From NCBI RefSeq assembly GCF_900086985.1, contig NZ_LT593974.1, positions 3,286,001 through 3,350,000 on the forward strand: a DNA stretch of 64,000 nucleotides, read 5' to 3'. The notes below the pieces were generated by a model. The model worked only from the letters and a program-made list of their open reading frames with translations, searched no databases and was not told the origin of the DNA. Below are positions 1-64,000 of this stretch, in pieces. The stretch's first letter is position 1. Each line of letters opens with the position of its first letter. Position numbers and translations under genes: made by a program. This DNA is from Halomonas sp. HL-93 (lineage in GTDB: Bacteria > Pseudomonadota > Gammaproteobacteria > Pseudomonadales > Halomonadaceae).

Positions 1-911
1 TCGTTCAACACATCCGCTGCCGAGATATACTCAAAATGCCCGCGCTCGCCGTACCATGGCACCAGCGCCGCCCCCTCATTATCCACCGGAATCTCAAAGC
101 CGCCTGCCTCAAGCGCCTCAAGCTGGGCGACACCCGCGCCCTCGCCCACCTGTGGTTCAATGGTTGGATTACCTATCATTGCCATCAGCATGGCCAGCGG
201 CAGGCTCGGATAGAGCTCGCCCTCCCAGCGCTGCAATAAAGGTACCCGTCGAAATACACCGTCTTCGTCCACCCGCGGATTATCAAAAAAACCACCGCCC
301 ATGGCGCTTTGCTGCAGTTCGGGAAGATTGCCGGTAAACCGCTCTGGCTCCGGTACTGAAAGCGAATCGCCCCCGTTCACCTCTACAGGTGTGGGCAGCT
401 CACCCACAGGCGGCGGATCATCTTCCGCCGCGCTAGCCTGAAAATAGTGCCCCAGCACTACTGGGTAATTGGCCAACGTGTCAGCCAACACCGCGTCACC
501 GCTTTCCGGCGGTGAGCGCTCTTCAAGTTCGGGATAATCGCTTACCAACGCTTCCCAAAATTGCTCCAGCACCTGTCCTTCCGGCTCGGCGAACACAATG
601 TCCACCCCCAATAGCCCCGCGTCGTAGGTCTCAAACAGCGTTTCCACCAACTCCGCAATGACCGTACGCGGCCAGGGCCACTGGCCCACCTCGTAAAGGC
701 TGCGTTCATCAATGTCGATAATCGCAAGCGATGGATCGGCCTCTTCGCTCAGTGTGGCTCGCACACGCGCATCATACGTCTGCCACTCCAAGCGTTCTAG
801 AAAAGGCAACGGCAGCCACCCCACCAGATCCAGCAAAAGCGCCACCACAATGGCAGCGCCTCCCCCCCATTGCAGCCACCGCCAGCGTTTTCTGTCATTG
901 ACCCTTGCCAT
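1..911 (-). CDS. CHASE2-domain sensor protein, 5' part only
   Basis: The open frame runs off the left window edge; 303 N-terminal codons are visible from an ATG at 909-911. The protein starts with a short basic stretch and one hydrophobic segment (about residues 9-27). An extracytoplasmic CHASE2-type region follows, with landmarks such as QTYDARVRA, LAIIDIDERSL, GQWPWPR and LLGVDIVFAEP. CHASE2 regions sense unknown periplasmic ligands and are usually followed by three membrane helices and a cyclase, kinase or GGDEF output domain. That output lies outside the window, so the enzyme type cannot be stated; adenylate cyclase is the commonest partner. It is divergent from the AraC-type gene at 1131, with about 220 bp between them. 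The CHASE2 assignment is from motif memory and is fairly secure. Confidence 0.75.
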   Translation of the reverse strand, partial: MARVNDRKRWRWLQWGGGAAIVVALLLDLVGWLPLPFLERLEWQTYDARVRATLSEEADPSLAIIDIDERSLYEVGQWPWPRTVIAELVETLFETYDAGLLGVDIVFAEPEGQVLEQFWEALVSDYPELEERSPPESGDAVLADTLANYPVVLGHYFQASAAEDDPPPVGELPTPVEVNGGDSLSVPEPERFTGNLPELQQSAMGGGFFDNPRVDEDGVFRRVPLLQRWEGELYPSLPLAMLMAMIGNPTIEPQVGEGAGVAQLEALEAGGFEIPVDNEGAALVPWYGERGHFEYISAADVLN

Positions 912-1130
912 GAATCCAATCCTGTTTGCCTGGTGCTATTACGTCGTGGTGCTTCACTATTTTATGTTTCAAGCATCCACTCATATTCACCATGAACGAT
1001 CGTATTGTTTATCTACTTATGGTTAGTTTCTGCACGGTACGCTTTTTTATAAGGTGTTATGTTTACTTGTTTTCAACGTTCTTAATGCTTATTAATGAGG
1101 CTAACGCTTCTAATAACGCACTTTACCACC

Positions 1131-2099
1131 ATGGCTTTTTTTTCATTTTCAACCGAAGACTATGCACCCAGCGAACGCCTGGAGGCAGCCCAAGACATCT
1201 ACAGCGCCATGGCGCAGGTGCAGCTTGACGCGCCAAGAAAGCAGGTGCCGCATGTTGAAACACGCATCAAGCTGCTGCCGGGGATTTCCATCGCTCGGGT
1301 CACGGCATCGTCACTACATGCGGCGCGTGAAACCCCTCAAGTTGCCGATGGCAATGATGACATTACGCTTTTAATCCACCCCGGAGGCCCGGGTGGCTGG
1401 CTCTCTCACCTACAAGCCCACGAGTCTCTGGCCTGCACGCCGGGCAGAGCGCGCGTCGTCTACAACCATCAGTCAGGTAGCGTCGACTTTCACGGCGAGC
1501 GTGTCAACTTCCTGAGCGTCGCATTTTCACGCGCGCAACTGGCGCCGCTGCTTGGCGACATGGACCGCTTACCCAAAAACCTGCTTTCACCAGGCGAACC
1601 GCTAAAGCATCTCACTCAACTCTCACTCGCACTGACAAAACAGCCCGAGACGCCTGATAATCAACCCACTTCCCAATTGACAAGACAGCTGCTTGATCTT
1701 GCCTGCCTAGCGTTAGGCGCCACGCCGGAGGCAAGCGAACATGCCCTGCGTGGCGGCTTGCGTGAGGCGCGCTTAAAAGCCATCAAAGCCGATATCAATG
1801 TGCACGCACGCAGCGCCATCACTCTAGAAGCCCTCGCCAAGCGACACTCGGTATCGCCAAGCTATATTCGTGCCCTGTTTCACCACGAAGGTACGTCCTT
1901 CACCGATTACCTGGTTGAGCAGCGACTTCAGCGTGCCTTCAGTGCGCTGACATCCCCGCAGGCAGCGCCGCGTTCGGTGAGCGATATCGCCTTGCATTCG
2001 GGCTTCAATCACCTTTCCTGGTTTTATCGTGCTTTCAAGCAGCGCTTTGGGGTTACGCCAGGCGAAGCACGTGCTTTGATTTTTCCCTCCCCCCCCTGA
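1131..2099 (+). CDS. AraC-family transcriptional regulator
   Basis: 322-aa regulator. The C-terminal ~100 residues form the paired helix-turn-helix of AraC/XylS proteins: the first helix pair falls around ITLEALAKRHSVSPSYIRALF, and the second carries the family signature VSDIALHSGFNHLSWFYRAFKQRFGVTPGEAR. The N-terminal half resembles the AraC-binding-like domain found in regulators such as FeaR, which usually senses a small molecule. An in-frame ATG at 1095 would add 12 residues; I prefer 1131 because the protein then starts MAFFSFSTEDYAPSERLEA, typical of this subgroup. Neither start has a convincing Shine-Dalgarno sequence. The target is unknown; candidates are the divergent CHASE2 gene or the secretion locus downstream. 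A copy of the repeated leader element starts 25 bp after its stop codon. Confidence 0.85.
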   Translation: MAFFSFSTEDYAPSERLEAAQDIYSAMAQVQLDAPRKQVPHVETRIKLLPGISIARVTASSLHAARETPQVADGNDDITLLIHPGGPGGWLSHLQAHESLACTPGRARVVYNHQSGSVDFHGERVNFLSVAFSRAQLAPLLGDMDRLPKNLLSPGEPLKHLTQLSLALTKQPETPDNQPTSQLTRQLLDLACLALGATPEASEHALRGGLREARLKAIKADINVHARSAITLEALAKRHSVSPSYIRALFHHEGTSFTDYLVEQRLQRAFSALTSPQAAPRSVSDIALHSGFNHLSWFYRAFKQRFGVTPGEARALIFPSPP

Positions 2100-2123
2100 T
2101 TTCTTGTGGATGAACCCCGCACA

Positions 2124-2169
2124 AGTGTAATGCTGAGTGGAAGTGGTTCCGCCTACCAAAGCGTAGGCT
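2124..2169 (+). repeat. Leader-type repeat element, diverged copy 3
   Basis: This segment is related to the elements directly upstream of the two exoprotein genes. Aligned by eye without gaps against 13623-13668, 34 of 46 positions agree; the best-kept parts are the first 20 bases (18 match) and the last 9 (GCGTAGGCT). Weaker similarity continues to about 2193, where TTACGTACAAGAGGC matches TACCTATAAAGGC. This copy can form a 6-bp stem GCCTAC/GTAGGC around the loop CAAAGC, a stem the other copies keep only in part. It lies between the araC-type gene and the unknown gene at 2371. Whether it acts as DNA site or RNA is not known. Confidence 0.6.
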
Positions 2170-2370
2170 TGGAGGCAATTGTTACGTACAAGAGGCTTAA
2201 CAGTGGCAGATGGCACCCAGTTCGAATCCAAACAGTTCGATGTCAACAACTGCAATTAAAATTCTGATTTAAGAGATAATTACACTTCTTTTTTGTTTTA
2301 AACCTGCCTCATGAATAAGCCAAGGTAGTAACCCGTCCATGTGGTTGATAAGCAGGGAGAGAGTAGAGTG

Positions 2371-3153
2371 ATGACAACCGAAATGCAGACGATGCGGGCT
2401 GTGCGAGTGTGGTTGGGCTATGCCCTGCCGGAATTGGCTAGTGGTACTGGGCGGGAACGTTTTTACCAGCAACTGGGGGAGGTTTTTATCCCCGCCACCG
2501 TACAGTCGATGGCCCCTCAAGGCCTGCAGGCCTATGTACCTTCGGTACTGCCATCCAGCCACCATCCCAAAGTGCCGGATGAAGTCGCGCTGGTGTTTTA
2601 TCCCAGTCGCAAGTGTTACCAACAAGCCAGCCATGCCACCGTGGCAGGGCGTGGGTATGGGGCTCTACACAGTACTGTGTTCAGTTTTCAGGCCCAGCAA
2701 GGCCGCCCTGCCAGCCACAGCGATTTCCCCGCGCCCTTCAATGGTCAACCAGAGCAGACAGGCCCAGTGCAGTTATTCGACTCCGGGGGGAATTGGCAGC
2801 AGGGGGAAGTGTTCAGCGAAGTCTGGCTACGTCACGGGCAAAGCGTAGCAGCCTTCCGGCGAGAGATATGCGATGCGATGACCATCCTGCTTGCCCGGCC
2901 ACTGAAAGAGTTGCTGGGCGTTTTTTACTATCAGGATGACAATTTGTGTGTTGTCTGGTCTCATTGGCAACGGCACGGTCGAGTGTTGCAGACTAATGCT
3001 ATTGGCGAATTGATTTGGGCCGATAGTGCCGTCTCGGTAGCAGTGCCTCATTCTCCATTTGCCGCTTATCCGGGCTTGTCGGTAGGGCCAGGAAGTTCCT
3101 TCAATCTACAATTTTCGCTGTCACCAGTGACCAATGCAGGACACCCTTCATGA
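2371..3153 (+). CDS. Uncharacterised protein coupled to a LysR regulator
   Basis: 260-aa protein that I do not recognise. It has no signal peptide and no membrane helix. It contains scattered aromatic residues and short beta-rich stretches (ELLGVFYYQDDNLCVVWSHW, VLQTNAIGELIWADSAV), which suggests a compact soluble fold. Start chosen at 2371 (MTTEMQT) because GGGAGAGAG lies about 10 bases upstream; an in-frame ATG at 2341 would add 10 residues without a ribosome site. Its stop overlaps the start of the LysR gene by 4 bases (ATGA), so the two are probably co-translated and functionally linked. It may be a partner or a substrate-modifying enzyme for the regulator's ligand, but no function can be assigned from sequence alone. 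Confidence 0.7.
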   Translation: MTTEMQTMRAVRVWLGYALPELASGTGRERFYQQLGEVFIPATVQSMAPQGLQAYVPSVLPSSHHPKVPDEVALVFYPSRKCYQQASHATVAGRGYGALHSTVFSFQAQQGRPASHSDFPAPFNGQPEQTGPVQLFDSGGNWQQGEVFSEVWLRHGQSVAAFRREICDAMTILLARPLKELLGVFYYQDDNLCVVWSHWQRHGRVLQTNAIGELIWADSAVSVAVPHSPFAAYPGLSVGPGSSFNLQFSLSPVTNAGHPS

Positions 3154-4073
3154 GCTTTTCCAATCAGGATTTTATGCTGCTGGATCAGCGACTGTTCAAA
3201 GCTTTCATGGCAGCAGCCCAGACCCAAAGTTTTACCCATGCAGCCACCCGCGCCCACATGACTCAGTCCGGAGTCAGTCAACATATAGCCAAACTGGAAG
3301 AGCAAATTGGCGTGACCCTGTTCAAGCGTATTGGCAAGAAAGTTCTGCTCACCGATGCCGGTAACGCTTTGATGTATTACGTACGCCAGCAGATCTACAG
3401 CACTCAGCAGTTCATGGATAGGGTGCACGCTATGGAGTCGCGAGTAGCAGGATTAGTTTCCTATGCGATGCCGCCTAGTTGCCTGATGTCGCCGCATTTC
3501 CCCATGCTGCTGGAGCGACGCCAAGCCCACCCGGATATCGAGCTGAACATCACACTTACCTCCACCCAGGAGGTGGTGCGCATGCTGCTGGCGAATCAGG
3601 TGGATTTCGGTTTCGTCACGGAAGATAACAATCATCCGCTGTTGCGTTATAAGTTATTCTGTCAAGAGGAGTATGTGTTGGTATCCTCAGACCCAGCGCT
3701 ATTAGAGGAGTTGACCGACAGGTCGATCCTAGAACAGCGTTTCATCTGGTACCCCGGCTCCAGTTATTATTATGATCGCTGGCTCAAGCATGTTTTTCCC
3801 GAGCGCTCCAACCTCAATACCTATTCCTTGACGTTTGCCGGAGAAATAAATTCCATAAACGGCGCCATCGACATGGTAGCCGGTGGGCTGGGGATGGCGG
3901 TGATCCCCAGCCACTGTGTGGCATCCCTGCTTGAGCAGGAGCGGCTATACCGTCATCAGGCTAGCCAACCGCTGCTTAATGATATCCATATCATCACCAT
4001 CAATGATCATGAGTACCCGCGTCGGGTTGAGCAGGTGATCGAGTGGTTCTTCGATATGGTGGCCGATAAATAA
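3150..4073 (+). CDS. LysR-family transcriptional regulator
   Basis: 307 aa, the usual length. The N-terminal winged helix-turn-helix is clear (about residues 10-70): LFKAFMAAAQTQSFTHAA, then MTQSGVSQHIAKLEEQIGVTLF and the KKVLLTDAG segment. Residues 95-300 form the periplasmic-binding-protein-like effector domain, with VDFGFVTED and a GGLGMAVIPSHCV stretch typical of the co-inducer pocket. It overlaps the preceding unknown gene by 4 bp and ends one base before the stop of the convergent propeller-like gene. LysR proteins usually control a divergent or adjacent operon; here the likely target is the 6.1-6.4 kb divergent promoter region of the same cassette. Confidence 0.93.
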   Translation: MSFSNQDFMLLDQRLFKAFMAAAQTQSFTHAATRAHMTQSGVSQHIAKLEEQIGVTLFKRIGKKVLLTDAGNALMYYVRQQIYSTQQFMDRVHAMESRVAGLVSYAMPPSCLMSPHFPMLLERRQAHPDIELNITLTSTQEVVRMLLANQVDFGFVTEDNNHPLLRYKLFCQEEYVLVSSDPALLEELTDRSILEQRFIWYPGSSYYYDRWLKHVFPERSNLNTYSLTFAGEINSINGAIDMVAGGLGMAVIPSHCVASLLEQERLYRHQASQPLLNDIHIITINDHEYPRRVEQVIEWFFDMVADK

Positions 4074-4074
4074 A

Positions 4075-4965
4075 TCAGTCGTACAGTGCCAACAGTGATT
4101 TGCCGTCATCGAACGAAAGAGTGATCAAATGCGAGTATCCCCGCCCGGCTTGCACCTGAGCTTGCTGTTGCCAGCCCTGGCAATCGCTGTGGAAACGGTT
4201 AACGACCAGTTGGCCATTGTCTGCTCTATATCCTGCAAAGCCGGGGCCTTCCAGTAAGGCGAGCGTCGCTGCCGCGCTGGTTTCCTGAGGCAAAGGCAGG
4301 CCGGTGCCTACCGGGTGAGATCCCTCGACAGGGTCATCCATATAGTGGTCGATATTGACCGCCTTGTAGGTAGGGTTATGTTTAAAGAAAAAATTCTCGC
4401 CGCCGAATTGGAAAAAACAGAAATTCTGCCAGCCTTTTGCCCATTCACCTTGCCATAACTTCCTGATGCTCAGCGGGGCCTCGGGTGGCACTTGAACACC
4501 ATAGATCCGACTGGTTCCGGTATCGGCGTTGTAACCCATAAACAGGCACTGATCGCGATAACCAAAAGCATGAACAGTGGTGAAGCCCGCAGTGGTATCG
4601 CCATAGGTACGTTGATAGCGATAAAGGTGCTGGAAATCAGTGTCAGTGACTCGGAAAAAATCGAGAATGCCCTCGTCCCGAGTGTAGGCCAGCAGGTGTG
4701 GCTGCCCACCCAGCAGGAAGGGGCTTAGGGTCTGGTAGGCCAGATTCACGTTGATCTCCACCCTCGGAGTAAAGCCCAAGGTATCTGGGTTCAGCGTCAA
4801 CGCGGCCAGCCGCCCCTGGGTGCTGCTGACGAATAGCTCGCAGCCGTCACTCGCCAGGGCACTAGTCTGATTAAGAACATCGACCCCAGTAGGGCTAACT
4901 GGGGCCAATCGGTACTCGTTGCGTTGTGTCTGGGGGGTAAGCAGGTACCAGCTAAGCTTAGTCAT
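4075..4965 (-). CDS. Uncharacterised beta-propeller-like protein
   Basis: 296 aa, soluble, no signal peptide. The sequence reads as repeated beta blades of about 45-50 residues (ELFVSSTQGRLAALTLNPD, HLLAYTRDEGILDFFRVTD, QCLFMGYNADTGTSRIYGV, FAGYRADNGQLVVNRFHSD), with a final strand KSLLALYD, suggesting a five- or six-bladed propeller. I do not recognise a named family. The gene overlaps the upstream phosphorylase-like gene by 8 bases and has its own strong ribosome site AAGGAGG before ATG, so the pair forms one transcript with coupled translation. Propellers often act as sensors or scaffolds; here it may present a ligand to, or hold in check, the partner enzyme. That is inference. Confidence 0.7.
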   Translation of the reverse strand: MTKLSWYLLTPQTQRNEYRLAPVSPTGVDVLNQTSALASDGCELFVSSTQGRLAALTLNPDTLGFTPRVEINVNLAYQTLSPFLLGGQPHLLAYTRDEGILDFFRVTDTDFQHLYRYQRTYGDTTAGFTTVHAFGYRDQCLFMGYNADTGTSRIYGVQVPPEAPLSIRKLWQGEWAKGWQNFCFFQFGGENFFFKHNPTYKAVNIDHYMDDPVEGSHPVGTGLPLPQETSAAATLALLEGPGFAGYRADNGQLVVNRFHSDCQGWQQQAQVQAGRGYSHLITLSFDDGKSLLALYD

Positions 4966-6103
4966 GGTGCGCCTCCTTGCGATCCGCCTCGGCAGCTAGC
5001 AGAGCCCAAGTGGCCAGGGCGCCGTTGTAACTGGTGTATAACCCATGCTCCTGATAGATGTAGCCGGCCCAACTGTCCTGTAGGGAATCCGGTAGCTGGC
5101 CATTGATGACCGGGTCGGACACATTGCGTACGAAACCGTAGGCCACTTGGTGCTTTTTGCAGGCCATGCCGACCACTGCATCGTCCATTTCAACAATGCA
5201 GCCATACTGTTGCAGGCCGTTAGTGGTGGTGCCGAACAGGAAGGTGTCAGTAGTAATGATGGGCTGATCGGTGACCACCTTGATGCGGCTGTTCGGCGCA
5301 TCCGGGCTGATATGAGCATCAGCGGGGTACTGAGGACTCACTGGCAAAATTTCCGGGCCGGAGACCTGTATCGCTCCCTCCTGAGCCAGGGGCAGGTAAT
5401 GCTCACCAGGTTGCCATGAAGACTGCACCGTGGTGCCGTTGAAATCCGCATTGGCAAAATGCTTCAGGCAGTGGAAATAGGCCTGGTTGGTAATCAGGGC
5501 AGAGCCAAGAGCATCTTCCTCGCGCACGCCGCCGGCGGTGCCGATAGAGAGCACTAGCCGTGGCTGAGCTTCCCGACAAAGCTGGTCGACCAGTTGGGTC
5601 AGGGGCAACTCGGTGCCGTCCTGGGCCAAGTGCATACCCGATTTCACCAGCAACACTTTCAGCTCACCGATGGTTACCATCCGCACGCTGCCCCACGCTT
5701 GGTCATACAGGGAGGGGGCACCGCCCTGGTAGGTTTTCGACACGTCCACCATGTACTGATGAATCTGGCAGTAATTACGCTGGTATTCTTCCCAGCCCTG
5801 ACGCCAGTCGTGCCCCTTGGCCTGGGTCGGAGTGAGCGATTCGCGGTAATTGGTCAGCACCTGATTCATGGCCGCCCACTCTGCACTTGTCCAGGTGATC
5901 ACCGCCACATCCGCTTCAGGAAAGGGGGAATTGGCTTGCCAATCGCTGAGGGGTAACACGGCGGGGATACGGTTGTTTGCCACGCCCAGTGTCTGCCAGT
6001 CCACAGGTGGCAAGGCGTGCTCGCTGGTGATAGGCAGGGCTGCCAGCCGTTGGGCGTTAAGCAGGGTATTCGGTGACGCTGCAGATAACTCCGGGATGAT
6101 CAT
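4958..6103 (-). CDS. Nucleoside phosphorylase / nucleosidase fold protein
   Basis: 381 aa. The core (about residues 65-350) shows the PNP/MTA-SAH nucleosidase fold: strand VAVITWTSAEW, the phosphate/ribose loop LVLSIGTAGGV, the base/ribose motif IVEMDDAVVGMAC and the catalytic NVSDPV aspartate. In MTA/SAH nucleosidases the ribose-contacting motif is VEME; here it reads VEMD, a conservative change, so activity is plausible. The protein is longer than housekeeping enzymes (about 230-280 aa), with an N-terminal extension and an insertion. Related PNP-like domains serve as ATP- or nucleotide-degrading effectors in some phage-defence proteins, so both a metabolic and a conflict role are open. ATG at 6101-6103 is preceded by AAAGGA. 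Coupled to the propeller-like gene by an 8-bp overlap. Confidence 0.75.
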   Translation of the reverse strand: MIIPELSAASPNTLLNAQRLAALPITSEHALPPVDWQTLGVANNRIPAVLPLSDWQANSPFPEADVAVITWTSAEWAAMNQVLTNYRESLTPTQAKGHDWRQGWEEYQRNYCQIHQYMVDVSKTYQGGAPSLYDQAWGSVRMVTIGELKVLLVKSGMHLAQDGTELPLTQLVDQLCREAQPRLVLSIGTAGGVREEDALGSALITNQAYFHCLKHFANADFNGTTVQSSWQPGEHYLPLAQEGAIQVSGPEILPVSPQYPADAHISPDAPNSRIKVVTDQPIITTDTFLFGTTTNGLQQYGCIVEMDDAVVGMACKKHQVAYGFVRNVSDPVINGQLPDSLQDSWAGYIYQEHGLYTSYNGALATWALLAAEADRKEAHHD

Positions 6104-6179
6104 GATGGCATCCTTTTTAATGATGATGGTAAGACAGCAGCCTACTCAAGGCGAGGTAAGCGGTTTGGCTTAGCCTATC

Positions 6180-6208
6180 TTTATACTAAACAGTGTTTTC
6201 ATCATTAA
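6180..6208 (-). promoter_or_regulatory. Possible sigma-70 promoter of the phosphorylase-propeller pair
   Basis: On the minus strand a TATAAA hexamer (6180-6185) follows TTAATG (6203-6208) with a 17-base spacer, about 77 bases before the start codon at 6103. The -35 is weak. The whole 6104-6396 gap between divergent genes is A/T-rich, contains several short dyads, and is the obvious place for LysR binding, but no single operator can be named. Confidence 0.35.
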
Positions 6209-6326
6209 AAGGGGTTAGTCATTATGGATAATAATAGTAATTATCACGTTGCATAATTCATGTCTCATGATGACAACCATCAGCAGTCATAATTTCACTG
6301 AGACTATTTCTTGCTCAACACTGATA

Positions 6327-6348
6327 TCGCCGATTCGCTAATCGGCGA
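6327..6348 (+). other. Leader hairpin before the 419-aa gene
   Basis: TCGCCGATT (6327-6335) and AATCGGCGA (6340-6348) form a perfect 9-bp stem with a CGCT tetraloop, 48 bases upstream of the ATG at 6397. A second imperfect stem (AAGGGCA with TGCCCCTT, about 6354-6375) follows. There is no U-run, so it is not a terminator; it may stabilise the transcript or control translation. Confidence 0.55.
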
Positions 6349-6396
6349 CCTACAAGGGCATAACACTGCCCCTTAACCATTATCAGGAGTAAGACA

Positions 6397-7656
6397 ATGA
6401 GTGATATGACCAAGACGCTTTGGAGCCAATTTATGACCGCCTTCAGTGATCAGATAAAGATCGAAGGCGTTCCGCAAATGCTGACCGGGCCGCAACCCTG
6501 GAACTGGGGGGGCAAAAACCCTCCCATGGGCTCCGTGCCGTACCAGCAGGTTCAATTCCTCAACATCGTCCCCACCAGCCCGCTGGTGGATCCGAATGAC
6601 TATGGCATGAAGCAAGGTTTTGGTGACCAATACAAGATGTTTCTGAACTTCTTGATGGCCGATGGCGGCGATGAGGGGCAAGCCCTGCAACAGAAGATTT
6701 CTGACGCGTCCCATAACCTGTTCCAGATCCAGTCGTCGGTAAATGTGGCCTACCAGAACTTCAAGCAACAGACAGGCAGCACCGAGTCTTATAAAGACTG
6801 GCTGGATAACGAGGGACTCGCCTCAGCAGCCCAGGTCAAACAAGCCAAGCAGCAACTGGAGGCGGCCAATGCCAATTACAAAGAGTACATGAAAAAGCTT
6901 AAGGGACCGATCAGTGATGCTGTCAAACGTTATGATGACAACCTGTCCTCGGTAGTGGGGCAGGATGGCAACATGATCAAGGATCAGTCCGTCTTCGAGA
7001 TAAGCGAGACGCCCTGGGAATACGTCAATCGAATTACCGGCAATAACTTTGGCCACAAAGCCAGCAAGGGCTCCAGCAAGACTTTCTCCATCGACTCTTC
7101 CACCCGCCACTGGTCTGACAGCACTGTTTATAGTGAAGATGAACTCGGTGGCCTATTTGACTTCTTTGGCTTTGAAGCCGCTGGTGAATACAAGAAAGTC
7201 TCCACCAAACACTTCTCCAGCCAATACGATATCACTTTCACATTCGAAGATGTGTCTGTGGTGACGGTGACACCGGGGCAATGGTTCAACGCGGCCATGC
7301 CCACCAACTACAAGAACGGTCCTTTCGTGTCAGGCCATTCCGGTTTTAAGAACGGTGATGACATCTACTACTTCGGCAAGGGTGGCATTCTGTCCCGGCT
7401 GGTGTCGCAGATGATCGTCGGTTACCGGCCCACCATTACCATCAATGCAGGCAGTGAATTCGCCAAACAAGTGAAGGAAATCATCAAAGGCGAGGGCGGC
7501 TTCTTCATCGGGCCTTTCGAGTTCGGTGGCGCCGGTGGTTCCGACAGTAACAAAGGCACTGTGGATGTGGATGGCCAAACTATCACCTGCACGTCCAACA
7601 GTGACTGGGGGACGGTGATTGGCCTCGGTACCAACTGGGTGGTAAGCCCACAGTAG
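6397..7656 (+). CDS. Uncharacterised 419-aa protein of the accessory cassette
   Basis: I do not recognise this family. It lacks a signal peptide and membrane segments. Residues ~1-85 are Pro/Trp-rich (PQPWNWGGKNPP). Residues ~88-175 are predicted to be long amphipathic helices with coiled-coil character (QVKQAKQQLEAANANYKEYM). From ~200 a beta-rich part follows (FSSQYDITFTFEDVSVVTV, IVGYRPTITINAGSEF), with a Gly-rich tail FFIGPFEFGGAGG and a terminal strand block. A helical part plus a beta sandwich with an amphipathic hairpin is a layout seen in self-assembling or pore-forming proteins, but no homology is claimed. ATG is preceded by AGGAG at 6 bases. The 124-aa gene follows 9 bases after its stop. 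Confidence 0.75.
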   Translation: MSDMTKTLWSQFMTAFSDQIKIEGVPQMLTGPQPWNWGGKNPPMGSVPYQQVQFLNIVPTSPLVDPNDYGMKQGFGDQYKMFLNFLMADGGDEGQALQQKISDASHNLFQIQSSVNVAYQNFKQQTGSTESYKDWLDNEGLASAAQVKQAKQQLEAANANYKEYMKKLKGPISDAVKRYDDNLSSVVGQDGNMIKDQSVFEISETPWEYVNRITGNNFGHKASKGSSKTFSIDSSTRHWSDSTVYSEDELGGLFDFFGFEAAGEYKKVSTKHFSSQYDITFTFEDVSVVTVTPGQWFNAAMPTNYKNGPFVSGHSGFKNGDDIYYFGKGGILSRLVSQMIVGYRPTITINAGSEFAKQVKEIIKGEGGFFIGPFEFGGAGGSDSNKGTVDVDGQTITCTSNSDWGTVIGLGTNWVVSPQ

Positions 7657-7665
7657 GAGATCATC

Positions 7666-8040
7666 ATGTTACAGGTGCAACAAGGGGATTGGATTCCAAA
7701 CCGCTACCCCAAAATGACTGCCTCTCAGCAACACGATGCCATGCTCGCCATTGATGCCATCGACTTTGCCGATGTGTGGCGAGACTCTGGTAGCATCAGT
7801 AAACGGGGCGAAATGCGCGTGGATGTGCAGGGGCGGGCAGGTAGCCAGCAGCAGAACTTGCAGGTGCAGCTCAATGACATTAAGGGCAACAGCACCGTTG
7901 CGTGTGCGCTGGTAGCCGACTCTGTGGGAGAGACTAGTATTGAGGCACAACAGGTCTATGCCTTGCGAAAGGTTAAGAATGCGCTGTTCAGCAGCCTCAA
8001 TGACGGTCATATCTACAGTGTATCGGGCTCGCCCACTTGA
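7666..8040 (+). CDS. Uncharacterised 124-aa partner of the 419-aa protein
   Basis: Small soluble protein without recognisable motifs; no signal peptide or membrane helix. The N-terminus is mixed (QGDWIPNRYPKMTASQQHDAMLAI); the middle is beta-rich (EMRVDVQGRAGSQQQNLQVQL); the end is helical. ATG at 7666 is preceded by TAGGAGATCATC, a good ribosome site, and lies 9 bases after the previous stop, so it is co-transcribed with the 419-aa gene. A strong terminator follows 17 bases after its stop, closing a two-gene operon. It may be a chaperone, antidote or accessory subunit for the larger protein; the sequence does not decide this. Confidence 0.7.
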   Translation: MLQVQQGDWIPNRYPKMTASQQHDAMLAIDAIDFADVWRDSGSISKRGEMRVDVQGRAGSQQQNLQVQLNDIKGNSTVACALVADSVGETSIEAQQVYALRKVKNALFSSLNDGHIYSVSGSPT

Positions 8041-8057
8041 TAGGGATTGGCATGGCG

Positions 8058-8081
8058 AAAAGGCTCCGCATGGAGCCTTTT
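8058..8081 (+). terminator. Intrinsic terminator after the 124-aa gene
   Basis: AAAAGGCTCC (8058-8067) pairs perfectly with GGAGCCTTTT (8072-8081) around GCAT, followed by CTTTTTATT. It is a textbook rho-independent terminator and separates the cassette from the secretion locus. Confidence 0.92.
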
Positions 8082-8148
8082 CTTTTTATTGTGGCTCACC
8101 AATCGTGTTTAAACCTCACTAATCACTCAAAAAATAAAGTTTTCGTGG

Positions 8149-8229
8149 AGTGTAGCGCTGAGTGGAAGCAGCGCCCTGTGCCAATGCGTAGGCTGGTAAA
8201 AAACTACTACCTATAAAGGCTAGGGGAAC
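8149..8229 (+). repeat. Leader-type repeat element, copy 1
   Basis: This 81-bp stretch ends at the ATG of the first exoprotein gene and is repeated almost exactly at 13623-13703, with two substitutions seen. Stems visible in this copy are GCGCT/AGCGC around GAGTGGAAGC, GCC/GGC around AATGCGTA, and GGTA/TACC before the ribosome site AGGGGAAC. Because the element is tied to the start codon it is probably part of the 5' UTR. It may be a cis-acting RNA or regulator site, or simply part of the duplicated gene unit; a third, diverged copy at 2124 argues for function. Confidence 0.7.
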
Positions 8230-11200
8230 ATGAATCGCATTTATCGCACCGTTTGGAACGCGGCCAGAGGCCAGTGGCAGGTCGCACCGGAAAACGTCAA
8301 GCGTCACAGCAAATCATCCGCCCGCCGCTCGCATACCGTGGGCGCCGTGGCGTCGCTCGCGGTTGGGAGCATTCTCCTCCTGCCCCTCAGTGCCTTGGCC
8401 AGTAGCCTCCCCTCGGGTGGCGAAATCCGTGCCGGTAACGGTGACATCAAACAATCCGGCAACGAGATGCGCATCAATCAAGACTCTGATCGCATGGCGA
8501 TTGACTGGGACGACTTCTCGGTGGACGAAGGCAGCCGGGTTGCCTTTAACCAGCCCGGCGGCGACGCCGCTGCCCTGAACCGGGTGACGGGTGATCAGCT
8601 CTCGCAGATTCGCGGGGCTATCGAGGCCAACGGCCAGGTCTTTCTCGTCAACCCCAACGGCATCGTGTTTGGCGATACCGCCCAGGTGGATGTCGGCGGC
8701 CTGGTCGCCTCCACCCTGGACATTAGCCCCGACGATTTCATGGCGGGCGACTTCACCTTTGAGGGCGACAGCAGCAGCGCGATTATCAACCAGGGCAATA
8801 TCCGCGCCGGTGACGAAGGCTACGTGGCGCTGATCGCCGCCGAGATTATCAATGAAGGAAACATTAAAGCACCCCGTGGCGATGTGATGATGGGCGCGGG
8901 CAGCCGTGTGACCCTGGACATGGGCGGCCCGATCAAGATCGAGGTCGAGGAAGCCCTGCTAGACACCTACATCGAGCAAGGCGGCGCGATTCAGGCCGAC
9001 GGCGGCCGGGTCTACCTCACCGCCAAGGCGGCAGGCGACTTGGCCGCCAGCGTGATCAACCACACCGGCACCACCCAGGCCCGCACCCTTGCCGAAAACG
9101 AGCAGGGTGAGATCTGGTTGATGGGCGACATGGACAACGGCGAGACCCAGGTAGCCGGTACGCTGGATGCGTCGGCACCCTCTTCTCTCAACTCCAGTGG
9201 CGGCGATGGCGGCTTTGTAGAAACCAGCGCGGCCAAGGTCAGCATCATGGACGAAGCCACCGTCACCACTCGTGCGGATGAAGGTCAGACCGGCGAGTGG
9301 TTGATTGATCCTTATGATTTCACCATTGCAGATAGTGGCGGTGATCTCACCGGGGCAGCGCTCTCCAGCGCGCTGGGCAATAACGATGTCACCATTGAAA
9401 CCACCGATTCAGACGTTAGCTGCACCAACGCAACCTGCGGCAGTGGTAATGACAGTGGCAATGGCGACATCTTCGTCGACGACACCGTCACCTGGGACAT
9501 CAACACCCTCACCCTCTCGGCCTACCGGAACATAGAGATCAACCGGGAGATGACCGCCGCCAGCGGCGGCGGGTTGGCGCTGGCATATGGCCAGGGCGCC
9601 ACCGACGGCATCATAGACGGCACCGAGGCCACCTATGCCGTCAACGCCCCCGTGAACCTGCCGGCCGACGGCAGCTTCTCCACAAAGCTTGGTAGCAATG
9701 GCACCAGGGTCGACTACACCATCATCACCGAGCTGGGGGACGCGGGCAGTGGCACCGGCACCGATCTTCAGGGCATAAAAGGTGATCTCTCTGGAGACTA
9801 CGTTCTCGGCGCCAATATCGATGCCGGTGGCACGTCGGGCTGGAACGGTGGTGAAGGCTTCGAACCCATAGGCAATGACGATAATAACTTTGAAGGCACA
9901 TTTGATGGCCTGGGCCATACCATCAGCGACCTGACGATGGCCCGCCCGCTTTCCTACTACCAGGGGCTGTTCGGCTACATAAGTGGTGCGGTTATCCGCA
10001 ATGCCGGGCTCGAGGGCGGCCGTGTGGAGGGCGACTTATACGTCGGTGGGCTGGTGGGGCTTAGCGACTCCAATTCTACGGTCAGCAACAGCTACGTCAC
10101 CAGCGATGTGATTGGTTACGGCACGGTTGGCGGTTTGGTGGGGAGAAATCAAGGTTCTTCTTTGATCAGTAATAGTTACTCTGCCGCAAACGTGGAGGGG
10201 GAAGGCGGCGACATTGGGGGATTGGTGGGATACAACCGCGATTCCACAGTCGGAGACAGCTACGCCACAGGCAGTGTGAAAGGCGGTCAAAGCGTTGGTG
10301 GTCTGGTGGGATACAACAGAGATGCCGATGTCCGTAACACCTATGCCACCGGTCTTGTGAACGAGGGCAACGCTGACGATTATGTGGGCGGGCTTATTGG
10401 GTTGAATGACGGTGGAGGTGTCCATGACTCCTTCTGGGACACCGAGACGACCGGGCAGAGCGGTAGCGATGGTGGCACAGGCTTGCCCACCAGCGAGATG
10501 CGAGACGCAGCTACCTATACAGATGCGGGGTGGAGCGGCGATTACTGGTCATTCCCCCAGGGTGGCGGCAGCGCTGTTGAAGGCTATGAAGTGGGTGACG
10601 GCCTGCCGTACCTGACCGGTGTCACACGCAAAAAAGATATCAATTCCGAGACCCTCTTCGAGGGCGGCTGGGGTGGCTTGACTGCGGGAGAGCAAAGCGG
10701 TGCCGATGGCTCGGCCTACATCATCACCGACTGGAACCAACTCCAGAATATCAACCAGGTCGTCGATGACGGCTATGACTTTGTGCTTGCCAATGATCTT
10801 GACAGCAGCTCAACGGGCTATGCCGATCAGGTCGATAGTGGCGGTACCCTGGCTAACGCCGGGGAGGGCTGGAAGCCGATTGGGGATAGTGACAACCGCT
10901 TTAACGGCGAGTTCGACGGCAATGACAACATCATCAGCGACCTGGTCATTGACCGCCCGAGCTCCATGTATCAAGGACTGTTCGGCCGTACAGATGGCGC
11001 AACTATCCGCAACGTCGGGTTGGAAGGCGGCAGCGTGCAGGGCTATTACTTCGTTGGTGGACTAGTGGGTTTCAGCGACGCCAACTCTACGGTTAGCAAC
11101 AGCTATACCACCGTCAGTGTGAAGGGTGACAACTACGTTGGTGGTTTAGTGGGGAAGAACGAAGACTCCTCCTCGATCAACAACAGCTATACCACTGGTA

Positions 11201-13587
11201 GTGCGAAGGGTAATAACTACGTTGGCGGGCTGCTGGGAATAAACAACAACTCCACAGTTAGTAACAGCTACGCCACCGGGCCTGTCAATAATGGTGCGTC
11301 TGGTACCAATGTAGGGGGGCTCGTTGGCAACGATACCGGATCAGGTGTCATAAACTCTTTCTGGGACACAGAGACTACCGGGCAGGACAGCAGTGCTGGT
11401 GGTACAGGCCTGTCCACCGCCGAGATGCAGAACCCTTTTACTTTCATCGATCACGGATGGGACTTCGCTGATGTCTGGGGCAAATCCCGGGTGGGCAACA
11501 ACGATGGCTATATGGTCTTCAAGGCCATGGACGAGACCGCTTACAACCATTACGTCCGTCTGGACGATACGGATATCAGCAAAACCTACGGAGCCAGCGA
11601 CAGCAATCTGGATGGCATCGGTCTCGACGGGCCGGGTTCGGATTATGTAGCACTGCAGTTCAATAACGCCCAAGACGCCGGCACCTACACGTATGACGAG
11701 TCCGGTGTGCTTATCTTTCAGTTCAACAGTGGATCAGAGGAGGATTACTACGTTGACTACGGCAGTGGAGAAATCACCATTGATCCACGTTCCCTTACGG
11801 TAACCGCTGGTGATGACAGCAAGACCTACGATGGCCAGGCCTACAGCGGCGGCGGCAACGGCGTCAGCTATGATGGTTTCGCCGACGGCGAGGACGAAAA
11901 TGATTTGGGCGGCAGTGTCAGTTACACCGGCAATGCACAAGGGGCGACAGACGCAGGGAGTTACGCGATTACGCCCGAAGGCCTGAGCGCTAACAACTAT
12001 GACATCGACTATGTCGACGGCCTTCTTACCATAGGCAAGGCCGAAGCTACGGTTACTGCCAACAGCGATACCGTGACTTATGACGGCACCGAACAAAACG
12101 TCACTGGCTTTACGGCCAGTGGGTTGGTCAATGACGAGGATGAAGCTGTACTCGAAAATGTCACCACCTCAGGCGGTCGTGGCACCAATGCAGGCAGCTA
12201 CAGCCACACTGCTGACGGTACAGATCAAAACTACAACCTAACCTTTGTCGACGGCACGCTGACCATCGACCCTCGCGCCATTACCGTGGCGGCCGATGAC
12301 CGGAATAAAACCTACGGTGAGGATGACCCCACGCTAACCTGGCAAGTTTCCGATGGCAGCTTGGTAGGCGACGACACCCTCACTGTTGATCTAACCCGCG
12401 AAACCGGTGAAGAAGTCGGCAACTACGACATCAGCGCCACCGATCTGGCCAACGGCAACTATTCGATTACTGCCCAAGATGGCACCTTCACCATCGACCC
12501 CCGTGCGATTACCGTGGCAGCCGATGACCGGAACAAAACCTACGGTGAGGATGACCCCACGCTCACCTGGCAAGTTTCCGATGGCAGCTTGGTAGGCGAC
12601 GACACCCTCACTGTTGATCTAACCCGCGAAGCCGGTGAAGACGTCGGCAACTACGCCATCAGCGCCGCCGACCTGGCCAACGGCAACTATGCGATTACTG
12701 CCCAAGATGGCACCTTCACCATCGACCCCCGTGCGATTACCGTGGCGGCCGATGACCGGAACAAAACCTACGGTGAGGATGACCCCACGCTCACCTGGCA
12801 AGTTTCCGATGGCAACCTAGTGGGCGACGACACCCTCACTGGCGATCTAACTCGCGAAGACGGTGAGGACGTCGGCAACTACGCCATCAGCGCCGCCGAT
12901 CTTTCCAACGGCAACTATGCGATTACCGCCCAGGATGGCACCCTCACCATCGACCCACGCGCGATTACCGTGGCGGCCGATGACCGGAATAAAACCTACG
13001 GTGAGGATGACCCCACGCTCACCTGGCAAGTTTCCGATGGCAACCTAGTGGGCGACGACACCCTCACTGGCGATCTAACCCGCGAAGCAGGTGAAGACGT
13101 TGGCAACTACGCCATCAGCGCCGCCGATCTTTCCAACGGTAACTACGTGGTTACCGCTCAGGACGGCGTTCTCACCATCGACCCACGCGCGATTACCGTC
13201 AACGCCGATGACCAGCGAAAAATCTACGGCATGGGTGATCCTGAACTAACCTGGCAAGTCACAGAAGGAAACCTGATCGGTGATGACACACTTTCTGGTG
13301 ATGTCACCCGCGCGACAGGGGAAAGTGCTGGTAACTACACCATCAGCCCGACGGACTTAGCCAACAGCAACTACATCGTTACTTCCCAGAACGGCACTCT
13401 CACTATCGATCAAGGGACCAATATCGACGCGGCCGTCAATCAGGCGCTTAAATACGCATCTCCTACTGACGAAGAAGACCGACTGAGGCGTGCCAACGGG
13501 TTACCGCAGGGGCTCTCACCCTCCATGCCGCCTGCAGGTATAGAGATAGTGGCGGGCGGGATCAATACTTCCATTGATAACGAATAG
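8230..13587 (+). CDS. Two-partner-secretion exoprotein (TpsA, haemagglutinin-type), paralogue 1
   Basis: 1785 aa, secreted. Residues 1-30 (MNRIYRTVWNAARGQWQVAPE) form the extended signal peptide region, followed by a hydrophobic core (~38-56) and a cleavage site near ALAS (58-59). The TPS domain follows (~60-330), with its NPNGI hallmark at 141-145; this is the part TpsB recognises. Two blocks of GLUG-type repeats (GGLVG, YATG) lie at ~560-735 and ~890-1045, each ending in FWDTETTGQ. From ~1107 to 1724 come MBG-type repeats, including five near-identical 76-residue units. The C-terminus carries GIEIV at 1770-1774, shared with paralogue 2. No toxin domain was seen, so it is probably an adhesin or matrix protein. 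It has no transporter gene of its own; the one at 19808 probably serves both. Confidence 0.93.
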   Translation: MNRIYRTVWNAARGQWQVAPENVKRHSKSSARRSHTVGAVASLAVGSILLLPLSALASSLPSGGEIRAGNGDIKQSGNEMRINQDSDRMAIDWDDFSVDEGSRVAFNQPGGDAAALNRVTGDQLSQIRGAIEANGQVFLVNPNGIVFGDTAQVDVGGLVASTLDISPDDFMAGDFTFEGDSSSAIINQGNIRAGDEGYVALIAAEIINEGNIKAPRGDVMMGAGSRVTLDMGGPIKIEVEEALLDTYIEQGGAIQADGGRVYLTAKAAGDLAASVINHTGTTQARTLAENEQGEIWLMGDMDNGETQVAGTLDASAPSSLNSSGGDGGFVETSAAKVSIMDEATVTTRADEGQTGEWLIDPYDFTIADSGGDLTGAALSSALGNNDVTIETTDSDVSCTNATCGSGNDSGNGDIFVDDTVTWDINTLTLSAYRNIEINREMTAASGGGLALAYGQGATDGIIDGTEATYAVNAPVNLPADGSFSTKLGSNGTRVDYTIITELGDAGSGTGTDLQGIKGDLSGDYVLGANIDAGGTSGWNGGEGFEPIGNDDNNFEGTFDGLGHTISDLTMARPLSYYQGLFGYISGAVIRNAGLEGGRVEGDLYVGGLVGLSDSNSTVSNSYVTSDVIGYGTVGGLVGRNQGSSLISNSYSAANVEGEGGDIGGLVGYNRDSTVGDSYATGSVKGGQSVGGLVGYNRDADVRNTYATGLVNEGNADDYVGGLIGLNDGGGVHDSFWDTETTGQSGSDGGTGLPTSEMRDAATYTDAGWSGDYWSFPQGGGSAVEGYEVGDGLPYLTGVTRKKDINSETLFEGGWGGLTAGEQSGADGSAYIITDWNQLQNINQVVDDGYDFVLANDLDSSSTGYADQVDSGGTLANAGEGWKPIGDSDNRFNGEFDGNDNIISDLVIDRPSSMYQGLFGRTDGATIRNVGLEGGSVQGYYFVGGLVGFSDANSTVSNSYTTVSVKGDNYVGGLVGKNEDSSSINNSYTTGSAKGNNYVGGLLGINNNSTVSNSYATGPVNNGASGTNVGGLVGNDTGSGVINSFWDTETTGQDSSAGGTGLSTAEMQNPFTFIDHGWDFADVWGKSRVGNNDGYMVFKAMDETAYNHYVRLDDTDISKTYGASDSNLDGIGLDGPGSDYVALQFNNAQDAGTYTYDESGVLIFQFNSGSEEDYYVDYGSGEITIDPRSLTVTAGDDSKTYDGQAYSGGGNGVSYDGFADGEDENDLGGSVSYTGNAQGATDAGSYAITPEGLSANNYDIDYVDGLLTIGKAEATVTANSDTVTYDGTEQNVTGFTASGLVNDEDEAVLENVTTSGGRGTNAGSYSHTADGTDQNYNLTFVDGTLTIDPRAITVAADDRNKTYGEDDPTLTWQVSDGSLVGDDTLTVDLTRETGEEVGNYDISATDLANGNYSITAQDGTFTIDPRAITVAADDRNKTYGEDDPTLTWQVSDGSLVGDDTLTVDLTREAGEDVGNYAISAADLANGNYAITAQDGTFTIDPRAITVAADDRNKTYGEDDPTLTWQVSDGNLVGDDTLTGDLTREDGEDVGNYAISAADLSNGNYAITAQDGTLTIDPRAITVAADDRNKTYGEDDPTLTWQVSDGNLVGDDTLTGDLTREAGEDVGNYAISAADLSNGNYVVTAQDGVLTIDPRAITVNADDQRKIYGMGDPELTWQVTEGNLIGDDTLSGDVTRATGESAGNYTISPTDLANSNYIVTSQNGTLTIDQGTNIDAAVNQALKYASPTDEEDRLRRANGLPQGLSPSMPPAGIEIVAGGINTSIDNE
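12262..13401 (+). repeat. Five tandem 228-bp repeats encoding MBG-type units
   Basis: Units begin at 12262, 12490, 12718, 12946 and 13174, each exactly 228 bp (76 codons), starting at the Thr codon of TIDPRAITV and ending at the next one. The first four are nearly identical at DNA level; the fifth has diverged (NADDQRKIYGMGDPELTW). Perfect frame keeping shows expansion under selection. Copy number is likely to vary among strains and may collapse in short-read assemblies. Confidence 0.95.
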
Positions 13588-13622
13588 ATGCGGCCAACTA
13601 ATGCCTTCCAAAAACAATGACA

Positions 13623-13703
13623 AGTGTAGCGCTGAGTGGAAGCAGCACCCTGTGCCAATGCGTAGGCTGGTAAAAAACTACTACCTATAAAGGCCAGGGG
13701 AAC
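13623..13703 (+). repeat. Leader-type repeat element, copy 2
   Basis: Nearly identical to 8149-8229: one G-to-A change in the GCGCT/AGCGC stem (creating an A-C mismatch) and one T-to-C change near the ribosome site. It starts 36 bases after the stop of the first exoprotein gene and runs to the ATG of the second. No clear terminator lies between the two genes, so the second may be read through from the first as well as from its own start. Confidence 0.7.
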
Positions 13704-16700
13704 ATGAATCGCATTTATCGCACCGTGTGGAACGCGGCCAGAGGCCAGTGGCAGGTCGCTCCGGAAAACGTCAAGCGTCACGGCAAATCATCCGCCAGCC
13801 GCTCACATACTGTGGGTGCCGTGGCGTCGCTCGCGGTTGGGAGCATTCTCCTCCTGCCCCTTAGCGCCTTGGCCAGCGGCCTCCCCTCGGGTGGGGAAAT
13901 CCGTGCCGGTAGCGGTGACATCAAACAATCCGGCAACGAGATGCGCATCAATCAAGACTCTGATCGCATGGCGATTGACTGGGACGACTTCTCGGTGGAC
14001 GAAGGCAGCCGGGTTGCCTTTAACCAGCCAGGCCGCGACGCCGCCGCGCTCAACCGGGTGACGGGTGATCAGCTCTCGCAGATTCGCGGGGCCATCGAGG
14101 CCAATGGACAGGTTTTCCTGGTTAACCCCAACGGCATCGTGTTTGGCGATACCGCCCAGGTGGATGTCGGCGGGCTAGTCGCCTCCACCCTGGATATCAG
14201 CCCCGACGACTTTATGGCCGGGGATTTTACCTTTGAGGGTGACAGCAGCAGCGCGATCATCAACCAGGGCAACATCCGCGCCGGTGACGAAGGCTACGTG
14301 GCGCTGATCGCTGCCGAGATCATCAATGAAGGCAACATCAGCGCACCGCGCGGCGATGTGATGATGGGCGCGGGCAGCCGTGTGACCCTGGACATGGGTG
14401 GCCCGATCAAGATCGAGGTCGAGGAAGCCTTGCTGGATACCTACATCGAGCAAGGCGGCGCGATTCAGGCCGACGGCGGCCGGGTGTATCTGACCGCCAA
14501 GGCGGCAGGCGACTTGGCTGCCAGCGTGATCAACCACACCGGCACCACCCAGGCCCGCACACTTGCCGAAAACGAGCAGGGCGAAATCTGGTTGATGGGC
14601 GACATGGACAACGGCGAAACCCAGGTAGCCGGTACGCTGGATGCCAGCGCACCGGATGGTGGCGACGGCGGCTTTGTGGAAACCAGCGCCGCCAAGGTCA
14701 GTATTTTGGATGAGGCCACCGTCACTACTCGTGCGGATGACGGCCAAACCGGCGAGTGGCTGATTGACCCCCAGGATTACACCGTGGCCGAGGAAGACGG
14801 CGACATCACCGGCAACACGCTCTCGAACAACCTGGCGGATAACAACGTCACCATCGAGAGCGTCGACGGCGGTGAAGACGGCAACGGCGATATCTTCGTC
14901 AACGACGAAGTCACCTGGGAAAGTGGCAACAACCTCACCCTCGACGCCCAGCGGGATATCACCATCAATGAAGAAGTGGATGCCAGCGAAGGTAACGGCG
15001 GAAAGCTGTCACTGGAATACGGCCAGGACTCAACCGATGGCGGATCGGCGCGCTTTACCGCCAACGCGCCCGTCAATCTCCAAGCGGGCCAGAATTTCTC
15101 CACTCAGTTAGGCAGTGATGGCGAGGTACTGGACTTTACCGTCATCACCGAGCTTGGCGAGGAAACCGGCTACGACGACGACACTCTGCAGGCCATGCGC
15201 GATGATTTAGAGGGGCACTACGCTCTTGGAGCCGATATCGATGCCAGCGATACCGCAAACTGGGATGGGGGGAAAGGTTGGGAGCCGGTTGGTACAGCGG
15301 GGAATTCTTTTAGAGGATCATTTGATGGTTTGGGGCACGAAATTTCCGACCTTTCATTGAACCGACCCACTGAAGATCGGGTGGGGTTATTTGGGAGAAG
15401 CGTACGCAGCAGTGGTGATTACGTATTTAAAAATTTAAGTTTAGTGAACGTAGACATAATAGGGAGCTCTTACGTTGGCAGCTTGGTTGGAGAAAGTCGC
15501 AACGGGATAATCCATAATAGTGAGGCCACAGGGAGCGTTAAAAGCGAAGGAGCCATCTCAGGGGGACTTGTGGGCTCCCTTGCCAGTGACAGTGTACTGC
15601 AAGACAGCCACGCAAATGTAAACGTTAGTGGAAATGATTTCGTAGGTGGCTTAGTTGCTGGAAATGTCAGTGGAGCTATTGTCCGAAACAGTTATGCCAC
15701 CGGCAAGATCGAAGGCAATGAGTTCGTAGGCGGTCTAGCTGGGATAGTACAAGCCGATGGCTCCAGAATCGAAAATAGTTTTGCCACGGGAGACGTCAAC
15801 GGCGAAAGTAAAGTTGGCGGTTTAGCGGGACGCGTTGGGTTCTCTGATCCACCTTCGCAATCTGATGTTGAAATTAGCAACAGCTATGCCACCGGCAAGG
15901 TAACTGGAAACTCATCTGTTGGTGGCTTATTGGGTGATATCAACGTACAGGATGACTCCATACCCAAGATTGAAAATAATTTTTGGGACGTTGAGACTTC
16001 CGCCATTGGTTCGGCTGGAGATGATAACTTCGGTGCCACTGGCCTTACCTCCGCGGAGATGAAGCAAGTATCCACCTTTACCGATGCCGGTTGGGACGAA
16101 ACCGTCTGGTCATTTGGTGGCACACACACTGCCGGTTATGGGCTGTTCCGGCCATACTTGACTAACGTCACCCGTCCAGATGATATCCCTAATCAAACCA
16201 CACTATTTCAAGACGGTTTCGGTACCGAAGACCAGCCCTTCACCCTCACCGACTGGCAGCAGCTGCAGAATATCAATTACAACGACGATGTATTGACCGG
16301 CGGTTATTACTACGCGCTGGAAAATGATCTGGATAACAACACCGCAGGCTACAACGAATTGGCTAGCGCTTCGGCTAACGGAGATGAAGGCTGGAAACCG
16401 ATTGGCGATTCAAGCGCCAGTTTCACCGGTAAATTCGATGGCCAGAGTAATACGCTCACCGAGCTTATCATCGATCGGTCTAATCAAGATGGTGTTGGTT
16501 TGTTTGGCAATACCAATAGCGCCACCATCCAAAACGTTGGAAAAGTGGGTGGTAGCGTGGCGGGCAGAAACCACGTCGGCGCGCTGGTGGGGTACAACGA
16601 CTCCTCCACAGTCAGCGGTAGCTACGCCACCGGCAACGTAGAGGGCAGCATAGAAAACGTTGGCGGGCTGGTCGGGCACAACTACAAATCCACGGTCAGC

Positions 16701-19700
16701 AATAGCTATGCCACTGGCAACGTAGAGGGCAGCACAGACAGAGTCGGCGGGCTGGTGGGTTACAACGACAACAGTTCCACGGTCAGCAACAGCTACGCCA
16801 CCGGCAGCGTGATGGGCAGCGGTAGCGGCAGCGATGTCGGCGGACTGGTGGGAAAAAACAGCGTCTCCACAGTCAGCACTAGTTACAACGTCGGCGGGCT
16901 GGTCGGGAGTAATGAAGGGGATGTCAACGCCTCCTTCTGGGATACCGAGACTACCGGGCAGGCCGACAGTGCCGGCGGCACAGGTTTGTCCTCTACCGAG
17001 ATGCAGAACCCGTCTACCTTCACCGACGCCGGTTGGGACGAAACCGTCTGGTCGTTTGGTGCCGGTGCAGAATCTCCCGGCTATGGTCTTTCGCGTCCGT
17101 ATCTCACCGATGTCACCCGCGATGACGACATTCCTGATCAAACTCCGCTGTTTGACAACGGTTTCGGTACCGAAGACCAGCCCTTCACCCTCACCGACTG
17201 GCAGCAGCTGCAGAACATCAACGATAACGACGACGTATTAACCGGCGGTTATTACTACGCGCTGGAAAATGATCTGGATGCCAACACCGCAGGCTATGAC
17301 GACTTGGCAAGCGCTTCGGCTAACGGAGATGAAGGCTGGAACCCGATTGGCGACGGCAGCCCACCGGATAATGGCCCAATCTTTACCGGCCAGTTTGATG
17401 GTGGCAATAACACGATTGGTGACCTCACCATAGCCAATGATCGCGACAACCTGGGGCTCTTTGGAGCCACCACCGATGCCTCAATCAGCAACCTGATCTT
17501 GCATAATCCTGACGTGAGCACTACTGGCTTTTCTTACGGCGTCGGTGCGTTGGCCGGGCGTATCCAGGACACCACCGTGGATAACGTGACGGTGAGTGGC
17601 GACCAGGCAGAGGTGAAGGGTTATTTCGAAACAGGCGGGTTGATTGGTTCGGCCAACGAATCCTCCATCAACAATAGCGCCTCTGCCGCCAGCGTGACCG
17701 GAGACCCGGAGTCCTTTAATGCGGGCGGGCTGGTTGGGTACAACGATCAGACGCAGATCGAAGACAGCTCGGCCAGTGGCGCGGTCAGTGGTGGTGCCCA
17801 TGTGGGCGGACTGGCAGGCCTCAATACCAGTGACAGCCTGATTCGAAACTCTCAATCCACGGGTGATGTCACGATTCCCGATAGCGCGAACGAGGGTACT
17901 CGCGGCTATGCAGGCGGATTTGTCGGCAGAAATGAAGGCAGCATTGAAAATGCCTCCGCCAGCGGCGACGTGGTCGGACTCATTGGTGATGAGTTTGAGG
18001 GTACCGATTACCTGGGCATAGGCAGTTTCGCCGGGGATAACGCCGGGTTAATACACAACGCTGACGCCAGCGGCGCGGTCACTGTCGAGAATGCTACGGG
18101 TAATGAAACCCAGGTTGCCGAAGGCCTGCTGGGCCGCAATACGGGCCTGCTCGCCAATGGCTATGTCACCGGCAGCAACACCGCCTACTGGCGGCAGCAT
18201 GATAACGATATGGGGATTGCCGATCAGCCCGACGACCTGACCCTGGTCGATAGCGCGGCGATCAAAGCGCGCCTTGAAAACGGCATTGACGTCGACCTCG
18301 CCACCACGGGCGATAGCGCATCGGTTGACGCCGATATCGGCTCCCAAGGCAGCGTGGATTTGGGCGATGCCGAGCAACATGACGCAGCGTTAAGCCTTGA
18401 TGCCCTCAACGGTATTTCGCTGATGAGTGAGCAGGCATTGCGCTTGGGGAATATCACAGCCGCTGATGCCATTGCTATTGCGACGGCCACCGGCGACCTG
18501 ACCCTTACCGACGATATCACCACTGAGGCCACCAGCGACCAGGCCGTGGTGCTCACGGCGGGCGACAATGAAGCCCCCGGCACCGCCACCGGCGGCGATA
18601 TTCGTTATGCAAGCGGCGACCTCACCACCGGCACCGGCGGGGGCACCCTGCTCTACACCGGCAGCCTGGCAGGCAGCGAGGACATCGCGACGCTCATCGC
18701 CCAAGGCGACTTCCGCTACAACAGCAGCGCGACCACCGCGAACTACACCGAGGCACTGGATGCCGAACGCCACCTGATCTACCGCGAGCAGCCCGAGGTG
18801 CGGGTCAGTGCCGACGGTAAAACCATCACCTACGGCGACGACGTCCCCTCGGATTATGACCTGCAAAACACCCGTGGCTTCGTCAACGGCGATGACGACA
18901 GCATTTTATCGGGCACCCCCACGTGGTCAGTTGAGGAAGCGTTATCCAGTGCGGGTTACCAGAACGCTGGCGACCACCGCATCGACTATGACGACGGCTT
19001 ATCCAATGCCCTGGGGTATGCCATCGTCACGGATACGACCAACACCGGCACCTTGGCCGTTGATCCTCTGACGCTAACGGCGGCGGAGATTGGCGATGGT
19101 GAGTCCATCTACGGTGAATCCCTGACACCCGGCGATGCCAGCCTGGGCGGAGCACTGACCGATGATGATGTTGCTTCGACGGCGGAACTGACTGACGCCA
19201 CACGCAGCCGCTCAGATAACGTCAATGTGGGCACCTATGACCAGCAGGCGGATACCGGGACCCTCACCGGCAGCGATGCAGGCAACTACACCCTGGACCC
19301 ATTTACCCAGCCGGATAGCTACGTAGTGACCCCCCGCTCGGTCACCGTGACCGCCGACGACCAACGCAAGAGCGAGGGTCGCTCCGACCCCGAGCTGACC
19401 TATCAAGCGGAAAATCAGCAGCCTGAACGTGGCTTGGTTGACGGCGATACCCTGGCAGGCGAACTGGAACGCGAGACCGGGGAAGACATCGGCCGCTACG
19501 CCATCCAGCAAGGGGGTCTCGATAACACGCAGAACCCCAATTACGCCATCGACTTTATCGAAGGTGAACTAGCGATTACTACCCGCCCAGTTCCCCCGAC
19601 GCCGGAACCACAATCCGAGTTAGAACCTAATGCCAATTTTGATGCTGTAGTGAATCAAACACTTCAAGCGGCATCGTCAAGCGAGCAAGAGGAACCAATG

Positions 19701-19808
19701 GCCTTACGCAACGAATCCACCAATGAAAACTTACTGCCCGGCGGTATCGAGATTGTTGAGAGCGGTATCAACTTTGCTTTGAATGACGACGTTGAGGGAG
19801 ACAACTAA
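13704..19808 (+). CDS. Two-partner-secretion exoprotein (TpsA, haemagglutinin-type), paralogue 2
   Basis: 2034 aa. The first ~390 residues are nearly identical to paralogue 1 (same ESPR, signal core, TPS domain and NPNGI), so this is a tandem duplication. After that the proteins diverge: GLUG-type repeat blocks at about 535-760, 910-1085 and 1230-1450, an asparagine/aspartate-rich linker, and MBG-like units at ~1700-1960 (VTADDQRKSEGRSDPELTY). The C-terminus repeats the shared motif GIEIV (2014-2018). The segment encoding ~530-760 (15290-15990) is clearly richer in A/T than its flanks, suggesting a swapped-in piece. No toxin domain or cysteine pair was seen; a large fibrous adhesin is the likely role. 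Its stop overlaps the tpsB start by one base (TAATG). Confidence 0.93.
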   Translation: MNRIYRTVWNAARGQWQVAPENVKRHGKSSASRSHTVGAVASLAVGSILLLPLSALASGLPSGGEIRAGSGDIKQSGNEMRINQDSDRMAIDWDDFSVDEGSRVAFNQPGRDAAALNRVTGDQLSQIRGAIEANGQVFLVNPNGIVFGDTAQVDVGGLVASTLDISPDDFMAGDFTFEGDSSSAIINQGNIRAGDEGYVALIAAEIINEGNISAPRGDVMMGAGSRVTLDMGGPIKIEVEEALLDTYIEQGGAIQADGGRVYLTAKAAGDLAASVINHTGTTQARTLAENEQGEIWLMGDMDNGETQVAGTLDASAPDGGDGGFVETSAAKVSILDEATVTTRADDGQTGEWLIDPQDYTVAEEDGDITGNTLSNNLADNNVTIESVDGGEDGNGDIFVNDEVTWESGNNLTLDAQRDITINEEVDASEGNGGKLSLEYGQDSTDGGSARFTANAPVNLQAGQNFSTQLGSDGEVLDFTVITELGEETGYDDDTLQAMRDDLEGHYALGADIDASDTANWDGGKGWEPVGTAGNSFRGSFDGLGHEISDLSLNRPTEDRVGLFGRSVRSSGDYVFKNLSLVNVDIIGSSYVGSLVGESRNGIIHNSEATGSVKSEGAISGGLVGSLASDSVLQDSHANVNVSGNDFVGGLVAGNVSGAIVRNSYATGKIEGNEFVGGLAGIVQADGSRIENSFATGDVNGESKVGGLAGRVGFSDPPSQSDVEISNSYATGKVTGNSSVGGLLGDINVQDDSIPKIENNFWDVETSAIGSAGDDNFGATGLTSAEMKQVSTFTDAGWDETVWSFGGTHTAGYGLFRPYLTNVTRPDDIPNQTTLFQDGFGTEDQPFTLTDWQQLQNINYNDDVLTGGYYYALENDLDNNTAGYNELASASANGDEGWKPIGDSSASFTGKFDGQSNTLTELIIDRSNQDGVGLFGNTNSATIQNVGKVGGSVAGRNHVGALVGYNDSSTVSGSYATGNVEGSIENVGGLVGHNYKSTVSNSYATGNVEGSTDRVGGLVGYNDNSSTVSNSYATGSVMGSGSGSDVGGLVGKNSVSTVSTSYNVGGLVGSNEGDVNASFWDTETTGQADSAGGTGLSSTEMQNPSTFTDAGWDETVWSFGAGAESPGYGLSRPYLTDVTRDDDIPDQTPLFDNGFGTEDQPFTLTDWQQLQNINDNDDVLTGGYYYALENDLDANTAGYDDLASASANGDEGWNPIGDGSPPDNGPIFTGQFDGGNNTIGDLTIANDRDNLGLFGATTDASISNLILHNPDVSTTGFSYGVGALAGRIQDTTVDNVTVSGDQAEVKGYFETGGLIGSANESSINNSASAASVTGDPESFNAGGLVGYNDQTQIEDSSASGAVSGGAHVGGLAGLNTSDSLIRNSQSTGDVTIPDSANEGTRGYAGGFVGRNEGSIENASASGDVVGLIGDEFEGTDYLGIGSFAGDNAGLIHNADASGAVTVENATGNETQVAEGLLGRNTGLLANGYVTGSNTAYWRQHDNDMGIADQPDDLTLVDSAAIKARLENGIDVDLATTGDSASVDADIGSQGSVDLGDAEQHDAALSLDALNGISLMSEQALRLGNITAADAIAIATATGDLTLTDDITTEATSDQAVVLTAGDNEAPGTATGGDIRYASGDLTTGTGGGTLLYTGSLAGSEDIATLIAQGDFRYNSSATTANYTEALDAERHLIYREQPEVRVSADGKTITYGDDVPSDYDLQNTRGFVNGDDDSILSGTPTWSVEEALSSAGYQNAGDHRIDYDDGLSNALGYAIVTDTTNTGTLAVDPLTLTAAEIGDGESIYGESLTPGDASLGGALTDDDVASTAELTDATRSRSDNVNVGTYDQQADTGTLTGSDAGNYTLDPFTQPDSYVVTPRSVTVTADDQRKSEGRSDPELTYQAENQQPERGLVDGDTLAGELERETGEDIGRYAIQQGGLDNTQNPNYAIDFIEGELAITTRPVPPTPEPQSELEPNANFDAVVNQTLQAASSSEQEEPMALRNESTNENLLPGGIEIVESGINFALNDDVEGDN

Positions 19809-21433
19809 TGCACTATGGTTTACTTACCACTCGCTCGCTGACCGTAACGGCTATGTGCTTGATGGGTTCGTTGTCACTCACCAGCTATGCGCAAACGCCG
19901 CCGGATGCAGGCCGCCTCCTTCGCGACTCACTACCGGAAAGTGACTATCAGCCACGCGAGTCCTCTGTCGATATTAACCTGGAGGGCGCACCGCTGTCAG
20001 AAAGCGATGCCGAGAGTCGCGAGATCCGTATCGACGAGATCACCTTTAGCGGCAATACCGTCTATGATGACGCGACGCTGTTAGCTCAGGTTCAAGACCG
20101 GGTCGGACAACGGCACGACATGGCCGGGCTTCAGCGCATCAGCAATGAGATCAGCCGCTTTTATCGTGACAACGGCTACCCGTTTGCCCAGGCAATGCTG
20201 CCTAAGCAGGATGTCAGCCAGGGAACGCTCGAAATACGTCTGGTAGAGGGCAACTATGGCGAGGTAACGGTCAGTGGCGATGACGACGCGCTGGTCGACG
20301 ATATCTCGCCTTACCTTTCCGAACTTCGCACAGGCGACGTCATTCAAGGCGACAAACTTGAACGCACCGCCCTGCTGCTAGGCGATTTACCGGGGGTCGA
20401 CGCCACCCCAGTCATGCGGCCGGGCGAAGCCTCTGGCACCGGGGACTTGGTCACTGAGGTGTCTGCAGACGATCGCCTGCGCGGCTCTGTGGCCGCGGAT
20501 AATCACGGCAGCCGCTCTTCCGGCGAAGCGCGGGCAACCGTCAGCGTGCAGGCCAACCGACTGTTAAAGGTGGGTGACGAGTTAAGCGTGACCGCCCTCT
20601 ATTCGGAAGAGGATTTATGGCTGGGCCGCTTGGCGTACTCCCTGCCTATTGGTTATCAGGGCTGGCGGGCGGAAGTGTCTTATGCGCGCACCGAGTATGA
20701 TTTGCGCTCGCCGTTCAACGGCTTTACCGGTACGGCGGATACCAGCAACCTGACACTCAGCTACCCACTGATTCGGCAGCAGCAGACCAACCTGACAGCG
20801 TCTTTTGGCGGCGAGTACACGGAGTTGAACGATCGCTTTGAAGGGGTCAGTTACCAGCAACGGTATGGTTATAGTGTGCCGCTTGCGCTTCAGTTTGACC
20901 ACCGTGACTCGCTTGGTCAGGGCGGTGTGACGTTTGGGGAGGCTCGCCTGCAAAGCGGCCAGATCAATAACCAGGCCAATGAACAAGTGGATGGTGGCTA
21001 TACCAAGGCCAATATTAGCCTTTCGCGCTTGCAAAACCTTGGCCAAGGCTTCTCGCTGCTGGCCAGCGGTGAAGTGCAATGGGCAGACTCGCCGCTGGAT
21101 TCTTCACAAGGCATGAGCCTGGGCGGTGCCCGAAGCGTTAGAGCGTATCCACAAGGAGAAATCAGCGGCAGCCGCGTGTGGCTCACCCAGTTGGAAGCCC
21201 GCTATCAAGTCACGCCTGAATTGAGCCCCTATGTTTTCTATGACCATGGAGCTCGCCAAGGGTTTGACGACGAAGCAAGCGAAACCCTGGCAGGCGGCGG
21301 TGTTGGCGTTCGTTACACGCAAGATAACTGGTCACTGGATACGGCAGTGGCAACGCCCACCACTGGTGACGCCGCCTCAGCGGACGAGCACAAAGACCCG
21401 CGCTTTTGGTTGTCAGGGCGTTATAACTTTTGA
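19808..21433 (+). CDS. TpsB outer-membrane transporter (ShlB/FhaC/HecB family)
   Basis: 541 aa. A signal peptide (cleavage near SYAQ, ~29) precedes two POTRA domains (~70-220; IRIDEITFSGNTVYDDATL, and a second around VEGNYGEVTVSGDD). A 16-strand barrel fills the rest. The conserved barrel-loop motif appears as LGGARSVRAYPQGE (VRGY/F-type), and the chain ends in Phe (SGRYNF), as required for Bam-dependent insertion. It secretes TpsA proteins across the outer membrane without ATP. The TAATG overlap with paralogue 2 implies translational coupling. One transporter for two paralogous substrates fits their identical TPS domains. Confidence 0.95.
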   Translation: MHYGLLTTRSLTVTAMCLMGSLSLTSYAQTPPDAGRLLRDSLPESDYQPRESSVDINLEGAPLSESDAESREIRIDEITFSGNTVYDDATLLAQVQDRVGQRHDMAGLQRISNEISRFYRDNGYPFAQAMLPKQDVSQGTLEIRLVEGNYGEVTVSGDDDALVDDISPYLSELRTGDVIQGDKLERTALLLGDLPGVDATPVMRPGEASGTGDLVTEVSADDRLRGSVAADNHGSRSSGEARATVSVQANRLLKVGDELSVTALYSEEDLWLGRLAYSLPIGYQGWRAEVSYARTEYDLRSPFNGFTGTADTSNLTLSYPLIRQQQTNLTASFGGEYTELNDRFEGVSYQQRYGYSVPLALQFDHRDSLGQGGVTFGEARLQSGQINNQANEQVDGGYTKANISLSRLQNLGQGFSLLASGEVQWADSPLDSSQGMSLGGARSVRAYPQGEISGSRVWLTQLEARYQVTPELSPYVFYDHGARQGFDDEASETLAGGGVGVRYTQDNWSLDTAVATPTTGDAASADEHKDPRFWLSGRYNF

Positions 21434-21439
21434 GCGAAG

Positions 21440-21470
21440 CACATGGCGGCATAGTAGAAGCCGCCATGTG
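21440..21470 (+). terminator. Hairpin terminator between tpsB and the convergent hydrolase gene
   Basis: CACATGGCGGC (21440-21450) pairs perfectly with GCCGCCATGTG (21460-21470) over 11 bp with a 9-base loop. The T-run on the plus side is weak (GGTTCTT). It lies just after the tpsB stop and before the convergent gene end at 21521, so it may serve both directions. Confidence 0.65.
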
Positions 21471-21520
21471 CCTGGTTCTTGATAGCGTTGGCACTATTCT
21501 TACTGGCTCCAAGGTATCAC

Positions 21521-22429
21521 TTAATCCCAGGCGGCGCCTGCCAGGGCATCCAGAGGAATCTTGAGATAGCGTTTGCCGTTGGCTTCGGGCTCGGGCAGTC
21601 GCCCGCCGCGGGTATTCACCTGCAGTGCGTGAAGAATCAGCTTGGGCATCGGCAGTTCGCTATCGCGCTGGTGGCGAAGCGCCACGTAGTCGCCTTCGCT
21701 TTTACCCACCAGGTGTGGGTTGTGCGCCTGCTGCTCGGCGACGCTGCTTTGCCACTGGGGCTCGCGGCCATCCGGCATGTAGTCGTGGCCGGTGAACAGG
21801 CGCGTGTCGTCGGGCAGCGTGAGGATTTGCTGGATGGAGTGCCATAAGGCCTTGGCATCGCCGCCGGGGAAGTCCGCCCGTGCGGTACCGAAGTCCGGCT
21901 GGAACAGGGTGTCGTGCACGAAGGCACTATCGCCAATCACATAGGTGACTGAGGCCAGCGTGTGGCCCGGCGAGAACATCACCCGGCCACCCAGCTCACC
22001 GATCTGAAAGGTATCACCCTCGGCAAACAGCGTGTCCCACTGGCGGCCGTCGGTTGGCATTTCCGGCCAGTTGTATATCTCCTTCCACAGCGTCTGCACT
22101 TTGGTGACGTGCTGACCAATGGCCGTTGGAGCGCCGGTTTTTTCTTTCAGGTACTGCGCTGCCGAGAAATGATCGGCATGGGGATGGGTGTCCAGAACCC
22201 AGGCCACCGACAGCCCTTGCTGCTTGATATAAGCCAGCAGGGTGTCAGCGCTAAAGGTGGCCGTCGCGCCGGATTTCTCATCAAAATCCAATACCGGGTC
22301 GATAATCGCGCACTCCTTGGTGGCGGGGTCGCTGACCACGTATTGAATACTAAAGGTGCGCGGATCAAAAAAACCAGCGACGTCCGGCGTGCCTGCACCT
22401 GTGCTTGGGGAAAACGCAAAGGTCCTCAT
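21521..22429 (-). CDS. MBL-fold metallohydrolase, persulfide-dioxygenase-like
   Basis: 302 aa. The metallo-beta-lactamase metal motif reads THPHADH (~82-88), with further ligands in SPGHT and FTGHDY. The start (SIQYVVSDPATKECAIIDPVLDF) is typical of the ETHE1/Blh group that oxidises glutathione persulfide to sulfite during sulfide detoxification. It lacks a rhodanese domain. Length fits the bacterial Blh type rather than glyoxalase II. It stands alone, with a perfect 14-bp palindrome 33 bases upstream of its ATG, suggesting control by a dedicated repressor; BigR/SqrR-type ArsR proteins regulate such enzymes in other bacteria. Assignment to persulfide dioxygenase is likely but not proven. Confidence 0.85.
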   Translation of the reverse strand: MRTFAFSPSTGAGTPDVAGFFDPRTFSIQYVVSDPATKECAIIDPVLDFDEKSGATATFSADTLLAYIKQQGLSVAWVLDTHPHADHFSAAQYLKEKTGAPTAIGQHVTKVQTLWKEIYNWPEMPTDGRQWDTLFAEGDTFQIGELGGRVMFSPGHTLASVTYVIGDSAFVHDTLFQPDFGTARADFPGGDAKALWHSIQQILTLPDDTRLFTGHDYMPDGREPQWQSSVAEQQAHNPHLVGKSEGDYVALRHQRDSELPMPKLILHALQVNTRGGRLPEPEANGKRYLKIPLDALAGAAWD

Positions 22430-22461
22430 GCTTATATCCTCAATATTGACGCTATAAAATA

Positions 22462-22475
22462 ATGGTTATAACCAT
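22462..22475. promoter_or_regulatory. Perfect 14-bp palindrome, candidate operator
   Basis: ATGGTTATAACCAT is its own reverse complement and lies 33-46 bases upstream of the start codon of the persulfide-dioxygenase-like gene, inside an A/T-rich stretch that should contain its promoter. This is the position expected for a repressor site. Confidence 0.5.
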
Positions 22476-22508
22476 AGCTGATTAAAGAATATAAGCAACA
22501 GCCACTTA

Positions 22509-22727
22509 TTAAAAGGCCTTCTCCAGCGCAAAACGCGGCTGGTTGTAGCCCTCTCTAATCACATTTTCAGTGAACATCTCAAGCGGGCGCACCCAGAGGC
22601 CGTAGTCGCCGTAGAGGGCGCGATAGACCACCAGAGGTTCCTCGGTTTCGCTGTGCTGGGCGGTACCGAGTACTTCGTAAAGGCTACCTTTGTAATGGCG
22701 ATAAATACCGGGGGTAGGAACGATCAT
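22509..22727 (-). CDS. DUF1653-family small protein
   Basis: 72 aa. It matches the short DUF1653 pattern throughout: GIYRHYKGSLYEVLG, HSETEEPLVVYRALYGDYG and LWVRPLEMFTENV. Function is unknown; the fold is a small beta barrel. The start at 22725-22727 overlaps the tcdA stop by 3 bases (TTATGA), so it is translated from the same message. A longer upstream frame exists on paper but would lie inside tcdA, and the family begins at this ATG. Confidence 0.88.
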   Translation of the reverse strand: MIVPTPGIYRHYKGSLYEVLGTAQHSETEEPLVVYRALYGDYGLWVRPLEMFTENVIREGYNQPRFALEKAF

Positions 22728-23539
22728 AAGGCTTCCTTTTGCTTGGCGGGCTGGGCGGCTTTTTTGGCGAGCCGCTCTAGCACCTTTGAAGCGGCGACAA
22801 AACCAAAGGTGCCGGTTAAAAAGGTGGCAGCGCCAAAACCCGAGGCACAGTCCAACCGGGTGACATCGCCGCTGCCGGGCTTCTGCAGGCAAACTTCACC
22901 GTCGCCGCTGGGGTAGACCAACTGCTCGTCAGAATAGACGCACTCGACCGAGAAGCGCCGCTTGGGGTTGCGGGAAAAGCCGTAATCACGGCGCAGCCGC
23001 GAGCGCACTTTGGATAACAGCGGGTCGTGCTCGGTGCGGGTGAGATCCGCTACCTGAATGCGCGTAGGGTCGGTTTGCCCACCGGCAGCCCCCGTTACGG
23101 TAATGGGAATTTTGCGCCTTTTACACCAGGCGATCAGCGCTGCCTTGGCGACCACGCTGTCGATGGCATCCACCACGTGGTCGACGTCGGCGGGGATGCG
23201 CTCGGCGAGGTTGGTGGGCGTCACAAAGGCGGTATCGGCAACGATCTCAATCTCTGGGGCAATCAAACGGCAACGCTCGGCCAGTACATCGACCTTGGGC
23301 TGGCCAATGGTGTCATCCAGTGCATGGAGCTGTCGGTTGACGTTGGACACGCAGACATCATCCAAGTCGATCAGCGTCAGTTTGCCGATGCCCGAGCGCG
23401 CCAGCGCCTCGACCGTCCAGCTCCCCACGCCCCCAACGCCGACCACCACCACATGGGCATGACGAAAGGCGTCCGCGGCACGCTGCCCATAGAGGCGGCG
23501 AATCCCGCCAAAGCGAAAATCGTAATCCGCAGACGACAT
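22724..23539 (-). CDS. tcdA: tRNA threonylcarbamoyladenosine dehydratase TcdA (CsdL)
   Basis: 271 aa, close to the 268 of E. coli. It is an E1/MoeB/ThiF-fold protein: the nucleotide loop is VVVGVGGVGSWTVEALARSG, followed by LIDLDDVCVSNVNRQ. It cyclises t6A37 of ANN-decoding tRNAs to ct6A, using ATP. A hydrophobic C-terminal helix (GFGAATFLTGTFGFVAASK) is also typical. Start chosen at MSSADYDFRFGG, with CAGGAG upstream; the frame is open further upstream but that part overlaps truC. The gene follows truC at 14 bp and is coupled to the DUF1653 gene, forming a small RNA-modification operon. Confidence 0.94.
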   Translation of the reverse strand: MSSADYDFRFGGIRRLYGQRAADAFRHAHVVVVGVGGVGSWTVEALARSGIGKLTLIDLDDVCVSNVNRQLHALDDTIGQPKVDVLAERCRLIAPEIEIVADTAFVTPTNLAERIPADVDHVVDAIDSVVAKAALIAWCKRRKIPITVTGAAGGQTDPTRIQVADLTRTEHDPLLSKVRSRLRRDYGFSRNPKRRFSVECVYSDEQLVYPSGDGEVCLQKPGSGDVTRLDCASGFGAATFLTGTFGFVAASKVLERLAKKAAQPAKQKEAL

Positions 23540-23553
23540 AGAGGCTCCTGTAC

Positions 23554-24324
23554 TCAGGTTAAAAGGGCGGATGGTGTACCGATGGGCGGGGTGCGCACGC
23601 TGTCCAGCGGCAAATGACCGGACCAGCCGAGATGATCGAACAGCGCCACCATGGTGTCGTCCAGCGCGCAACTAAGTTGGATGCGCTTGTCGAACAGCGG
23701 ATGGTCAAAGGCCAGATAAGTGGCCGCCATCAGTAACCGAGGGGCGCTAAGCTGCTCTGCAAAAAAGTGGTTATGCACGCTCTTGCCGTGCTTGGCATCT
23801 CCAATGATGGGGTAGCCCCGCCGTGAAAGGTGGCGACGAATCTGATGGCGTCGCCCGGTCAGCGGGCGCGCTTCCACCAGCGAGTAGCGTGCCACCGGGT
23901 AGCGATCGACCTGCACCGGCAGCTCGACGCTATCCAAGCGGCGGATGTCGGTCATCGCTGGCATGGCGGGCATTTCCGCCTTGGGCCGTGTGCCGTCCTC
24001 TTCGCGCAGCGGGTAGTCCAGGCGTGCTTGCTCAGGGGCTTTGCCGCGGACTACCGCCAGGTAGCGCTTGTCTACCTGGCGTTCGCTGAACGCGTCGCTC
24101 AGCAGAGCAGCGACTTCAGAGGACAAGCCAAACACCATCACACCCGAGGTAGGCCGATCTAATCGATGCACCGGGTACACCCGTTTGCCGATTTGATTGC
24201 GCAACCGCTGAAGCAAAAATTCGGTTTCACCACGCGCCAGCGCCGAGCGATGCACCAAAAGCCCTGAGGGCTTATGCACTGCAACGAGATGCTCATCCTG
24301 ATAGAGGATGTTGAGTGGCGTCAT
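23554..24324 (-). CDS. truC: tRNA pseudouridine(65) synthase TruC
   Basis: 256 aa RluA/RsuA-superfamily enzyme without an S4 domain. The catalytic motif is HRLDRPTSGVMVF (the Asp is the nucleophile). The C-terminal RHQIRRHL and RLLMAATYLAFDHPL blocks complete the fold. Length and short N-terminus (PLNILYQDEHLVAVHKPSGLLVH) match TruC, which modifies U65 of certain tRNAs. It is followed at 14 bp by tcdA, so both act on tRNA in one transcript. A neighbouring function such as RluA/RluC is less likely because the S4 domain is absent. Confidence 0.88.
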   Translation of the reverse strand: MTPLNILYQDEHLVAVHKPSGLLVHRSALARGETEFLLQRLRNQIGKRVYPVHRLDRPTSGVMVFGLSSEVAALLSDAFSERQVDKRYLAVVRGKAPEQARLDYPLREEDGTRPKAEMPAMPAMTDIRRLDSVELPVQVDRYPVARYSLVEARPLTGRRHQIRRHLSRRGYPIIGDAKHGKSVHNHFFAEQLSAPRLLMAATYLAFDHPLFDKRIQLSCALDDTMVALFDHLGWSGHLPLDSVRTPPIGTPSALLT

Positions 24325-24568
24325 AGCGATCCTCGCTAAAAATCTGGCGACAAAGACTGTCTATAAAACATTGAACAAATCAGGCCGCTATTGTCGCGGC
24401 TTGGCGGGTTAATGTCATCTCTCGTGATATCTGGGCCACGGATCGCCCCAACACTCAACGCCATGGTGTGTGACCGGCAGTTGGTGTTGGCGGGTTAGCC
24501 AGCGGCGAACTACTTTGAAGGAGTACTTAAACAAAAGTTTTCCACGGATAAGGAAAGGAGACATCAAC

Positions 24569-25129
24569 ATGCGCTATATGACATCGCTCGGTTGTATCAC
24601 TGCTTCACTGCTGCTTGCAGCCTCGGTGCAAGCAGATGACAGTATGGAGGTTGAGATACATAAAGTGAGTGCCGATGGCGTTGAGGAATCTATCGGCAGC
24701 ATTAAACTGGAGGATAGCGAGCACGGCCTGCTGTTAACGCCTGACCTTAGCGACCTGGACGCCGGTGTGTATGGCTTTCATGTGCATAAGAACCCAAGCT
24801 GCGAGCCTCAGGAAAATGATAGCGGCCACATGACCGCCGCGCTTTATGCCGGAGGCCACTACGACCCAGAAGAAACAGACAGCCATGAAGGACCTTACGG
24901 CGAAGGCCATTTGGGTGATTTGCCAGTACTCACCGTAGATGAAGACGGCAATGCGACCCTTCCTGTGCTCGCCCCTCGTCTTACCCTGGACGATATAGAA
25001 GGACGCAGCATTATGATTCATGAGGGTGGAGACAACTACTCGGATGACCCCAAAGAGCTTGGCGGTGGTGGCAGCCGCATGGCATGCGGCATAGTGGAGT
25101 CATCAGAGTCCTCTGATGATGAAGAGTAA
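24569..25129 (+). CDS. sodC: Periplasmic Cu,Zn superoxide dismutase
   Basis: 186 aa. A signal peptide ends near VQA-DD (~22). Metal-binding histidines are in [26 protein letters not shown] and [10 protein letters not shown]; the disulfide cysteines are in the first motif and near MACGIV. It converts superoxide in the periplasm. Start chosen at 24569, since AAGGAAAGGAG lies 8 bases upstream; an upstream in-frame ATG at 24470 lacks this and would bury the signal peptide. The tail is acidic ([10 protein letters not shown]), compatible with a halophile. It is a single-gene unit ended by a strong bidirectional hairpin. Confidence 0.95.
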
Positions 25130-25140
25130 AGCTTAAAATA

Positions 25141-25168
25141 AAACGGGCAGCCCATTGGCTGCCCGTTT
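25141..25168. terminator. Bidirectional terminator between sodC and bfr
   Basis: AAACGGGCAGCC (25141-25152) and GGCTGCCCGTTT (25157-25168) form a perfect 12-bp stem around CATT. A/T-rich flanks on both sides fit termination of the two convergent genes. Confidence 0.88.
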
Positions 25169-25196
25169 ACGTTGTAAGATAAGCTGGCTAAAACCT

Positions 25197-25679
25197 TTAC
25201 TCGTCGCCTGCCATCTGCATTTGGCGCTGCATGTAGTTCTGAATACCCACCTTATCGATCAGACCAAGCTCAGTTTCGATATGGTCGATATGATCTTCTT
25301 CGTCGGCGAGCAGATCACGCAGCAAGTCGCGGGTCACGTAATCTTTAACGCTCTCGCAATAGGTAATGGCTTCGATATAGTCATTACGGCCATCGTGCTC
25401 GATTTTCAAATCGCTCTCAAGCATCTCCTTGACGTTTTCACCGATGTGCAGCTTGCCCAGATCCTGCAGGTTAGGAATACCTTCGAGAAATAGGATGCGC
25501 TCGATAAGCTTATCAGCATGCTGCATCTCTTCGATGGACTCGTCGTATTCCCATTTGGCGAGCGCCTTCAAGCCCCAATCCTTATACATTTTGGCATGCA
25601 AAAAGTATTGATTGATGGCGACCAGCTCGTTGCCAAGGGCGATATTGAGATGCTGGATTACTTTCGGATCACCTTTCAT
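25197..25679 (-). CDS. bfr: Bacterioferritin
   Basis: 160 aa, four-helix iron-storage subunit that assembles into a 24-mer. The start [12 protein letters not shown] is that of E. coli Bfr. Di-iron ligands are recognisable ([43 protein letters not shown]), as is the inter-subunit haem ligand Met of EEMQHAD. The ribosome site AAGGTGA precedes ATG at 25677-25679; the longer upstream frame is not needed. It lies downstream of bfd on the same strand, a pairing that couples iron storage with iron release. Confidence 0.95.
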
Positions 25680-25765
25680 GACGTCACCTTTTTCCTGTAA
25701 TGCTGATAGTTTAGCAAACTCTATCAAGCAGTTACGTTAATCAAGGAGTATTAGCCATCAAAGGC

Positions 25766-25791
25766 ATACTCCCAGCGTTAACTGGGAGTAT
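25766..25791 (-). terminator. Hairpin between bfd and bfr
   Basis: ATACTCCCAG (25766-25775) pairs with CTGGGAGTAT (25782-25791), a 10-bp stem with loop CGTTAA. On the minus strand it follows the bfd stop by about 70 bases and could separate bfd from bfr, although the following T-run is short (GCCTTTG). Confidence 0.55.
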
Positions 25792-25861
25792 AGAGATAAG
25801 ACCTAAAAATTCAAGAAAATCATATATTTGCTAACGATAATTCTTACAATATCGATTCGCG

Positions 25862-26068
25862 TCACACGGCGTACGCTAAATCCATATTGGCTTCTAAGCG
25901 AGCCTCATGGACCGCTTCACGAGTGAGGGATTTCGCGAAACAAGCGCATTTGCCGCACTGTGTGGCACAGCCAGTAGCTTCGCGCACTTCCTGCCAGCTG
26001 CGCGCTCCGTCGCTCACCTGCTGGCGAATCTGATGGTCGGTTACTCCCTTGCACACACACACGTACAT
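25862..26068 (-). CDS. bfd: Bacterioferritin-associated ferredoxin
   Basis: 68 aa, containing the [2Fe-2S] ligands CVC (4-6) and CATQCGKC in the Bfd spacing. Bfd reduces the haem of bacterioferritin so that stored iron can leave the shell. The gene lies upstream of bfr on the same strand with a hairpin between them, so the two can be controlled separately. This makes sense because bfd is normally induced by iron shortage and bfr by plenty. A Fur-box-like sequence lies 31 bases upstream of the start. Confidence 0.94.
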   Translation of the reverse strand: MYVCVCKGVTDHQIRQQVSDGARSWQEVREATGCATQCGKCACFAKSLTREAVHEARLEANMDLAYAV

Positions 26069-26098
26069 GGCTGCACCTCATAAAGTCTATGAGATGAA

Positions 26099-26113
26099 TG
26101 TAAATGATTCGCA
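26099..26113 (-). promoter_or_regulatory. Possible Fur box upstream of bfd
   Basis: TGTAAAT-G-ATTCGCA agrees at 10 of 14 positions with the 7-1-7 Fur consensus TGATAAT-N-ATTATCA. Its position, about 30 bases before the bfd start codon, fits repression by Fur. Confidence 0.4.
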
Positions 26114-26226
26114 TACATCTTTGCAAGTAGAAATATATAGCCTTTAGTAGGGATTCGTCTTAAGTAGCTTTAAGGGGTCTATAACCCTTTGTCGTGGGCG
26201 TATTTTTTGCGTGCCTACCCGGAAAA

Positions 26227-26700
26227 TTAATATTTTGGCAACCTAACGATCTGCGTATTGGAAGCAATATCCGGCCAGCTGCGACGCTGCTTATCGAACA
26301 ATACCCACCAATAGCCGATTCCTAGCGCCGCCAAGGACATCCAAGCCGTCAGGCAGCGTACCAGGCTTTGTTTGAATGAGATGGCGGTTCCTTGGTTGGT
26401 CTGTACCCGCAGACGCCACGCCTGCATACCCAGCGTCATACCGCCTCGCTGCCAGAAAAACGCAAAAAATAGCGTGGTAAACAGCACCAACAATAGCCGA
26501 AGGCTCCAGATATCGACGCCTGTGGTACCAATCGCTTCGGCTTCTTGGTCCAGCACGAATCTGAAAAACGCCAGATGAGCGACGGTCACGGCGATCCAGA
26601 TCGCCGCAAGCAGCAGGCCATCGTAGAGCATCGCCCCCAGGCGCGGCCCCAACCCGGCGGGCTGCGTATTCGCTGGCTGGTGAAAACGCTGCTTAGCCAT
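26227..26700 (-). CDS. RDD-family membrane protein
   Basis: 157 aa with the RDD domain: the first helix region starts RLGAMLYDGLLLAAIWIAV (Arg and Asp of RDD); a second and third helix follow (LRLLLVLFTTLFFAFFWQ, SLAALGIGYWWVLF). The conserved RGGMTLGMQAWRLRV loop after helix 2 is the family signature. Function is unknown; some RDD proteins from salt-loving bacteria have been linked to ion/proton antiport. The gene lies 21 bp downstream of lptG on the same strand and so is probably co-transcribed with the LPS export permeases, a placement seen in other gammaproteobacteria. Confidence 0.9.
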   Translation of the reverse strand: MAKQRFHQPANTQPAGLGPRLGAMLYDGLLLAAIWIAVTVAHLAFFRFVLDQEAEAIGTTGVDIWSLRLLLVLFTTLFFAFFWQRGGMTLGMQAWRLRVQTNQGTAISFKQSLVRCLTAWMSLAALGIGYWWVLFDKQRRSWPDIASNTQIVRLPKY

Positions 26701-26721
26701 AGGGCTCCTTAACGCTCAGAG

Positions 26722-27801
26722 TTAGCCGTTACGTCGCAAGAAATAGACGCCCACCACCGCACACGCAAGGGTGGGCACTAGAACGGCCCACACGGGAGAG
26801 AAACCAAACAGGGTCGACGCCGGGGCCAGCAGGTCCTGGACGTACTTGAACACCAGCCCGGTCACCACGCCGTAAAACACCCGGGTGCCCGCCGCCACGG
26901 TGCGCAATGGGCCGAACACGAACGACGCGGCAATCAACACCAGCGAGCCCATGGTCAGCGGCATCAGTATTTTTTGCCAGAAATACAGCAGCGGTTGGTC
27001 TGTCTGCATGCCCTGATCTTCCAGGAAACGGGCGTATTCCCATAGTTCACTGGGTGCCTGGCTTTCCACCGAGCGCAGCAGGCGTTCCAGCTGAAGCGGG
27101 GTAAAGTCGGTTTCCCAATGCTGAGTGTCGGCTCGCTCGGACTCGGTGCGATCATCAAAGATCCGTGTGGTGGCTACATCCTCAAGCTGCCAGGCGCCAT
27201 CGTTCCAGTTGGCACGGCGCGCGTAGGTGGCCTCGACCAGTCGCTCCTCGTCAAAGCGATAGCGGGTCAGGTCGAGGACCACGTTATCCGCCCGGATGGC
27301 CCCAAAGCGGTAGACGCTGTCGTCCTCGACCTGCCAGCCACTGCGGCTTGTCAGCATGGCCCCCTCACCCTGCATTTTTTCGAGCTGCCAAGCTTCGGCG
27401 TATTGCTCCGTACGCGGGCTGACATACTCCGCCACCATCAGCACCACCACGACCACCAGCAGCACAGGCTTCATCACGCTCCAGACGATTCGCGCCAGCG
27501 AGCGGCCCGCGGCGCGCATCACGGTCAATTCATTGCTGGACGCCATGCTGCCCAGACCAATCAGCGCCCCGATCAGCACCGCGACCGGGGCGTATTGATA
27601 AAACCGCCAGGGCGTGCGCATAAGTAGATAAAGAAAGGCATCGAGTGCGGTATAGCCCTCTTGGACATCGCCCAAATCATCGATATAGGCAATCGTAATA
27701 TCCAACCCCAAGAGGACAAATTGCACCACTACGATTGCTGCTAGCACGTTGCGAGCGATATAGCGGTCGAGACGATCGGTGACTGTTAGCACATTTAGCA
27801 T
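26722..27801 (-). CDS. lptG: LPS export ABC transporter permease LptG
   Basis: 359 aa: three N-terminal helices, a periplasmic beta-jellyroll (~135-270), and three C-terminal helices, as in all LptF/G proteins. Features include RYIARNVLAAIVVVQ at the start and the coupling-helix region MASSNELTVMRAAGRS. With LptF and LptB2 it extracts LPS from the inner membrane. The start at 27801 overlaps the lptF stop by one base (TGATG), so I trimmed the longer open frame; E. coli LptG also begins at this point. Confidence 0.95.
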   Translation of the reverse strand: MLNVLTVTDRLDRYIARNVLAAIVVVQFVLLGLDITIAYIDDLGDVQEGYTALDAFLYLLMRTPWRFYQYAPVAVLIGALIGLGSMASSNELTVMRAAGRSLARIVWSVMKPVLLVVVVVLMVAEYVSPRTEQYAEAWQLEKMQGEGAMLTSRSGWQVEDDSVYRFGAIRADNVVLDLTRYRFDEERLVEATYARRANWNDGAWQLEDVATTRIFDDRTESERADTQHWETDFTPLQLERLLRSVESQAPSELWEYARFLEDQGMQTDQPLLYFWQKILMPLTMGSLVLIAASFVFGPLRTVAAGTRVFYGVVTGLVFKYVQDLLAPASTLFGFSPVWAVLVPTLACAVVGVYFLRRNG

Positions 27802-28880
27802 CAGCGCATCCCCTTGCGTTGCGACTGCCAGATCAGCAATAAGCCTAGGACTAAAAACACCCCATGAACGGGCCATATACCCAAGGTACTAGACCAAGCA
27901 CCACTGCCCACCGCATCGACAGCTGCCAGCAATAAACTCAAGTACGCAACGTACAAAAAGATGGCGGGCAGCAGCTTGGCGAAACGTCCCTGTCTAGGAT
28001 TCACGCGGGACAACGGCTGCGCCATGATCGCCAGTATAAAAACCATTAACGGCAACCCGGCCCGCCACTGCCATTGCGCCTGGGCACGATCGTTATCGTC
28101 TTGCCACAGTGCCGCTGTCGTGGCGTACTCCAATGAGTCCAGTTCTTGGCGATCGCGGCTCAAGCCCAAACGCAACGTGTAGCGCTCAAATGTCAGTCGT
28201 TCAGCATTACGCTGCCCTGGCGTCACGCCGTATCGCTCGCCATCACGCAGAACGAGGAAGCGGCTACCGGTTTCCATGCGCGTTTCTTGATAGCCCGACT
28301 TGGCGCGCGTCACATAATCGTGTTCGGCATCGTCGCCAGGCCCGCGCTGTTCGTGAATCAGGACATCCTGCATTTCGCTGCCGTCATCATTAAAACCACT
28401 GATATAAGCGGTACGCCCACCGCCAAATTCCTGAAAGCGACCGGGTGCCAGCACCGAAACGTCCAACCGGCTCTCCTGTTCTTCTATAATGGCGGCGGTT
28501 TGCAATGCCCCGGCCGGCGTCAGCCAAAGGCTGCACAGGCCAACCAACACCGCCACCGCCGTTGCAGGCAGCAACGTTACCCGCAACAGTCGTGTAGGGC
28601 TGATGCCGCAGGCCACCATCACGGTGATTTCGCTGTTCATATATAACTGCCCGTAAGCCAGCAATATGCCTAGGAAAAACGCTAGCGGAAGAATCAACTC
28701 CATGAAGCCAGGCAGGTGGTAGACCATTAAGCTGCCAAGGATGTTGACCGGAAAATCGCCCTCCGCGGCGTCCGAAAAATAGCGGATGAAGCGGCTGCCC
28801 ATGATCACCAACAGCAAAATGCCCGCCACAGCGGACATGGTGAGCAATACTTCGCGGGTTAAATAGCGGAATAATATCAA
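27801..28880 (-). CDS. lptF: LPS export ABC transporter permease LptF
   Basis: 359 aa. MILFRYLTREVL at the start and NSEITVMVACGISPTRLL (coupling helix) are family hallmarks; the jellyroll lies in the middle and VNPRQGRFAKLLPAIFLY near the end. The start codon is TTG (28878-28880), with CGGAGAG upstream; no ATG fits the known N-terminus. It is the partner of LptG in the LptB2FGC complex. It is divergent from pepA, with about 105 bp between them, the same arrangement as in E. coli and Pseudomonas. Confidence 0.94.
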   Translation of the reverse strand: MILFRYLTREVLLTMSAVAGILLLVIMGSRFIRYFSDAAEGDFPVNILGSLMVYHLPGFMELILPLAFFLGILLAYGQLYMNSEITVMVACGISPTRLLRVTLLPATAVAVLVGLCSLWLTPAGALQTAAIIEEQESRLDVSVLAPGRFQEFGGGRTAYISGFNDDGSEMQDVLIHEQRGPGDDAEHDYVTRAKSGYQETRMETGSRFLVLRDGERYGVTPGQRNAERLTFERYTLRLGLSRDRQELDSLEYATTAALWQDDNDRAQAQWQWRAGLPLMVFILAIMAQPLSRVNPRQGRFAKLLPAIFLYVAYLSLLLAAVDAVGSGAWSSTLGIWPVHGVFLVLGLLLIWQSQRKGMR

Positions 28881-28985
28881 CGCGCTCTCCGGCTAGTCGT
28901 GCAGGATGTTATGCAACACCTGCATTGCTTGGGTACACTGATCCATTATCCTGAATACCTCGATGCTTGTCTTGTTGGAGACGTC

Positions 28986-30506
28986 ATGGAATTTTCCGTT
29001 CAAACGGCCAACCCGGCCAAAATAGAAACGGCCTGCCTTGTTGTCCCCGTCTATAAAGACGGCGATTTACTGCCTGCCGTGGCCAAGCTCGACGATGCCA
29101 GCGAGCAGTTGATTGGCCAGCTCGTGGCCCGTGGCGACGTCGATGCCAGTCTTGCGAGCGTACAGCTACTGCCCTATGCCCCAGGCCTGGGAGCCGAACG
29201 CCTGCTATTAGTTGGCCTTGGCGAGCGCGAAAAATGTCATGAAGCAGCGTATTTAAAAGCGCTGGATGCTGCCATGACCGCGCTCATCAAACTGCCCATC
29301 GACGACGCCAGTGTCATGCTGACCGACGTACCGCTGGCCGACCGCGATACGGGCTGGAAAGCACGCAAAGTGCTCGAAAGCATCGAGCGCGCGGGCTACC
29401 GATTCGATCAGTTCAAACGCCAACCAGCGCCTGCCGCTAGCCTAACGCACTTGACCCTAATGATCAGCAGCGCCGCCGACGCAGACGCTGCCCAGCAAGG
29501 CGCCAGCTATGGCAGCGCCATCGGCCAGGGCATCAACTATACGCGCACCCTGGGAAATTTGCCGGGTAATGTGTGCACGCCAAGCTACTTAGCCGATCAG
29601 GCGGAACAGCTAGGGCGCGAATCAAAAGGCGCGCTGGCCGTCGACATTCTTGACGAAGAAGCGCTCGCCGAATTAGGCGCTGGCGCACTGCTGTCAGTCG
29701 GCCGTGGTAGCCGCGAGCCGACCCGCCTGATCGTCATGAACTATCAAGGGGCCGACAACGCTGACGAGGCCCCCCACGTATTGATCGGCAAAGGCATCAC
29801 CTTCGACACCGGCGGCATTTCGCTCAAGCCCGGCGAGGGCATGGACGAAATGAAGTTCGATATGGGCGGTGCGGCCAGCGTGTTCGGCACCGTTAAAGCG
29901 CTACTGGCGATCAAGCCCAAGCTCAACTTGGTGTTTATCGTCGCTGCCGCGGAAAACATGCCGGACGGTGCCGCCACCAAACCTGGCGATATCATTACTA
30001 CCCTGAAAGGCCTCACCGTTGAAGTGCTCAACACCGATGCCGAAGGCCGACTGGTGCTGTGCGATGCGCTGACCTACGCCGAGCGCTTCAAGCCAGCCAG
30101 CGTGGTCGATATCGCCACGCTCACCGGGGCGGCCATCGTTGCGCTTGGCCACCACGCCACCGGCTTGCTGTCCAACGATGACGACCTGGCGCTGGATCTG
30201 CTCGACGCCGGCGATGCCGCCTGGGATCGCGCCTGGCACCTGCCGCTATGGGACGAGTACCAGGAGCAGCTGGACTCCAACTTCGCCGACCTGGCCAATA
30301 TCGGCGGCCGCCCGGCGGGCACGATTACCGCGGCGTGTTTCCTGTCGCGCTTTGCCGACCGTTTCCCCTGGGCACACCTGGACATTGCCGGCACCGCCTG
30401 GCATTCCGGCAAGCAGAAAGGCGCCACCGGGCGCCCTGTCGGCCTGCTTACCCAATATCTGCTGGACCGGGAAAACGACGCCCAGGTTGAAAATGGCGAC
30501 GACTAG
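28986..30506 (+). CDS. pepA: Leucyl aminopeptidase (cytosol aminopeptidase PepA)
   Basis: 506 aa, M17 family. The C-terminal catalytic domain has the two-metal site in GKGITFDTGGISLKPGEGM, KFDMGGAASV and the signature NTDAEGRLVL. The N-terminal domain starts MEFSVQTANPAKIETACLVV. Start chosen at 28986 with GGAG upstream; a longer open frame has no ribosome site. PepA removes N-terminal residues from peptides, and in E. coli also acts as a DNA-binding protein at cer sites and carAB. Divergent from lptF; ilvE follows on the same strand. Confidence 0.96.
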   Translation: MEFSVQTANPAKIETACLVVPVYKDGDLLPAVAKLDDASEQLIGQLVARGDVDASLASVQLLPYAPGLGAERLLLVGLGEREKCHEAAYLKALDAAMTALIKLPIDDASVMLTDVPLADRDTGWKARKVLESIERAGYRFDQFKRQPAPAASLTHLTLMISSAADADAAQQGASYGSAIGQGINYTRTLGNLPGNVCTPSYLADQAEQLGRESKGALAVDILDEEALAELGAGALLSVGRGSREPTRLIVMNYQGADNADEAPHVLIGKGITFDTGGISLKPGEGMDEMKFDMGGAASVFGTVKALLAIKPKLNLVFIVAAAENMPDGAATKPGDIITTLKGLTVEVLNTDAEGRLVLCDALTYAERFKPASVVDIATLTGAAIVALGHHATGLLSNDDDLALDLLDAGDAAWDRAWHLPLWDEYQEQLDSNFADLANIGGRPAGTITAACFLSRFADRFPWAHLDIAGTAWHSGKQKGATGRPVGLLTQYLLDRENDAQVENGDD

Positions 30507-30647
30507 ACAACCAGCGGTTGCCTTTAGGCGCTACAACCGTTAAACCTGAACCTATCAAGGCGTACGGAGGACGACTCGGTGCGCCTGTTTTCATCCTATT
30601 CCACGTATTCGCCCCGAGAGGCGTGTTGCCAGCGGAGACCAACAGCC

Positions 30648-31760
30648 GTGCCCACTGCAAGTTCTGATACGCACTTCGAAGCCCTGCCGTCCAACCAGCC
30701 GACGGCCGACGAGATTCGCGACAACATTCTGAAAAATCCCGGCTTCGGGCAATATTTCACCGATCACATGGCGCACGTCCGCTGGACGGTCGACGCCGAG
30801 TGGCATGGTCATCAGGTCCGCCCTTATGGCCCCTTGACCCTCGATCCTGCCGCCTCGGTGCTGCACTACGGTCAGGAGATTTTTGAAGGCATCAAGGCCT
30901 ACCGCCATGCCGACGGCTCGGTCTGGACGTTCCGGCCGGAGAAAAACGCCGAGCGCTTTCGGCGCAGCGCCCGCCGCCTGGCGCTGCCCGAGCTTTCCGA
31001 TGAGGATTTCATCGGCTCGCTGAAAGCCCTGCTCGCCCAGGACCACGCCTGGGTGCCGACGCCGTCGAGCGACGCCGACGAGTGCAGCCTCTACCTGCGC
31101 CCGTTCATGATCGCCTCGGAAGCCTTTCTCGGCGTACGCCCGGCCCACGAAGTGGATTACTACGTGATTGCCTCGCCAGCGGCGGCGTATTTCAAGGGCG
31201 GCATAGAGCCGGTGTCGATCTGGCTGTCGTCGCATTACAAGCGCGCCGCCCCTGGCGGTACCGGCTTCGCCAAATGCGGCGGCAATTACGCAGCGTCGCT
31301 TGCCGCGCAAAAGGAAGCCGCCGCCCACGACTGCAGCCAGGTGGCGTTTTTGGATGCCGCCGAGAATAAGTGGATCGAAGAGCTGGGCGGCATGAATCTG
31401 TTCTTTGTCTTCAAGGATGGCCGCCTGGTCACCCCGCGCCTGACCGACACCATTCTCGAAGGCGTTACCCGCAATTCCGTGCTGACGCTGGCCAAAGACG
31501 AGGGCTTAAGCCCGGAAGAGCGCCCCATCAGCATCGACGAGTGGCGTGAAGGCGCGGCGTCCGGTGAGATTACCGAAGTGTTCGCCTGCGGCACCGCGGC
31601 GGTGATCACCCCGGTGGGCGAGCTGGTCAGCGAGGACGAGCGTATTCGTCTCACGGCGGGGGGCAATAACGACGTGGCCAAGCGCCTGCGCACCAAGCTG
31701 CTCGACCTGCAATACGGACGCAGCGACGATACATACGGCTGGCTGACCCAGCTGGCCTAA
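30648..31760 (+). CDS. ilvE: Branched-chain amino-acid aminotransferase
   Basis: 370 aa, class IV PLP aminotransferase of the longer BCAT type. The PLP-binding lysine lies in TGFAKCGGNYAASL; EELGGMNLFFV and FACGTAAVITPVG are the other conserved blocks. It makes Leu, Ile and Val from their 2-oxo acids with glutamate. I chose GTG at 30648 (MPTASSDTHFEALP) because AGCGGAG lies about 10 bases upstream; an ATG at 30579 would add 23 residues unlike the family. Its place between pepA and holC is unusual, since these two are normally neighbours. Confidence 0.93.
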   Translation: MPTASSDTHFEALPSNQPTADEIRDNILKNPGFGQYFTDHMAHVRWTVDAEWHGHQVRPYGPLTLDPAASVLHYGQEIFEGIKAYRHADGSVWTFRPEKNAERFRRSARRLALPELSDEDFIGSLKALLAQDHAWVPTPSSDADECSLYLRPFMIASEAFLGVRPAHEVDYYVIASPAAAYFKGGIEPVSIWLSSHYKRAAPGGTGFAKCGGNYAASLAAQKEAAAHDCSQVAFLDAAENKWIEELGGMNLFFVFKDGRLVTPRLTDTILEGVTRNSVLTLAKDEGLSPEERPISIDEWREGAASGEITEVFACGTAAVITPVGELVSEDERIRLTAGGNNDVAKRLRTKLLDLQYGRSDDTYGWLTQLA

Positions 31761-31834
31761 GTCATCCGTCACCGTTTGCGTCGCCGCTGGCTTCAGCGGC
31801 GACGCGCCTCAAGACGCCCAGCCAGGACCTCGCC

Positions 31835-32266
31835 ATGGCGCGCATTGACTTTTATATCCTGCCGGACAGCACGCTGGAGGCACGCCTGCAGTTTGCCTGC
31901 AAGCTGGCCGAAACCATCTACCGCAAGGGCTATCGGCTGCATCTCCACTGCGAAGATAAACCCCTCGCCGAGCAGGCCGACGAGGCGCTGTGGGGCTTTC
32001 GCGGTGACGCCTACCTGCCCCACGCGCTGGAAGACAGCGACATGGCTGAGAGCGTACCGATTACGCTCGGCTGGCAGCAGTTACCAATGCCCACTGAGGA
32101 GACCGCGCTGCTTAACCTGCACCCGGATATTCCCGAGGGCGTTGAACGCTTTGCGCGCATTGCCGAAATCATTAATCAGCACCAGCAGGTGCTGGTCGCC
32201 AAACGCGCCTGCTGGCAGCGCTATAAAGAACTCGGCCATGAGGTCGTGCCGCATAAGCTGGGGTGA
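31835..32266 (+). CDS. holC: DNA polymerase III chi subunit
   Basis: 143 aa, matching HolC in length and motifs: IDFYILPDSTLEARLQFACKLAET, the LWGFRGDAYLPHAL stretch, and LNLHPDIPEG near the middle. Chi bridges the clamp loader (through psi) and SSB at the replication fork. It follows ilvE by about 75 bases, and the usual downstream partner valS lies 2.2 kb further on, separated by two unrelated genes. AGGAC upstream of ATG serves as ribosome site. Confidence 0.93.
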   Translation: MARIDFYILPDSTLEARLQFACKLAETIYRKGYRLHLHCEDKPLAEQADEALWGFRGDAYLPHALEDSDMAESVPITLGWQQLPMPTEETALLNLHPDIPEGVERFARIAEIINQHQQVLVAKRACWQRYKELGHEVVPHKLG

Positions 32267-32300
32267 GCGGCCGAGCAGAGGGCCTCCAACACAAACGCGT

Positions 32301-32321
32301 GACCCCGCACTTGGCGGGGTC
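32301..32321 (+). terminator. G/C-rich hairpin after holC
   Basis: GACCCCGC (32301-32308) pairs with GCGGGGTC (32314-32321) around ACTTG, 34 bases after the holC stop. There is no T-run, so it is a pause or 3'-end protecting hairpin rather than a full terminator. Confidence 0.45.
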
Positions 32322-32352
32322 ATCAACAGCGAAAAGCTATCGTTTTAAGAGC

Positions 32353-32373
32353 GGCCAGGCAATCTGCCTGGCC
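32353..32373. terminator. Terminator between holC and the Spy-like gene
   Basis: GGCCAGGCA (32353-32361) and TGCCTGGCC (32365-32373) form a perfect 9-bp stem with a 3-base loop, followed by ATTTTCC on the plus strand. It lies 8 bases from the stop of the convergent gene at 32382 and probably works in both directions. Confidence 0.75.
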
Positions 32374-32381
32374 ATTTTCCA

Positions 32382-32903
32382 TCACTGCAGTGCGTCTTCA
32401 CCTTGGCCTTGACCCTGGCCTTGGCCTTGTTGGCCTCCCTGTTCCTGCATTTGCTCCTGCATCTGTTGCATTTGCTCCTGCTGCTGAGCCATGGCCTCTT
32501 CCAGTTCATCGCGCTGTTCTGGAGTGAACACGCCTTCGATCTGGGACTGCATGATGACGCTATTCGCGGTCATCTCAGCCGTTAGCTCACCAAGACGCTC
32601 CGCATCCGCGCGAATGGACGCTTCATCATAATCGGGCTGAACCTTCTCGCCGAGTTGCTGCTGCAGCTCTCGGGCTTCCTCTTCCTTGGCACTGTTTTCA
32701 TCTTGCATCTGGGTCATAAGGCTGCTGAGTTCCTCTTTCTGCCCATCATCCAGATCCAACATTTCGTCAAGTTGGCTCACCTGGTCATCGACACTGGGGG
32801 TGCCGCCGCCCATACCGCCTCCACCCATTTGTTGCTGGGCCATGGCGGGAACACTGAACGCCATTGCGGCGACTGCCGGAACGAAAAGCTTGGTTAATTG
32901 CAT
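32382..32903 (-). CDS. Spy/CpxP-like periplasmic protein
   Basis: 173 aa with a signal peptide (VPAVAAMAFSVPAMA, cleavage ~22). Two degenerate LTxxQ motifs, LDDGQKEEL and FTPEQRDEL, mark the Spy/CpxP helical cradle, a periplasmic chaperone or stress-sensor fold. The C-terminal ~35 residues are almost only Gln, Gly, Glu and Met, a low-complexity tail absent from E. coli Spy. A Gly/Met stretch also follows the signal. Start chosen at MQLTKLF with TTGGAG upstream. It stands alone, convergent to holC; a stress-controlled promoter is expected but not identified. Confidence 0.8.
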   Translation of the reverse strand: MQLTKLFVPAVAAMAFSVPAMAQQQMGGGGMGGGTPSVDDQVSQLDEMLDLDDGQKEELSSLMTQMQDENSAKEEEARELQQQLGEKVQPDYDEASIRADAERLGELTAEMTANSVIMQSQIEGVFTPEQRDELEEAMAQQQEQMQQMQEQMQEQGGQQGQGQGQGQGEDALQ

Positions 32904-33244
32904 GAAAACTCCAATTGCGTACAAATTGTATTTGCTACCCGACACAATCATGACGGGCCTTGCGATACCCCATATGACCCTAACAGACCACCTACACAGC
33001 GAAAACCACAAGGCTCATCAAGGTAGCGACTGATCTTGGCCCTGGGCTCCCAAGGTGGCTAATCAATACGGCCACAATCGGGTTATCTGTCGATACCCAC
33101 GCCATCTGACAATGCTGTTTTCAAAAAATTCGTCTTAACGACAAATTATTGATTACCAGGGTGGCGATACCCCATGATGCCTAGCAATAGAACGCCCACT
33201 CATCCCGAAGTTATTCTTCTTAAACAATTTCTGGAGCCGTAAAC
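32904..33244. other. Intergenic region without a recognisable gene
   Basis: 341 bases between divergent genes (Spy-like protein and MFS transporter). No open frame with a ribosome site and no RNA gene is visible. The string GCGATACCCCAT occurs at about 32962 and 33164, and CGATACCCA at 33091; these may be chance. A TACAAT hexamer on the minus strand (about 32925) is a possible -10 for the Spy-like gene, without a good -35. Confidence 0.5.
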
Positions 33245-34420
33245 GTGCTCACCCGCTACCCTCTCGCCGTTATTGTTATCGCTCAACTGTTCGGCACCTC
33301 GCTGTGGTTCAGCGTCAACGGTGTGGGTTTGGCGCTTCAAGACGCGGTGGGCCTGAGTGAGAGCGACCTTGGGCTGCTCACCATTGCCGTGCAGGCCGGG
33401 TTCATTACCGGCACCCTGGCGATTGCCACCACGGGGCTTGCCGACCGCGTGCGCGCCAGCCACCTATTTGCAGTTTCTGCCGTGCTCGGGGCGCTGGTGA
33501 ACGCCACCTTTATTGGCATGGCGGATAACGTCACGCTGGCCGCGATCGCTCGCTTTGCCACGGGGCTTTGCCTGGCAGGGATCTATCCGCTGGGCATGAA
33601 ACTGGTGGTCAGTTGGACGCCCAGCCACGCCGGGGCGGCGCTGGGCTGGCTGGTGGGCATGCTGACCCTGGGCATCGCCTCGCCGCACCTGCTGCGCGGG
33701 CTCACCCTGAACCTTCCCTGGCAATGGCCGCTGCTGCTTGCCTCGCTGCTCGCGCTGGCCGCCGCGCTGATGATTTATAAGCTGGGCGTTGGCCCGCACC
33801 TGCCCGCCAAAGCCAGCGGCGGGCGGCCCTGGGCGGGGTTGGCGGCGTTTAAACACAAGGATTTTCGGGCAGCGGCGCTTGGCTACTTCGGCCATTGCTG
33901 GGAGCTTTATGCCCTATGGGCCCTGGTGCCGTTTTTGGTGACGCGGGAGCTTACGCGTCTCGGTGCCAGCAGCAGCGTCCAGCCGTGGCTGAGCTTTGCG
34001 ATCATCGCCATTGGCCTGCCCGGCTGCGTACTCGCCGGGCGCTGGAGCCGCCGGGTGGGCAGTGCCCGCGTGGCGTTTGTGGCGCTGGCCACCTCGGGCG
34101 CCCTATGCCTGATCTACCCGCTGATAGGCGCTGCCCCACCCCTGCTGCTGATCGCGCTATTACTGGTCTGGGGGCTGAGCGTGATTGCCGATTCGGCGCA
34201 GTTTTCGGCGCTGGCCTCGGCCACCGCCCCCGCCGAGCGACTGGGGGCGGCACTCGCCATGATGAACGCCATTGGCTTTGGCCTGACCATCCCGTCGATC
34301 GCCCTGGTCACATCGCTATGGAGCAGCCAGGAACTGGCCGTCATCTGGTGGCTGCTGCCCGGGCCGGTGCTTGGGCTGATCGCCATGCGCGGGCTGAATC
34401 GCCGCCCGGTAAGGGCCTGA
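33245..34420 (+). CDS. MFS transporter
   Basis: 391 aa with about 12 hydrophobic helices. The first helix (YPLAVIVIAQLFGTSLWFSVNG) and the loop GLADRVRASH after helix 2 (the A-motif position) fit the major facilitator superfamily. Members resembling this are often annotated as cyanate/nitrate-like or sugar-phosphate-like permeases; the substrate cannot be named. Start is GTG at 33245, with CTGGAG 8 bases upstream; no ATG fits before the first helix. It lies upstream of valS on the same strand but with its own start region. Confidence 0.85.
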   Translation: MLTRYPLAVIVIAQLFGTSLWFSVNGVGLALQDAVGLSESDLGLLTIAVQAGFITGTLAIATTGLADRVRASHLFAVSAVLGALVNATFIGMADNVTLAAIARFATGLCLAGIYPLGMKLVVSWTPSHAGAALGWLVGMLTLGIASPHLLRGLTLNLPWQWPLLLASLLALAAALMIYKLGVGPHLPAKASGGRPWAGLAAFKHKDFRAAALGYFGHCWELYALWALVPFLVTRELTRLGASSSVQPWLSFAIIAIGLPGCVLAGRWSRRVGSARVAFVALATSGALCLIYPLIGAAPPLLLIALLLVWGLSVIADSAQFSALASATAPAERLGAALAMMNAIGFGLTIPSIALVTSLWSSQELAVIWWLLPGPVLGLIAMRGLNRRPVRA

Positions 34421-34506
34421 CGCCCTGCCCCTTATCGCGCTATACTTGTCGCCATTTTTTCGACCCCTTATGAATTCCATGCTTCCCTGCGGGGAGCATC
34501 GTTGCG

Positions 34507-37365
34507 GTGAGCCAATCCATGGAAAAGACCTACCAACCTGAGCAGATCGAAACCCGCTGGTACGAGCGCTGGGAAGCCGACAACCGTTTCGCCCCGTCAG
34601 GCCGCGGCGAGCCGTTCTCGATCATGATCCCGCCGCCCAACGTGACCGGCAGTCTGCACATGGGCCACGCCTTCCAGGACACCATCATGGATACCCTGAC
34701 CCGCTGGAAGCGGATGCAGGGCAACAACACCCTGTGGCAGGTAGGCACCGACCACGCCGGTATCGCCACGCAGATGCTGGTGGAGCGCAAGATCGCCGCT
34801 GAAGAGGGCAAAACCCGCCACGACCTGGGTCGCGATGCGTTCATCGACAAGGTATGGGAGTGGAAAGAAGAATCCGGCGACCATATTACCCGCCAGCTGC
34901 GCCGCATGGGCGCCAGCGTCGACTGGTCCCGCGAGCGCTTCACCATGGACGACGGCTTCTACAAGGCCGTCCAGGAAGTGTTCGTGCGCCTGCACGAAGA
35001 AAACCTGATCTATCGCGGCAAGCGCCTGGTCAACTGGGATCCGACGCTGCACACCGCCATTTCCGACCTAGAAGTAGAGAACAAGGAGCAGCAGGGAAGC
35101 TTCTGGCACTTCCGCTACCCGCTGGCGGATGGCGTTAAAACCGACGACGGCAAAGATTACCTGGTGGTCGCCACGACGCGTCCGGAAACCCTGCTGGGCG
35201 ATACCGGCGTGGCGGTCAATCCCGAAGACGAACGCTACGCCTCCCTGGTCGGCACGTTTATCGAGCTGCCCCTGGTCGGCCGTCGGATTCCCATCGTCGC
35301 CGACGAGCATGCCGACATGGACAAGGGCTCGGGCTGCGTAAAAATCACCCCGGCCCACGACTTCAACGACTACGAGGTCGGCAAGCGCCAGAACCACCTG
35401 CTGATCAACGTCTTTTCCAAGGACGCGGCGATTCTTGAGCAGGCCGAGATTTACGACCTGAAAGGCACTCCCCAGCCAGATGAAGACGCCACGCTACCGG
35501 CCAAGTACGTCGGGCTCGACCGCTTCGAGGCGCGCAAGCTGATCGTCGCCGACATGGACGCCCTGGGCCTGCTCGAGCAGGTGGAAGCCGTCAACAACAC
35601 CATGCCCTACGGCGACCGCTCGGGTGACGTGATCGAGCCGCTGCTCACCGACCAGTGGTTTGTCGCCGTGGAGTCGCTTGCCAAGCCCGCCATCGAAGCG
35701 GTGGAAAAAGGCGACATCCAGTTCGTGCCCAAGAACTACGAAAACATGTACTTCGCCTGGATGCGCGACCTCCAGGACTGGTGCATTTCCCGCCAGCTGT
35801 GGTGGGGCCACCGCATCCCCGCCTGGTACGACGCCGAAGGCAATGTCTACGTTGCCCGCACGGAAGCCGAAGCTCGCGAGAAGCACGGCCTCGGCGTCGA
35901 TATCGAGCTGACCCAGGACGAAGACGTGCTGGATACCTGGTTCAGCTCGGGCCTGTGGACCTTCGGGACCCTCGGCTGGCCGGAACAAACCCCGGAGCTT
36001 GAGGCCTTCCACCCCACCAGCGTGCTGGTCACCGGCTTTGACATCATCTTCTTCTGGGTGGCCCGGATGATCATGATGACGCTCAAGTTCACCGACGAAG
36101 TCCCGTTCAAGACGGTCTATGTACACGGTCTGGTGCGCGACGGCCAGGGCCAGAAGATGTCCAAGTCCAAGGGCAATGTACTCGACCCCATCGACCTGAT
36201 CGACGGTATCAGCCTGGACGCGCTGCTCGAAAAACGCACCGGCAACATGATGCAGCCGCAAAAGGCCAAGGCGATTGCCAAAGCCACCAAAGAAGAGTTT
36301 AAAGACGGCATTGAAGCCCACGGCACCGATGCGCTGCGCTTTACGTTTCTCTCCCAGGCGACGACCGGGCGCGATATCAAGTTCGATATGAACCGTCTGG
36401 ACGGCTATCGCAACTTCTGCAACAAGCTGTGGAACGCCTCTCGCTACGTGCTGATGAACGCCGAAGGCGAGGATTGCGGCACCGACGGTGGCGAGGTGGC
36501 ACTGTCGCTGGCCGACCGCTGGATTATCTCCCAACTGCAGAAAACCGAGGCCCAGGTCACCAAGGCAATGGACGAGTATCGCTTCGACCACGCCTCCCAG
36601 GCGCTCTACGAATTCGTCTGGAACGAGTACTGCGACTGGTACCTGGAGCTTTCCAAGCCTGTTTTATGGGATGAAAATGCCACGGCGGAAGCCAAGCGCG
36701 GCACACGCCGCACGCTGGTACGCGTGCTCGAAGCCATTCTGCGCCTCGCCCACCCGATGATGCCCTATATCACCGAAGAGATCTGGCAACGCGTCGCACC
36801 GCTGGCGGGGACCTATGTAGGCGACGGCGCGTCCATCATGCTGCAGGCGTGGCCAGAAGCCGACAACAGCAAGATCGACGAGCAGGCGACCCGCGATATC
36901 GAATGGCTGAAGGGCGTGATTATCGCCGTGCGTAATATCCGCGCCGAGATGAATATTGCCCCCGGCAAGCCGCTGGACGTGTTGCTGACCAAGGGCAAGG
37001 CCGAGGACGCCGAGCGTCTGGAAAGCTACCGCCACTTCCTGGCCAAGCTCGCCAAGCTGGAAAGCGCCCAATGGCTCGCCAACCCCGACGACGCCCCACT
37101 TTCGGCCACGCAGCTGGTCGGCGATATGGAAGTACTGGTGCCCATGGCCGACCTGATCGACAAGGACGCCGAGCTCAAGCGCCTAGCGAAGGAGATCGAC
37201 AAGCAGGACAAGCTGATTGGCGGCATCGAGAAAAAGCTCGGCAACGAAGGCTTCATCGCCAAAGCCCCCGAAGCCGTGGTGGAAAAAGAGCGCGGCAAGC
37301 TGGCCGAGTTCCAGGCCGCCAAAAAGCTGCTGGAAGAGCAAAAGGCGAAGATTGCGGCGCTTTAG
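34507..37365 (+). CDS. valS: Valyl-tRNA synthetase
   Basis: 952 aa class Ia synthetase. The HIGH motif is in [19 protein letters not shown] in [14 protein letters not shown], and the editing (CP1) domain lies between ([15 protein letters not shown]). The C-terminal coiled-coil arm (~880-952; [21 protein letters not shown]) binds tRNA. Start: GTG at 34507 has GGGGAG 10 bases upstream; the ATG at 34519 ([11 protein letters not shown]) matches the usual N-terminus and remains possible. A hairpin follows 21 bases after the stop. Confidence 0.97.
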
Positions 37366-37386
37366 CGTCCGTCCATAGCGCGCACC

Positions 37387-37413
37387 AAGACGGCACCTGG
37401 GCGGTGCCGTCTT
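37387..37413 (+). terminator. Hairpin terminator after valS
   Basis: AAGACGGCACC (37387-37397) pairs perfectly with GGTGCCGTCTT (37403-37413) over 11 bp around TGGGC. The tail GCGTATTG is only weakly T-rich, but stem strength and location support termination. Confidence 0.65.
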
Positions 37414-37565
37414 GCGTATTGTGCCCCGCCCTGCCGACGCCTGAGGAACAAAACCGCTGATGACCTGCCCATAAGATCTGGACCCTTTGATCCTGATGGT
37501 CCGAGGCGGGTCACACCCTCTATCGAGTGACGCTGCCCAGCATTCACCCATTGAGGTCGCTTCCT

Positions 37566-38642
37566 ATGGCAACATCCTCCGATAAGTTCCTGAACACGCC
37601 ACCCACCCTACCGCCGCTCGACCCTGACCACATGTCGCTGTTCGAGCAAGCGGGACTGACGGTCAAGCCTCTGGAACCACTGGGCGTTGAAATATACGGC
37701 GCCGATGTTCGCACCCGGCTCCCCCAGCCCGTTATCGACGCTCTGGAAGTGGAAATGGCCCATCGCGGGTTCATCGTCTTCAAGCACCAGACGGAGCTTT
37801 CGGCGGATGAACTGGTCGAGGCCAGCACGTGGTGGGGCGCGGGCGAAATCCATTCGACCCACGGCGTTCATCCGGCAACGCCAGGCATGAACCGGGATGT
37901 CTTCCGCTGCTCTAACGACAACCGCTACGGCATCCTGGGCGTGGGGCCCCAGTGGCACAACGACGGCAGCTTCGAAGCCGCCATCTTCTCGCATTCCGCT
38001 TACTACATGGCCCGGGCACCCGAACAGGGCGGTGGCACGCACTTCGCCCACCAGGGCGCCGCCTTCGACGCGCTCCCCGAAGCAAAGCAGGCTTTCTGGG
38101 AGCGCCTTGTCTCGGTCAATTCCGCCTCAGGAGTGAGCCACCCCGTCGTCCACACCCACCCCATCTCGGGGCGCAAGAGCGTATGGCTGCACCTGGGCAT
38201 GACCGGCGCGGTAATCGAACGGCTGCCGGAAGACGGACGCCCCATCGACGAACTGCAACAGACCCCTGCCGCTACCGACCAGCTTCGCCTGCTCAACGAA
38301 GACGAGATGAAACAGCTTTTGAGCGACTACAACGATCTGTTGAATGCGTCGTTCGAGAAAGGCTTCGGGATACGTTACCACTACGACACCGGCGACCTGC
38401 TGTACATCGACAACTGGGCACTGGCGCACCGGGCAGCGCCGGAGGCGCACATGTCCGCCGAAGAGCAGGGCCTGCGGATCATGGACCGGGTGACGGTCAA
38501 AGCCAGGCAGAACCTGGCGCCCCACTTTGGCTTGCCCCAGCACATCAACCTTGCCGGCCCGCATCCCTTCAACAGCGACGGCGTCTGGAAAGCCGGGGGC
38601 GTAGGCTTTCGCTGGAAAGATGACATCCCCATGCAAAACTAG
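37566..38642 (+). CDS. TauD/TfdA-family Fe(II)/2-oxoglutarate dioxygenase
   Basis: 358 aa. Iron ligands are the HND of PQWHNDGSFE and a distal His in YIDNWALAHRAAPEAH; the 2-oxoglutarate-binding Arg is probably in GLRIMDRVTVK. Such enzymes hydroxylate small substrates to release sulfite, or to activate amino acids or alkyl compounds; the substrate is not readable here. Start at 37566 (MATSSDKF) with GAGG 10 bases upstream; a GTG at 37527 would add 13 residues. It stands about 125 bp before the kinase-transporter run. It could belong to that pathway, but the spacing suggests separate transcription. Confidence 0.85.
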   Translation: MATSSDKFLNTPPTLPPLDPDHMSLFEQAGLTVKPLEPLGVEIYGADVRTRLPQPVIDALEVEMAHRGFIVFKHQTELSADELVEASTWWGAGEIHSTHGVHPATPGMNRDVFRCSNDNRYGILGVGPQWHNDGSFEAAIFSHSAYYMARAPEQGGGTHFAHQGAAFDALPEAKQAFWERLVSVNSASGVSHPVVHTHPISGRKSVWLHLGMTGAVIERLPEDGRPIDELQQTPAATDQLRLLNEDEMKQLLSDYNDLLNASFEKGFGIRYHYDTGDLLYIDNWALAHRAAPEAHMSAEEQGLRIMDRVTVKARQNLAPHFGLPQHINLAGPHPFNSDGVWKAGGVGFRWKDDIPMQN

Positions 38643-38768
38643 GCGGTACGCCCGATGCGTTGATCATTCCCCATCGTGTCCTGACTACTTTTTCTTATCA
38701 ACCGTGTAAGGTTGGTACAACAACGACCACTGAGTGGCATTGAAGGTTGCCTTTACACGGATTGTGCT

Positions 38769-39803
38769 ATGCCGACACTCTCAGAGACGCGAATACAGAC
38801 GCTGGCGGGCGAATTACAGCGGGCGGGGATTGGCTACCGCGCGCTTTCGCCCATGGCGGATACCGGGCTTGCCCACGATCACGTGTGGCTACACCGCGAC
38901 GGCGACGACTGGGTGGCGCGGCTGCCCAAGCAGAGCCAGATGAACCTGGGGCCAAAAGAGAACCTGGCCTACGAGGCGGCGTGCTACGCCCGCGCCAGCC
39001 AGGGCGGGCATGTGCCGCGCCTGCATGGCCTGCTGGACGTCAGCGACGCCCTGCCCCGAGGCGGCCTGCTGGTGGAGGCTATCGACGGCCGCTTGGCGCG
39101 ACTGCCGGAGGATCTGCCGCGCATCGCCGAGACGCTTGCCAGCCTGCATCGCTTGCCGCTGCCGGATAAGCCCGCCCCACTGCTGTCGCCGGCTGATCCA
39201 TGGCGGGCCATGCGCGAAGAAGTCGCCCGTCAGTCTGAGTGGCTCGCGCAGGCGGACTTGAGCAGCGACGTCATCGACCAAATCCACGCTGAGCTAGACG
39301 CTCTTCCAGCGGTGCTTGCCGATGCCAAACGCTGCCTGATCAGCTTTGACACCCACCCCGGCAACTTCCTGATCGATGCCCAGGGGCGCGCGGTGCTGGT
39401 CGACCTGGAAAAGGGCCGCTACGGCCTGCCGGGGATCGACCTGGCCCACACCAGTCTTTATACCTCCACGACCTGGGATCTCAACAGCCAGGCGGTTCTC
39501 TCGCTGGACGAGGTGGTCGATTTTTACCGCGGCTGGCAGGCCGCCATGGGCGACTCCCCCAGCGCCGAGACCCTGGTCGCCTGCCGCCGCGCCACCTGGC
39601 TGTGGTCGCTGACCTGGTGCGCCAAGTGGCGCGCCCAGCACCTGCGCGCCAGGGATGCCCGGCAGCGCGGCGAGGACTGGTCGGCAGAGCTTACCGATCC
39701 CACCGTGATTGCCCACGTGCGCGACCGGGTGGAACACTACCTGTCGCCGTCGATCATCGACCGTGTTCAGGACGAACTGCAGCGCCTGCGCGCCACGCTT
39801 TAA
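38769..39803 (+). CDS. Aminoglycoside/choline/thiamine-kinase-fold phosphotransferase
   Basis: 344 aa APH-fold kinase. The catalytic loop reads SFDTHPGNFLID: the catalytic Asp and Asn of HxDxxxxN are kept but the leading His is Ser. The metal-binding segment is AVLVDLEKG. The N-lobe has DHVWLHRDGDDWVARLP with KENLAYEAACY, the ATP-site Lys/Glu region. Members phosphorylate choline, thiamine, sugars or antibiotics. The gene lies 55 bp before a thiamine-like/YnjB binding-protein gene on the same strand, so a kinase acting on the imported compound is the simplest reading. Start chosen at MPTLSETRIQT. Antibiotic resistance is unlikely in this context. Confidence 0.8.
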   Translation: MPTLSETRIQTLAGELQRAGIGYRALSPMADTGLAHDHVWLHRDGDDWVARLPKQSQMNLGPKENLAYEAACYARASQGGHVPRLHGLLDVSDALPRGGLLVEAIDGRLARLPEDLPRIAETLASLHRLPLPDKPAPLLSPADPWRAMREEVARQSEWLAQADLSSDVIDQIHAELDALPAVLADAKRCLISFDTHPGNFLIDAQGRAVLVDLEKGRYGLPGIDLAHTSLYTSTTWDLNSQAVLSLDEVVDFYRGWQAAMGDSPSAETLVACRRATWLWSLTWCAKWRAQHLRARDARQRGEDWSAELTDPTVIAHVRDRVEHYLSPSIIDRVQDELQRLRATL

Positions 39804-39858
39804 TGCCGGGCGTTGGAAAGACGCAGGTTACCCCTATTGTTCGATTGAGAGGTATGCG

Positions 39859-41070
39859 ATGTTGAATGCCCGCCGTTTTACCCTGATGGCCCCTCTATTG
39901 GCACTGGCGCTGCCCGCCGCGGCAGCCCCCGACCCCGGTAACTGGCAAGCGGTGTTAGCCGAGGCCGAAGGCCAAACCGTTTACTGGAACGCCTGGGGCG
40001 GGGACTCGCGTACCAACCGCTATATCGACTGGGTGGCCGAGCAAATGCAGGCGCAGCACAACATTGACGTTGAGCACGTAAAACTGGACGACACCAGCAG
40101 TGCGGTGTCCCGGGTACTGGCCGAGAAGCAGGCGGGCAACGACGACGAAGGCAGCATCGACCTGATCTGGATCAACGGCGAAAACTTTGCCGCGATGCGT
40201 GACCGCGACCTGCTGTTTGGCCCCTTCGCCGAATCGCTGCCCAATTTTGCGCTGACCAACGCCGCCGAGAACCCCGAAGTGGTGACCGACTTCACGCTGC
40301 CCACCGACGGCTACGAGTCACCCTGGGGAAAGGCGCAGATCACCTTCTATTACGACGCTGATCAGGTCGAAACGCCGCCCCAGGACATGCAGGCGCTGCT
40401 TGACTGGGCGCGCGCCAACCCCGGCCAATTCAGCTACCCGAAAATCCCCGATTTCACCGGCAGCACCTTTTTAAAGCAGGCGCTGATCGAGCTGACCGAC
40501 CAGGATGAGGCGCTTTATCAGCCCGTTGAGGAGAGCGATTTCGAGGCGGTCACCGAAGCACTATGGGCCTATCTGGATGCACTCCATCCACACCTCTGGC
40601 GCAGCGGGCGCAGCTTCCCCGACTCAGGCCCCAACCTGCGCACGCTGATGAGCGATGGCGAGCTGAGCCTGGCGTTTTCGTTCTACCCCACCGATGCCGC
40701 CGTGGCGGTAAGGGAATACGAACTGCCCGAGAGCGTTCGCAGCTATGTCCTGGACGGCGGCACTCTGGGTAACGTTCACTTCGTGGCGATCCCCTACAAC
40801 TCACCCCACAAGGCCGGCGCCATGGTACTGGCCGACTTTCTGATGTCACCGGAAGCCCAGGCCCAGAAGCAGTCGCTCGAGATGTGGGGCGACCGCAGCG
40901 TGCTGGATATCGAACAGCTCGACGCCGATAACCAGGCGCTGTTCGAGCAGGGTGATCGCCACCCGTCCGAACTTCCGGCGGACGCCCTGTCCAAAACGCT
41001 CCCCGAGCCGCACCCGAGCTGGATGACGGCGCTACAGGATGCCTGGCTCGAGCGTTACGGCGTTAACTGA
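39859..41070 (+). CDS. ABC transporter substrate-binding protein, YnjB family
   Basis: 403 aa with a signal peptide (MAPLLALALPAAAA, cleavage ~22). The mature start, VYWNAWGGDSRTNRYIDWVA, is the YnjB signature, and IDLIWINGENFAAMRD follows. It is a periplasmic binding protein of the thiamine/iron/spermidine type. In E. coli the YnjBCD substrate is unknown, so none is assigned here. The start has GAGAGG upstream. It is followed at 2 bp by the permease, and the ATP-binding gene overlaps that by 4 bp, so the three subunits are translated together. The acidic mature chain is consistent with a salt-adapted cell envelope. Confidence 0.9.
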   Translation: MLNARRFTLMAPLLALALPAAAAPDPGNWQAVLAEAEGQTVYWNAWGGDSRTNRYIDWVAEQMQAQHNIDVEHVKLDDTSSAVSRVLAEKQAGNDDEGSIDLIWINGENFAAMRDRDLLFGPFAESLPNFALTNAAENPEVVTDFTLPTDGYESPWGKAQITFYYDADQVETPPQDMQALLDWARANPGQFSYPKIPDFTGSTFLKQALIELTDQDEALYQPVEESDFEAVTEALWAYLDALHPHLWRSGRSFPDSGPNLRTLMSDGELSLAFSFYPTDAAVAVREYELPESVRSYVLDGGTLGNVHFVAIPYNSPHKAGAMVLADFLMSPEAQAQKQSLEMWGDRSVLDIEQLDADNQALFEQGDRHPSELPADALSKTLPEPHPSWMTALQDAWLERYGVN

Positions 41071-41072
41071 GC

Positions 41073-42752
41073 ATGCTGCGACTCGCGCCGGCGCTGCTTA
41101 TTACCCTGCTGGCCCTGCCGGTGGGGGCCGGCCTGCTGATGGTGCTGCTGCCGGCGTTTGGCTACCTGCCGGCGCTCGGCGGCGACGCGGTCAGCCTTGC
41201 GCCCTGGCGAATGCTGCTCGCCCACCCCGGGCTTGGTCGCTCAGTGGCGGTGAGCTATGCCAGCGGCCTGGTGAGCACCTTGCTGGCGCTGGCCATCGTC
41301 GTGCTGTTTCTGGCCGCCAGCCGCGGCACCTGGCTGGACCGAGGCATCCGCCGCCTGGTATCACCGCTACTGGCGATCCCCCACGCGGCCGTGGCCTTTG
41401 GGCTGGCGTTCTTGATGGCGCCCTCGGGACTTCTGGCACGCTGGGTATCGCCGGGCCTTACCGGCTGGGAGCGCCCGCCCGACTGGCTCATCGTCAACGA
41501 CCCCCTGGGGCTTGCGCTGATGGCCGGGCTGGTGCTCAAGGAAGCGCCGTTTCTGCTCCTCATGTGCCTGGCCGCCCTGCCTCAGCTGCGTCCCGAGCAG
41601 CGCGTAACCCTGGCGCGCTCGCTGGGTTACTCGCCGAGTATCGCCTGGTTGAAAGGCGTGTTTCCGGCGCTATACCCGCTGATTCGCCTGCCGATTTACG
41701 CAGTGATTGCCTACGCCACCTCGGTGGTCGACATGGCCATGATCCTGGGCCCGACATTGCCGCCCACGCTGAGTGTGTCGATACTGACCTGGTTCAACGA
41801 CCCCGACCTGGAGCGGCGCTTCATGGCCTCCGCCGGGTCCGTGCTGCAGCTTGGCGTGACGCTGGCGGCGCTGCTGACCTGGTGGCTGGGCGAGCAGTGT
41901 ATCAAGCGGCTCGGCTATCGATGGCTGGTCAACGGCGCGCGACGGCAGGGCTCGTTCGCCATCGCGCTGGGCGGACGCGGGCTGCTGGGCATGACCACCC
42001 TGCTGGCGCTGAGCGCCATTGGCGGGCTGGCGGTATTTTCGGTGGCCGGTTTCTGGCGCTTTCCTGACGCCTTGCCCGGAACGTTCACCCTGGACCATTG
42101 GCAGCGCGTGTTGCCCAGCGTCGCTACACCGCTACTCAATACGCTGAGCGTCGGGCTTGCCGCGACGCTGATCGCTGCGGTGCTGGTCGTGGCCACGCTT
42201 GAAAACGCAGCGCGGCACCGGCTCCCGCCTCAAGCAGGCCAGTGGCTACTGTACCTACCGCTGATTATCCCTCAGGTGGCGTTCCTGTTTGGCCTGGTGG
42301 TCGCGGCGGAAAGCCTCAGCCTTCGCCCGCAGTGGGCGCTGGTAATGGCGGCGCATTTGCTGTTTGTGGTGCCCTATCTTTATCTGTCGCTTTCTGAGGC
42401 GTATCGGCGGCTTGACCCGCGCTGGCTGCAAGTCGCGCATTCGTTGGGGTCCTCTCCCAGGAGAGCCTTCTGGCAGATACGGCTGCCGCTGCTGCTGGCG
42501 CCGCTGCTGACCGCCTGCGCGGTCAGTCTTGCCGTAAGTATCGGCCAGTATCTTCCCACGCTGTTGCTCGGCGGCGGCCGCGTGCCCACCATTACCACCG
42601 AAGCGGTGGCCATGGCTTCAGGCGGCAGTCGGCGCCTGATTGCGGTGCTCGCGCTGCTCCAGGCGCTACTGCCGTTCATCGGTTTTAGTCTTGCGCTGCT
42701 GATACCGCGCCTAATATGGGCCAGACGACGCAATATGCGAGGCGTTGCATGA
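41073..42752 (+). CDS. ABC transporter permease, YnjC/ThiP type (fused two-domain)
   Basis: 559 aa with about 12 helices, formed by two BPD_transp_1 domains fused in one chain, as in ThiP and FbpB. The EAA-type loops are visible as RSLGYSPSIAWLKGVFPALYP (~195) and HSLGSSPRRAFWQIRLPLLLAP (~467), each ahead of the coupling site for the ATPase. It starts 2 bases after the binding-protein stop and overlaps the ATPase start by 4 bp. With its neighbours it makes a complete importer for an unknown small solute. Confidence 0.92.
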   Translation: MLRLAPALLITLLALPVGAGLLMVLLPAFGYLPALGGDAVSLAPWRMLLAHPGLGRSVAVSYASGLVSTLLALAIVVLFLAASRGTWLDRGIRRLVSPLLAIPHAAVAFGLAFLMAPSGLLARWVSPGLTGWERPPDWLIVNDPLGLALMAGLVLKEAPFLLLMCLAALPQLRPEQRVTLARSLGYSPSIAWLKGVFPALYPLIRLPIYAVIAYATSVVDMAMILGPTLPPTLSVSILTWFNDPDLERRFMASAGSVLQLGVTLAALLTWWLGEQCIKRLGYRWLVNGARRQGSFAIALGGRGLLGMTTLLALSAIGGLAVFSVAGFWRFPDALPGTFTLDHWQRVLPSVATPLLNTLSVGLAATLIAAVLVVATLENAARHRLPPQAGQWLLYLPLIIPQVAFLFGLVVAAESLSLRPQWALVMAAHLLFVVPYLYLSLSEAYRRLDPRWLQVAHSLGSSPRRAFWQIRLPLLLAPLLTACAVSLAVSIGQYLPTLLLGGGRVPTITTEAVAMASGGSRRLIAVLALLQALLPFIGFSLALLIPRLIWARRRNMRGVA

Positions 42753-43381
42753 CCGCGAATCCCACTCTGCACCTCAGGCAAGTCCAGATCTCGCTGAACG
42801 GCGACCCACTGCTTGCAATCGACAGATCGATTACCCCCGGCGAAGTATTGACCGTCATGGGCCCTTCGGGGTCGGGCAAGTCTACGCTGCTGGCCTATCT
42901 CGCCGGGTTTCTGTCGCCTACCTTCAACGCCCAGGGGCAGGTTTTTCTGGGTAAGATGCGGCTGGACACACTGCCCGCCGAGCAACGCGGGCTGGGGCTG
43001 CTGTTCCAGGACCCGCTGCTGTTTCCTCATTTAAGCGTGGCGGGCAACCTGCGTTTTGCGCTCCCCCGCCATGCGCGGCATAAAAAATCCCAGATCCGCG
43101 AGGCCCTTGCCCAGGTCGGCATGGCGGGCTTTGAAACGCGGGACCCGGCGACGCTCTCCGGTGGCCAGCAGGCCCGCGTCGCTTTGATGCGTCTGCTGCT
43201 GTCGACGCCCAGCGCGGTACTGCTGGACGAACCCTTTTCCAAGCTGGACACCGCGCTACGCCAGGAGATGCGCGCGCTGGTATTCAGCCAGCTGCGCGAC
43301 GCCGGCCTGCCAGCGCTGCTGGTCACCCACGACCACGCGGATGCCGAGGCGGCGGGAGGGCCGATCATTGAGCTTGGCTAG
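42749..43381 (+). CDS. ABC transporter ATP-binding protein, YnjD/ThiQ type
   Basis: 210 aa, a minimal ATPase. Walker A GPSGSGKST, Q-loop LLFQDPLLFPHLSV, signature LSGGQQARVALMR, Walker B AVLLDEPFSKLD, and H-loop VTHDHADAEA are all intact. The short form without a regulatory C-terminal domain matches YnjD and ThiQ. Start is ATG at 42749, overlapping the permease stop by 4 bp. The next gene begins within or right at its 3' end, so the operon continues. Confidence 0.93.
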   Translation: MTANPTLHLRQVQISLNGDPLLAIDRSITPGEVLTVMGPSGSGKSTLLAYLAGFLSPTFNAQGQVFLGKMRLDTLPAEQRGLGLLFQDPLLFPHLSVAGNLRFALPRHARHKKSQIREALAQVGMAGFETRDPATLSGGQQARVALMRLLLSTPSAVLLDEPFSKLDTALRQEMRALVFSQLRDAGLPALLVTHDHADAEAAGGPIIELG

Positions 43382-44072
43382 TCCACGACCACCTGCGGCA
43401 CTAAGCATTGTCATGCCGGTGCTCAACGAAGCCGCTGGCCTTGAAGCCACCCTAGAGGCACTTCAGCCGGTGCGCGCCCAGGGCGCTGAAGTCATCGTTG
43501 TGGATGGCGGCAGCGTTGATGAGAGCGTGGCGCTGGCGACGCCGCTGGCGGATAGAGTCATCAGCGGTGTGCCGGGCCGCGCGTGGCAAATGAACCTGGG
43601 CGCGCAGCAGGCCAGTGCCCAGGCGCTGGTGTTCCTGCATGCCGACACCCAACTACCCGATAATGCCGTGAGCCAGATCACTAAGGCGCTGGCCCGCCAC
43701 GCCTGGGGGCGATTCTCGATTGAGCTGACAGGCCGCAGTCGCTGGCTGCCCGTGGTCGGGTGGATGATGAACCAGCGCTCAAGGCTCACCGGCGTCGCCA
43801 CCGGCGACCAGGCGATCTTCGTGCGTACCGCCACGTTTCGCCACCTCGGCGGGTTTGCCGACCAGCCGCTGATGGAAGACGTGGAACTGACGAAACGCCT
43901 CAGACGCGTATCACGCCCCGCCTGCCTGGCGGCGAAAGTGATAAGCTCGGGCAGGCGTTGGGATCAATACGGCGCCTGGGCCACCATCCGCTTGATGTGG
44001 CGGCTGCGCTATCGTTACTGGCGCGGCGTTAGCCCCACTCAACTCGCCAAGGAGTACCGCGATGCCCGCTGA
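43368..44072 (+). CDS. Family-2 glycosyltransferase of the selenodomain-associated type (TIGR04283-like)
   Basis: 234 aa GT-A fold transferase. LSIVMPVLNEAAGLEATLEAL begins the nucleotide-sugar domain; VVDGGSVDESV provides a modified DxD region; GRAWQMNLGAQQASAQALVFLHADTQLP is highly characteristic of the family named 'transferase 2, rSAM/selenodomain-associated'. The chain ends soon after ATIRLMWRLRYRY with a short basic tail. Start: TTG at 43368 has GGGAGGG 7 bases upstream; an ATG at 43341 without ribosome site would add 9 residues. It overlaps the ATPase by 14 bp and the next gene by 11 bp, so it belongs to the same transcript. Confidence 0.85.
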   Translation: MSLASPRPPAALSIVMPVLNEAAGLEATLEALQPVRAQGAEVIVVDGGSVDESVALATPLADRVISGVPGRAWQMNLGAQQASAQALVFLHADTQLPDNAVSQITKALARHAWGRFSIELTGRSRWLPVVGWMMNQRSRLTGVATGDQAIFVRTATFRHLGGFADQPLMEDVELTKRLRRVSRPACLAAKVISSGRRWDQYGAWATIRLMWRLRYRYWRGVSPTQLAKEYRDAR

Positions 44073-44676
44073 GCAGCCCCATCTACACCTGTTGGCCAAG
44101 GCCCCGCTGCCCGGGCGGGCGAAAACGCGCCTGATGCCGCTGCTCGGCGCCGAGGGCGCCGCCCAGGCCCACGCCGAGCTGGTACGCCACTGTGTGGCCA
44201 ATGCCTGCCGGGCGCTGCCCGCCGAGCGCATCACGCTGTGGACCGCCCTCGACCATGCCCACCCGCTGTTTGGTGAGCTGGGCGCCCATTTCGGCATTAC
44301 CCTGCGCGCCCAGCCTGGGGGCGATCTGGGTGCGCGTATCCGCCACGCGCTGGCGAGCACACCGGGGCCCGGCATGGTCATGGGCAGCGACTGCCCAAGC
44401 GTCACCAGCGACTTGATCACAGCCTGCGCGCAACGCCTGACCAGCCACGAGGTCGTCCTGCTGCCCGCCGAAGACGGTGGCTACGGGTTGATCGGCACCC
44501 AGCACGATTACCCCGGGCTGTTTGAGCTGATTCCCTGGGGGAGCGACCGGGTCATGGCCGCCACCCGCCAGCGTATTGAGGCGCTCGGCCTGCGTGCCAG
44601 CTATCCCGCAACGGTGTGGGACGTCGACCGCCCCGCCGACTGGCAGCGCTGGAAAGGCATTCAGGCGCCGATGTAA
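44062..44676 (+). CDS. CofC/MobA-like transferase of the selenodomain-associated type (TIGR04282-like)
   Basis: 204 aa. LHLLAKAPLPGRAKTRLMPLLG at the start is a nucleotidyltransferase-like P-loop region, MGSDCPSVTSDL gives the metal site, and PAEDGGYGLIG is the family hallmark. It belongs to the DUF2064 family called 'transferase 1, rSAM/selenodomain-associated', which nearly always sits next to the GT2 of the preceding gene. The pair is known from neighbourhoods of SelD-like and ArsS-like genes, but its reaction has not been firmly established as far as I know. Overlaps the preceding gene by 11 bp; 53 bp precede the next. Confidence 0.88.
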   Translation: MPAEQPHLHLLAKAPLPGRAKTRLMPLLGAEGAAQAHAELVRHCVANACRALPAERITLWTALDHAHPLFGELGAHFGITLRAQPGGDLGARIRHALASTPGPGMVMGSDCPSVTSDLITACAQRLTSHEVVLLPAEDGGYGLIGTQHDYPGLFELIPWGSDRVMAATRQRIEALGLRASYPATVWDVDRPADWQRWKGIQAPM

Positions 44677-44729
44677 GGAAACACGCCGCCCGCCCACTGA
44701 ACCGAACTGTTAAATGGCTTTCGCTGGAG

Positions 44730-46880
44730 ATGACCTTGAACCGACAACGCTTACTGATTGCCTCGCTACTCATCGTTGCTATCAGTGCTTTTTTCCTGAG
44801 TGGCGCCCACCAGTGGTTCACGCTCGACACCCTGAAAGCCTACCAGAATGATTTTCAGGCGGCGTTCAGCCAGTCGCCCTGGCAGGTCGCGGGGATTTTC
44901 TTTGCCGTCTACGTGGTGATGACCGCGCTGTCGCTGCCCGGCGCCACCCTGCTCACCCTGCTCGGCGGCACCCTGTTCGGACTTGGCTGGGGGCTTTTGA
45001 TCATTTCCTTTGCCAGCACAATAGGTGCGACGCTGGCGTTTCTGCTGTCGCGCTTCCTGTTCCGCCGCCCCATCGAAAAGCGCTTTCCGCGCCAGTTTGC
45101 CTCGGTCAACCGCGGCGTCGAACGCGACGGCGCTTTGTATCTGTTCACCATGCGGCTGGTGCCGGTGTTCCCGTTTTTCATGATCAACCTGGTCATGGGC
45201 CTGACGCGCATCAAGACCGTCACGTTTTACTGGGTCAGCCAGGTGGCCATGCTTCCCGGCACCGCCATCTACGTCAACGCCGGGGGGCAGCTGGGCGAGC
45301 TGGAAACGCTCAGCGGTATCCTGTCGCCGACGCTGATCGGCTCCTTCCTGCTGCTGGCCATCTTCCCCTGGATCGCCCGCCGCCTCGTGCGGCTGGTCCA
45401 GACGCGCAAGGCCTACCAGGGCTTTACCCGGCCCGCGCATTTCGACTACGACATTCTGGTCATCGGCGGCGGCTCGGCGGGGCTGGTCACCAGCTATATC
45501 GCCAGCGCCGTCAATGCCAAGGTGGCGCTGGTCGAAAAGCACAAGATGGGCGGCGACTGCCTGAATACCGGCTGCGTGCCTTCCAAAGCGCTGATCCGCG
45601 CCGCCCGCGCCGCCCACGAGATTCGCACGGCCTCCCGCTTCGGGATCACCACGAGCGACCCGCAGATCGACTTCCAGCGCGTCATGGGCCACGTCCATCA
45701 GGCCATCCGCGACATCGAGCCCCACGACAGCGTCGAGCGCTACCGCGGGCTGGGCGTCGAGGTCTATCAGGACCACGCCACGCTGACCTCGCCGTGGCAC
45801 GTCCAGGTCGGCGATCAGACCCTGAGCGCCCGGCATATCGTGCTGGCCACCGGGGCGCGCCCCAAGGTGCCGGCGATTCCTGGCATCGAAAGCGCGCCGG
45901 TGCTGACCTCTGAAAACCTGTGGTCGCTTACCGAACTGCCCAAACGTCTGGTGGTGCTGGGCGGGGGCGCCATCGGCTGCGAACTGAGCCAGAGCTTTGC
46001 ACGTCTGGGCAGCCAGGTCACCCTGGTAGAAGGCATGCCCCATCTGCTGGGCCGCGAGGACCAGGAGGTCGGCGAGGCCGTCGAAGCCACCCTGGCCCGC
46101 GAAGGTGTGACGGTGATGACCGAGGCCAAGGCGTTTGAGGTGGTCAGCGATGACGCTGGGCATCAGCTGGTGGTCGAGCAACACGGCGAGCGCACGACGC
46201 TGGCCTTTGATTACCTGCTGGTCAGCGTTGGTCGCCAGGCCAACATCGAAGGGCTGGGGCTCGAGGCCCTCGGCGTTACCACCGGCGCCGCCGGCACCTT
46301 GGAGCTCAACGAGCGGCTGCAAACCCGGCTGCCCAACCTCTGGGCCTGCGGGGACCTCGCCGGGCCCTACCAGCTCACCCACGCAGCGGCCCACCAGGCC
46401 TGGCATGCGGCTGTGAATGCGCTGTTTGGCGAGCTGAAGAGCTTTGCGGTTGACTACCGCTTTATGCCTGCGGTTACCTACGTCCAGCCAGAGGTCGCCC
46501 GGGTCGGTCTGAACGAAAAAGAGGCAATCGACAAGGGCATTGACTATGAAGTGACCCGCTACGCCATGAGCGAAAGCGACCGCGCGATTGCCGAAGGTGC
46601 CACCGAGGGCTTTATCAAGGTGCTCACCGTGCCGGGCAGGGACAAGATTCTCGGCGCGACCATCGTCGCGGAGAACGCCGGCGAATGGCTGGGCGAGTTT
46701 ACCCTGGCCATGAAACACGGCCTGGGCCTGAACAAGCTGCTGGGCACCATTCACCCCTACCCGACCCTGGGCGAGGCGGCCAAGGCCACGGCGGGCGTAT
46801 GGAAAAACGCCCATAAACCCGAGCGGGTGCTGACGCTGTTGAAACGCTACTTCGCCTGGCGGCGCGGTGTCGCTAAATGA
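44730..46880 (+). CDS. TVP38/TMEM64 membrane domain fused to a pyridine-nucleotide disulfide oxidoreductase
   Basis: 716 aa, two-part protein. Residues ~1-235 form a TVP38/DedA-like membrane domain with LPGATLLTLLGGTLFG and FTMRLVPVFPFFMINLVMG. Residues ~240-716 are a complete flavoprotein of the mercuric reductase / dihydrolipoamide dehydrogenase type: FAD loop VIGGGSAGLV, redox-active MGGDCLNTGCVPSKAL, NAD loop VVLGGGAIGCEL, and the C-terminal dimer His/Glu site TIHPYPTLGEA. The cysteine pair is intact, so disulfide chemistry at the membrane is likely. Start at 44730; TTG at 44736 with GGAG 6 bases upstream is an alternative. Similar fusions occur in cyanobacteria and marine proteobacteria; the substrate is unknown. 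Confidence 0.9.
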   Translation: MTLNRQRLLIASLLIVAISAFFLSGAHQWFTLDTLKAYQNDFQAAFSQSPWQVAGIFFAVYVVMTALSLPGATLLTLLGGTLFGLGWGLLIISFASTIGATLAFLLSRFLFRRPIEKRFPRQFASVNRGVERDGALYLFTMRLVPVFPFFMINLVMGLTRIKTVTFYWVSQVAMLPGTAIYVNAGGQLGELETLSGILSPTLIGSFLLLAIFPWIARRLVRLVQTRKAYQGFTRPAHFDYDILVIGGGSAGLVTSYIASAVNAKVALVEKHKMGGDCLNTGCVPSKALIRAARAAHEIRTASRFGITTSDPQIDFQRVMGHVHQAIRDIEPHDSVERYRGLGVEVYQDHATLTSPWHVQVGDQTLSARHIVLATGARPKVPAIPGIESAPVLTSENLWSLTELPKRLVVLGGGAIGCELSQSFARLGSQVTLVEGMPHLLGREDQEVGEAVEATLAREGVTVMTEAKAFEVVSDDAGHQLVVEQHGERTTLAFDYLLVSVGRQANIEGLGLEALGVTTGAAGTLELNERLQTRLPNLWACGDLAGPYQLTHAAAHQAWHAAVNALFGELKSFAVDYRFMPAVTYVQPEVARVGLNEKEAIDKGIDYEVTRYAMSESDRAIAEGATEGFIKVLTVPGRDKILGATIVAENAGEWLGEFTLAMKHGLGLNKLLGTIHPYPTLGEAAKATAGVWKNAHKPERVLTLLKRYFAWRRGVAK

Positions 46881-48013
46881 TCCAGCTGTTACTCATCGGC
46901 GCGGGCCATGCCCACGCCTTCGTACTGGAAGCCTTTGCCCGACACCCCGATGCCAGGGTGGCCATCACCGTGGTGAGCGACAGTCCCATGGCCGCGTATT
47001 CAGGCAGTGTCCCGGCCTGGCTGGCGGGTGAATGTTCGCTGCGTGACACCCAGATCGACGTTGCGGCACTCTGCCAGCGGGCAGGCGCGCGGTTTGTATC
47101 TTCACCGGTGGTGGCCATTGACAGCAAAACGCGCCACGTCAGCTTGGCCAACGGCGAGACGCTGCACTTTGACGTGGCCTCGCTCAATGTAGGCTCGACC
47201 CTGGCGTTGCCCACGCTGCATGGCGACCACCTTCCGCATCTCCTGGCCATGCGTCCGCTCAGCTCGTTGCATCATCGCTGGCAGGCATTGCGCAACGATA
47301 TCGAACGGCTCCCCCAGGTCGGCCACCAGCGCGTGGTGAGCGTCGGGGGCGGGGCAGCAGGCTGTGAAACCTTGCTGAGCGTACTGGCCCAGGTGCGCCA
47401 CCAACGCCCGGATATCCACTGGTCGGGGCATGTGCTCAGCGCCTCGCAGACGCTGCTGCCCGACGCAGGTCGGCTGCCCCGCTGGCTGACCCGGCGCGCG
47501 TTAGCCAGGGCAGGCATTCAGCTGCATCTCCAGCAGCGCGGAGCTTCGCTAGTCGAGGGCGGTGTCGCCACCACCCAGGGCGGCTTCATCGCCGCCGACA
47601 TCGTGCTGTGGGCCACCGGGGCGGTCGGCCACGACTGGCTTTCCAACACCCAACTGCCGCTGGACGCTCAGGGGTTTATCCGGGTTGAAAAGACGCTGGA
47701 AGTCGCGGGACAGCCGGGGATCTTTGCCGCTGGCGACTGCGCCGCCTGCGACCCACCCCTGCCCAACGCCGGGGTATATGCGGTACGCATGGGACCCCAT
47801 CTGGCCGACAACCTGCGCCGCGCTTGCCACGGCGAGTCACTCACCGACTGGCAGCCCCCAGCACGCGTCCTCGCGCTGATCGGCACCGGCGACGGTCGCG
47901 CCATCGCCAGTCGAGGCGCCCTGGGCGTTTCGGGCAGGTGGGTGTGGGAATGGAAAAAGCGGATCGATGCGCGCTTTCTAGCCCGCTTCAATCCGCCTTT
48001 TGAAGACCAATGA
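46877..48013 (+). CDS. NDH-2-like flavoprotein, the 'N-terminal to SelD' type (TIGR03169-like)
   Basis: 378 aa. The FAD loop is LLIGAGHAHAFVLEAFARHP, with the unusual GHAH in place of GGG, a trait of the family that in other bacteria is fused upstream of selenophosphate synthetase. A second nucleotide loop, VVSVGGGAAGCE, and a terminal FAD block, GIFAAGDCAA, follow. No redox-active CxxC pair is seen. SelD itself is not in the window and no SelD part is fused here. Its ATG overlaps the preceding stop by 4 bases. It is the last gene of the run; no clear terminator follows. Confidence 0.85.
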   Translation: MIQLLLIGAGHAHAFVLEAFARHPDARVAITVVSDSPMAAYSGSVPAWLAGECSLRDTQIDVAALCQRAGARFVSSPVVAIDSKTRHVSLANGETLHFDVASLNVGSTLALPTLHGDHLPHLLAMRPLSSLHHRWQALRNDIERLPQVGHQRVVSVGGGAAGCETLLSVLAQVRHQRPDIHWSGHVLSASQTLLPDAGRLPRWLTRRALARAGIQLHLQQRGASLVEGGVATTQGGFIAADIVLWATGAVGHDWLSNTQLPLDAQGFIRVEKTLEVAGQPGIFAAGDCAACDPPLPNAGVYAVRMGPHLADNLRRACHGESLTDWQPPARVLALIGTGDGRAIASRGALGVSGRWVWEWKKRIDARFLARFNPPFEDQ

Positions 48014-48055
48014 CTGCCGTTGAAGGCTAACTGAAAAGCCGCCACGCCATCGAGG

Positions 48056-48517
48056 CTAGTTCGATTCTCGCCAGCCACCCAGTACCCGGCTATCCGGGCC
48101 GAAAAACACCAGCCGATCATGGTCGACCAAGTAGCGATAGGCGTTCTCGAGCATGTCCGTTATCCGCTGCGCATCTTCCTGGTTGGGGCACGCTTTACGC
48201 GTGGTGGATAGCTCACTTATTTCGATACGCTGGCTATCGCCCAGCTTGGCCTTACCGGTAAACCGATTACAGCCGTCGTGGCCGCTGACCCGACCGTCCC
48301 GGTCGATTTCAAAAAAGGGGGTCTCCGGCATCGACAGCCGTTCATTGGTACCCACCAGCAGTAGATCCCAGCGCTGCTCGACGACCGGCCCGGAAAGCGA
48401 GTCGCTGCTCGGCGCGTCCTCTGGCGATGAGCTTGGGCCTGGCGCACTGCTGCAGGCGCTAAGCAGCAGTGCGACCGGGGCCAGCCAAAGGCATAATCGC
48501 CCGCCTTTCATGGTCAT
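48056..48517 (-). CDS. META/HslJ-domain lipoprotein
   Basis: 153 aa. The signal peptide ends in the lipobox LLSAC (Cys ~21), followed by a Ser/Pro/Asp-rich linker. The META-type domain is recognisable by GCNRFTGKAKLGD and ISELSTTRKACPNQEDAQRITDML, as in HslJ. It is probably anchored in the outer membrane and stress-related. ATG at 48517 or 48511 (MKGGRL) are both possible. It lies 23 bp downstream of the glyoxalase gene on the same strand. Confidence 0.85.
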   Translation of the reverse strand: MTMKGGRLCLWLAPVALLLSACSSAPGPSSSPEDAPSSDSLSGPVVEQRWDLLLVGTNERLSMPETPFFEIDRDGRVSGHDGCNRFTGKAKLGDSQRIEISELSTTRKACPNQEDAQRITDMLENAYRYLVDHDRLVFFGPDSRVLGGWRESN

Positions 48518-48540
48518 GATGAACCTTCCTTGTGTGATGA

Positions 48541-48981
48541 TTACCAGCTACCGGTATTTTCCATCGACGCCCAGGGCTCCTGGGGCGCCAGCGCGTCGCC
48601 TTTTTGTAACAGCTCGACGGAGATGCCATCCGGCGACTTGACGAAGGCCATGTGACCGTCCCGCGGCGGGCGGTTGATGGTGACGCCATTGTCCGCAAGC
48701 TTCTGGCACAGCGCGTAGATGTCATCGACACGGTAGGCCAGGTGACCGAAATTGCGCCCGCCGGTATATTCTTCCGGGTCCCAGTTGTAGGTCAGCTCAA
48801 GCTCTGGGGCCGTCAGCCGCGCTGAGCGTTCCTCGTCGTCGGGGGCGGCGAGAAACACCAGCGTAAAGCGGCCTTTGTCGTTTTCCTTGCGACGCACTTC
48901 CTTGAGGCCCAGCAGCTCGCAGTAAAAGTGCAGCGAAGCGTCTAGATCGCTGACGCGAACCATGGTGTGTAGGTATTGCAT
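48541..48981 (-). CDS. gloA: Lactoylglutathione lyase (glyoxalase I)
   Basis: 146 aa VOC-fold enzyme. Metal ligands appear as His5 (YLHTMVRV), Glu of ELELTYNW, His of NFGHLAYRV and Glu of SVELLQ, the set of the Ni-type GloA. It isomerises the methylglyoxal-glutathione adduct to S-lactoylglutathione. The C-terminal tail (~15 residues beyond SVELLQ) is slightly longer than in E. coli GloA. Start is [13 protein letters not shown] with AGGAGAG upstream. Confidence 0.93.
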
Positions 48982-49203
48982 GCATCTCTCCTGATTGGGT
49001 CATGTGACGATGGTGACATAAAACACCCGACGCGCGCTCTTCATGCGCCAAGCTTAGCATTCCTGTTGCCGTCTTGCGGCCAGGGCGCTGGCTCGGTTGT
49101 CACGCCGATTGGGCGTATTAATTAGACAACAGTCTTACATGAGAATACTTTATTCACAATCATGTGCAATTAGTGTCACTTTCACCTTACCGGGGGAGAC
49201 AAC

Positions 49204-50286
49204 GTGGATTCAGTCACACAGGCGGTGCTGGGCGCGGCAGTGGGCGGCGCCGTATTGGGGCGACGACTGGGGCGCAAGGCCGTACTGATGGGGGCGCTGC
49301 TGGGCACCCTGCCGGACCTGGACGTGGTGCTCGACTACGGCGATGCGGTGGCCAACGTCACCGAACACCGTGGCTTCAGTCATTCGCTTTTCGTGCTCAC
49401 CGGCCTGGCCGCGTTGTTAAGCGTGGTGAGCGCGCGGCTGGCCCCCGCCCGGGATATTTCACTCGCCCGCTGGGGCGCCTTCTTTGGACTGATTCTGATC
49501 AGCCACCCGCTACTGGATGCCTTGACCGCTTACGGCACACAGCTGCTGTGGCCGCTTGCGACCCCGCCGGTCGCCTGGCCGCTGGTCTTCATCATCGACC
49601 CGTTTTACTCGCTGCCACTGCTGGCCTGCCTGATCACCGCGTTAGTGACCCGCCGGGTCAGGCGCTGGTGCGGCTGGGGCCTGGCGATATCCAGCCTGTA
49701 CCTGGTGATGTCTGTTGGCGCCAAGCTCAGCGTTGAACACAAACTCGCGCCGGTGCTCGCCGAACAGGGGCTCGACACGGCGCCCCGCCTGGTACAGCCG
49801 ACGCCGTTTAACATCCTGCTCTGGCGGGCCACCGTGGTCGACGGTGATCGCTACTATGAAAGCCTGGTGAGCCTGTTCGATGGCGATGCTTCGCCGACCC
49901 TGGAGCCGCTACGCCGCGGCGCGGCGCTGGAAGGGGCCGCCCTCGACAGTCACGCAGGGCAGCGGCTTGCGTGGTTTGCCGGGCCGTTTCTGCGCTACGA
50001 GATGCGCCTGATCGAGGATAAGCTCACCTTGATCGCGACCGACCTGCGCCTGGGGTTTCCCGGGTTTCATCCGTTCAGCTTCACCCTCGCCACCCGCGAG
50101 AACGCCGAGTGGCAGCCGGTCGACCCTACCGCCGAAATTGGCAGCGAACGGGGCGTTCAGTTCGCCACGCTATCGCGCCTGGCGGCACGCGCGTTGGGCG
50201 AACGTGACGCACTTTGCGCCACGGCCTTCGTGTCGGCTGAGTGGCAGCTTCAGCCGCTCGCCCTGCCTTGCTCACCTGCCCGCTAG
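49204..50286 (+). CDS. Membrane-bound metal-dependent hydrolase (YdjM/DUF457 type)
   Basis: 360 aa. DSVTQAVLGAAVGGAVLGRR at the start, GTLPDLDVVLDYG and the metal-binding HRGFSHSLFV place it in the LexA-regulated YdjM/DUF457 family. About five hydrophobic helices (~20-185) are followed by a ~170-residue C-terminal part rich in beta strands. The start is GTG at 49204 with GGGGGAG 7 bases upstream. A hydrolase reaction has not been demonstrated for most members. It is convergent with the next gene; their stop codons overlap by 4 bases. Confidence 0.85.
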   Translation: MDSVTQAVLGAAVGGAVLGRRLGRKAVLMGALLGTLPDLDVVLDYGDAVANVTEHRGFSHSLFVLTGLAALLSVVSARLAPARDISLARWGAFFGLILISHPLLDALTAYGTQLLWPLATPPVAWPLVFIIDPFYSLPLLACLITALVTRRVRRWCGWGLAISSLYLVMSVGAKLSVEHKLAPVLAEQGLDTAPRLVQPTPFNILLWRATVVDGDRYYESLVSLFDGDASPTLEPLRRGAALEGAALDSHAGQRLAWFAGPFLRYEMRLIEDKLTLIATDLRLGFPGFHPFSFTLATRENAEWQPVDPTAEIGSERGVQFATLSRLAARALGERDALCATAFVSAEWQLQPLALPCSPAR

Positions 50287-51020
50287 GCCGAGGGCGCGAT
50301 TCCCTGACCGCAGCCGCTGTACTGCTCACCGTCCACGGTTAGAGTGACACGCGCCGGGAAGGGATGGCCACTCATGCCGTCGAAGCAGGCACCGGCTTCG
50401 ATGCGTACCCGAAAAAAGTCGTCGCCATCGGCATTTTCCAGCACCACGCGCCCGGCGTCGTTATCCATGACGCTGACCATGTAAGGCAGCGTCTCATCGT
50501 TTTCCCCGTACTGGGTCGACAGGGTGAGCTTGGGCGAATCATGGGCCAGCTCGACCGTCCAACCAGGTTCGTTGCCCTGCCCCCGGAACATTACGCCCGG
50601 GTGGTCTTCGCGGGTCAGGGAGTCACGCCCCGCGGCCAACTCGCACTTGAGCTGGCCGCGGGGCGTTTCGACCATGGCCTGCTCGCCGCGATTCCAGAAG
50701 CTGATCTCGCCGTCCTGATATCGCGCGCCGCTGGCCACGACGGCCTGGGGCAGACGCCAGGCGCCGTGCAGCGACCATAGCCGCAGTATTTCACCGTCAA
50801 CGGCGGTCACCAGGTGCTGGCTCGCCGGGCTACAGTGCCAAGCCTCGAAGACATCCGCCTGGCCGGAAAACAGTGCCGAAGGCAGTAAAGGCGCTTTGCT
50901 ATCCAGCGAAGCATCGTCGTCTGAAAGCCCAGCGCTCGAGGACGGCTCCAGCGCCGCGCAGCCGCCGATCGCTACAATAGCAGCACCTAATACAACAAGC
51001 CTTACGGCGGGAATGGTCAT
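50283..51020 (-). CDS. Lipoprotein with MliC-like and COG3650-like domains
   Basis: 245 aa. The lipobox AIGGC (Cys ~21) marks a lipoprotein. Residues ~60-130 resemble the MliC (membrane-bound C-type lysozyme inhibitor) fold: WHCSPASQHL, ISFWNRGEQAMVETPRG, KCEL. Residues ~140-245 resemble the uncharacterised COG3650 domain: MFRGQGNEPGWTVEL, FFRVRIEAGACFDGMSGHPFP and the closing Cys in YSGCG. The two domains occur together in several gammaproteobacterial envelope proteins. It may guard the cell wall against host or predator lysozyme. The stop overlaps the convergent hydrolase gene by 4 bases. Confidence 0.78.
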   Translation of the reverse strand: MTIPAVRLVVLGAAIVAIGGCAALEPSSSAGLSDDDASLDSKAPLLPSALFSGQADVFEAWHCSPASQHLVTAVDGEILRLWSLHGAWRLPQAVVASGARYQDGEISFWNRGEQAMVETPRGQLKCELAAGRDSLTREDHPGVMFRGQGNEPGWTVELAHDSPKLTLSTQYGENDETLPYMVSVMDNDAGRVVLENADGDDFFRVRIEAGACFDGMSGHPFPARVTLTVDGEQYSGCGQGIAPSA

Positions 51021-51053
51021 GGCAACAGGCTCCTGAGATAACGGGTAGGCAAC

Positions 51054-51554
51054 TTAGTGACGTTTGAAGGCATGTAAATCTTGGGGGTCGAAGCGGTCGA
51101 CCTCGGCGGGCAAACCGAGGGCAGCCCGGTGCTCGCGAATGCGCTGGGGCTCGCCATCATCGCCTGGCGCGCGGCCATTAAATTCGGCAAGCTGCGCCAG
51201 GCCCTGGTGATAAAAGGCCAGAATATTCAGCGCCGTGCGGTTGTCCTCGCCCGTCGCCTGGCGAAGCGCCGGCAGATGGCCGTTGATCCGCGACAGATGC
51301 TGCTTGAGCTGCCATACATAGCCGACTTCCTGCATCCAGGGGCGGTCGCGTAGCGCCGCAAACAGCGCGCTGGTGGCGAGCAACCCGAGCACGCCGCCCA
51401 ACACGTTGAGCCATAGGCTCTGGCCGAAGGCGGTGGTGAGCAGCATGGCAAATAAAAGCCCGAAAATCAGCAGTTGCCCGGCCATGATGAAGGTGATCAT
51501 ACGCGCCTTGCGGCGGTAGCTCGTGGGGTCGTGCGGCTCCAGGGTGAAGACCAT
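51054..51554 (-). CDS. DUF3087 inner-membrane protein
   Basis: 166 aa with two hydrophobic helices (ITFIMAGQLLIFGLLFAMLL and SLWLNVLGGVLGLLATSALF) close to the N-terminus, then a soluble helical part (YVWQLKQHLSRINGHLPAL, ALNILAFYHQGLAQLAEFNG). The pattern fits DUF3087, found in Pseudomonas and Halomonas relatives, function unknown. Start chosen at MVFTLEPHDP with GCGAGG upstream; an ATG 18 bases further up is less likely. It lies 33 bp after the MliC-like gene's start on the same strand. Confidence 0.75.
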   Translation of the reverse strand: MVFTLEPHDPTSYRRKARMITFIMAGQLLIFGLLFAMLLTTAFGQSLWLNVLGGVLGLLATSALFAALRDRPWMQEVGYVWQLKQHLSRINGHLPALRQATGEDNRTALNILAFYHQGLAQLAEFNGRAPGDDGEPQRIREHRAALGLPAEVDRFDPQDLHAFKRH

Positions 51555-51639
51555 GGCCAACCTCGCAGGCATAAAAAGTGAAGGACGTGCCTATGATACG
51601 GGGCTGGCCAGGGCAAACAAGTCATAGCGTTCGTCGCTT

Positions 51640-51734
51640 CCCAGGACAAGTTTCCGCAAGGGCGCTGTAGACCCATCCATGGGTGCTACTTTCGCCATCC
51701 ATGGCGAAAGACCCTTGCTTTAACTTGTCCTGGG
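51640..51734. repeat. Three-way palindromic intergenic element (REP-like)
   Basis: The outer arms CCCAGGACAAGTT (51640-51652) and AACTTGTCCTGGG (51722-51734) are perfect complements. Next inside, GCAAGGG (51656-51662) pairs with CCCTTGC (51712-51718). Inside this stem stand two hairpins: ACCCAT/ATGGGT with loop CC (51671-51684), and CTTTCGCCAT/ATGGCGAAAG with loop CC (51689-51710). Both loops sit in the common core CCATCCATGG or CCCATCCATGGG. A nested structure this complete is no chance event; it resembles dispersed palindromic elements of bacterial genomes. It lies between two minus-strand genes, after the DAHP synthase stop. Confidence 0.88.
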
Positions 51735-51758
51735 CATCTCGCCCGTGTGTTTCGTTAC

Positions 51759-52820
51759 CTACGACAAGCGTTCCGCGGCGGTCTTCAACAAATGTTCGGT
51801 GGTTTCCCAGCCGACGCAGGCGTCGGTGACCGAGACGCCATAACGCAGGGCGCCGGGCTTTAGCGGCTGCTTGCCTTCGAACAGGTGGCTTTCCAGCATC
51901 AGCGCCACCAGATTGGCATCGCCTGCCTGGCGCTGGGCCAGTACGTCGAGCATCACCTCGCTTTGGCGGCGGTGGTCCTTGCGCGCGTTGGCGTGGCTGC
52001 AGTCGACCATCAGACGAGGGTTCTGCCCCGCTTCGCGCAGCGTATTGACAGCGGCGCGAACGTGGCGGGCCTGGTAGTTGGGCTCGCCGTGGCCGCCGCG
52101 CAGTACCACATGGGTATGCGGGTTGCCGGCCGTCTGCTGCATGACCGGGCGACCTTCATCGTCGAGGGCAAACCGCTGGTGCGAATGCGCCGCCGCCTGC
52201 ATGGCGTCGACCGCCACCTGGATATCGCCGCTGGTGGCGTTCTTGAAGCCGACCGCCGCGGCGAGGTCGCTGGCAAGCTCCCGGTGCAGCTGCGATTCGG
52301 TGGTGCGCGCGCCGATCGCTACCCAGCTCAGGACATCTTGAAGATAAGGCGCCAGCATCGGCTGGAGCAGCTCGGTGGCCACCGGCAAGCCGCGACGTGC
52401 CACGCCCTGCATCACGTCGCGGGATAGCGCGAGGCCCTTGGACATGTCGCCGCGACCGTTCAACTGCGGGTCATAGGCCAGACCTTTCCAGCCAACCGTG
52501 GTGCGGGGTTTTTCGACGTACACCCGCATGACCGGCAGAAGCCGCTCGCTGACCTCCTCGCTCAAGGCGGCCAGACGGTCGGCGTAGTCGAGCGCGGCGT
52601 CGGGGTCGTGCACCGAGCAGGGGCCGACCACCACCAGAAGGCGATCGTCCTGACCGGTAAGGATGCGCTGCACCGCGCGCCGCTGCTCGGCAATCTGCGC
52701 TGCGAGCGCGGTATCCATGGGCAGCTGGGCGTGTAATTCGGACGGCGTGGGCAGCCGCATCGTCGTCGAATCGTGCGCGGTGGACGGCGTATTGCGCATG
52801 GCGCTGACGGTGGCATTCAT
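51759..52820 (-). CDS. Class I 3-deoxy-7-phosphoheptulonate (DAHP) synthase
   Basis: 353 aa. The PEP/metal site blocks are LLVVVGPCSVHDP, MRVYVEKPRTTVGWKG, SWVAIGARTTESQLHRE, GFKNATSGD, VVLRGG and MVDCSHANARK, as in AroF/AroG/AroH. It catalyses the first step of the shikimate pathway. Which aromatic amino acid inhibits it cannot be read securely. Start is MNATVSAM at 52820; the frame upstream belongs to the 51-codon leader ORF region. A leader peptide, a hairpin and a second short ORF precede it, so attenuation is the likely control mode. Gene name aroF/G/H is left open for that reason. Confidence 0.93.
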   Translation of the reverse strand: MNATVSAMRNTPSTAHDSTTMRLPTPSELHAQLPMDTALAAQIAEQRRAVQRILTGQDDRLLVVVGPCSVHDPDAALDYADRLAALSEEVSERLLPVMRVYVEKPRTTVGWKGLAYDPQLNGRGDMSKGLALSRDVMQGVARRGLPVATELLQPMLAPYLQDVLSWVAIGARTTESQLHRELASDLAAAVGFKNATSGDIQVAVDAMQAAAHSHQRFALDDEGRPVMQQTAGNPHTHVVLRGGHGEPNYQARHVRAAVNTLREAGQNPRLMVDCSHANARKDHRRQSEVMLDVLAQRQAGDANLVALMLESHLFEGKQPLKPGALRYGVSVTDACVGWETTEHLLKTAAERLS

Positions 52821-52824
52821 GGGG

Positions 52825-52980
52825 TTAACTCTCCGTAATCGTGGGACATCGTTTGACCAACAGGCCACCGCTACTGGCACGGTCGGAGGTGGCAGCTGAC
52901 ACCGACCGCGCGTCGCTAAATCGCCAGGCGTCGTTCAGATAGCGATGTTCACCCGCGAATAGGTAGGCGCGATAGGTCAT
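52825..52980 (-). CDS. Short ORF between attenuator hairpin and DAHP synthase (51 aa)
   Basis: ATG at 52978-52980 has a strong ribosome site GAGGAG 7 bases upstream. The 51-aa product begins MTYRAYLFAGEHRYLNDAWRF, with Tyr and other aromatic residues enriched in its first 21 positions, and ends in TAA 4 bases before the DAHP synthase ATG. It is therefore suited to translational coupling. No family is recognised. It may be a second control peptide, a small real protein, or a remnant of an older gene end. Confidence 0.6.
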   Translation of the reverse strand: MTYRAYLFAGEHRYLNDAWRFSDARSVSAATSDRASSGGLLVKRCPTITES

Positions 52981-53064
52981 GGTCAGCTCCTCAATGAAAT
53001 ACCTGTGAATGATAAAGCGCTCGTCAATGCTGCTTTGCTCACTAATGGTTCGCCTGACACGCAA

Positions 53065-53094
53065 GAAGCCCCGGGGGTTACCCACCGGGGCTTC
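53065..53094 (-). terminator. Attenuator-type hairpin upstream of DAHP synthase
   Basis: GAAGCCCCGG and CCGGGGCTTC (arms at 53065-53074 and 53085-53094) form a perfect 10-bp stem. Inside, GGG/CCC can extend it around the loop TAA. On the minus strand it is followed by only a weak T-rich tail (TTGCG). It lies 46 bases after the leader-peptide stop. An upstream segment at 53104-53113 can pair with the apex at 53075-53084 (10 pairs, 3 of them wobble), which may act as a competing structure. Confidence 0.65.
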
Positions 53095-53139
53095 TTCGTT
53101 CGGCAGGCAACCCGTGGGGGTGTGCCTGAAAGCGCGACG

Positions 53140-53265
53140 TTAGGCGTCGGCCATCGGCACACCGTTGCTAAACCAATAGCCATAACCAAAGACGCCAGGC
53201 GCACAACCGCTATCCGCCATCATTGTCAGGCGAAAAGCAGAGAACTGGGCACATGGTGATGACAT
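53140..53265 (-). CDS. Leader peptide of the DAHP synthase attenuator (41 aa)
   Basis: Too short for usual gene finding. ATG at 53263-53265 has AGGA 8 bases upstream. Near its end the peptide contains GVFGYGYWFSNG, i.e. Phe, Tyr, Tyr, Trp, Phe within seven codons (TTT GGT TAT GGC TAT TGG TTT), and it stops (TAA) 46 bases before a strong hairpin. A run of codons for the end products of the pathway just ahead of a hairpin is the mark of ribosome-stalling attenuation. Mixed Phe/Tyr/Trp codons would make the operon sense all three products. The internal ATGs at 53223 and 53220 are alternative starts. Confidence 0.78.
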   Translation of the reverse strand: MSSPCAQFSAFRLTMMADSGCAPGVFGYGYWFSNGVPMADA

Positions 53266-53387
53266 AAAACGTCCTGTTATGGTGTGGCTGCAACACGGCG
53301 GCAGCGAACGGTCTGGAATACGTTTTTTATCCTGCCTGTATGCGCCGCCAATAGCAACACCCGGCGCGACTTATGCGTCCTCACCGC

Positions 53388-54125
53388 TTAACGACGCGGC
53401 GCGTAGGAGAACACATCGGAGAAAACCCGATCCTCGGCGAGGCCTTTGGGCTCCAGCACGTCCATGCAGGCATACACCATGCCGGGAGAGCCAGAGATGA
53501 ACACGTCCCACTCGCTTGGGTTCATCGACGCCTTTTCAAGCGCCAGGTCGATACGCCCCTGGTGGTGGTGGATGCGCTCGCCGGGGGCCATCGGCTCGGT
53601 CAACGGAAATTCGGTCACGGCCTGAAAGTCGACGTTGGGGAAACGCTGCGCCCAGTCGCAGGCCAGGCTTTCCGCATACAGGTCACGGTGCTCACGTACC
53701 GCCCACCACAGCGAGATCTGCCGCTCGGGCTGATGTTTCAGCGAGGCTTCAATGATCGCTTTCATCTGGGCAAAGCCGGTACCCGCCGCAATCAGCCATA
53801 GCGGGCGTTCGCTCTGGGTATCCAGCACGCAGTCGCCGCCGGGCAACCGCACGGTGAGCTGATTGGCGACCTGGAGCAGCTTGCGCAGTCGCGCAGAATT
53901 TTCGCGCTCGGGCCAGTGCTGAATGTGCAGCTCGATAATACCGTCGCCCCGTTCCGCACTGGCAATCGAGAAAGGCACCCAGGTCGCATCGTCGAGCTTG
54001 AGCTCCAGATACTGCCCGGGGGCGTGCTGCATGGCTTCGGCACGCCCTTCAAGGGTGACACCGAATACGTCGGGATTGAGATCCTCAACGGCCGTAACGT
54101 GGCAAGTCAACATCCTTGCGCTCAT
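53388..54125 (-). CDS. fre: NAD(P)H-flavin reductase (Fre/LuxG type)
   Basis: 245 aa ferredoxin-reductase-fold protein without a ferredoxin domain. The flavin motif is VPFSIAS, the NAD loop LIAAGTGFAQMKAIIE, and the C-terminal VFISGSPGMVYACMDVL with the last aromatic FSYAPRR. It reduces free FMN/FAD with NAD(P)H. Such a gene next to ubiD also occurs in E. coli. UbiD depends on prenylated FMN made from reduced FMN by UbiX, so the pairing is meaningful. It lies 35 bp downstream of ubiD on the same strand. Confidence 0.92.
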   Translation of the reverse strand: MSARMLTCHVTAVEDLNPDVFGVTLEGRAEAMQHAPGQYLELKLDDATWVPFSIASAERGDGIIELHIQHWPERENSARLRKLLQVANQLTVRLPGGDCVLDTQSERPLWLIAAGTGFAQMKAIIEASLKHQPERQISLWWAVREHRDLYAESLACDWAQRFPNVDFQAVTEFPLTEPMAPGERIHHHQGRIDLALEKASMNPSEWDVFISGSPGMVYACMDVLEPKGLAEDRVFSDVFSYAPRR

Positions 54126-54160
54126 GAAAGCCTCTGTGGTTAAAAAAACGGTCTGGAATA

Positions 54161-55663
54161 CTAGGAGTTGCTACCTTTGCGCGCGGGCGGCAAGGGGATA
54201 TCAATGCCCAGGCTTTCCCAACGCGCATCGACCCGAGCTTTGACCTCGGCATCCATCACAATAGGCGTGCCCCATTCACGGTCGGTTTCACCCGGCCATT
54301 TGTTGGTGGCGTCGAGGCCCATTTTCGACCCGAGGCCCGATACGGGAGACGCGAAATCGAGATAGTCGATCGGGGTGTTTTCTACCATGACGGTATCCCG
54401 AGCCGGGTCCATCCGCGTGGTGATGGCCCACATGACATCTTCCCAGTTGCGCGCGTCCACGTCGTCGTCCAACACAATGACAAACTTGGTGTACATGAAC
54501 TGACGCAGGAAACTCCACACGCCCATCATCACGCGCTTGGCATGGCCGGGGTACTGCTTTTTCATGGTGACCACCGCCATGCGGTAGGAACACCCTTCCG
54601 GCGGCAGATAGAAATCGATAATTTCGGGAAACTGCTTATGCAGGATGGGCACAAACACTTCGTTGAGCGCCACGCCGAGAATAGCGGGTTCGTCTGGCGG
54701 ACGGCCGGTGTACGTGGAGTGGTAGATCGCATCGCGACGCATGGTCATCCGCGTCACGGTGAACACGGGGAAGTGATCAACCTCGTTGTAATACCCAGTA
54801 TGATCGCCATAAGGGCCTTCCGGCGCCATATCGTCGGGGTAGATAAATCCTTCGAGGATTATTTCCGCCGATGCCGGCACATCAAGTTCAGCATGAGCGC
54901 ACTTGACCAGCTCAGTGCGTGAGCCACGCAATAGCCCGGCGAAGGCATACTCAGACAGCGTATCCGGCACCGGGGTCACAGCACCTAAAATCGTCGCTGG
55001 GTCTGCGCCCAATGCGACCGCCACGGGGAACGGCTCGCCCGGGTGGGCTTTTTGAAACTCTTGAAAATCCAGCGCGCCGCCACGATGCGATAGCCAGCGC
55101 ATGATCAAGCGGTTCTTGGCGATTTTCTGCTGGCGATAGATGCCCAGATTCTGACGCTTTTTATGCGGCCCCTGAGTAATCACCAGCGGCCACGTCACCA
55201 GCGGGCCCGCATCGCCTGGCCAGCAATGCTGAATGGGCAGCCGCCCAAGATCGACCTCGTCGCCTTCAAACACGACTTCCTGAACCGGGGCGCGCTTGAC
55301 CTGCTTGGGCCCCATGCTAAGTACTTGCTTAAAGATCGGCAGTTTGCTCCAGGCATCCTTGAGGCCCTTGGGTGGATCGGGCTCTTTCAAAAACGCCAGC
55401 AGCTTGCCAACTTCACGCAGGGCCTCAACAGAATCCTGCCCCATACCCAGTGCCACCCGCTTGGGAGTACCGAACAAATTGCCCAGCAGCGGCATGTCGT
55501 GGCCCTTGACGTTTTCAAACAGTAACGCAGGGCCACCGGCACGCAGCGTGCGGTCACAAATTTCGGTAATTTCCAGGTAGGGATCAACCTCAGCGGTAAT
55601 TCGCTTTAACTCACCCTGGGCTTCGAGGGCCGTGATGAACTCGCGCAGATCATGGTACTTCAA
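54161..55663 (-). CDS. ubiD: 4-hydroxy-3-polyprenylbenzoate decarboxylase UbiD
   Basis: 500 aa, full length. The start [22 protein letters not shown] and the blocks [30 protein letters not shown] and [18 protein letters not shown] match UbiD, as does the C-terminal [16 protein letters not shown]. It decarboxylates the ubiquinone precursor using prenylated FMN. It is located between rho and fre on one strand (49 bp and 35 bp), a gene order seen widely in gammaproteobacteria. Confidence 0.96.
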
Positions 55664-55712
55664 TGCACACTCCCCGGCTGGCAGCAGTACCGCTGCGTCT
55701 GTTTTATAGACG

Positions 55713-56972
55713 CTAGCGGCGCTTCATCGCTTCAAAGAACTCAAGATTGGTCTTGGTATCTTTCAATCGATCAATCAGGAATTCAGTCGCAGCGGTGTCC
55801 TCCATGGGATTCAACAGCTTGCGCAAGATCCACATGCGTTGCATCTCTTCTTCGGAGGCCAGCAAGTCTTCACGCCGGGTGCCACTACGGCGGATATTGA
55901 TCGCCGGGAATACGCGTTTTTCCGCCAGCTTGCGGTCCAAGTGCGCTTCCATATTACCGGTACCCTTAAACTCTTCGAAGATGACTTCGTCCATTTTCGA
56001 GCCGGTATCAACCAACGCCGTGGCGATAATCGTCAAACTACCGCCCTCTTCGATGTTACGCGCCGCCCCAAAGAAGCGTTTTGGCTTCTCTAGTGCGTGG
56101 GCGTCGACACCGCCGGTCAGCACTTTGCCCGAGCTAGGCACCACGGTGTTGTAAGCACGCGCCAAGCGGGTGATGGAGTCGAGCAGAATCACCACGTCTT
56201 TCTTGTGCTCAACTAGACGTTTGGCTTTTTCGATGACCATTTCGGCTACCTGCACGTGGCGGGCGGGCGGTTCATCGAAAGTTGAAGCCACCACTTCGCC
56301 ACGCACGGTGCGCGACATTTCGGTGACTTCCTCGGGGCGCTCGTCGATCAGTAGAACGATCAGATGGCACTCGGGGTTATTCCGCGTGATCGACGTCGCG
56401 ATGTTCTGCAACATCAGCGTCTTACCCGCTTTCGGCGGTGACACCAAAAGACCACGCTGACCTTTGCCAATCGGCGCGGTCAGGTCAATGATCCGCGAGG
56501 TCAGATCCTCAGTGGAGCCGTTACCGATCTCCATACGCATGCGGTCATCCGGGAACAGCGGCGTTAAGTTCTCGAAGAGAATTTTATGCTTGGCGTTCTC
56601 TGGACGGTCAAAGTTGATCTGGCTAACTTTGAGCAGCGCAAAATAGCGCTCACCTTCCTTGGGCGGACGGATTTTGCCCGAGATGGAATCGCCCTTGCGT
56701 AGGTTAAAGCGACGGATTTGTGAGGGCGAGACATAGATATCGTCCGGCCCGGCGAGGTAAGAGCTGTCGGCGCTGCGCAAAAAGCCAAAGCCATCCTGAA
56801 GAATTTCCAGTACACCGTCGCCATAAATATCCTCACCGCTTTTAGCATGCTTTTTGAGGATGGCGAAAATGATGTCCTGCTTGCGCGAACGGGCCAAGTT
56901 ATCGATACCCATTTCACGGGCGATATCGAGCAGCTCGGGAACGGTTTTTTGCTTGAGTTCAGTGAGATTCAT
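55713..56972 (-). CDS. rho: Transcription termination factor Rho
   Basis: 419 aa, the same length as E. coli Rho. The N-terminal RNA-binding fold reads [20 protein letters not shown] and [27 protein letters not shown]. The ATPase has Walker A SPPKAGKT, Walker [11 protein letters not shown], and the R-loop region [13 protein letters not shown]. Start chosen at MNLTELKQK, trimming 13 codons of open frame. The gene has a long, gene-free upstream region (~480 bp), fitting the known self-regulation of rho through an untranslated leader. The thioredoxin gene that usually precedes rho is not here. Confidence 0.97.
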
Positions 56973-57452
56973 CGGTGTGTTAGAAAGTTGCTCATGAAAG
57001 CTGGGCGCCAAGCGCCGGGATAAGACAGGAGGCGTAGCACTTAATGATATGGCTAAGCGCCGTGTGATGCGTTCAGACCCCGAGAAGGCACGCGCTCGAT
57101 AAAGGGGCTAGACTGAGGCTCATTAACCACATGATTAACTGTGACTCAGTTCGAGGGTGCTAGTGCTGGTAAATCTGGTTAGCACAGGAACGGCTAAACC
57201 AGCGGGCTATCTGACGACTTGGATATCTGGCCGACATCATCGGGCGCGATACACTCAACATTCACCGCGTCATGGCGTCAAACTCGACGCTAAATAATGT
57301 CTCGGACGACCTAGGTTGTAGCTGGGTAAATCCGGTCGGATCAAGCCAGTAGCTCGATGTTAGTCAACCCCTGCGCCAAACGCAAGCTTTTGGCAATTGA
57401 CAATAAATAGAGGCCGCCGCAACCTTGGGGCAATTAACACCAAGGATAGCTC
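56973..57452 (-). promoter_or_regulatory. rho leader and rho/ppx divergent promoter region
   Basis: 480 bases with no convincing gene. On the minus strand a hairpin can form between 57175-57183 (CTGGTTAGC) and 57193-57202 (GCTAAACCAG), one base bulged. A smaller dyad, AACTG/CAGTT, lies near 57137-57151. A 26-codon frame at 57160-57240 lacks a ribosome site and is not called. E. coli rho has a regulatory leader with a short peptide and Rho-dependent attenuation, so function here is plausible but inferred. Confidence 0.5.
57423..57445 (+). promoter_or_regulatory. Hairpin that could mask the ppx ribosome site
   Basis: CCTTGG (57423-57428) pairs with CCAAGG (57440-57445) over 6 bp; the ribosome site AAGGA (57442-57446) lies in the 3' arm, 6 bases before ATG. 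Opening of this short stem would be needed for translation. Confidence 0.4.
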
Positions 57453-59009
57453 ATGCCCAAGGACATTATGCTGCCCACCGACGCCTTTGCCCCAGCGGGC
57501 GAGCGGGGGGAGCCGCAACGTTTAGCCGCCATCGACCTAGGCTCGAACAGCTTTCACCTGCTGGTGGCCAACTATCAAAATGAACGCCTTCAGGTGGTCG
57601 CCCGCCTGGGTGAAAAAGTCCAGCTTGCCGCAGGCTTGGATGAACACGGTCAGCTTAGCGAGGAGGCCATTCAGCGCGCGTTAGATTGTTTGGGCCGGTT
57701 TGCGCCCTTCTTAACCGACATCACCCAACAAAATTTGCGTATTGTGGGGACCAACGCGCTGCGCGATGCCCATAATAGTCAGGCATTTATCGAGCGCGCC
57801 GAAGCCCAACTGGGTCACCCCATCGAGATCATTGCCGGTCGGGAAGAAGCCCGCCTTATTTATCTGGGAGCGGCTCATGCCCTGGCGGAAAATGGCCGCC
57901 GCCTGATTGTCGATATCGGCGGTGGGTCTACCGAATTCATCATTGGCGAGGCCTTTGAGCCCAAAGCACTGGAAAGCTTGCGCATGGGCTGCGTGACCTT
58001 TTCACGGCGCTTCTTTCCGGAAGGCGAGCTGAGTGAAAAACGCATGCGCCGCGCCGAACTCGCCGCCTTGTCTGAACTGGCCAATATCCAACGCCCTTAT
58101 CAACACCTGGGTTGGGATGACCCCGTTGGTTCCAGTGGCACGATCAAAGCGGCCGCCAGCGTACTCTTAGCCTACGGCGATACTTCTCAAGAGGGCCTGA
58201 TTACCCGCAGCGGGCTCAAGAAACTGCGCGAGCGGCTGATCAAGTGCAAACAGCTTGATAACGTTGAGCTCGACGGCTTAAAGGCTGACCGGGCCAAGGT
58301 ATTTCCTGCTGGGGTGGCGATCTTAAGCGCCATTTTTGAAGCCTTTGACCTGGCGCAGATGCGCTTTGCCGACGGCGCCCTACGCGAAGGGGTTCTGTAT
58401 GACATGGCCGGGCGTAACAGTGCCGAAGACTCGCGCTCAAAAAGCCTCGAAGTGCTCAAACGCACCTACGAAGTGGATACTCGACAGGCGGATAACGTGG
58501 CGGATACCGCCGCTCGGCTGTTTACCGAGCTTAACCGAGATTGGTCGCTAAGCAGCTCACTGGGCCGTTATCTGGAGTGGGCGAGCCACGTTCACGAGAT
58601 TGGCCTGGCGATTTCTCACAGCCAGTTCCACCGCCACGGCGCCTACCTGCTTGAACATTCGGACCTCGCTGGGTTTTCGCGCCCAGAGCAGCGCTTGCTG
58701 GCATTTTTAGTGCGCGCCCACCGGCGTAAATTCCCTCTCAAAGAATGGCAGACACTACCGAAAAACCAGCAGGCACAAAGCGCCAAGCTGGCTCGCCTTC
58801 TACGACTGGCGGTGTTATTGAACCATTCGCGTCCTGAAACTGCCCCGCCGCTTCCCAATATGGCTGCTGACGATGATCACTTGACCATTACGTTACCTGA
58901 GAGCGACGAGCCGACGCTGCTGGGTACTGATCTGGAGCAAGAGCAAGCGTACATGCACGCAGCGGGATTTCAATTAAACGTTGTGGAGTCTCCGCCTAAA
59001 CAAACGTAG
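57453..59009 (+). CDS. ppx: Exopolyphosphatase / pppGpp phosphohydrolase (Ppx/GppA)
   Basis: 518 aa. AIDLGSNSFHLLVA is the phosphate-1 motif of the ASKHA fold, LIVDIGGGSTEFI the phosphate-2 motif, and the C-terminal HD-type part contains EWASHVHEIGLAISHSQFHRHGAYLL. The full four-domain length matches Ppx rather than the short GppA-like forms. It releases phosphate from the ends of polyphosphate, with effects on stress responses. The ATG has AAGGA upstream, partly covered by a hairpin. It is divergent from rho; the 3' end overlaps tilS by 14 bases, tail to tail. Confidence 0.93.
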   Translation: MPKDIMLPTDAFAPAGERGEPQRLAAIDLGSNSFHLLVANYQNERLQVVARLGEKVQLAAGLDEHGQLSEEAIQRALDCLGRFAPFLTDITQQNLRIVGTNALRDAHNSQAFIERAEAQLGHPIEIIAGREEARLIYLGAAHALAENGRRLIVDIGGGSTEFIIGEAFEPKALESLRMGCVTFSRRFFPEGELSEKRMRRAELAALSELANIQRPYQHLGWDDPVGSSGTIKAAASVLLAYGDTSQEGLITRSGLKKLRERLIKCKQLDNVELDGLKADRAKVFPAGVAILSAIFEAFDLAQMRFADGALREGVLYDMAGRNSAEDSRSKSLEVLKRTYEVDTRQADNVADTAARLFTELNRDWSLSSSLGRYLEWASHVHEIGLAISHSQFHRHGAYLLEHSDLAGFSRPEQRLLAFLVRAHRRKFPLKEWQTLPKNQQAQSAKLARLLRLAVLLNHSRPETAPPLPNMAADDDHLTITLPESDEPTLLGTDLEQEQAYMHAAGFQLNVVESPPKQT

Positions 59010-60264
59010 CGTCTTGCGCCCGCCACAGTAAGGTGGCGGGTAGTTGAACCACGCCCAGGCACTCCTCCTCGTGCATCACCAGGATCAACCGATCACGCTG
59101 CCAGGGCGGCAGTTGAGTTTCTTGCAGCAGTCGCTTAATCTCGCGCCGCCCGCGCTCGGCCAGACGAATCACCTCCCCACCACGTCGCCAGCGCAAGGTG
59201 ACAGGCTGTGCGGTCTTAAGCGACAGCCGCAGCGGCCCCAGAGGTGTTTCGATGCCCGGCTGTCCATCCCACTGGGTTTGCCAGGGCGCCAGTCTCTCCA
59301 ACGGCGGCATGATATATAACCGCCCACGCCACACCCGTGCTTCCGCCCCAGGCCAAGTGACTCGCACCTGAGCGTCGGCCGCCGCGGCCAATTGATCCAA
59401 CAGACTCTCCAGACGTTTGCGAGGAGGCGTGGGCAGATCGCTTTGCTGACAGTGCGAGCGCACCAATAGGCGCTGGCGGGGGCGCTCGCGTAATCTCAAC
59501 GCGGCCACATCAAGGCTGCCATCGCGACCGTGCAGTGTTTGCAGTTCTTCGGCGGCGTAGGCGGCCAATAACTGGTCAGCTTCCCCCGCCAGCCGGGCAC
59601 TTTGAGAAAGCGCCCGGCTGGCTGCAGGCCAGCGCGCTTCAAGTAGCGGCATCACCTGGTGGCGCAGCAGGTTGCGGTCCAGGGTGACATCGCGATTGGT
59701 TGGATCTTCACACCAGGCGAGCTGCATGGCCCTGGCCGTTTCGGCGATTTGCTGGCGACTGACATCCAGCCAGGGACGTAGCAAGGTAATGCCTTGCCAC
59801 TCGCGCCGATAAGGCATCGCGGCAAGTCCGCGAACCCCACTACCGCGCATCGCAGCCAGCAACAGCGTTTCGGCCTGATCGTTTTGATGCTGAGCCAGCC
59901 ACAACGTATCCCCTAAAGGAATATGCTGCTGAAAGGCAGCCAGACGCGCCCGTCGAGCCGCGCCTTCAAGACCTTCGCCTTGGCGTTCAACCTTTAGTCG
60001 CGCCAGCGTTAGCGGCACATCAAACGACGCACACAACGCCAGACAGTGCGCCTCAAACGCGTCGGCCGCAGGCTGTAGGGCATGGTTAACGTGCAGCGCT
60101 CTTAGCGGACGCTGAGCCTTTCGGCATACATCGACAGCTATCGCCAGCAGCAGCGACGAATCCAGCCCGCCGGATAAAGCCACCCAAATAGAGCGCCCCG
60201 GCGGGGTCTCCACCAGGGCGTCATTAAGCAGGCCAACCAGTGATTTAGGCAGCTGGCGCGCCAT
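58996..60264 (-). CDS. tilS: tRNA(Ile)-lysidine synthase TilS
   Basis: 422 aa. The PP-loop [10 protein letters not shown] (~31-40), HVNHAL and [17 protein letters not shown] are TilS hallmarks; substrate-binding and C-terminal domains follow ([26 protein letters not shown]). It changes C34 of tRNA-Ile(CAU) to lysidine, so that AUA codons are read; it is essential. Its start overlaps the end of accA by 20 bases, so translation is coupled. Its 3' end overlaps ppx tail-to-tail by 14 bases. The order accA-tilS is usual in gammaproteobacteria. Confidence 0.95.
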
Positions 60265-61201
60265 AGCTCATCAGACGATCATAGCGGAGCGTCAGTAATG
60301 CCTCGGTATCCATGCGTTGCAACCGATCAATGCTTGCCACCAGCGCCTCTTTAACGCGCTCGGAGGTCGTCATCGGATGCCGGTGTGCACCGCCTAGCGG
60401 CTCCTTGATCAGCGAGTCAACAAAGCCAAGTTCTTTTAGACGTTCGGCGGTAATGCCCATCGCTTGAGCAGCGTCAGAGGCTTTTTCGGCGCTCTTCCAC
60501 AGAATCGACGCGCAACCTTCCGGTGAAATCACCGAGTAGGTCGAGTACTGCAGCATCTGCAGTTCATCGCAAACGCCAATCGCCAGTGCACCGCCGGAGC
60601 CGCCCTCGCCGACGACGGTAGAAATAATCGGCGTTTTCAGCCGTGACATCACCGCCAGGTTGTAGGCAATGGCCTCCGACTGTCCGCGCTCTTCGGCGTC
60701 GATCCCTGGATAGGCGCCCGGCGTGTCGATAAAGGTCAGCACCGGCATTTTGAAGCGTTCGGCCATTTCCATTAGCCGGCAGGCTTTGCGGTAGCCTTCC
60801 GGGCGCGGCATGCCAAAATTACGCCGAACCTTTTCTTTAACGTCGCGGCCTTTTTGATGACCGATTACCATGACCGGCTGGTCATCCAGGCGCGCTATCC
60901 CACCCACGAGCGCGGCGTCATCACCAAAGTTGCGATCGCCATGCAACTCATCAAAGTCGCTGAAAATGTGCTCAAGGTAATCCAACGTGTAGGGCCGCTG
61001 GGGATGGCGTGACAACTGAGACACTTGCCAAGGGGTTAAATCCTTGAAAATCGATTCCGTGAGCCTGCGGCTTTTCTCTTCCAGCCGGGCAATTTCATCG
61101 GAAAGATTGACTTGGCTATCGGAGCTGACCAAGCGCAGCTCCTCAATTTTTGCCTGGAGTTCGGCAATCGGCTGTTCAAAATCGAGATAATTAGGATTCA
61201 T
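60245..61201 (-). CDS. accA: Acetyl-CoA carboxylase carboxyltransferase alpha subunit
   Basis: 318 aa, family length. [56 protein letters not shown] and [15 protein letters not shown] are the conserved blocks that form the carboxyltransferase active site with AccD. It makes malonyl-CoA for fatty acid synthesis. It stands 100 bp downstream of dnaE on the same strand and overlaps tilS by 20 bp, the classical dnaE-accA-tilS order. Confidence 0.97.
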
Positions 61202-61301
61202 CGGCTCTGCCTGTTAAAAATAAGCCATGTCGAAACGCGCATGTAATGCAACCATTATCGCACCCTGACCCTGCCACGCAAGGCACCGCGCGGAACGCGC
61301 C

Positions 61302-64000
61302 TTACTTATAGCGCAACTGGACGCCCACCTGACCTTGCACATCGCGCAGGGTCAGCAGTAAATCGTCGCTGGGCGCGACTTTCCATTCATCCGCCAGCTC
61401 CAGCCAGCCCACGGCGTCGGGGTGTCGATACTGCAAGCGAACGGGCAGCCCCGCCTCGTCGCGATAGGGCGAAAGACTGGTACGTAAACTCTCGACTAAC
61501 CGGCCATTGAGTTGCTGTGCATCCAACGCAAGCTCAACCGCTTGGCCAAACCGCATACGCGCCGCCACCATGGGCGTGACGTCCTTGCCACGCAGCTTAA
61601 GCCCGCCGGAAAAATCATCGTTGGAGACCTCGCCTTCGACAATCACGACTTCATCGGCGGCGATTTGTCCGCGCAGCTTTTCAAACATCTCGCCAAACAG
61701 CGAGGCCTCAATGCGCCCGGTGCGGTCATCCAGGGTAATGAACGCCATGGTATCGCCGCGCTTGGATTTCATGGTGCGCATGGCCACCACCAAACCGGCG
61801 ATCCGCTGGGGTTCCCGGGAAGCTTTTAAATCGCTGATCCGCGTCGACACGAAGCGTTTTAATTCGCGCTCATACTCGTCAATCGGGTGGCCCGTCAGGT
61901 AGAGGCCCAGGGTATCTTTCTCTCCGGATAGCCGTTCGCGGTCGGTCCATTCGCGGGCGTGGCGATACTCAGCGTATACGTCAACGGCCTCTTCGTCGGC
62001 GGTAAATGCCTCGCCGAACATATCCAGCATGCCCAGGTTCTGGTTGGCATGATTCTGCGCGGCGGCCTTGAGGGCATCTTCCATAGCGGCGGCAAGCACA
62101 GCGCGGTTCGGGCCCAGATTATCTAGCGCGCCGGAGCGAATCAGTGCTTCCAGCGTGCGCTTGTTCATACGTTTAGCATCAATACGCTTGCAGAAATCGA
62201 AAATATCGCTGAACGCGCCACCCTCTTCGCGGGCTCCAACAATCGCGCCAATGGGGCCTTCACCCACGCCACGGATCGCGCCCAGGCCGTATACAACACG
62301 GCCCTGGGTATCAACGGTGAACTTGTAGCCACCGACGTTGACGTCCGGCGGGGTCACTGTCAGCTTGAGGTGTCGGCACTCCTCGATCAGCGGCACAACT
62401 TTATCCAGGTTATCCATTTCCGTGGACATGACGGCGGCCATGAAAGGCCCTGGATAGTGCGCCTTGAGCCAGGCGGTTTGGTAAGATACCAGGGCGTAGG
62501 CGGCGGAGTGCGACTTGTTAAAACCGTAACCGGCAAACTTTTCCACCAGATCAAAGATATTGCCGGCGAGGTCTTTATCGATGCCATTGGCCGCACAACC
62601 TTCCATAAAACCAGCGCGCTGCTTGGCCATTTCCTCAGGCTTTTTCTTACCCATCGCACGGCGCAGCATATCCGCTTGGCCTAGCGTATAACCCGCCATC
62701 ACCTGAGCAATCTGCATGACCTGCTCTTGGTACAAGATAATGCCGTAGGTGGGCGCCAGCACGGGTTTTAACAACTCGTGTTGGTAATCCGGGTGTGGAT
62801 AAGACACCTCCGCACGGCCGTGCTTACGGTTGATAAAGTCATCCACCATGCCCGACTGTAGCGGGCCGGGGCGAAACAGCGCCACCAGGGCGATCATATC
62901 GTCGAGGGAGTCAGGCAGCAGCCGCTTGATCAGCTCCTTCATGCCACGAGACTCCAACTGGAACACCGCGGTGGTCTCGGCGCGCTTGAGCATCTCGAAT
63001 GTTTTGCCGTCGTCCAAGGGAATCGCGTCGATGTTAAGCGGCCCCTGGTCGTTGACCTTACGCACCTTATCGACCATCTCCAGCGCCCAGTCGATAATCG
63101 TCAGCGTGCGCAGCCCCAGGAAGTCGAACTTCACCAGCCCGGCGTCTTCAATATCGTTTTTATCGAACTGCACCATTAAGCCGGAGCCGTCTTCATCGCA
63201 GAGCAGTGGCGAGAAGTCTGTGAGCTTGGTCGGCGCGATCACCACGCCACCGGCGTGCTTGCCGGTACCGCGGGTAGTGCCCTCTAGCTTGAGGGCCATT
63301 TCCCAGATTTCTTCGGCCTCTTCGTCGCTGTCGATAAACTCTTTCAGCGCCGCTTCCTGCTCAATGGCCTTATCGAGCGTCATGCCCACTTCGAAGGGGA
63401 TCAACTTAGAGAGCTTGTCGCCCAGCGAATAGGGCTTGCCCTGGGCACGAGCGACGTCGCGCACTACCGCCTTGGCGGCCATAGTGCCGAAGGTGACGAT
63501 TTGCGACACCGCATCACGCCCGTAGCGGTCGGCCACGTACTCAATCACCTTGTCACGCTTTTCCATACAAAAATCGACGTCAAAGTCGGGCATGGAAACA
63601 CGCTCGGGATTAAGAAAGCGCTCAAACAGCAGGTCGTAGCCAATCGGATCAAGGTCGGTGATTTTCTGCGCGTAGGCCACCAGCGAGCCGGCACCGGAGC
63701 CACGCCCAGGGCCAACCGGCACATTGTTATCCTTGGCCCACTGGATAAAGTCCATCACGATCAGGAAGTAGCCGGGAAAGCCCATCTGAATAATGATGTT
63801 CAGCTCGAAATCGAGCCGCTCGCGGTAGCGCTGATCAATCGCCTGGTATTCGTCGCCGTCCCGTGGGTAACGTTCGTCGGGAAATAGAAAATTCAATCGA
63901 TCCGTCAGGCCATCGTGAGACACCTTGCGGAAAAATTCATCCTGGGTCATGCCTTCGGGGATTTCGAACTCAGGCAGGAATATCTCGCCCAGGCGCACAT
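61302..64000 (-). CDS. dnaE: DNA polymerase III alpha subunit, C-terminal part
   Basis: The frame runs off the right edge; about 899 residues of an expected ~1160 are visible. The catalytic motif [15 protein letters not shown] holds the two metal-binding aspartates. The [15 protein letters not shown] and [11 protein letters not shown] blocks, [20 protein letters not shown], the helix-hairpin-helix and OB domain ([26 protein letters not shown]), and the tau-binding tail complete it. The N-terminal PHP domain is outside the window. Highly conserved replicase; no oddities in the visible part. Confidence 0.97.

Follow-up and report, generated by a model that had tools for sequence, protein, structure and literature searches.

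We identified, in a 64,000-nucleotide stretch of Halomonas sp. HL-93 DNA (the window), an operon whose core consists of a kinase, the importer YnjBCD, a GT2 transferase and a nucleotidyltransferase-type protein (NT). Gene order in this core is kept beyond chance expectation, and its transferase pair nests among the pairs found in loci that carry ArsS. Our preferred reading, held tentatively, is that this may well be an uptake, activation and transfer operon for a sugar-like solute, in which the importer and the kinase would replace ArsS and a phosphorylase.

The operon occupies positions 38769-48013, where eight genes lie on one strand (+) with a spacing of at most 55 bases (gaps, in order, of 55, 2, -4, -41, -11, 53 and -4 bases), and every gene named in this tight run by the initial annotation is backed by the open reading frames and by family scans. 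The first (38769-39803) encodes an APH-fold small-molecule kinase of 344 aa (PF01636, 62 bits) with the conserved motifs SFDxHPGN and VDLEK. The importer comes next: YnjB, its periplasmic solute-binding protein (39859-41070, 403 aa), scores 552.6 bits against NF008633 (cut-off 203) and is followed in order by the double-length permease YnjC (41073-42752, 559 aa, PF00528 in two stretches), whose closest NCBIfam relatives, all below cut-off, are PhnV/ModB-type permeases, and by the ATPase YnjD (42749-43381, PF00005 at 107 bits), which overlaps ynjC by 4 bases. The GT2 transferase (43341-44072, PF00535) matches TIGR04283 with 267 bits (cut-off 182); its ATG at 43341 implies a 41-base overlap with ynjD, and a later start, such as the TTG at 43401, is possible. 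Next is the NT (44062-44676; DUF2064, PF09837), which matches TIGR04282 with 163 bits (cut-off 134) and has one PDB relative, 3cgx. Since it is CofC-like (31.7 bits, below the CofC cut-off), we place it with the nucleotidyltransferases despite its NCBI name of glycosyltransferase, a point that refines the otherwise correct description of the two genes as sugar/nucleotide transferases. Two flavoproteins close the run. One is a VTT (TVP38/TMEM64) membrane domain fused to an FAD disulfide reductase (44730-46880; PF09335, PF07992 and PF02852 at 85, 216 and 101 bits), with the motifs CLNTGC (C277, C282) and HPYPT; the other, overlapping it by 4 bases, is a stand-alone FAD/NAD oxidoreductase of 378 aa (46877-48013) that matches TIGR03169 (Nterm_to_SelD) with 335 bits (cut-off 310), so that all three TIGR families proposed from the sequence exceed their curated cut-offs.

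Upstream, a gene for a TauD/TfdA-family dioxygenase (37566-38642, +, PF02668) stops 126 bases short of the kinase. We rejected it as an operon member, its occurrence being patchy (1 of 20 other kinase loci, and 2 of 80 YnjB loci, these being the best 80 of 596). A scan for operon signals gave 3 promoter-like and 13 terminator-like sites, where shuffled sequence gave 1.8 and 7.9, with no convincing site of either type at either end of the operon.

Two scans show that gene order in the core is conserved beyond chance. When loci were collected around YnjB, all 25 that hold a kinase have it immediately ahead of ynjB and on its strand, and five of these lie outside Halomonadaceae. When loci were collected around the kinase, 18 of the 20 others from the family have ynjB in the 20 kb retrieved and two do not. 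The YnjB-anchored set comprises the 80 top-scoring of 596 confirmed matches, a sample that favours close relatives of the window's YnjB, and some named loci and genomes in the samples are the same strain, with identical tree rows. The kinase (E<=1e-30) occurs in 8 of 398 genomes drawn from the phylum; in the three of these outside Halomonadaceae it adjoins GT2 and NT, with ynjB about 9 kb away in one and none within 20 kb in two. The module of kinase, importer and transferases recurs in gamma- and alphaproteobacteria. Around relatives of the kinase in Azospirillum (41-47%), the three regions examined do not contain the cluster, and two of them have moaB next door.

The same genes travel together at the level of whole genomes. 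Among 61 genomes of the family the kinase is present in 21, YnjB in 30 and TIGR04282 in 34, and all 21 kinase genomes also carry the other two (kinase with YnjB, p=1e-9; kinase with TIGR04282, p=8e-8; neither value is corrected for kinship). In one sampled genus all three are present in two genomes and none in another two. Our preferred reading predicts that genomes with TIGR04282 and no ArsS should carry the kinase or YnjB, and 23 of 26 do (20 the kinase, 3 YnjB only), while the other three, which have neither, carry MTA phosphorylase (MTAP)-like genes. YnjB is found in 6 of the 27 family genomes that do not have TIGR04282. These patterns support the part of the initial annotation that proposed uptake followed by activation through phosphate and nucleotide/sugar transfer. 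The two flavoproteins are less tightly associated: among the 20 other kinase loci the VTT-FAD fusion occurs in 7 and TIGR03169 in 4, and among the best 80 of 596 YnjB loci 8 have TIGR03169 no more than 9 kb from ynjB. This makes the redox half of the initial interpretation its weakest part.

What the transferases might do is suggested by their relatives. The NCBI names of TIGR04282 and TIGR04283 contain 'arsenosugar biosynthesis', a label taken over as arsenic tolerance in the accessible text of PMC13077682 and PMC11237643. We found 116 genomes with a match to ArsS and fetched 20 loci, picked for spread and contig size. NT is present in 8 of them, GT2 in 7 (one doubtful), MTA phosphorylase in 3 and VTT-FAD in 12 (9 across the whole fusion, 3 partial), and one locus has the order MTAP-arsS-VTTFAD-GT2-NT on a single strand; the kinase and ynjB were found in none of the 20. 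In a tree of 60 GT2 and NT pairs the kinase-linked pair nests among ArsS-linked pairs, the kinase and ArsS labels switch three times, and the kinase-linked pairs of Halomonadaceae make up 33 of the 38 rows of one clade, whose sister is an ArsS-linked pair (97/94, with the bootstrap not fully settled). No alignment column is fixed differently between 34 kinase-linked and 11 ArsS- or MTAP-linked pairs (full sets, leaving out a locus with a branch of 3.04 and doubtful GT2/NT, L183, and adding the MTAP-linked L140). Against two other groups, 18/4 and 6/15 columns (GT2/NT) differ; L126, with its partial NT, was left out of the alpha set. Small ArsS-linked subsets do differ from the kinase-linked pairs, by 5/10 columns for two Halomonadaceae pairs and by 2/4 for the sister pair. 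Judged by sequence, the TIGR04282/TIGR04283 pair of the window is of the ArsS-linked kind.

On these grounds we propose the following order of reactions. A small polyhydroxylated, sugar-like compound X would enter through YnjBCD and be phosphorylated by the kinase, most simply at the anomeric hydroxyl; TIGR04282 would form NDP-X, and the TIGR04283 GT2 would move X onto an acceptor (glycerol, a lipid or another alcohol), with the VTT-FAD reductase and the TIGR03169 flavoprotein as possible accessory redox or membrane partners. Within this reading X would probably belong to the class made by ArsS loci, and from the like enzyme pair there we infer a 5-deoxy-5-substituted ribose, which might contain arsenic. 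In the ArsS loci, ArsS and then MTA phosphorylase would yield the sugar 1-phosphate, whereas here import and the kinase would provide it; this genome has neither ArsS (TIGR04167, top score 26 bits against a cut-off of 300) nor, at E<=1e-30, a match to ArsM (NF008823) or MTA phosphorylase. The replacement of a phosphorylase by a kinase would be the same exchange as in 5-methylthioribose and 5-deoxyribose salvage. In the latter, according to the accessible part of PMC6079011, kinase and phosphorylase interchange, either giving the sugar 1-phosphate, so that the first step of a pathway using MtnK/DrdK or MtnP would match. That salvage differs from the present run, which has no isomerase or aldolase and in which the NT-type enzyme and the GT2 come after the kinase. 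The kinase itself has no MtnK-family match: NCBIfam includes a model of MtnK, an APH-fold protein, and a scan at E<=0.001 gave no match to it. MTR kinase is also not among the matches listed for the kinase (50 in each of two lists), which excludes nothing.

A genome-wide counterpart of this exchange was considered and given up. MTAP-like genes occur in 12 of 13 kinase-less and 7 of 21 kinase-bearing TIGR04282 genomes of the family, 33 of the 34 hold an MTAP-like gene or the kinase, and at genus level the exchange gave p=0.0013 (a count made by eye). The pattern carries little weight because the family's MTAP-like proteins (25 genomes, 10 fetched) were of the methylthioinosine-phosphorylase type in all 8 classified.

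A more specific form of the proposal, possible but speculative, is that the operon salvages exogenous 5-substituted ribosides, either arsenosugar-like or thio/deoxyribose. The importer and a new anomeric kinase would supply X-ribose 1-phosphate to TIGR04282/TIGR04283 in place of ArsS and MTA phosphorylase, so that bacteria without the arsenosugar-forming enzyme could take up, re-activate and re-glycosylate such compounds. TIGR04282 would then supply the (arseno)ribose-1-phosphate nucleotidyltransferase still missing from arsenosugar biosynthesis.

A Kennedy-type route is unlikely. In such a scheme YnjBCD would import an alcohol resembling choline or ethanolamine, the kinase would phosphorylate it, TIGR04282 would make the CDP-alcohol, and GT2 here, or a YnjF-like CDP-alcohol phosphatidyltransferase elsewhere, would load a lipid or glycan. 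The kinase fold is compatible with the alcohol kinase of a CDP-alcohol pathway, a fold that decides no substrate. The AF2 model of YnjB (pLDDT 92) has a solute-binding-protein fold, which likewise decides no ligand; with this model, proteins that bind 2-AEP, sugar phosphates or polyamines are favoured by Foldseek and sugar-binding proteins by VIA. In E. coli (ydjXYZ-ynjABCD, ynjE, ynjF) YnjBCD lies next to two DedA-family proteins, DedA and VTT forming one superfamily. This E. coli locus, FNR-activated according to a table in the accessible part of PMC3688515, has no kinase, GT2 or NT; it has instead an AhpD-like YnjA, a sulfurtransferase YnjE and the CDP-alcohol-transferase-type YnjF. Loci of the YnjF type in Rhodobacterales, Pseudoalteromonas and Paracoccus share the importer, and several also have VTT-FAD and an FAD oxidoreductase, but they carry the CDP-alcohol transferase where the present run has kinase, NT and GT2. 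None of the best 80 of 596 YnjB loci contains both the kinase and YnjF (p=4e-4 overall, but 0.16 outside Halomonadaceae). GT2 and NT recur next to ArsS and in some loci next to MTAP, the single scanned protein of the YnjF type was nearest to inositol-phosphate-using synthases (below cut-off), and family scans of the run found no enzyme of the choline or phosphonate pathways.

Uptake of organoarsenicals, in which the operon would salvage dimethylarsinoyl-ribosides from seawater and re-glycosylate them while the flavoproteins keep the arsenic reduced, appears distinctly unlikely. The nesting of the transferase pair among ArsS-linked pairs speaks for it, as do the VTT-FAD fusions and weak DUF3047 matches (5 of 20) in the sampled ArsS loci and two marine loci in which a TonB receptor comes ahead of VTT-FAD and ynjBCD. 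Against it, 20 of the 21 kinase genomes of the family have no ArsS, 19 of 21 have no ArsM-like match at E<=1e-30, and family scans of the run's proteins revealed no arsenic-resistance gene. The cluster is therefore found in genomes without the arsenic genes sought, and of the arsenic link suggested by the initial annotation only an indirect trace stands, namely the position of the GT2/NT pair in the tree. None of the 61 family genomes reaches the ArsM cut-off, and at E<=1e-30 no ArsM-like match was found in the eight with ArsS, so that arsenic may not be the substrate even of their 'ArsS'. In all eight genomes that have an ArsM-like gene, it shares a contig with ynjB or TIGR04282; the surrounding regions have an ECF sigma-type ORF in 7 of the 8 fetched and hold no gene of the kinase-importer cluster.

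We consider it improbable that importer, kinase and transferases have separate functions and are merely co-located. Such a loose neighbourhood would agree with the YnjB loci that have no kinase, GT2 or NT as neighbours (53 of the best 80 of 596), with flavoproteins that come and go, and with three family genomes that have YnjB and TIGR04282 without the kinase. The invariable adjacency of kinase and ynjB in the YnjB-anchored scan argues against it, as do the three distant genomes in which kinase, GT2 and NT are adjacent, and the presence of all three genes in every kinase genome of the family, even in two (G006 and G045) where they are unlinked.

The selenium and thiamine readings are not supported. 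Selenosugar or selenophosphate chemistry tied to SelD is very improbable: the TIGR03169 name, a selD elsewhere in the genome (C1:3561040, 211 kb past the window's end, 418 bits, cut-off 125) and, in 9 of 31 family genomes, a SelD match within a reading frame of roughly 750-834 aa, the length expected of a TIGR03169-SelD fusion, would fit it, but selD exceeds its cut-off in 30 of the 31 whether or not the kinase is present, so that this profile is uninformative and the selenium handling suggested initially finds no support there. The run itself lacks selD, arsM and ArsS, as first noted, and no SenB-family name is among the hits listed for it at E<=0.001 (for YnjD and VTT-FAD, the best 25). Thiamine salvage, with YnjBCD taking in thiamine and the kinase acting as ThiK, is just as hard to credit: YnjD has ThiQ as its top NCBIfam relative (below cut-off) and ThiK is the kinase's sole NCBIfam match at E<=0.001, but with 22.2 bits against a cut-off of 299.45, positions 34000-50000 have no TPP riboswitch and no Rfam match at gathering score, and GT2 and NT would have no evident role.

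In the accessible parts of the open literature searched, we found no substrate assigned to YnjBCD, including that of E. coli ydjXYZ-ynjABCD, and no function assigned to this E. coli locus or to a cluster of kinase, importer and transferases; the term 'selenodomain' was not found in the open literature searched. The locus described here shows that the TIGR04282/TIGR04283 pair exists without ArsS, and it joins the importer, the kinase and both transferases into one testable order of reactions. If the proposal is true, it would provide a substrate class for YnjBCD, a widespread orphan importer, together with a kinase activity, and would supply the missing activation step that leads from ArsS to finished arsenosugars.

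The tight gene run claimed in the initial annotation is real, with eight plus-strand genes at 38769-48013 separated by intergenic gaps of 55, 2, -4, -41, -11, 53 and -4 bases in the ORF analysis. By family scan these encode an APH-type kinase, YnjB (over its family cut-off), YnjC, YnjD, TIGR04283 and TIGR04282 (both over cut-off; here GT2 and NT), an FAD disulfide reductase carrying a fused VTT domain (VTT-FAD), and TIGR03169 (over cut-off). The host belongs near Halomonas/Vreelandella, its kinase being 97% identical to one from Halomonas sp. hl-4, and its genome is a single contig of 4.14 Mb. The TauD gene initially placed in the same interval lies outside the unit, occurring in 1/20 other kinase loci and 2/80 YnjB loci (best 80 of 596). 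This TauD/TfdA dioxygenase (37566-38642) is flanked by valS and the kinase both in the window and in family genome G058; fetched loci L061 and L078 also have TauD, and none was found in the remaining kinase and YnjB loci scanned. The GC content of 38769-48013 is 65.7%, versus 59.2% for the window, and in four relatives cluster GC also exceeds that of valS. Elsewhere, two adjacent giant ORFs at 8230-19808 (1785 and 2034 aa) have the ESPR signal, TPS secretion domain, and GLUG and MBG_2 repeats of tandem two-partner-secretion exoproteins; a 541-aa ORF (19808-21433) follows them.

Among 61 genomes of the host's family, taken from organism names as Halomonadaceae, the kinase was present in 21, YnjB (over cut-off) in 30 and TIGR04282 (over cut-off) in 34, and all 21 kinase genomes carried both of the others (Fisher p=1e-9 for YnjB and 8e-8 for TIGR04282, uncorrected for kinship). 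Genomes G006 and G045 have all three, although at separate sites. The converse fails, since nine family genomes have YnjB without the kinase, three of these with TIGR04282. Three TIGR04282 genomes (G005, G014, G029) lack kinase, YnjB and ArsS alike, which counts against the exchange with ArsS loci proposed below. In the 20 kb fetched for each of 20 other kinase loci, ynjB was found in 18, GT2 with NT in 16, a clear VTT-FAD in seven and TIGR03169 in four; at one additional locus GT2 and NT lie ~11 kb from ynjB. Around the cluster in other family genomes (L028, L031, L033, L040, L042, L043 and others) there are three recurrent neighbours, namely a conserved ECF sigma factor, a C92-type cysteine hydrolase and a DUF3047 protein; none is among the window genes scanned.

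Scanning named genomes with a YnjB alignment gave 596 confirmed matches, of whose best 80 we analysed the loci, 57 being outside Halomonadaceae by title. Within this best 80 of 596, the kinase occurs in 25 loci, and in every one it immediately precedes ynjB in the same orientation, 51-169 bases away, match to match; five of the 25 are outside Halomonadaceae (Marinobacter, Roseovarius, Defluviimonas, Arenibaculum and an alphaproteobacterial MAG). GT2 and NT appear in 21 of the 80, never one alone, 19 times with the kinase, and outside Halomonadaceae they accompany it in 2/5 loci (p=0.03). A YnjF-type CDP-alcohol phosphatidyltransferase is present in 19 of the 80 and never together with the kinase (0/80), but outside Halomonadaceae the exclusion does not reach significance (p=0.16), and L040, a family locus beyond the scan, has both. 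An even draw of 398 genomes from the phylum yielded the kinase (E<=1e-30) in eight; in all three outside Halomonadaceae it adjoins GT2 and NT, with ynjB ~9 kb off in one and absent from 20 kb in two. Counted against exclusivity were the 53 of these best 80 YnjB loci without kinase, GT2 or NT, and kinase relatives (41-47% identity) on 12 Azospirillum plasmids; three regions read around the latter held no cluster gene, and moaB adjoins the relative in both annotated regions.

Six YnjB loci (L083, L084, L088, L102, L104, L105) share a protein family, whose member at L104:8864-9934 combines a SPASM domain with a radical-SAM match just below cut-off and ends 67 bases before the ynjB match. In L049 (a Salmonella IncC plasmid), L140 and L143, VTT-FAD and a TIGR03169-type or FAD oxidoreductase lie near bufferin-type DUF2282/DUF692/DoxX genes; ynjB is present in L049 and L143 and absent from L140. 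On the IncC plasmid, a ~290-aa ORF that partly matches ynjC comes after ynjB, with an IS26 transposase beyond it.

The proposed selenium and thiamine readings are not supported: selD was over cut-off in 30/31 family genomes with or without the kinase, no Rfam element reached gathering score in 34000-50000, and kinase-ThiK similarity was 22 bits. In 9/31 family genomes (G005, G006, G011, G034, G039, G045, G048, G049, G059) the SelD match lies in a ~750-834-aa frame, the size expected for a TIGR03169-SelD fusion; the five same-genus genomes whose cluster includes TIGR03169 show no SelD frame of that length.

ArsS loci offer a closer parallel. An Acinetobacter plasmid has the order arsS, VTT-FAD, DUF547, TIGR04283, TIGR04282, methyltransferase, phosphate transporter, MTA phosphorylase (MTAP), and a Burkholderia glumae plasmid has VTT-FAD, FAD oxidoreductase, TIGR04282, TIGR04283 and MTAP. 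ArsS matches (E<=1e-60) occurred in 116/398 phylum genomes, 114 over cut-off. The 20 loci fetched from these 116 contained VTT-FAD in 12 (nine whole fusions, three partial), NT in eight, GT2 in seven (one doubtful), DUF3047 in five (mostly weak), MTAP in three and TIGR03169 in two, with kinase and ynjB in 0/20 each; one reads MTAP-arsS-VTTFAD-GT2-NT on one strand. For four linked phosphorylases (L140, L141, L179, L180), PRK07432 scored best in 4/4, with 1/4 over its cut-off and 4/4 over the general MTAP cut-off.

When 60 GT2+NT pairs were placed in one tree, Halomonadaceae kinase-linked pairs made up 33 of the 38 rows of their clade, whose sister is an ArsS-linked pair (support 97/94, the bootstrap not being fully settled); alphaproteobacterial kinase-linked pairs were placed apart, and the kinase/ArsS labels require three changes. 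Comparing 34 kinase-linked with 11 ArsS/MTAP-linked pairs revealed no alignment column with a fixed difference, against 18/4 and 6/15 columns (GT2/NT) in the same test with two other groups. Taken alone, small ArsS-linked subsets are distinct, L154+L155 by 5/10 columns and the sister pair by 2/4. The GT2/NT pair therefore probably handles a single class of substrate whether linked to the kinase or to ArsS, the importer and kinase taking the place that ArsS and the phosphorylase hold elsewhere.

Several results speak against this reading. The host genome had no ArsS (best 26 bits, cut-off 300), and neither ArsM-like nor MTAP matches reached E<=1e-30; 'ArsS' need not mean arsenic in Halomonadaceae, because 0/8 ArsS genomes of the family had an ArsM-like match (E<=1e-30). 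ArsM-like methyltransferase genes below cut-off were seen in eight family genomes (G005, G020, G021, G029, G032, G035, G039, G040), each sharing a contig with ynjB or TIGR04282 at a distance of ~24-82 kb; an ECF-sigma-type ORF lies near the gene in 7/8 fetched loci, which cover seven of the eight genomes. Across family TIGR04282 genomes, MTAP-like genes were found in 12/13 without and 7/21 with the kinase (p=0.001), but a genome-wide exchange of the two is weak, since the family proteins classified were methylthioinosine phosphorylases (8/8). Against NCBIfam models the kinase gave no MtnK-family match.

In E. coli K-12, ydjX and ydjZ (both DedA family) stand with ydjY, ynjA, ynjBCD and ynjE, and therefore the importer's VTT/DedA-type association is not limited to Halomonadaceae; ynjF, of CDP-alcohol-transferase type, is on the strand opposite ydjXYZ-ynjABCD. 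According to a table in PMC3688515, FNR activates ydjXYZ-ynjABCD. The parts of the run are ordinary, and no account of their combination turned up in the literature searched. The E. coli locus is an available laboratory model for the importer, and the run offers a testable order of reactions.
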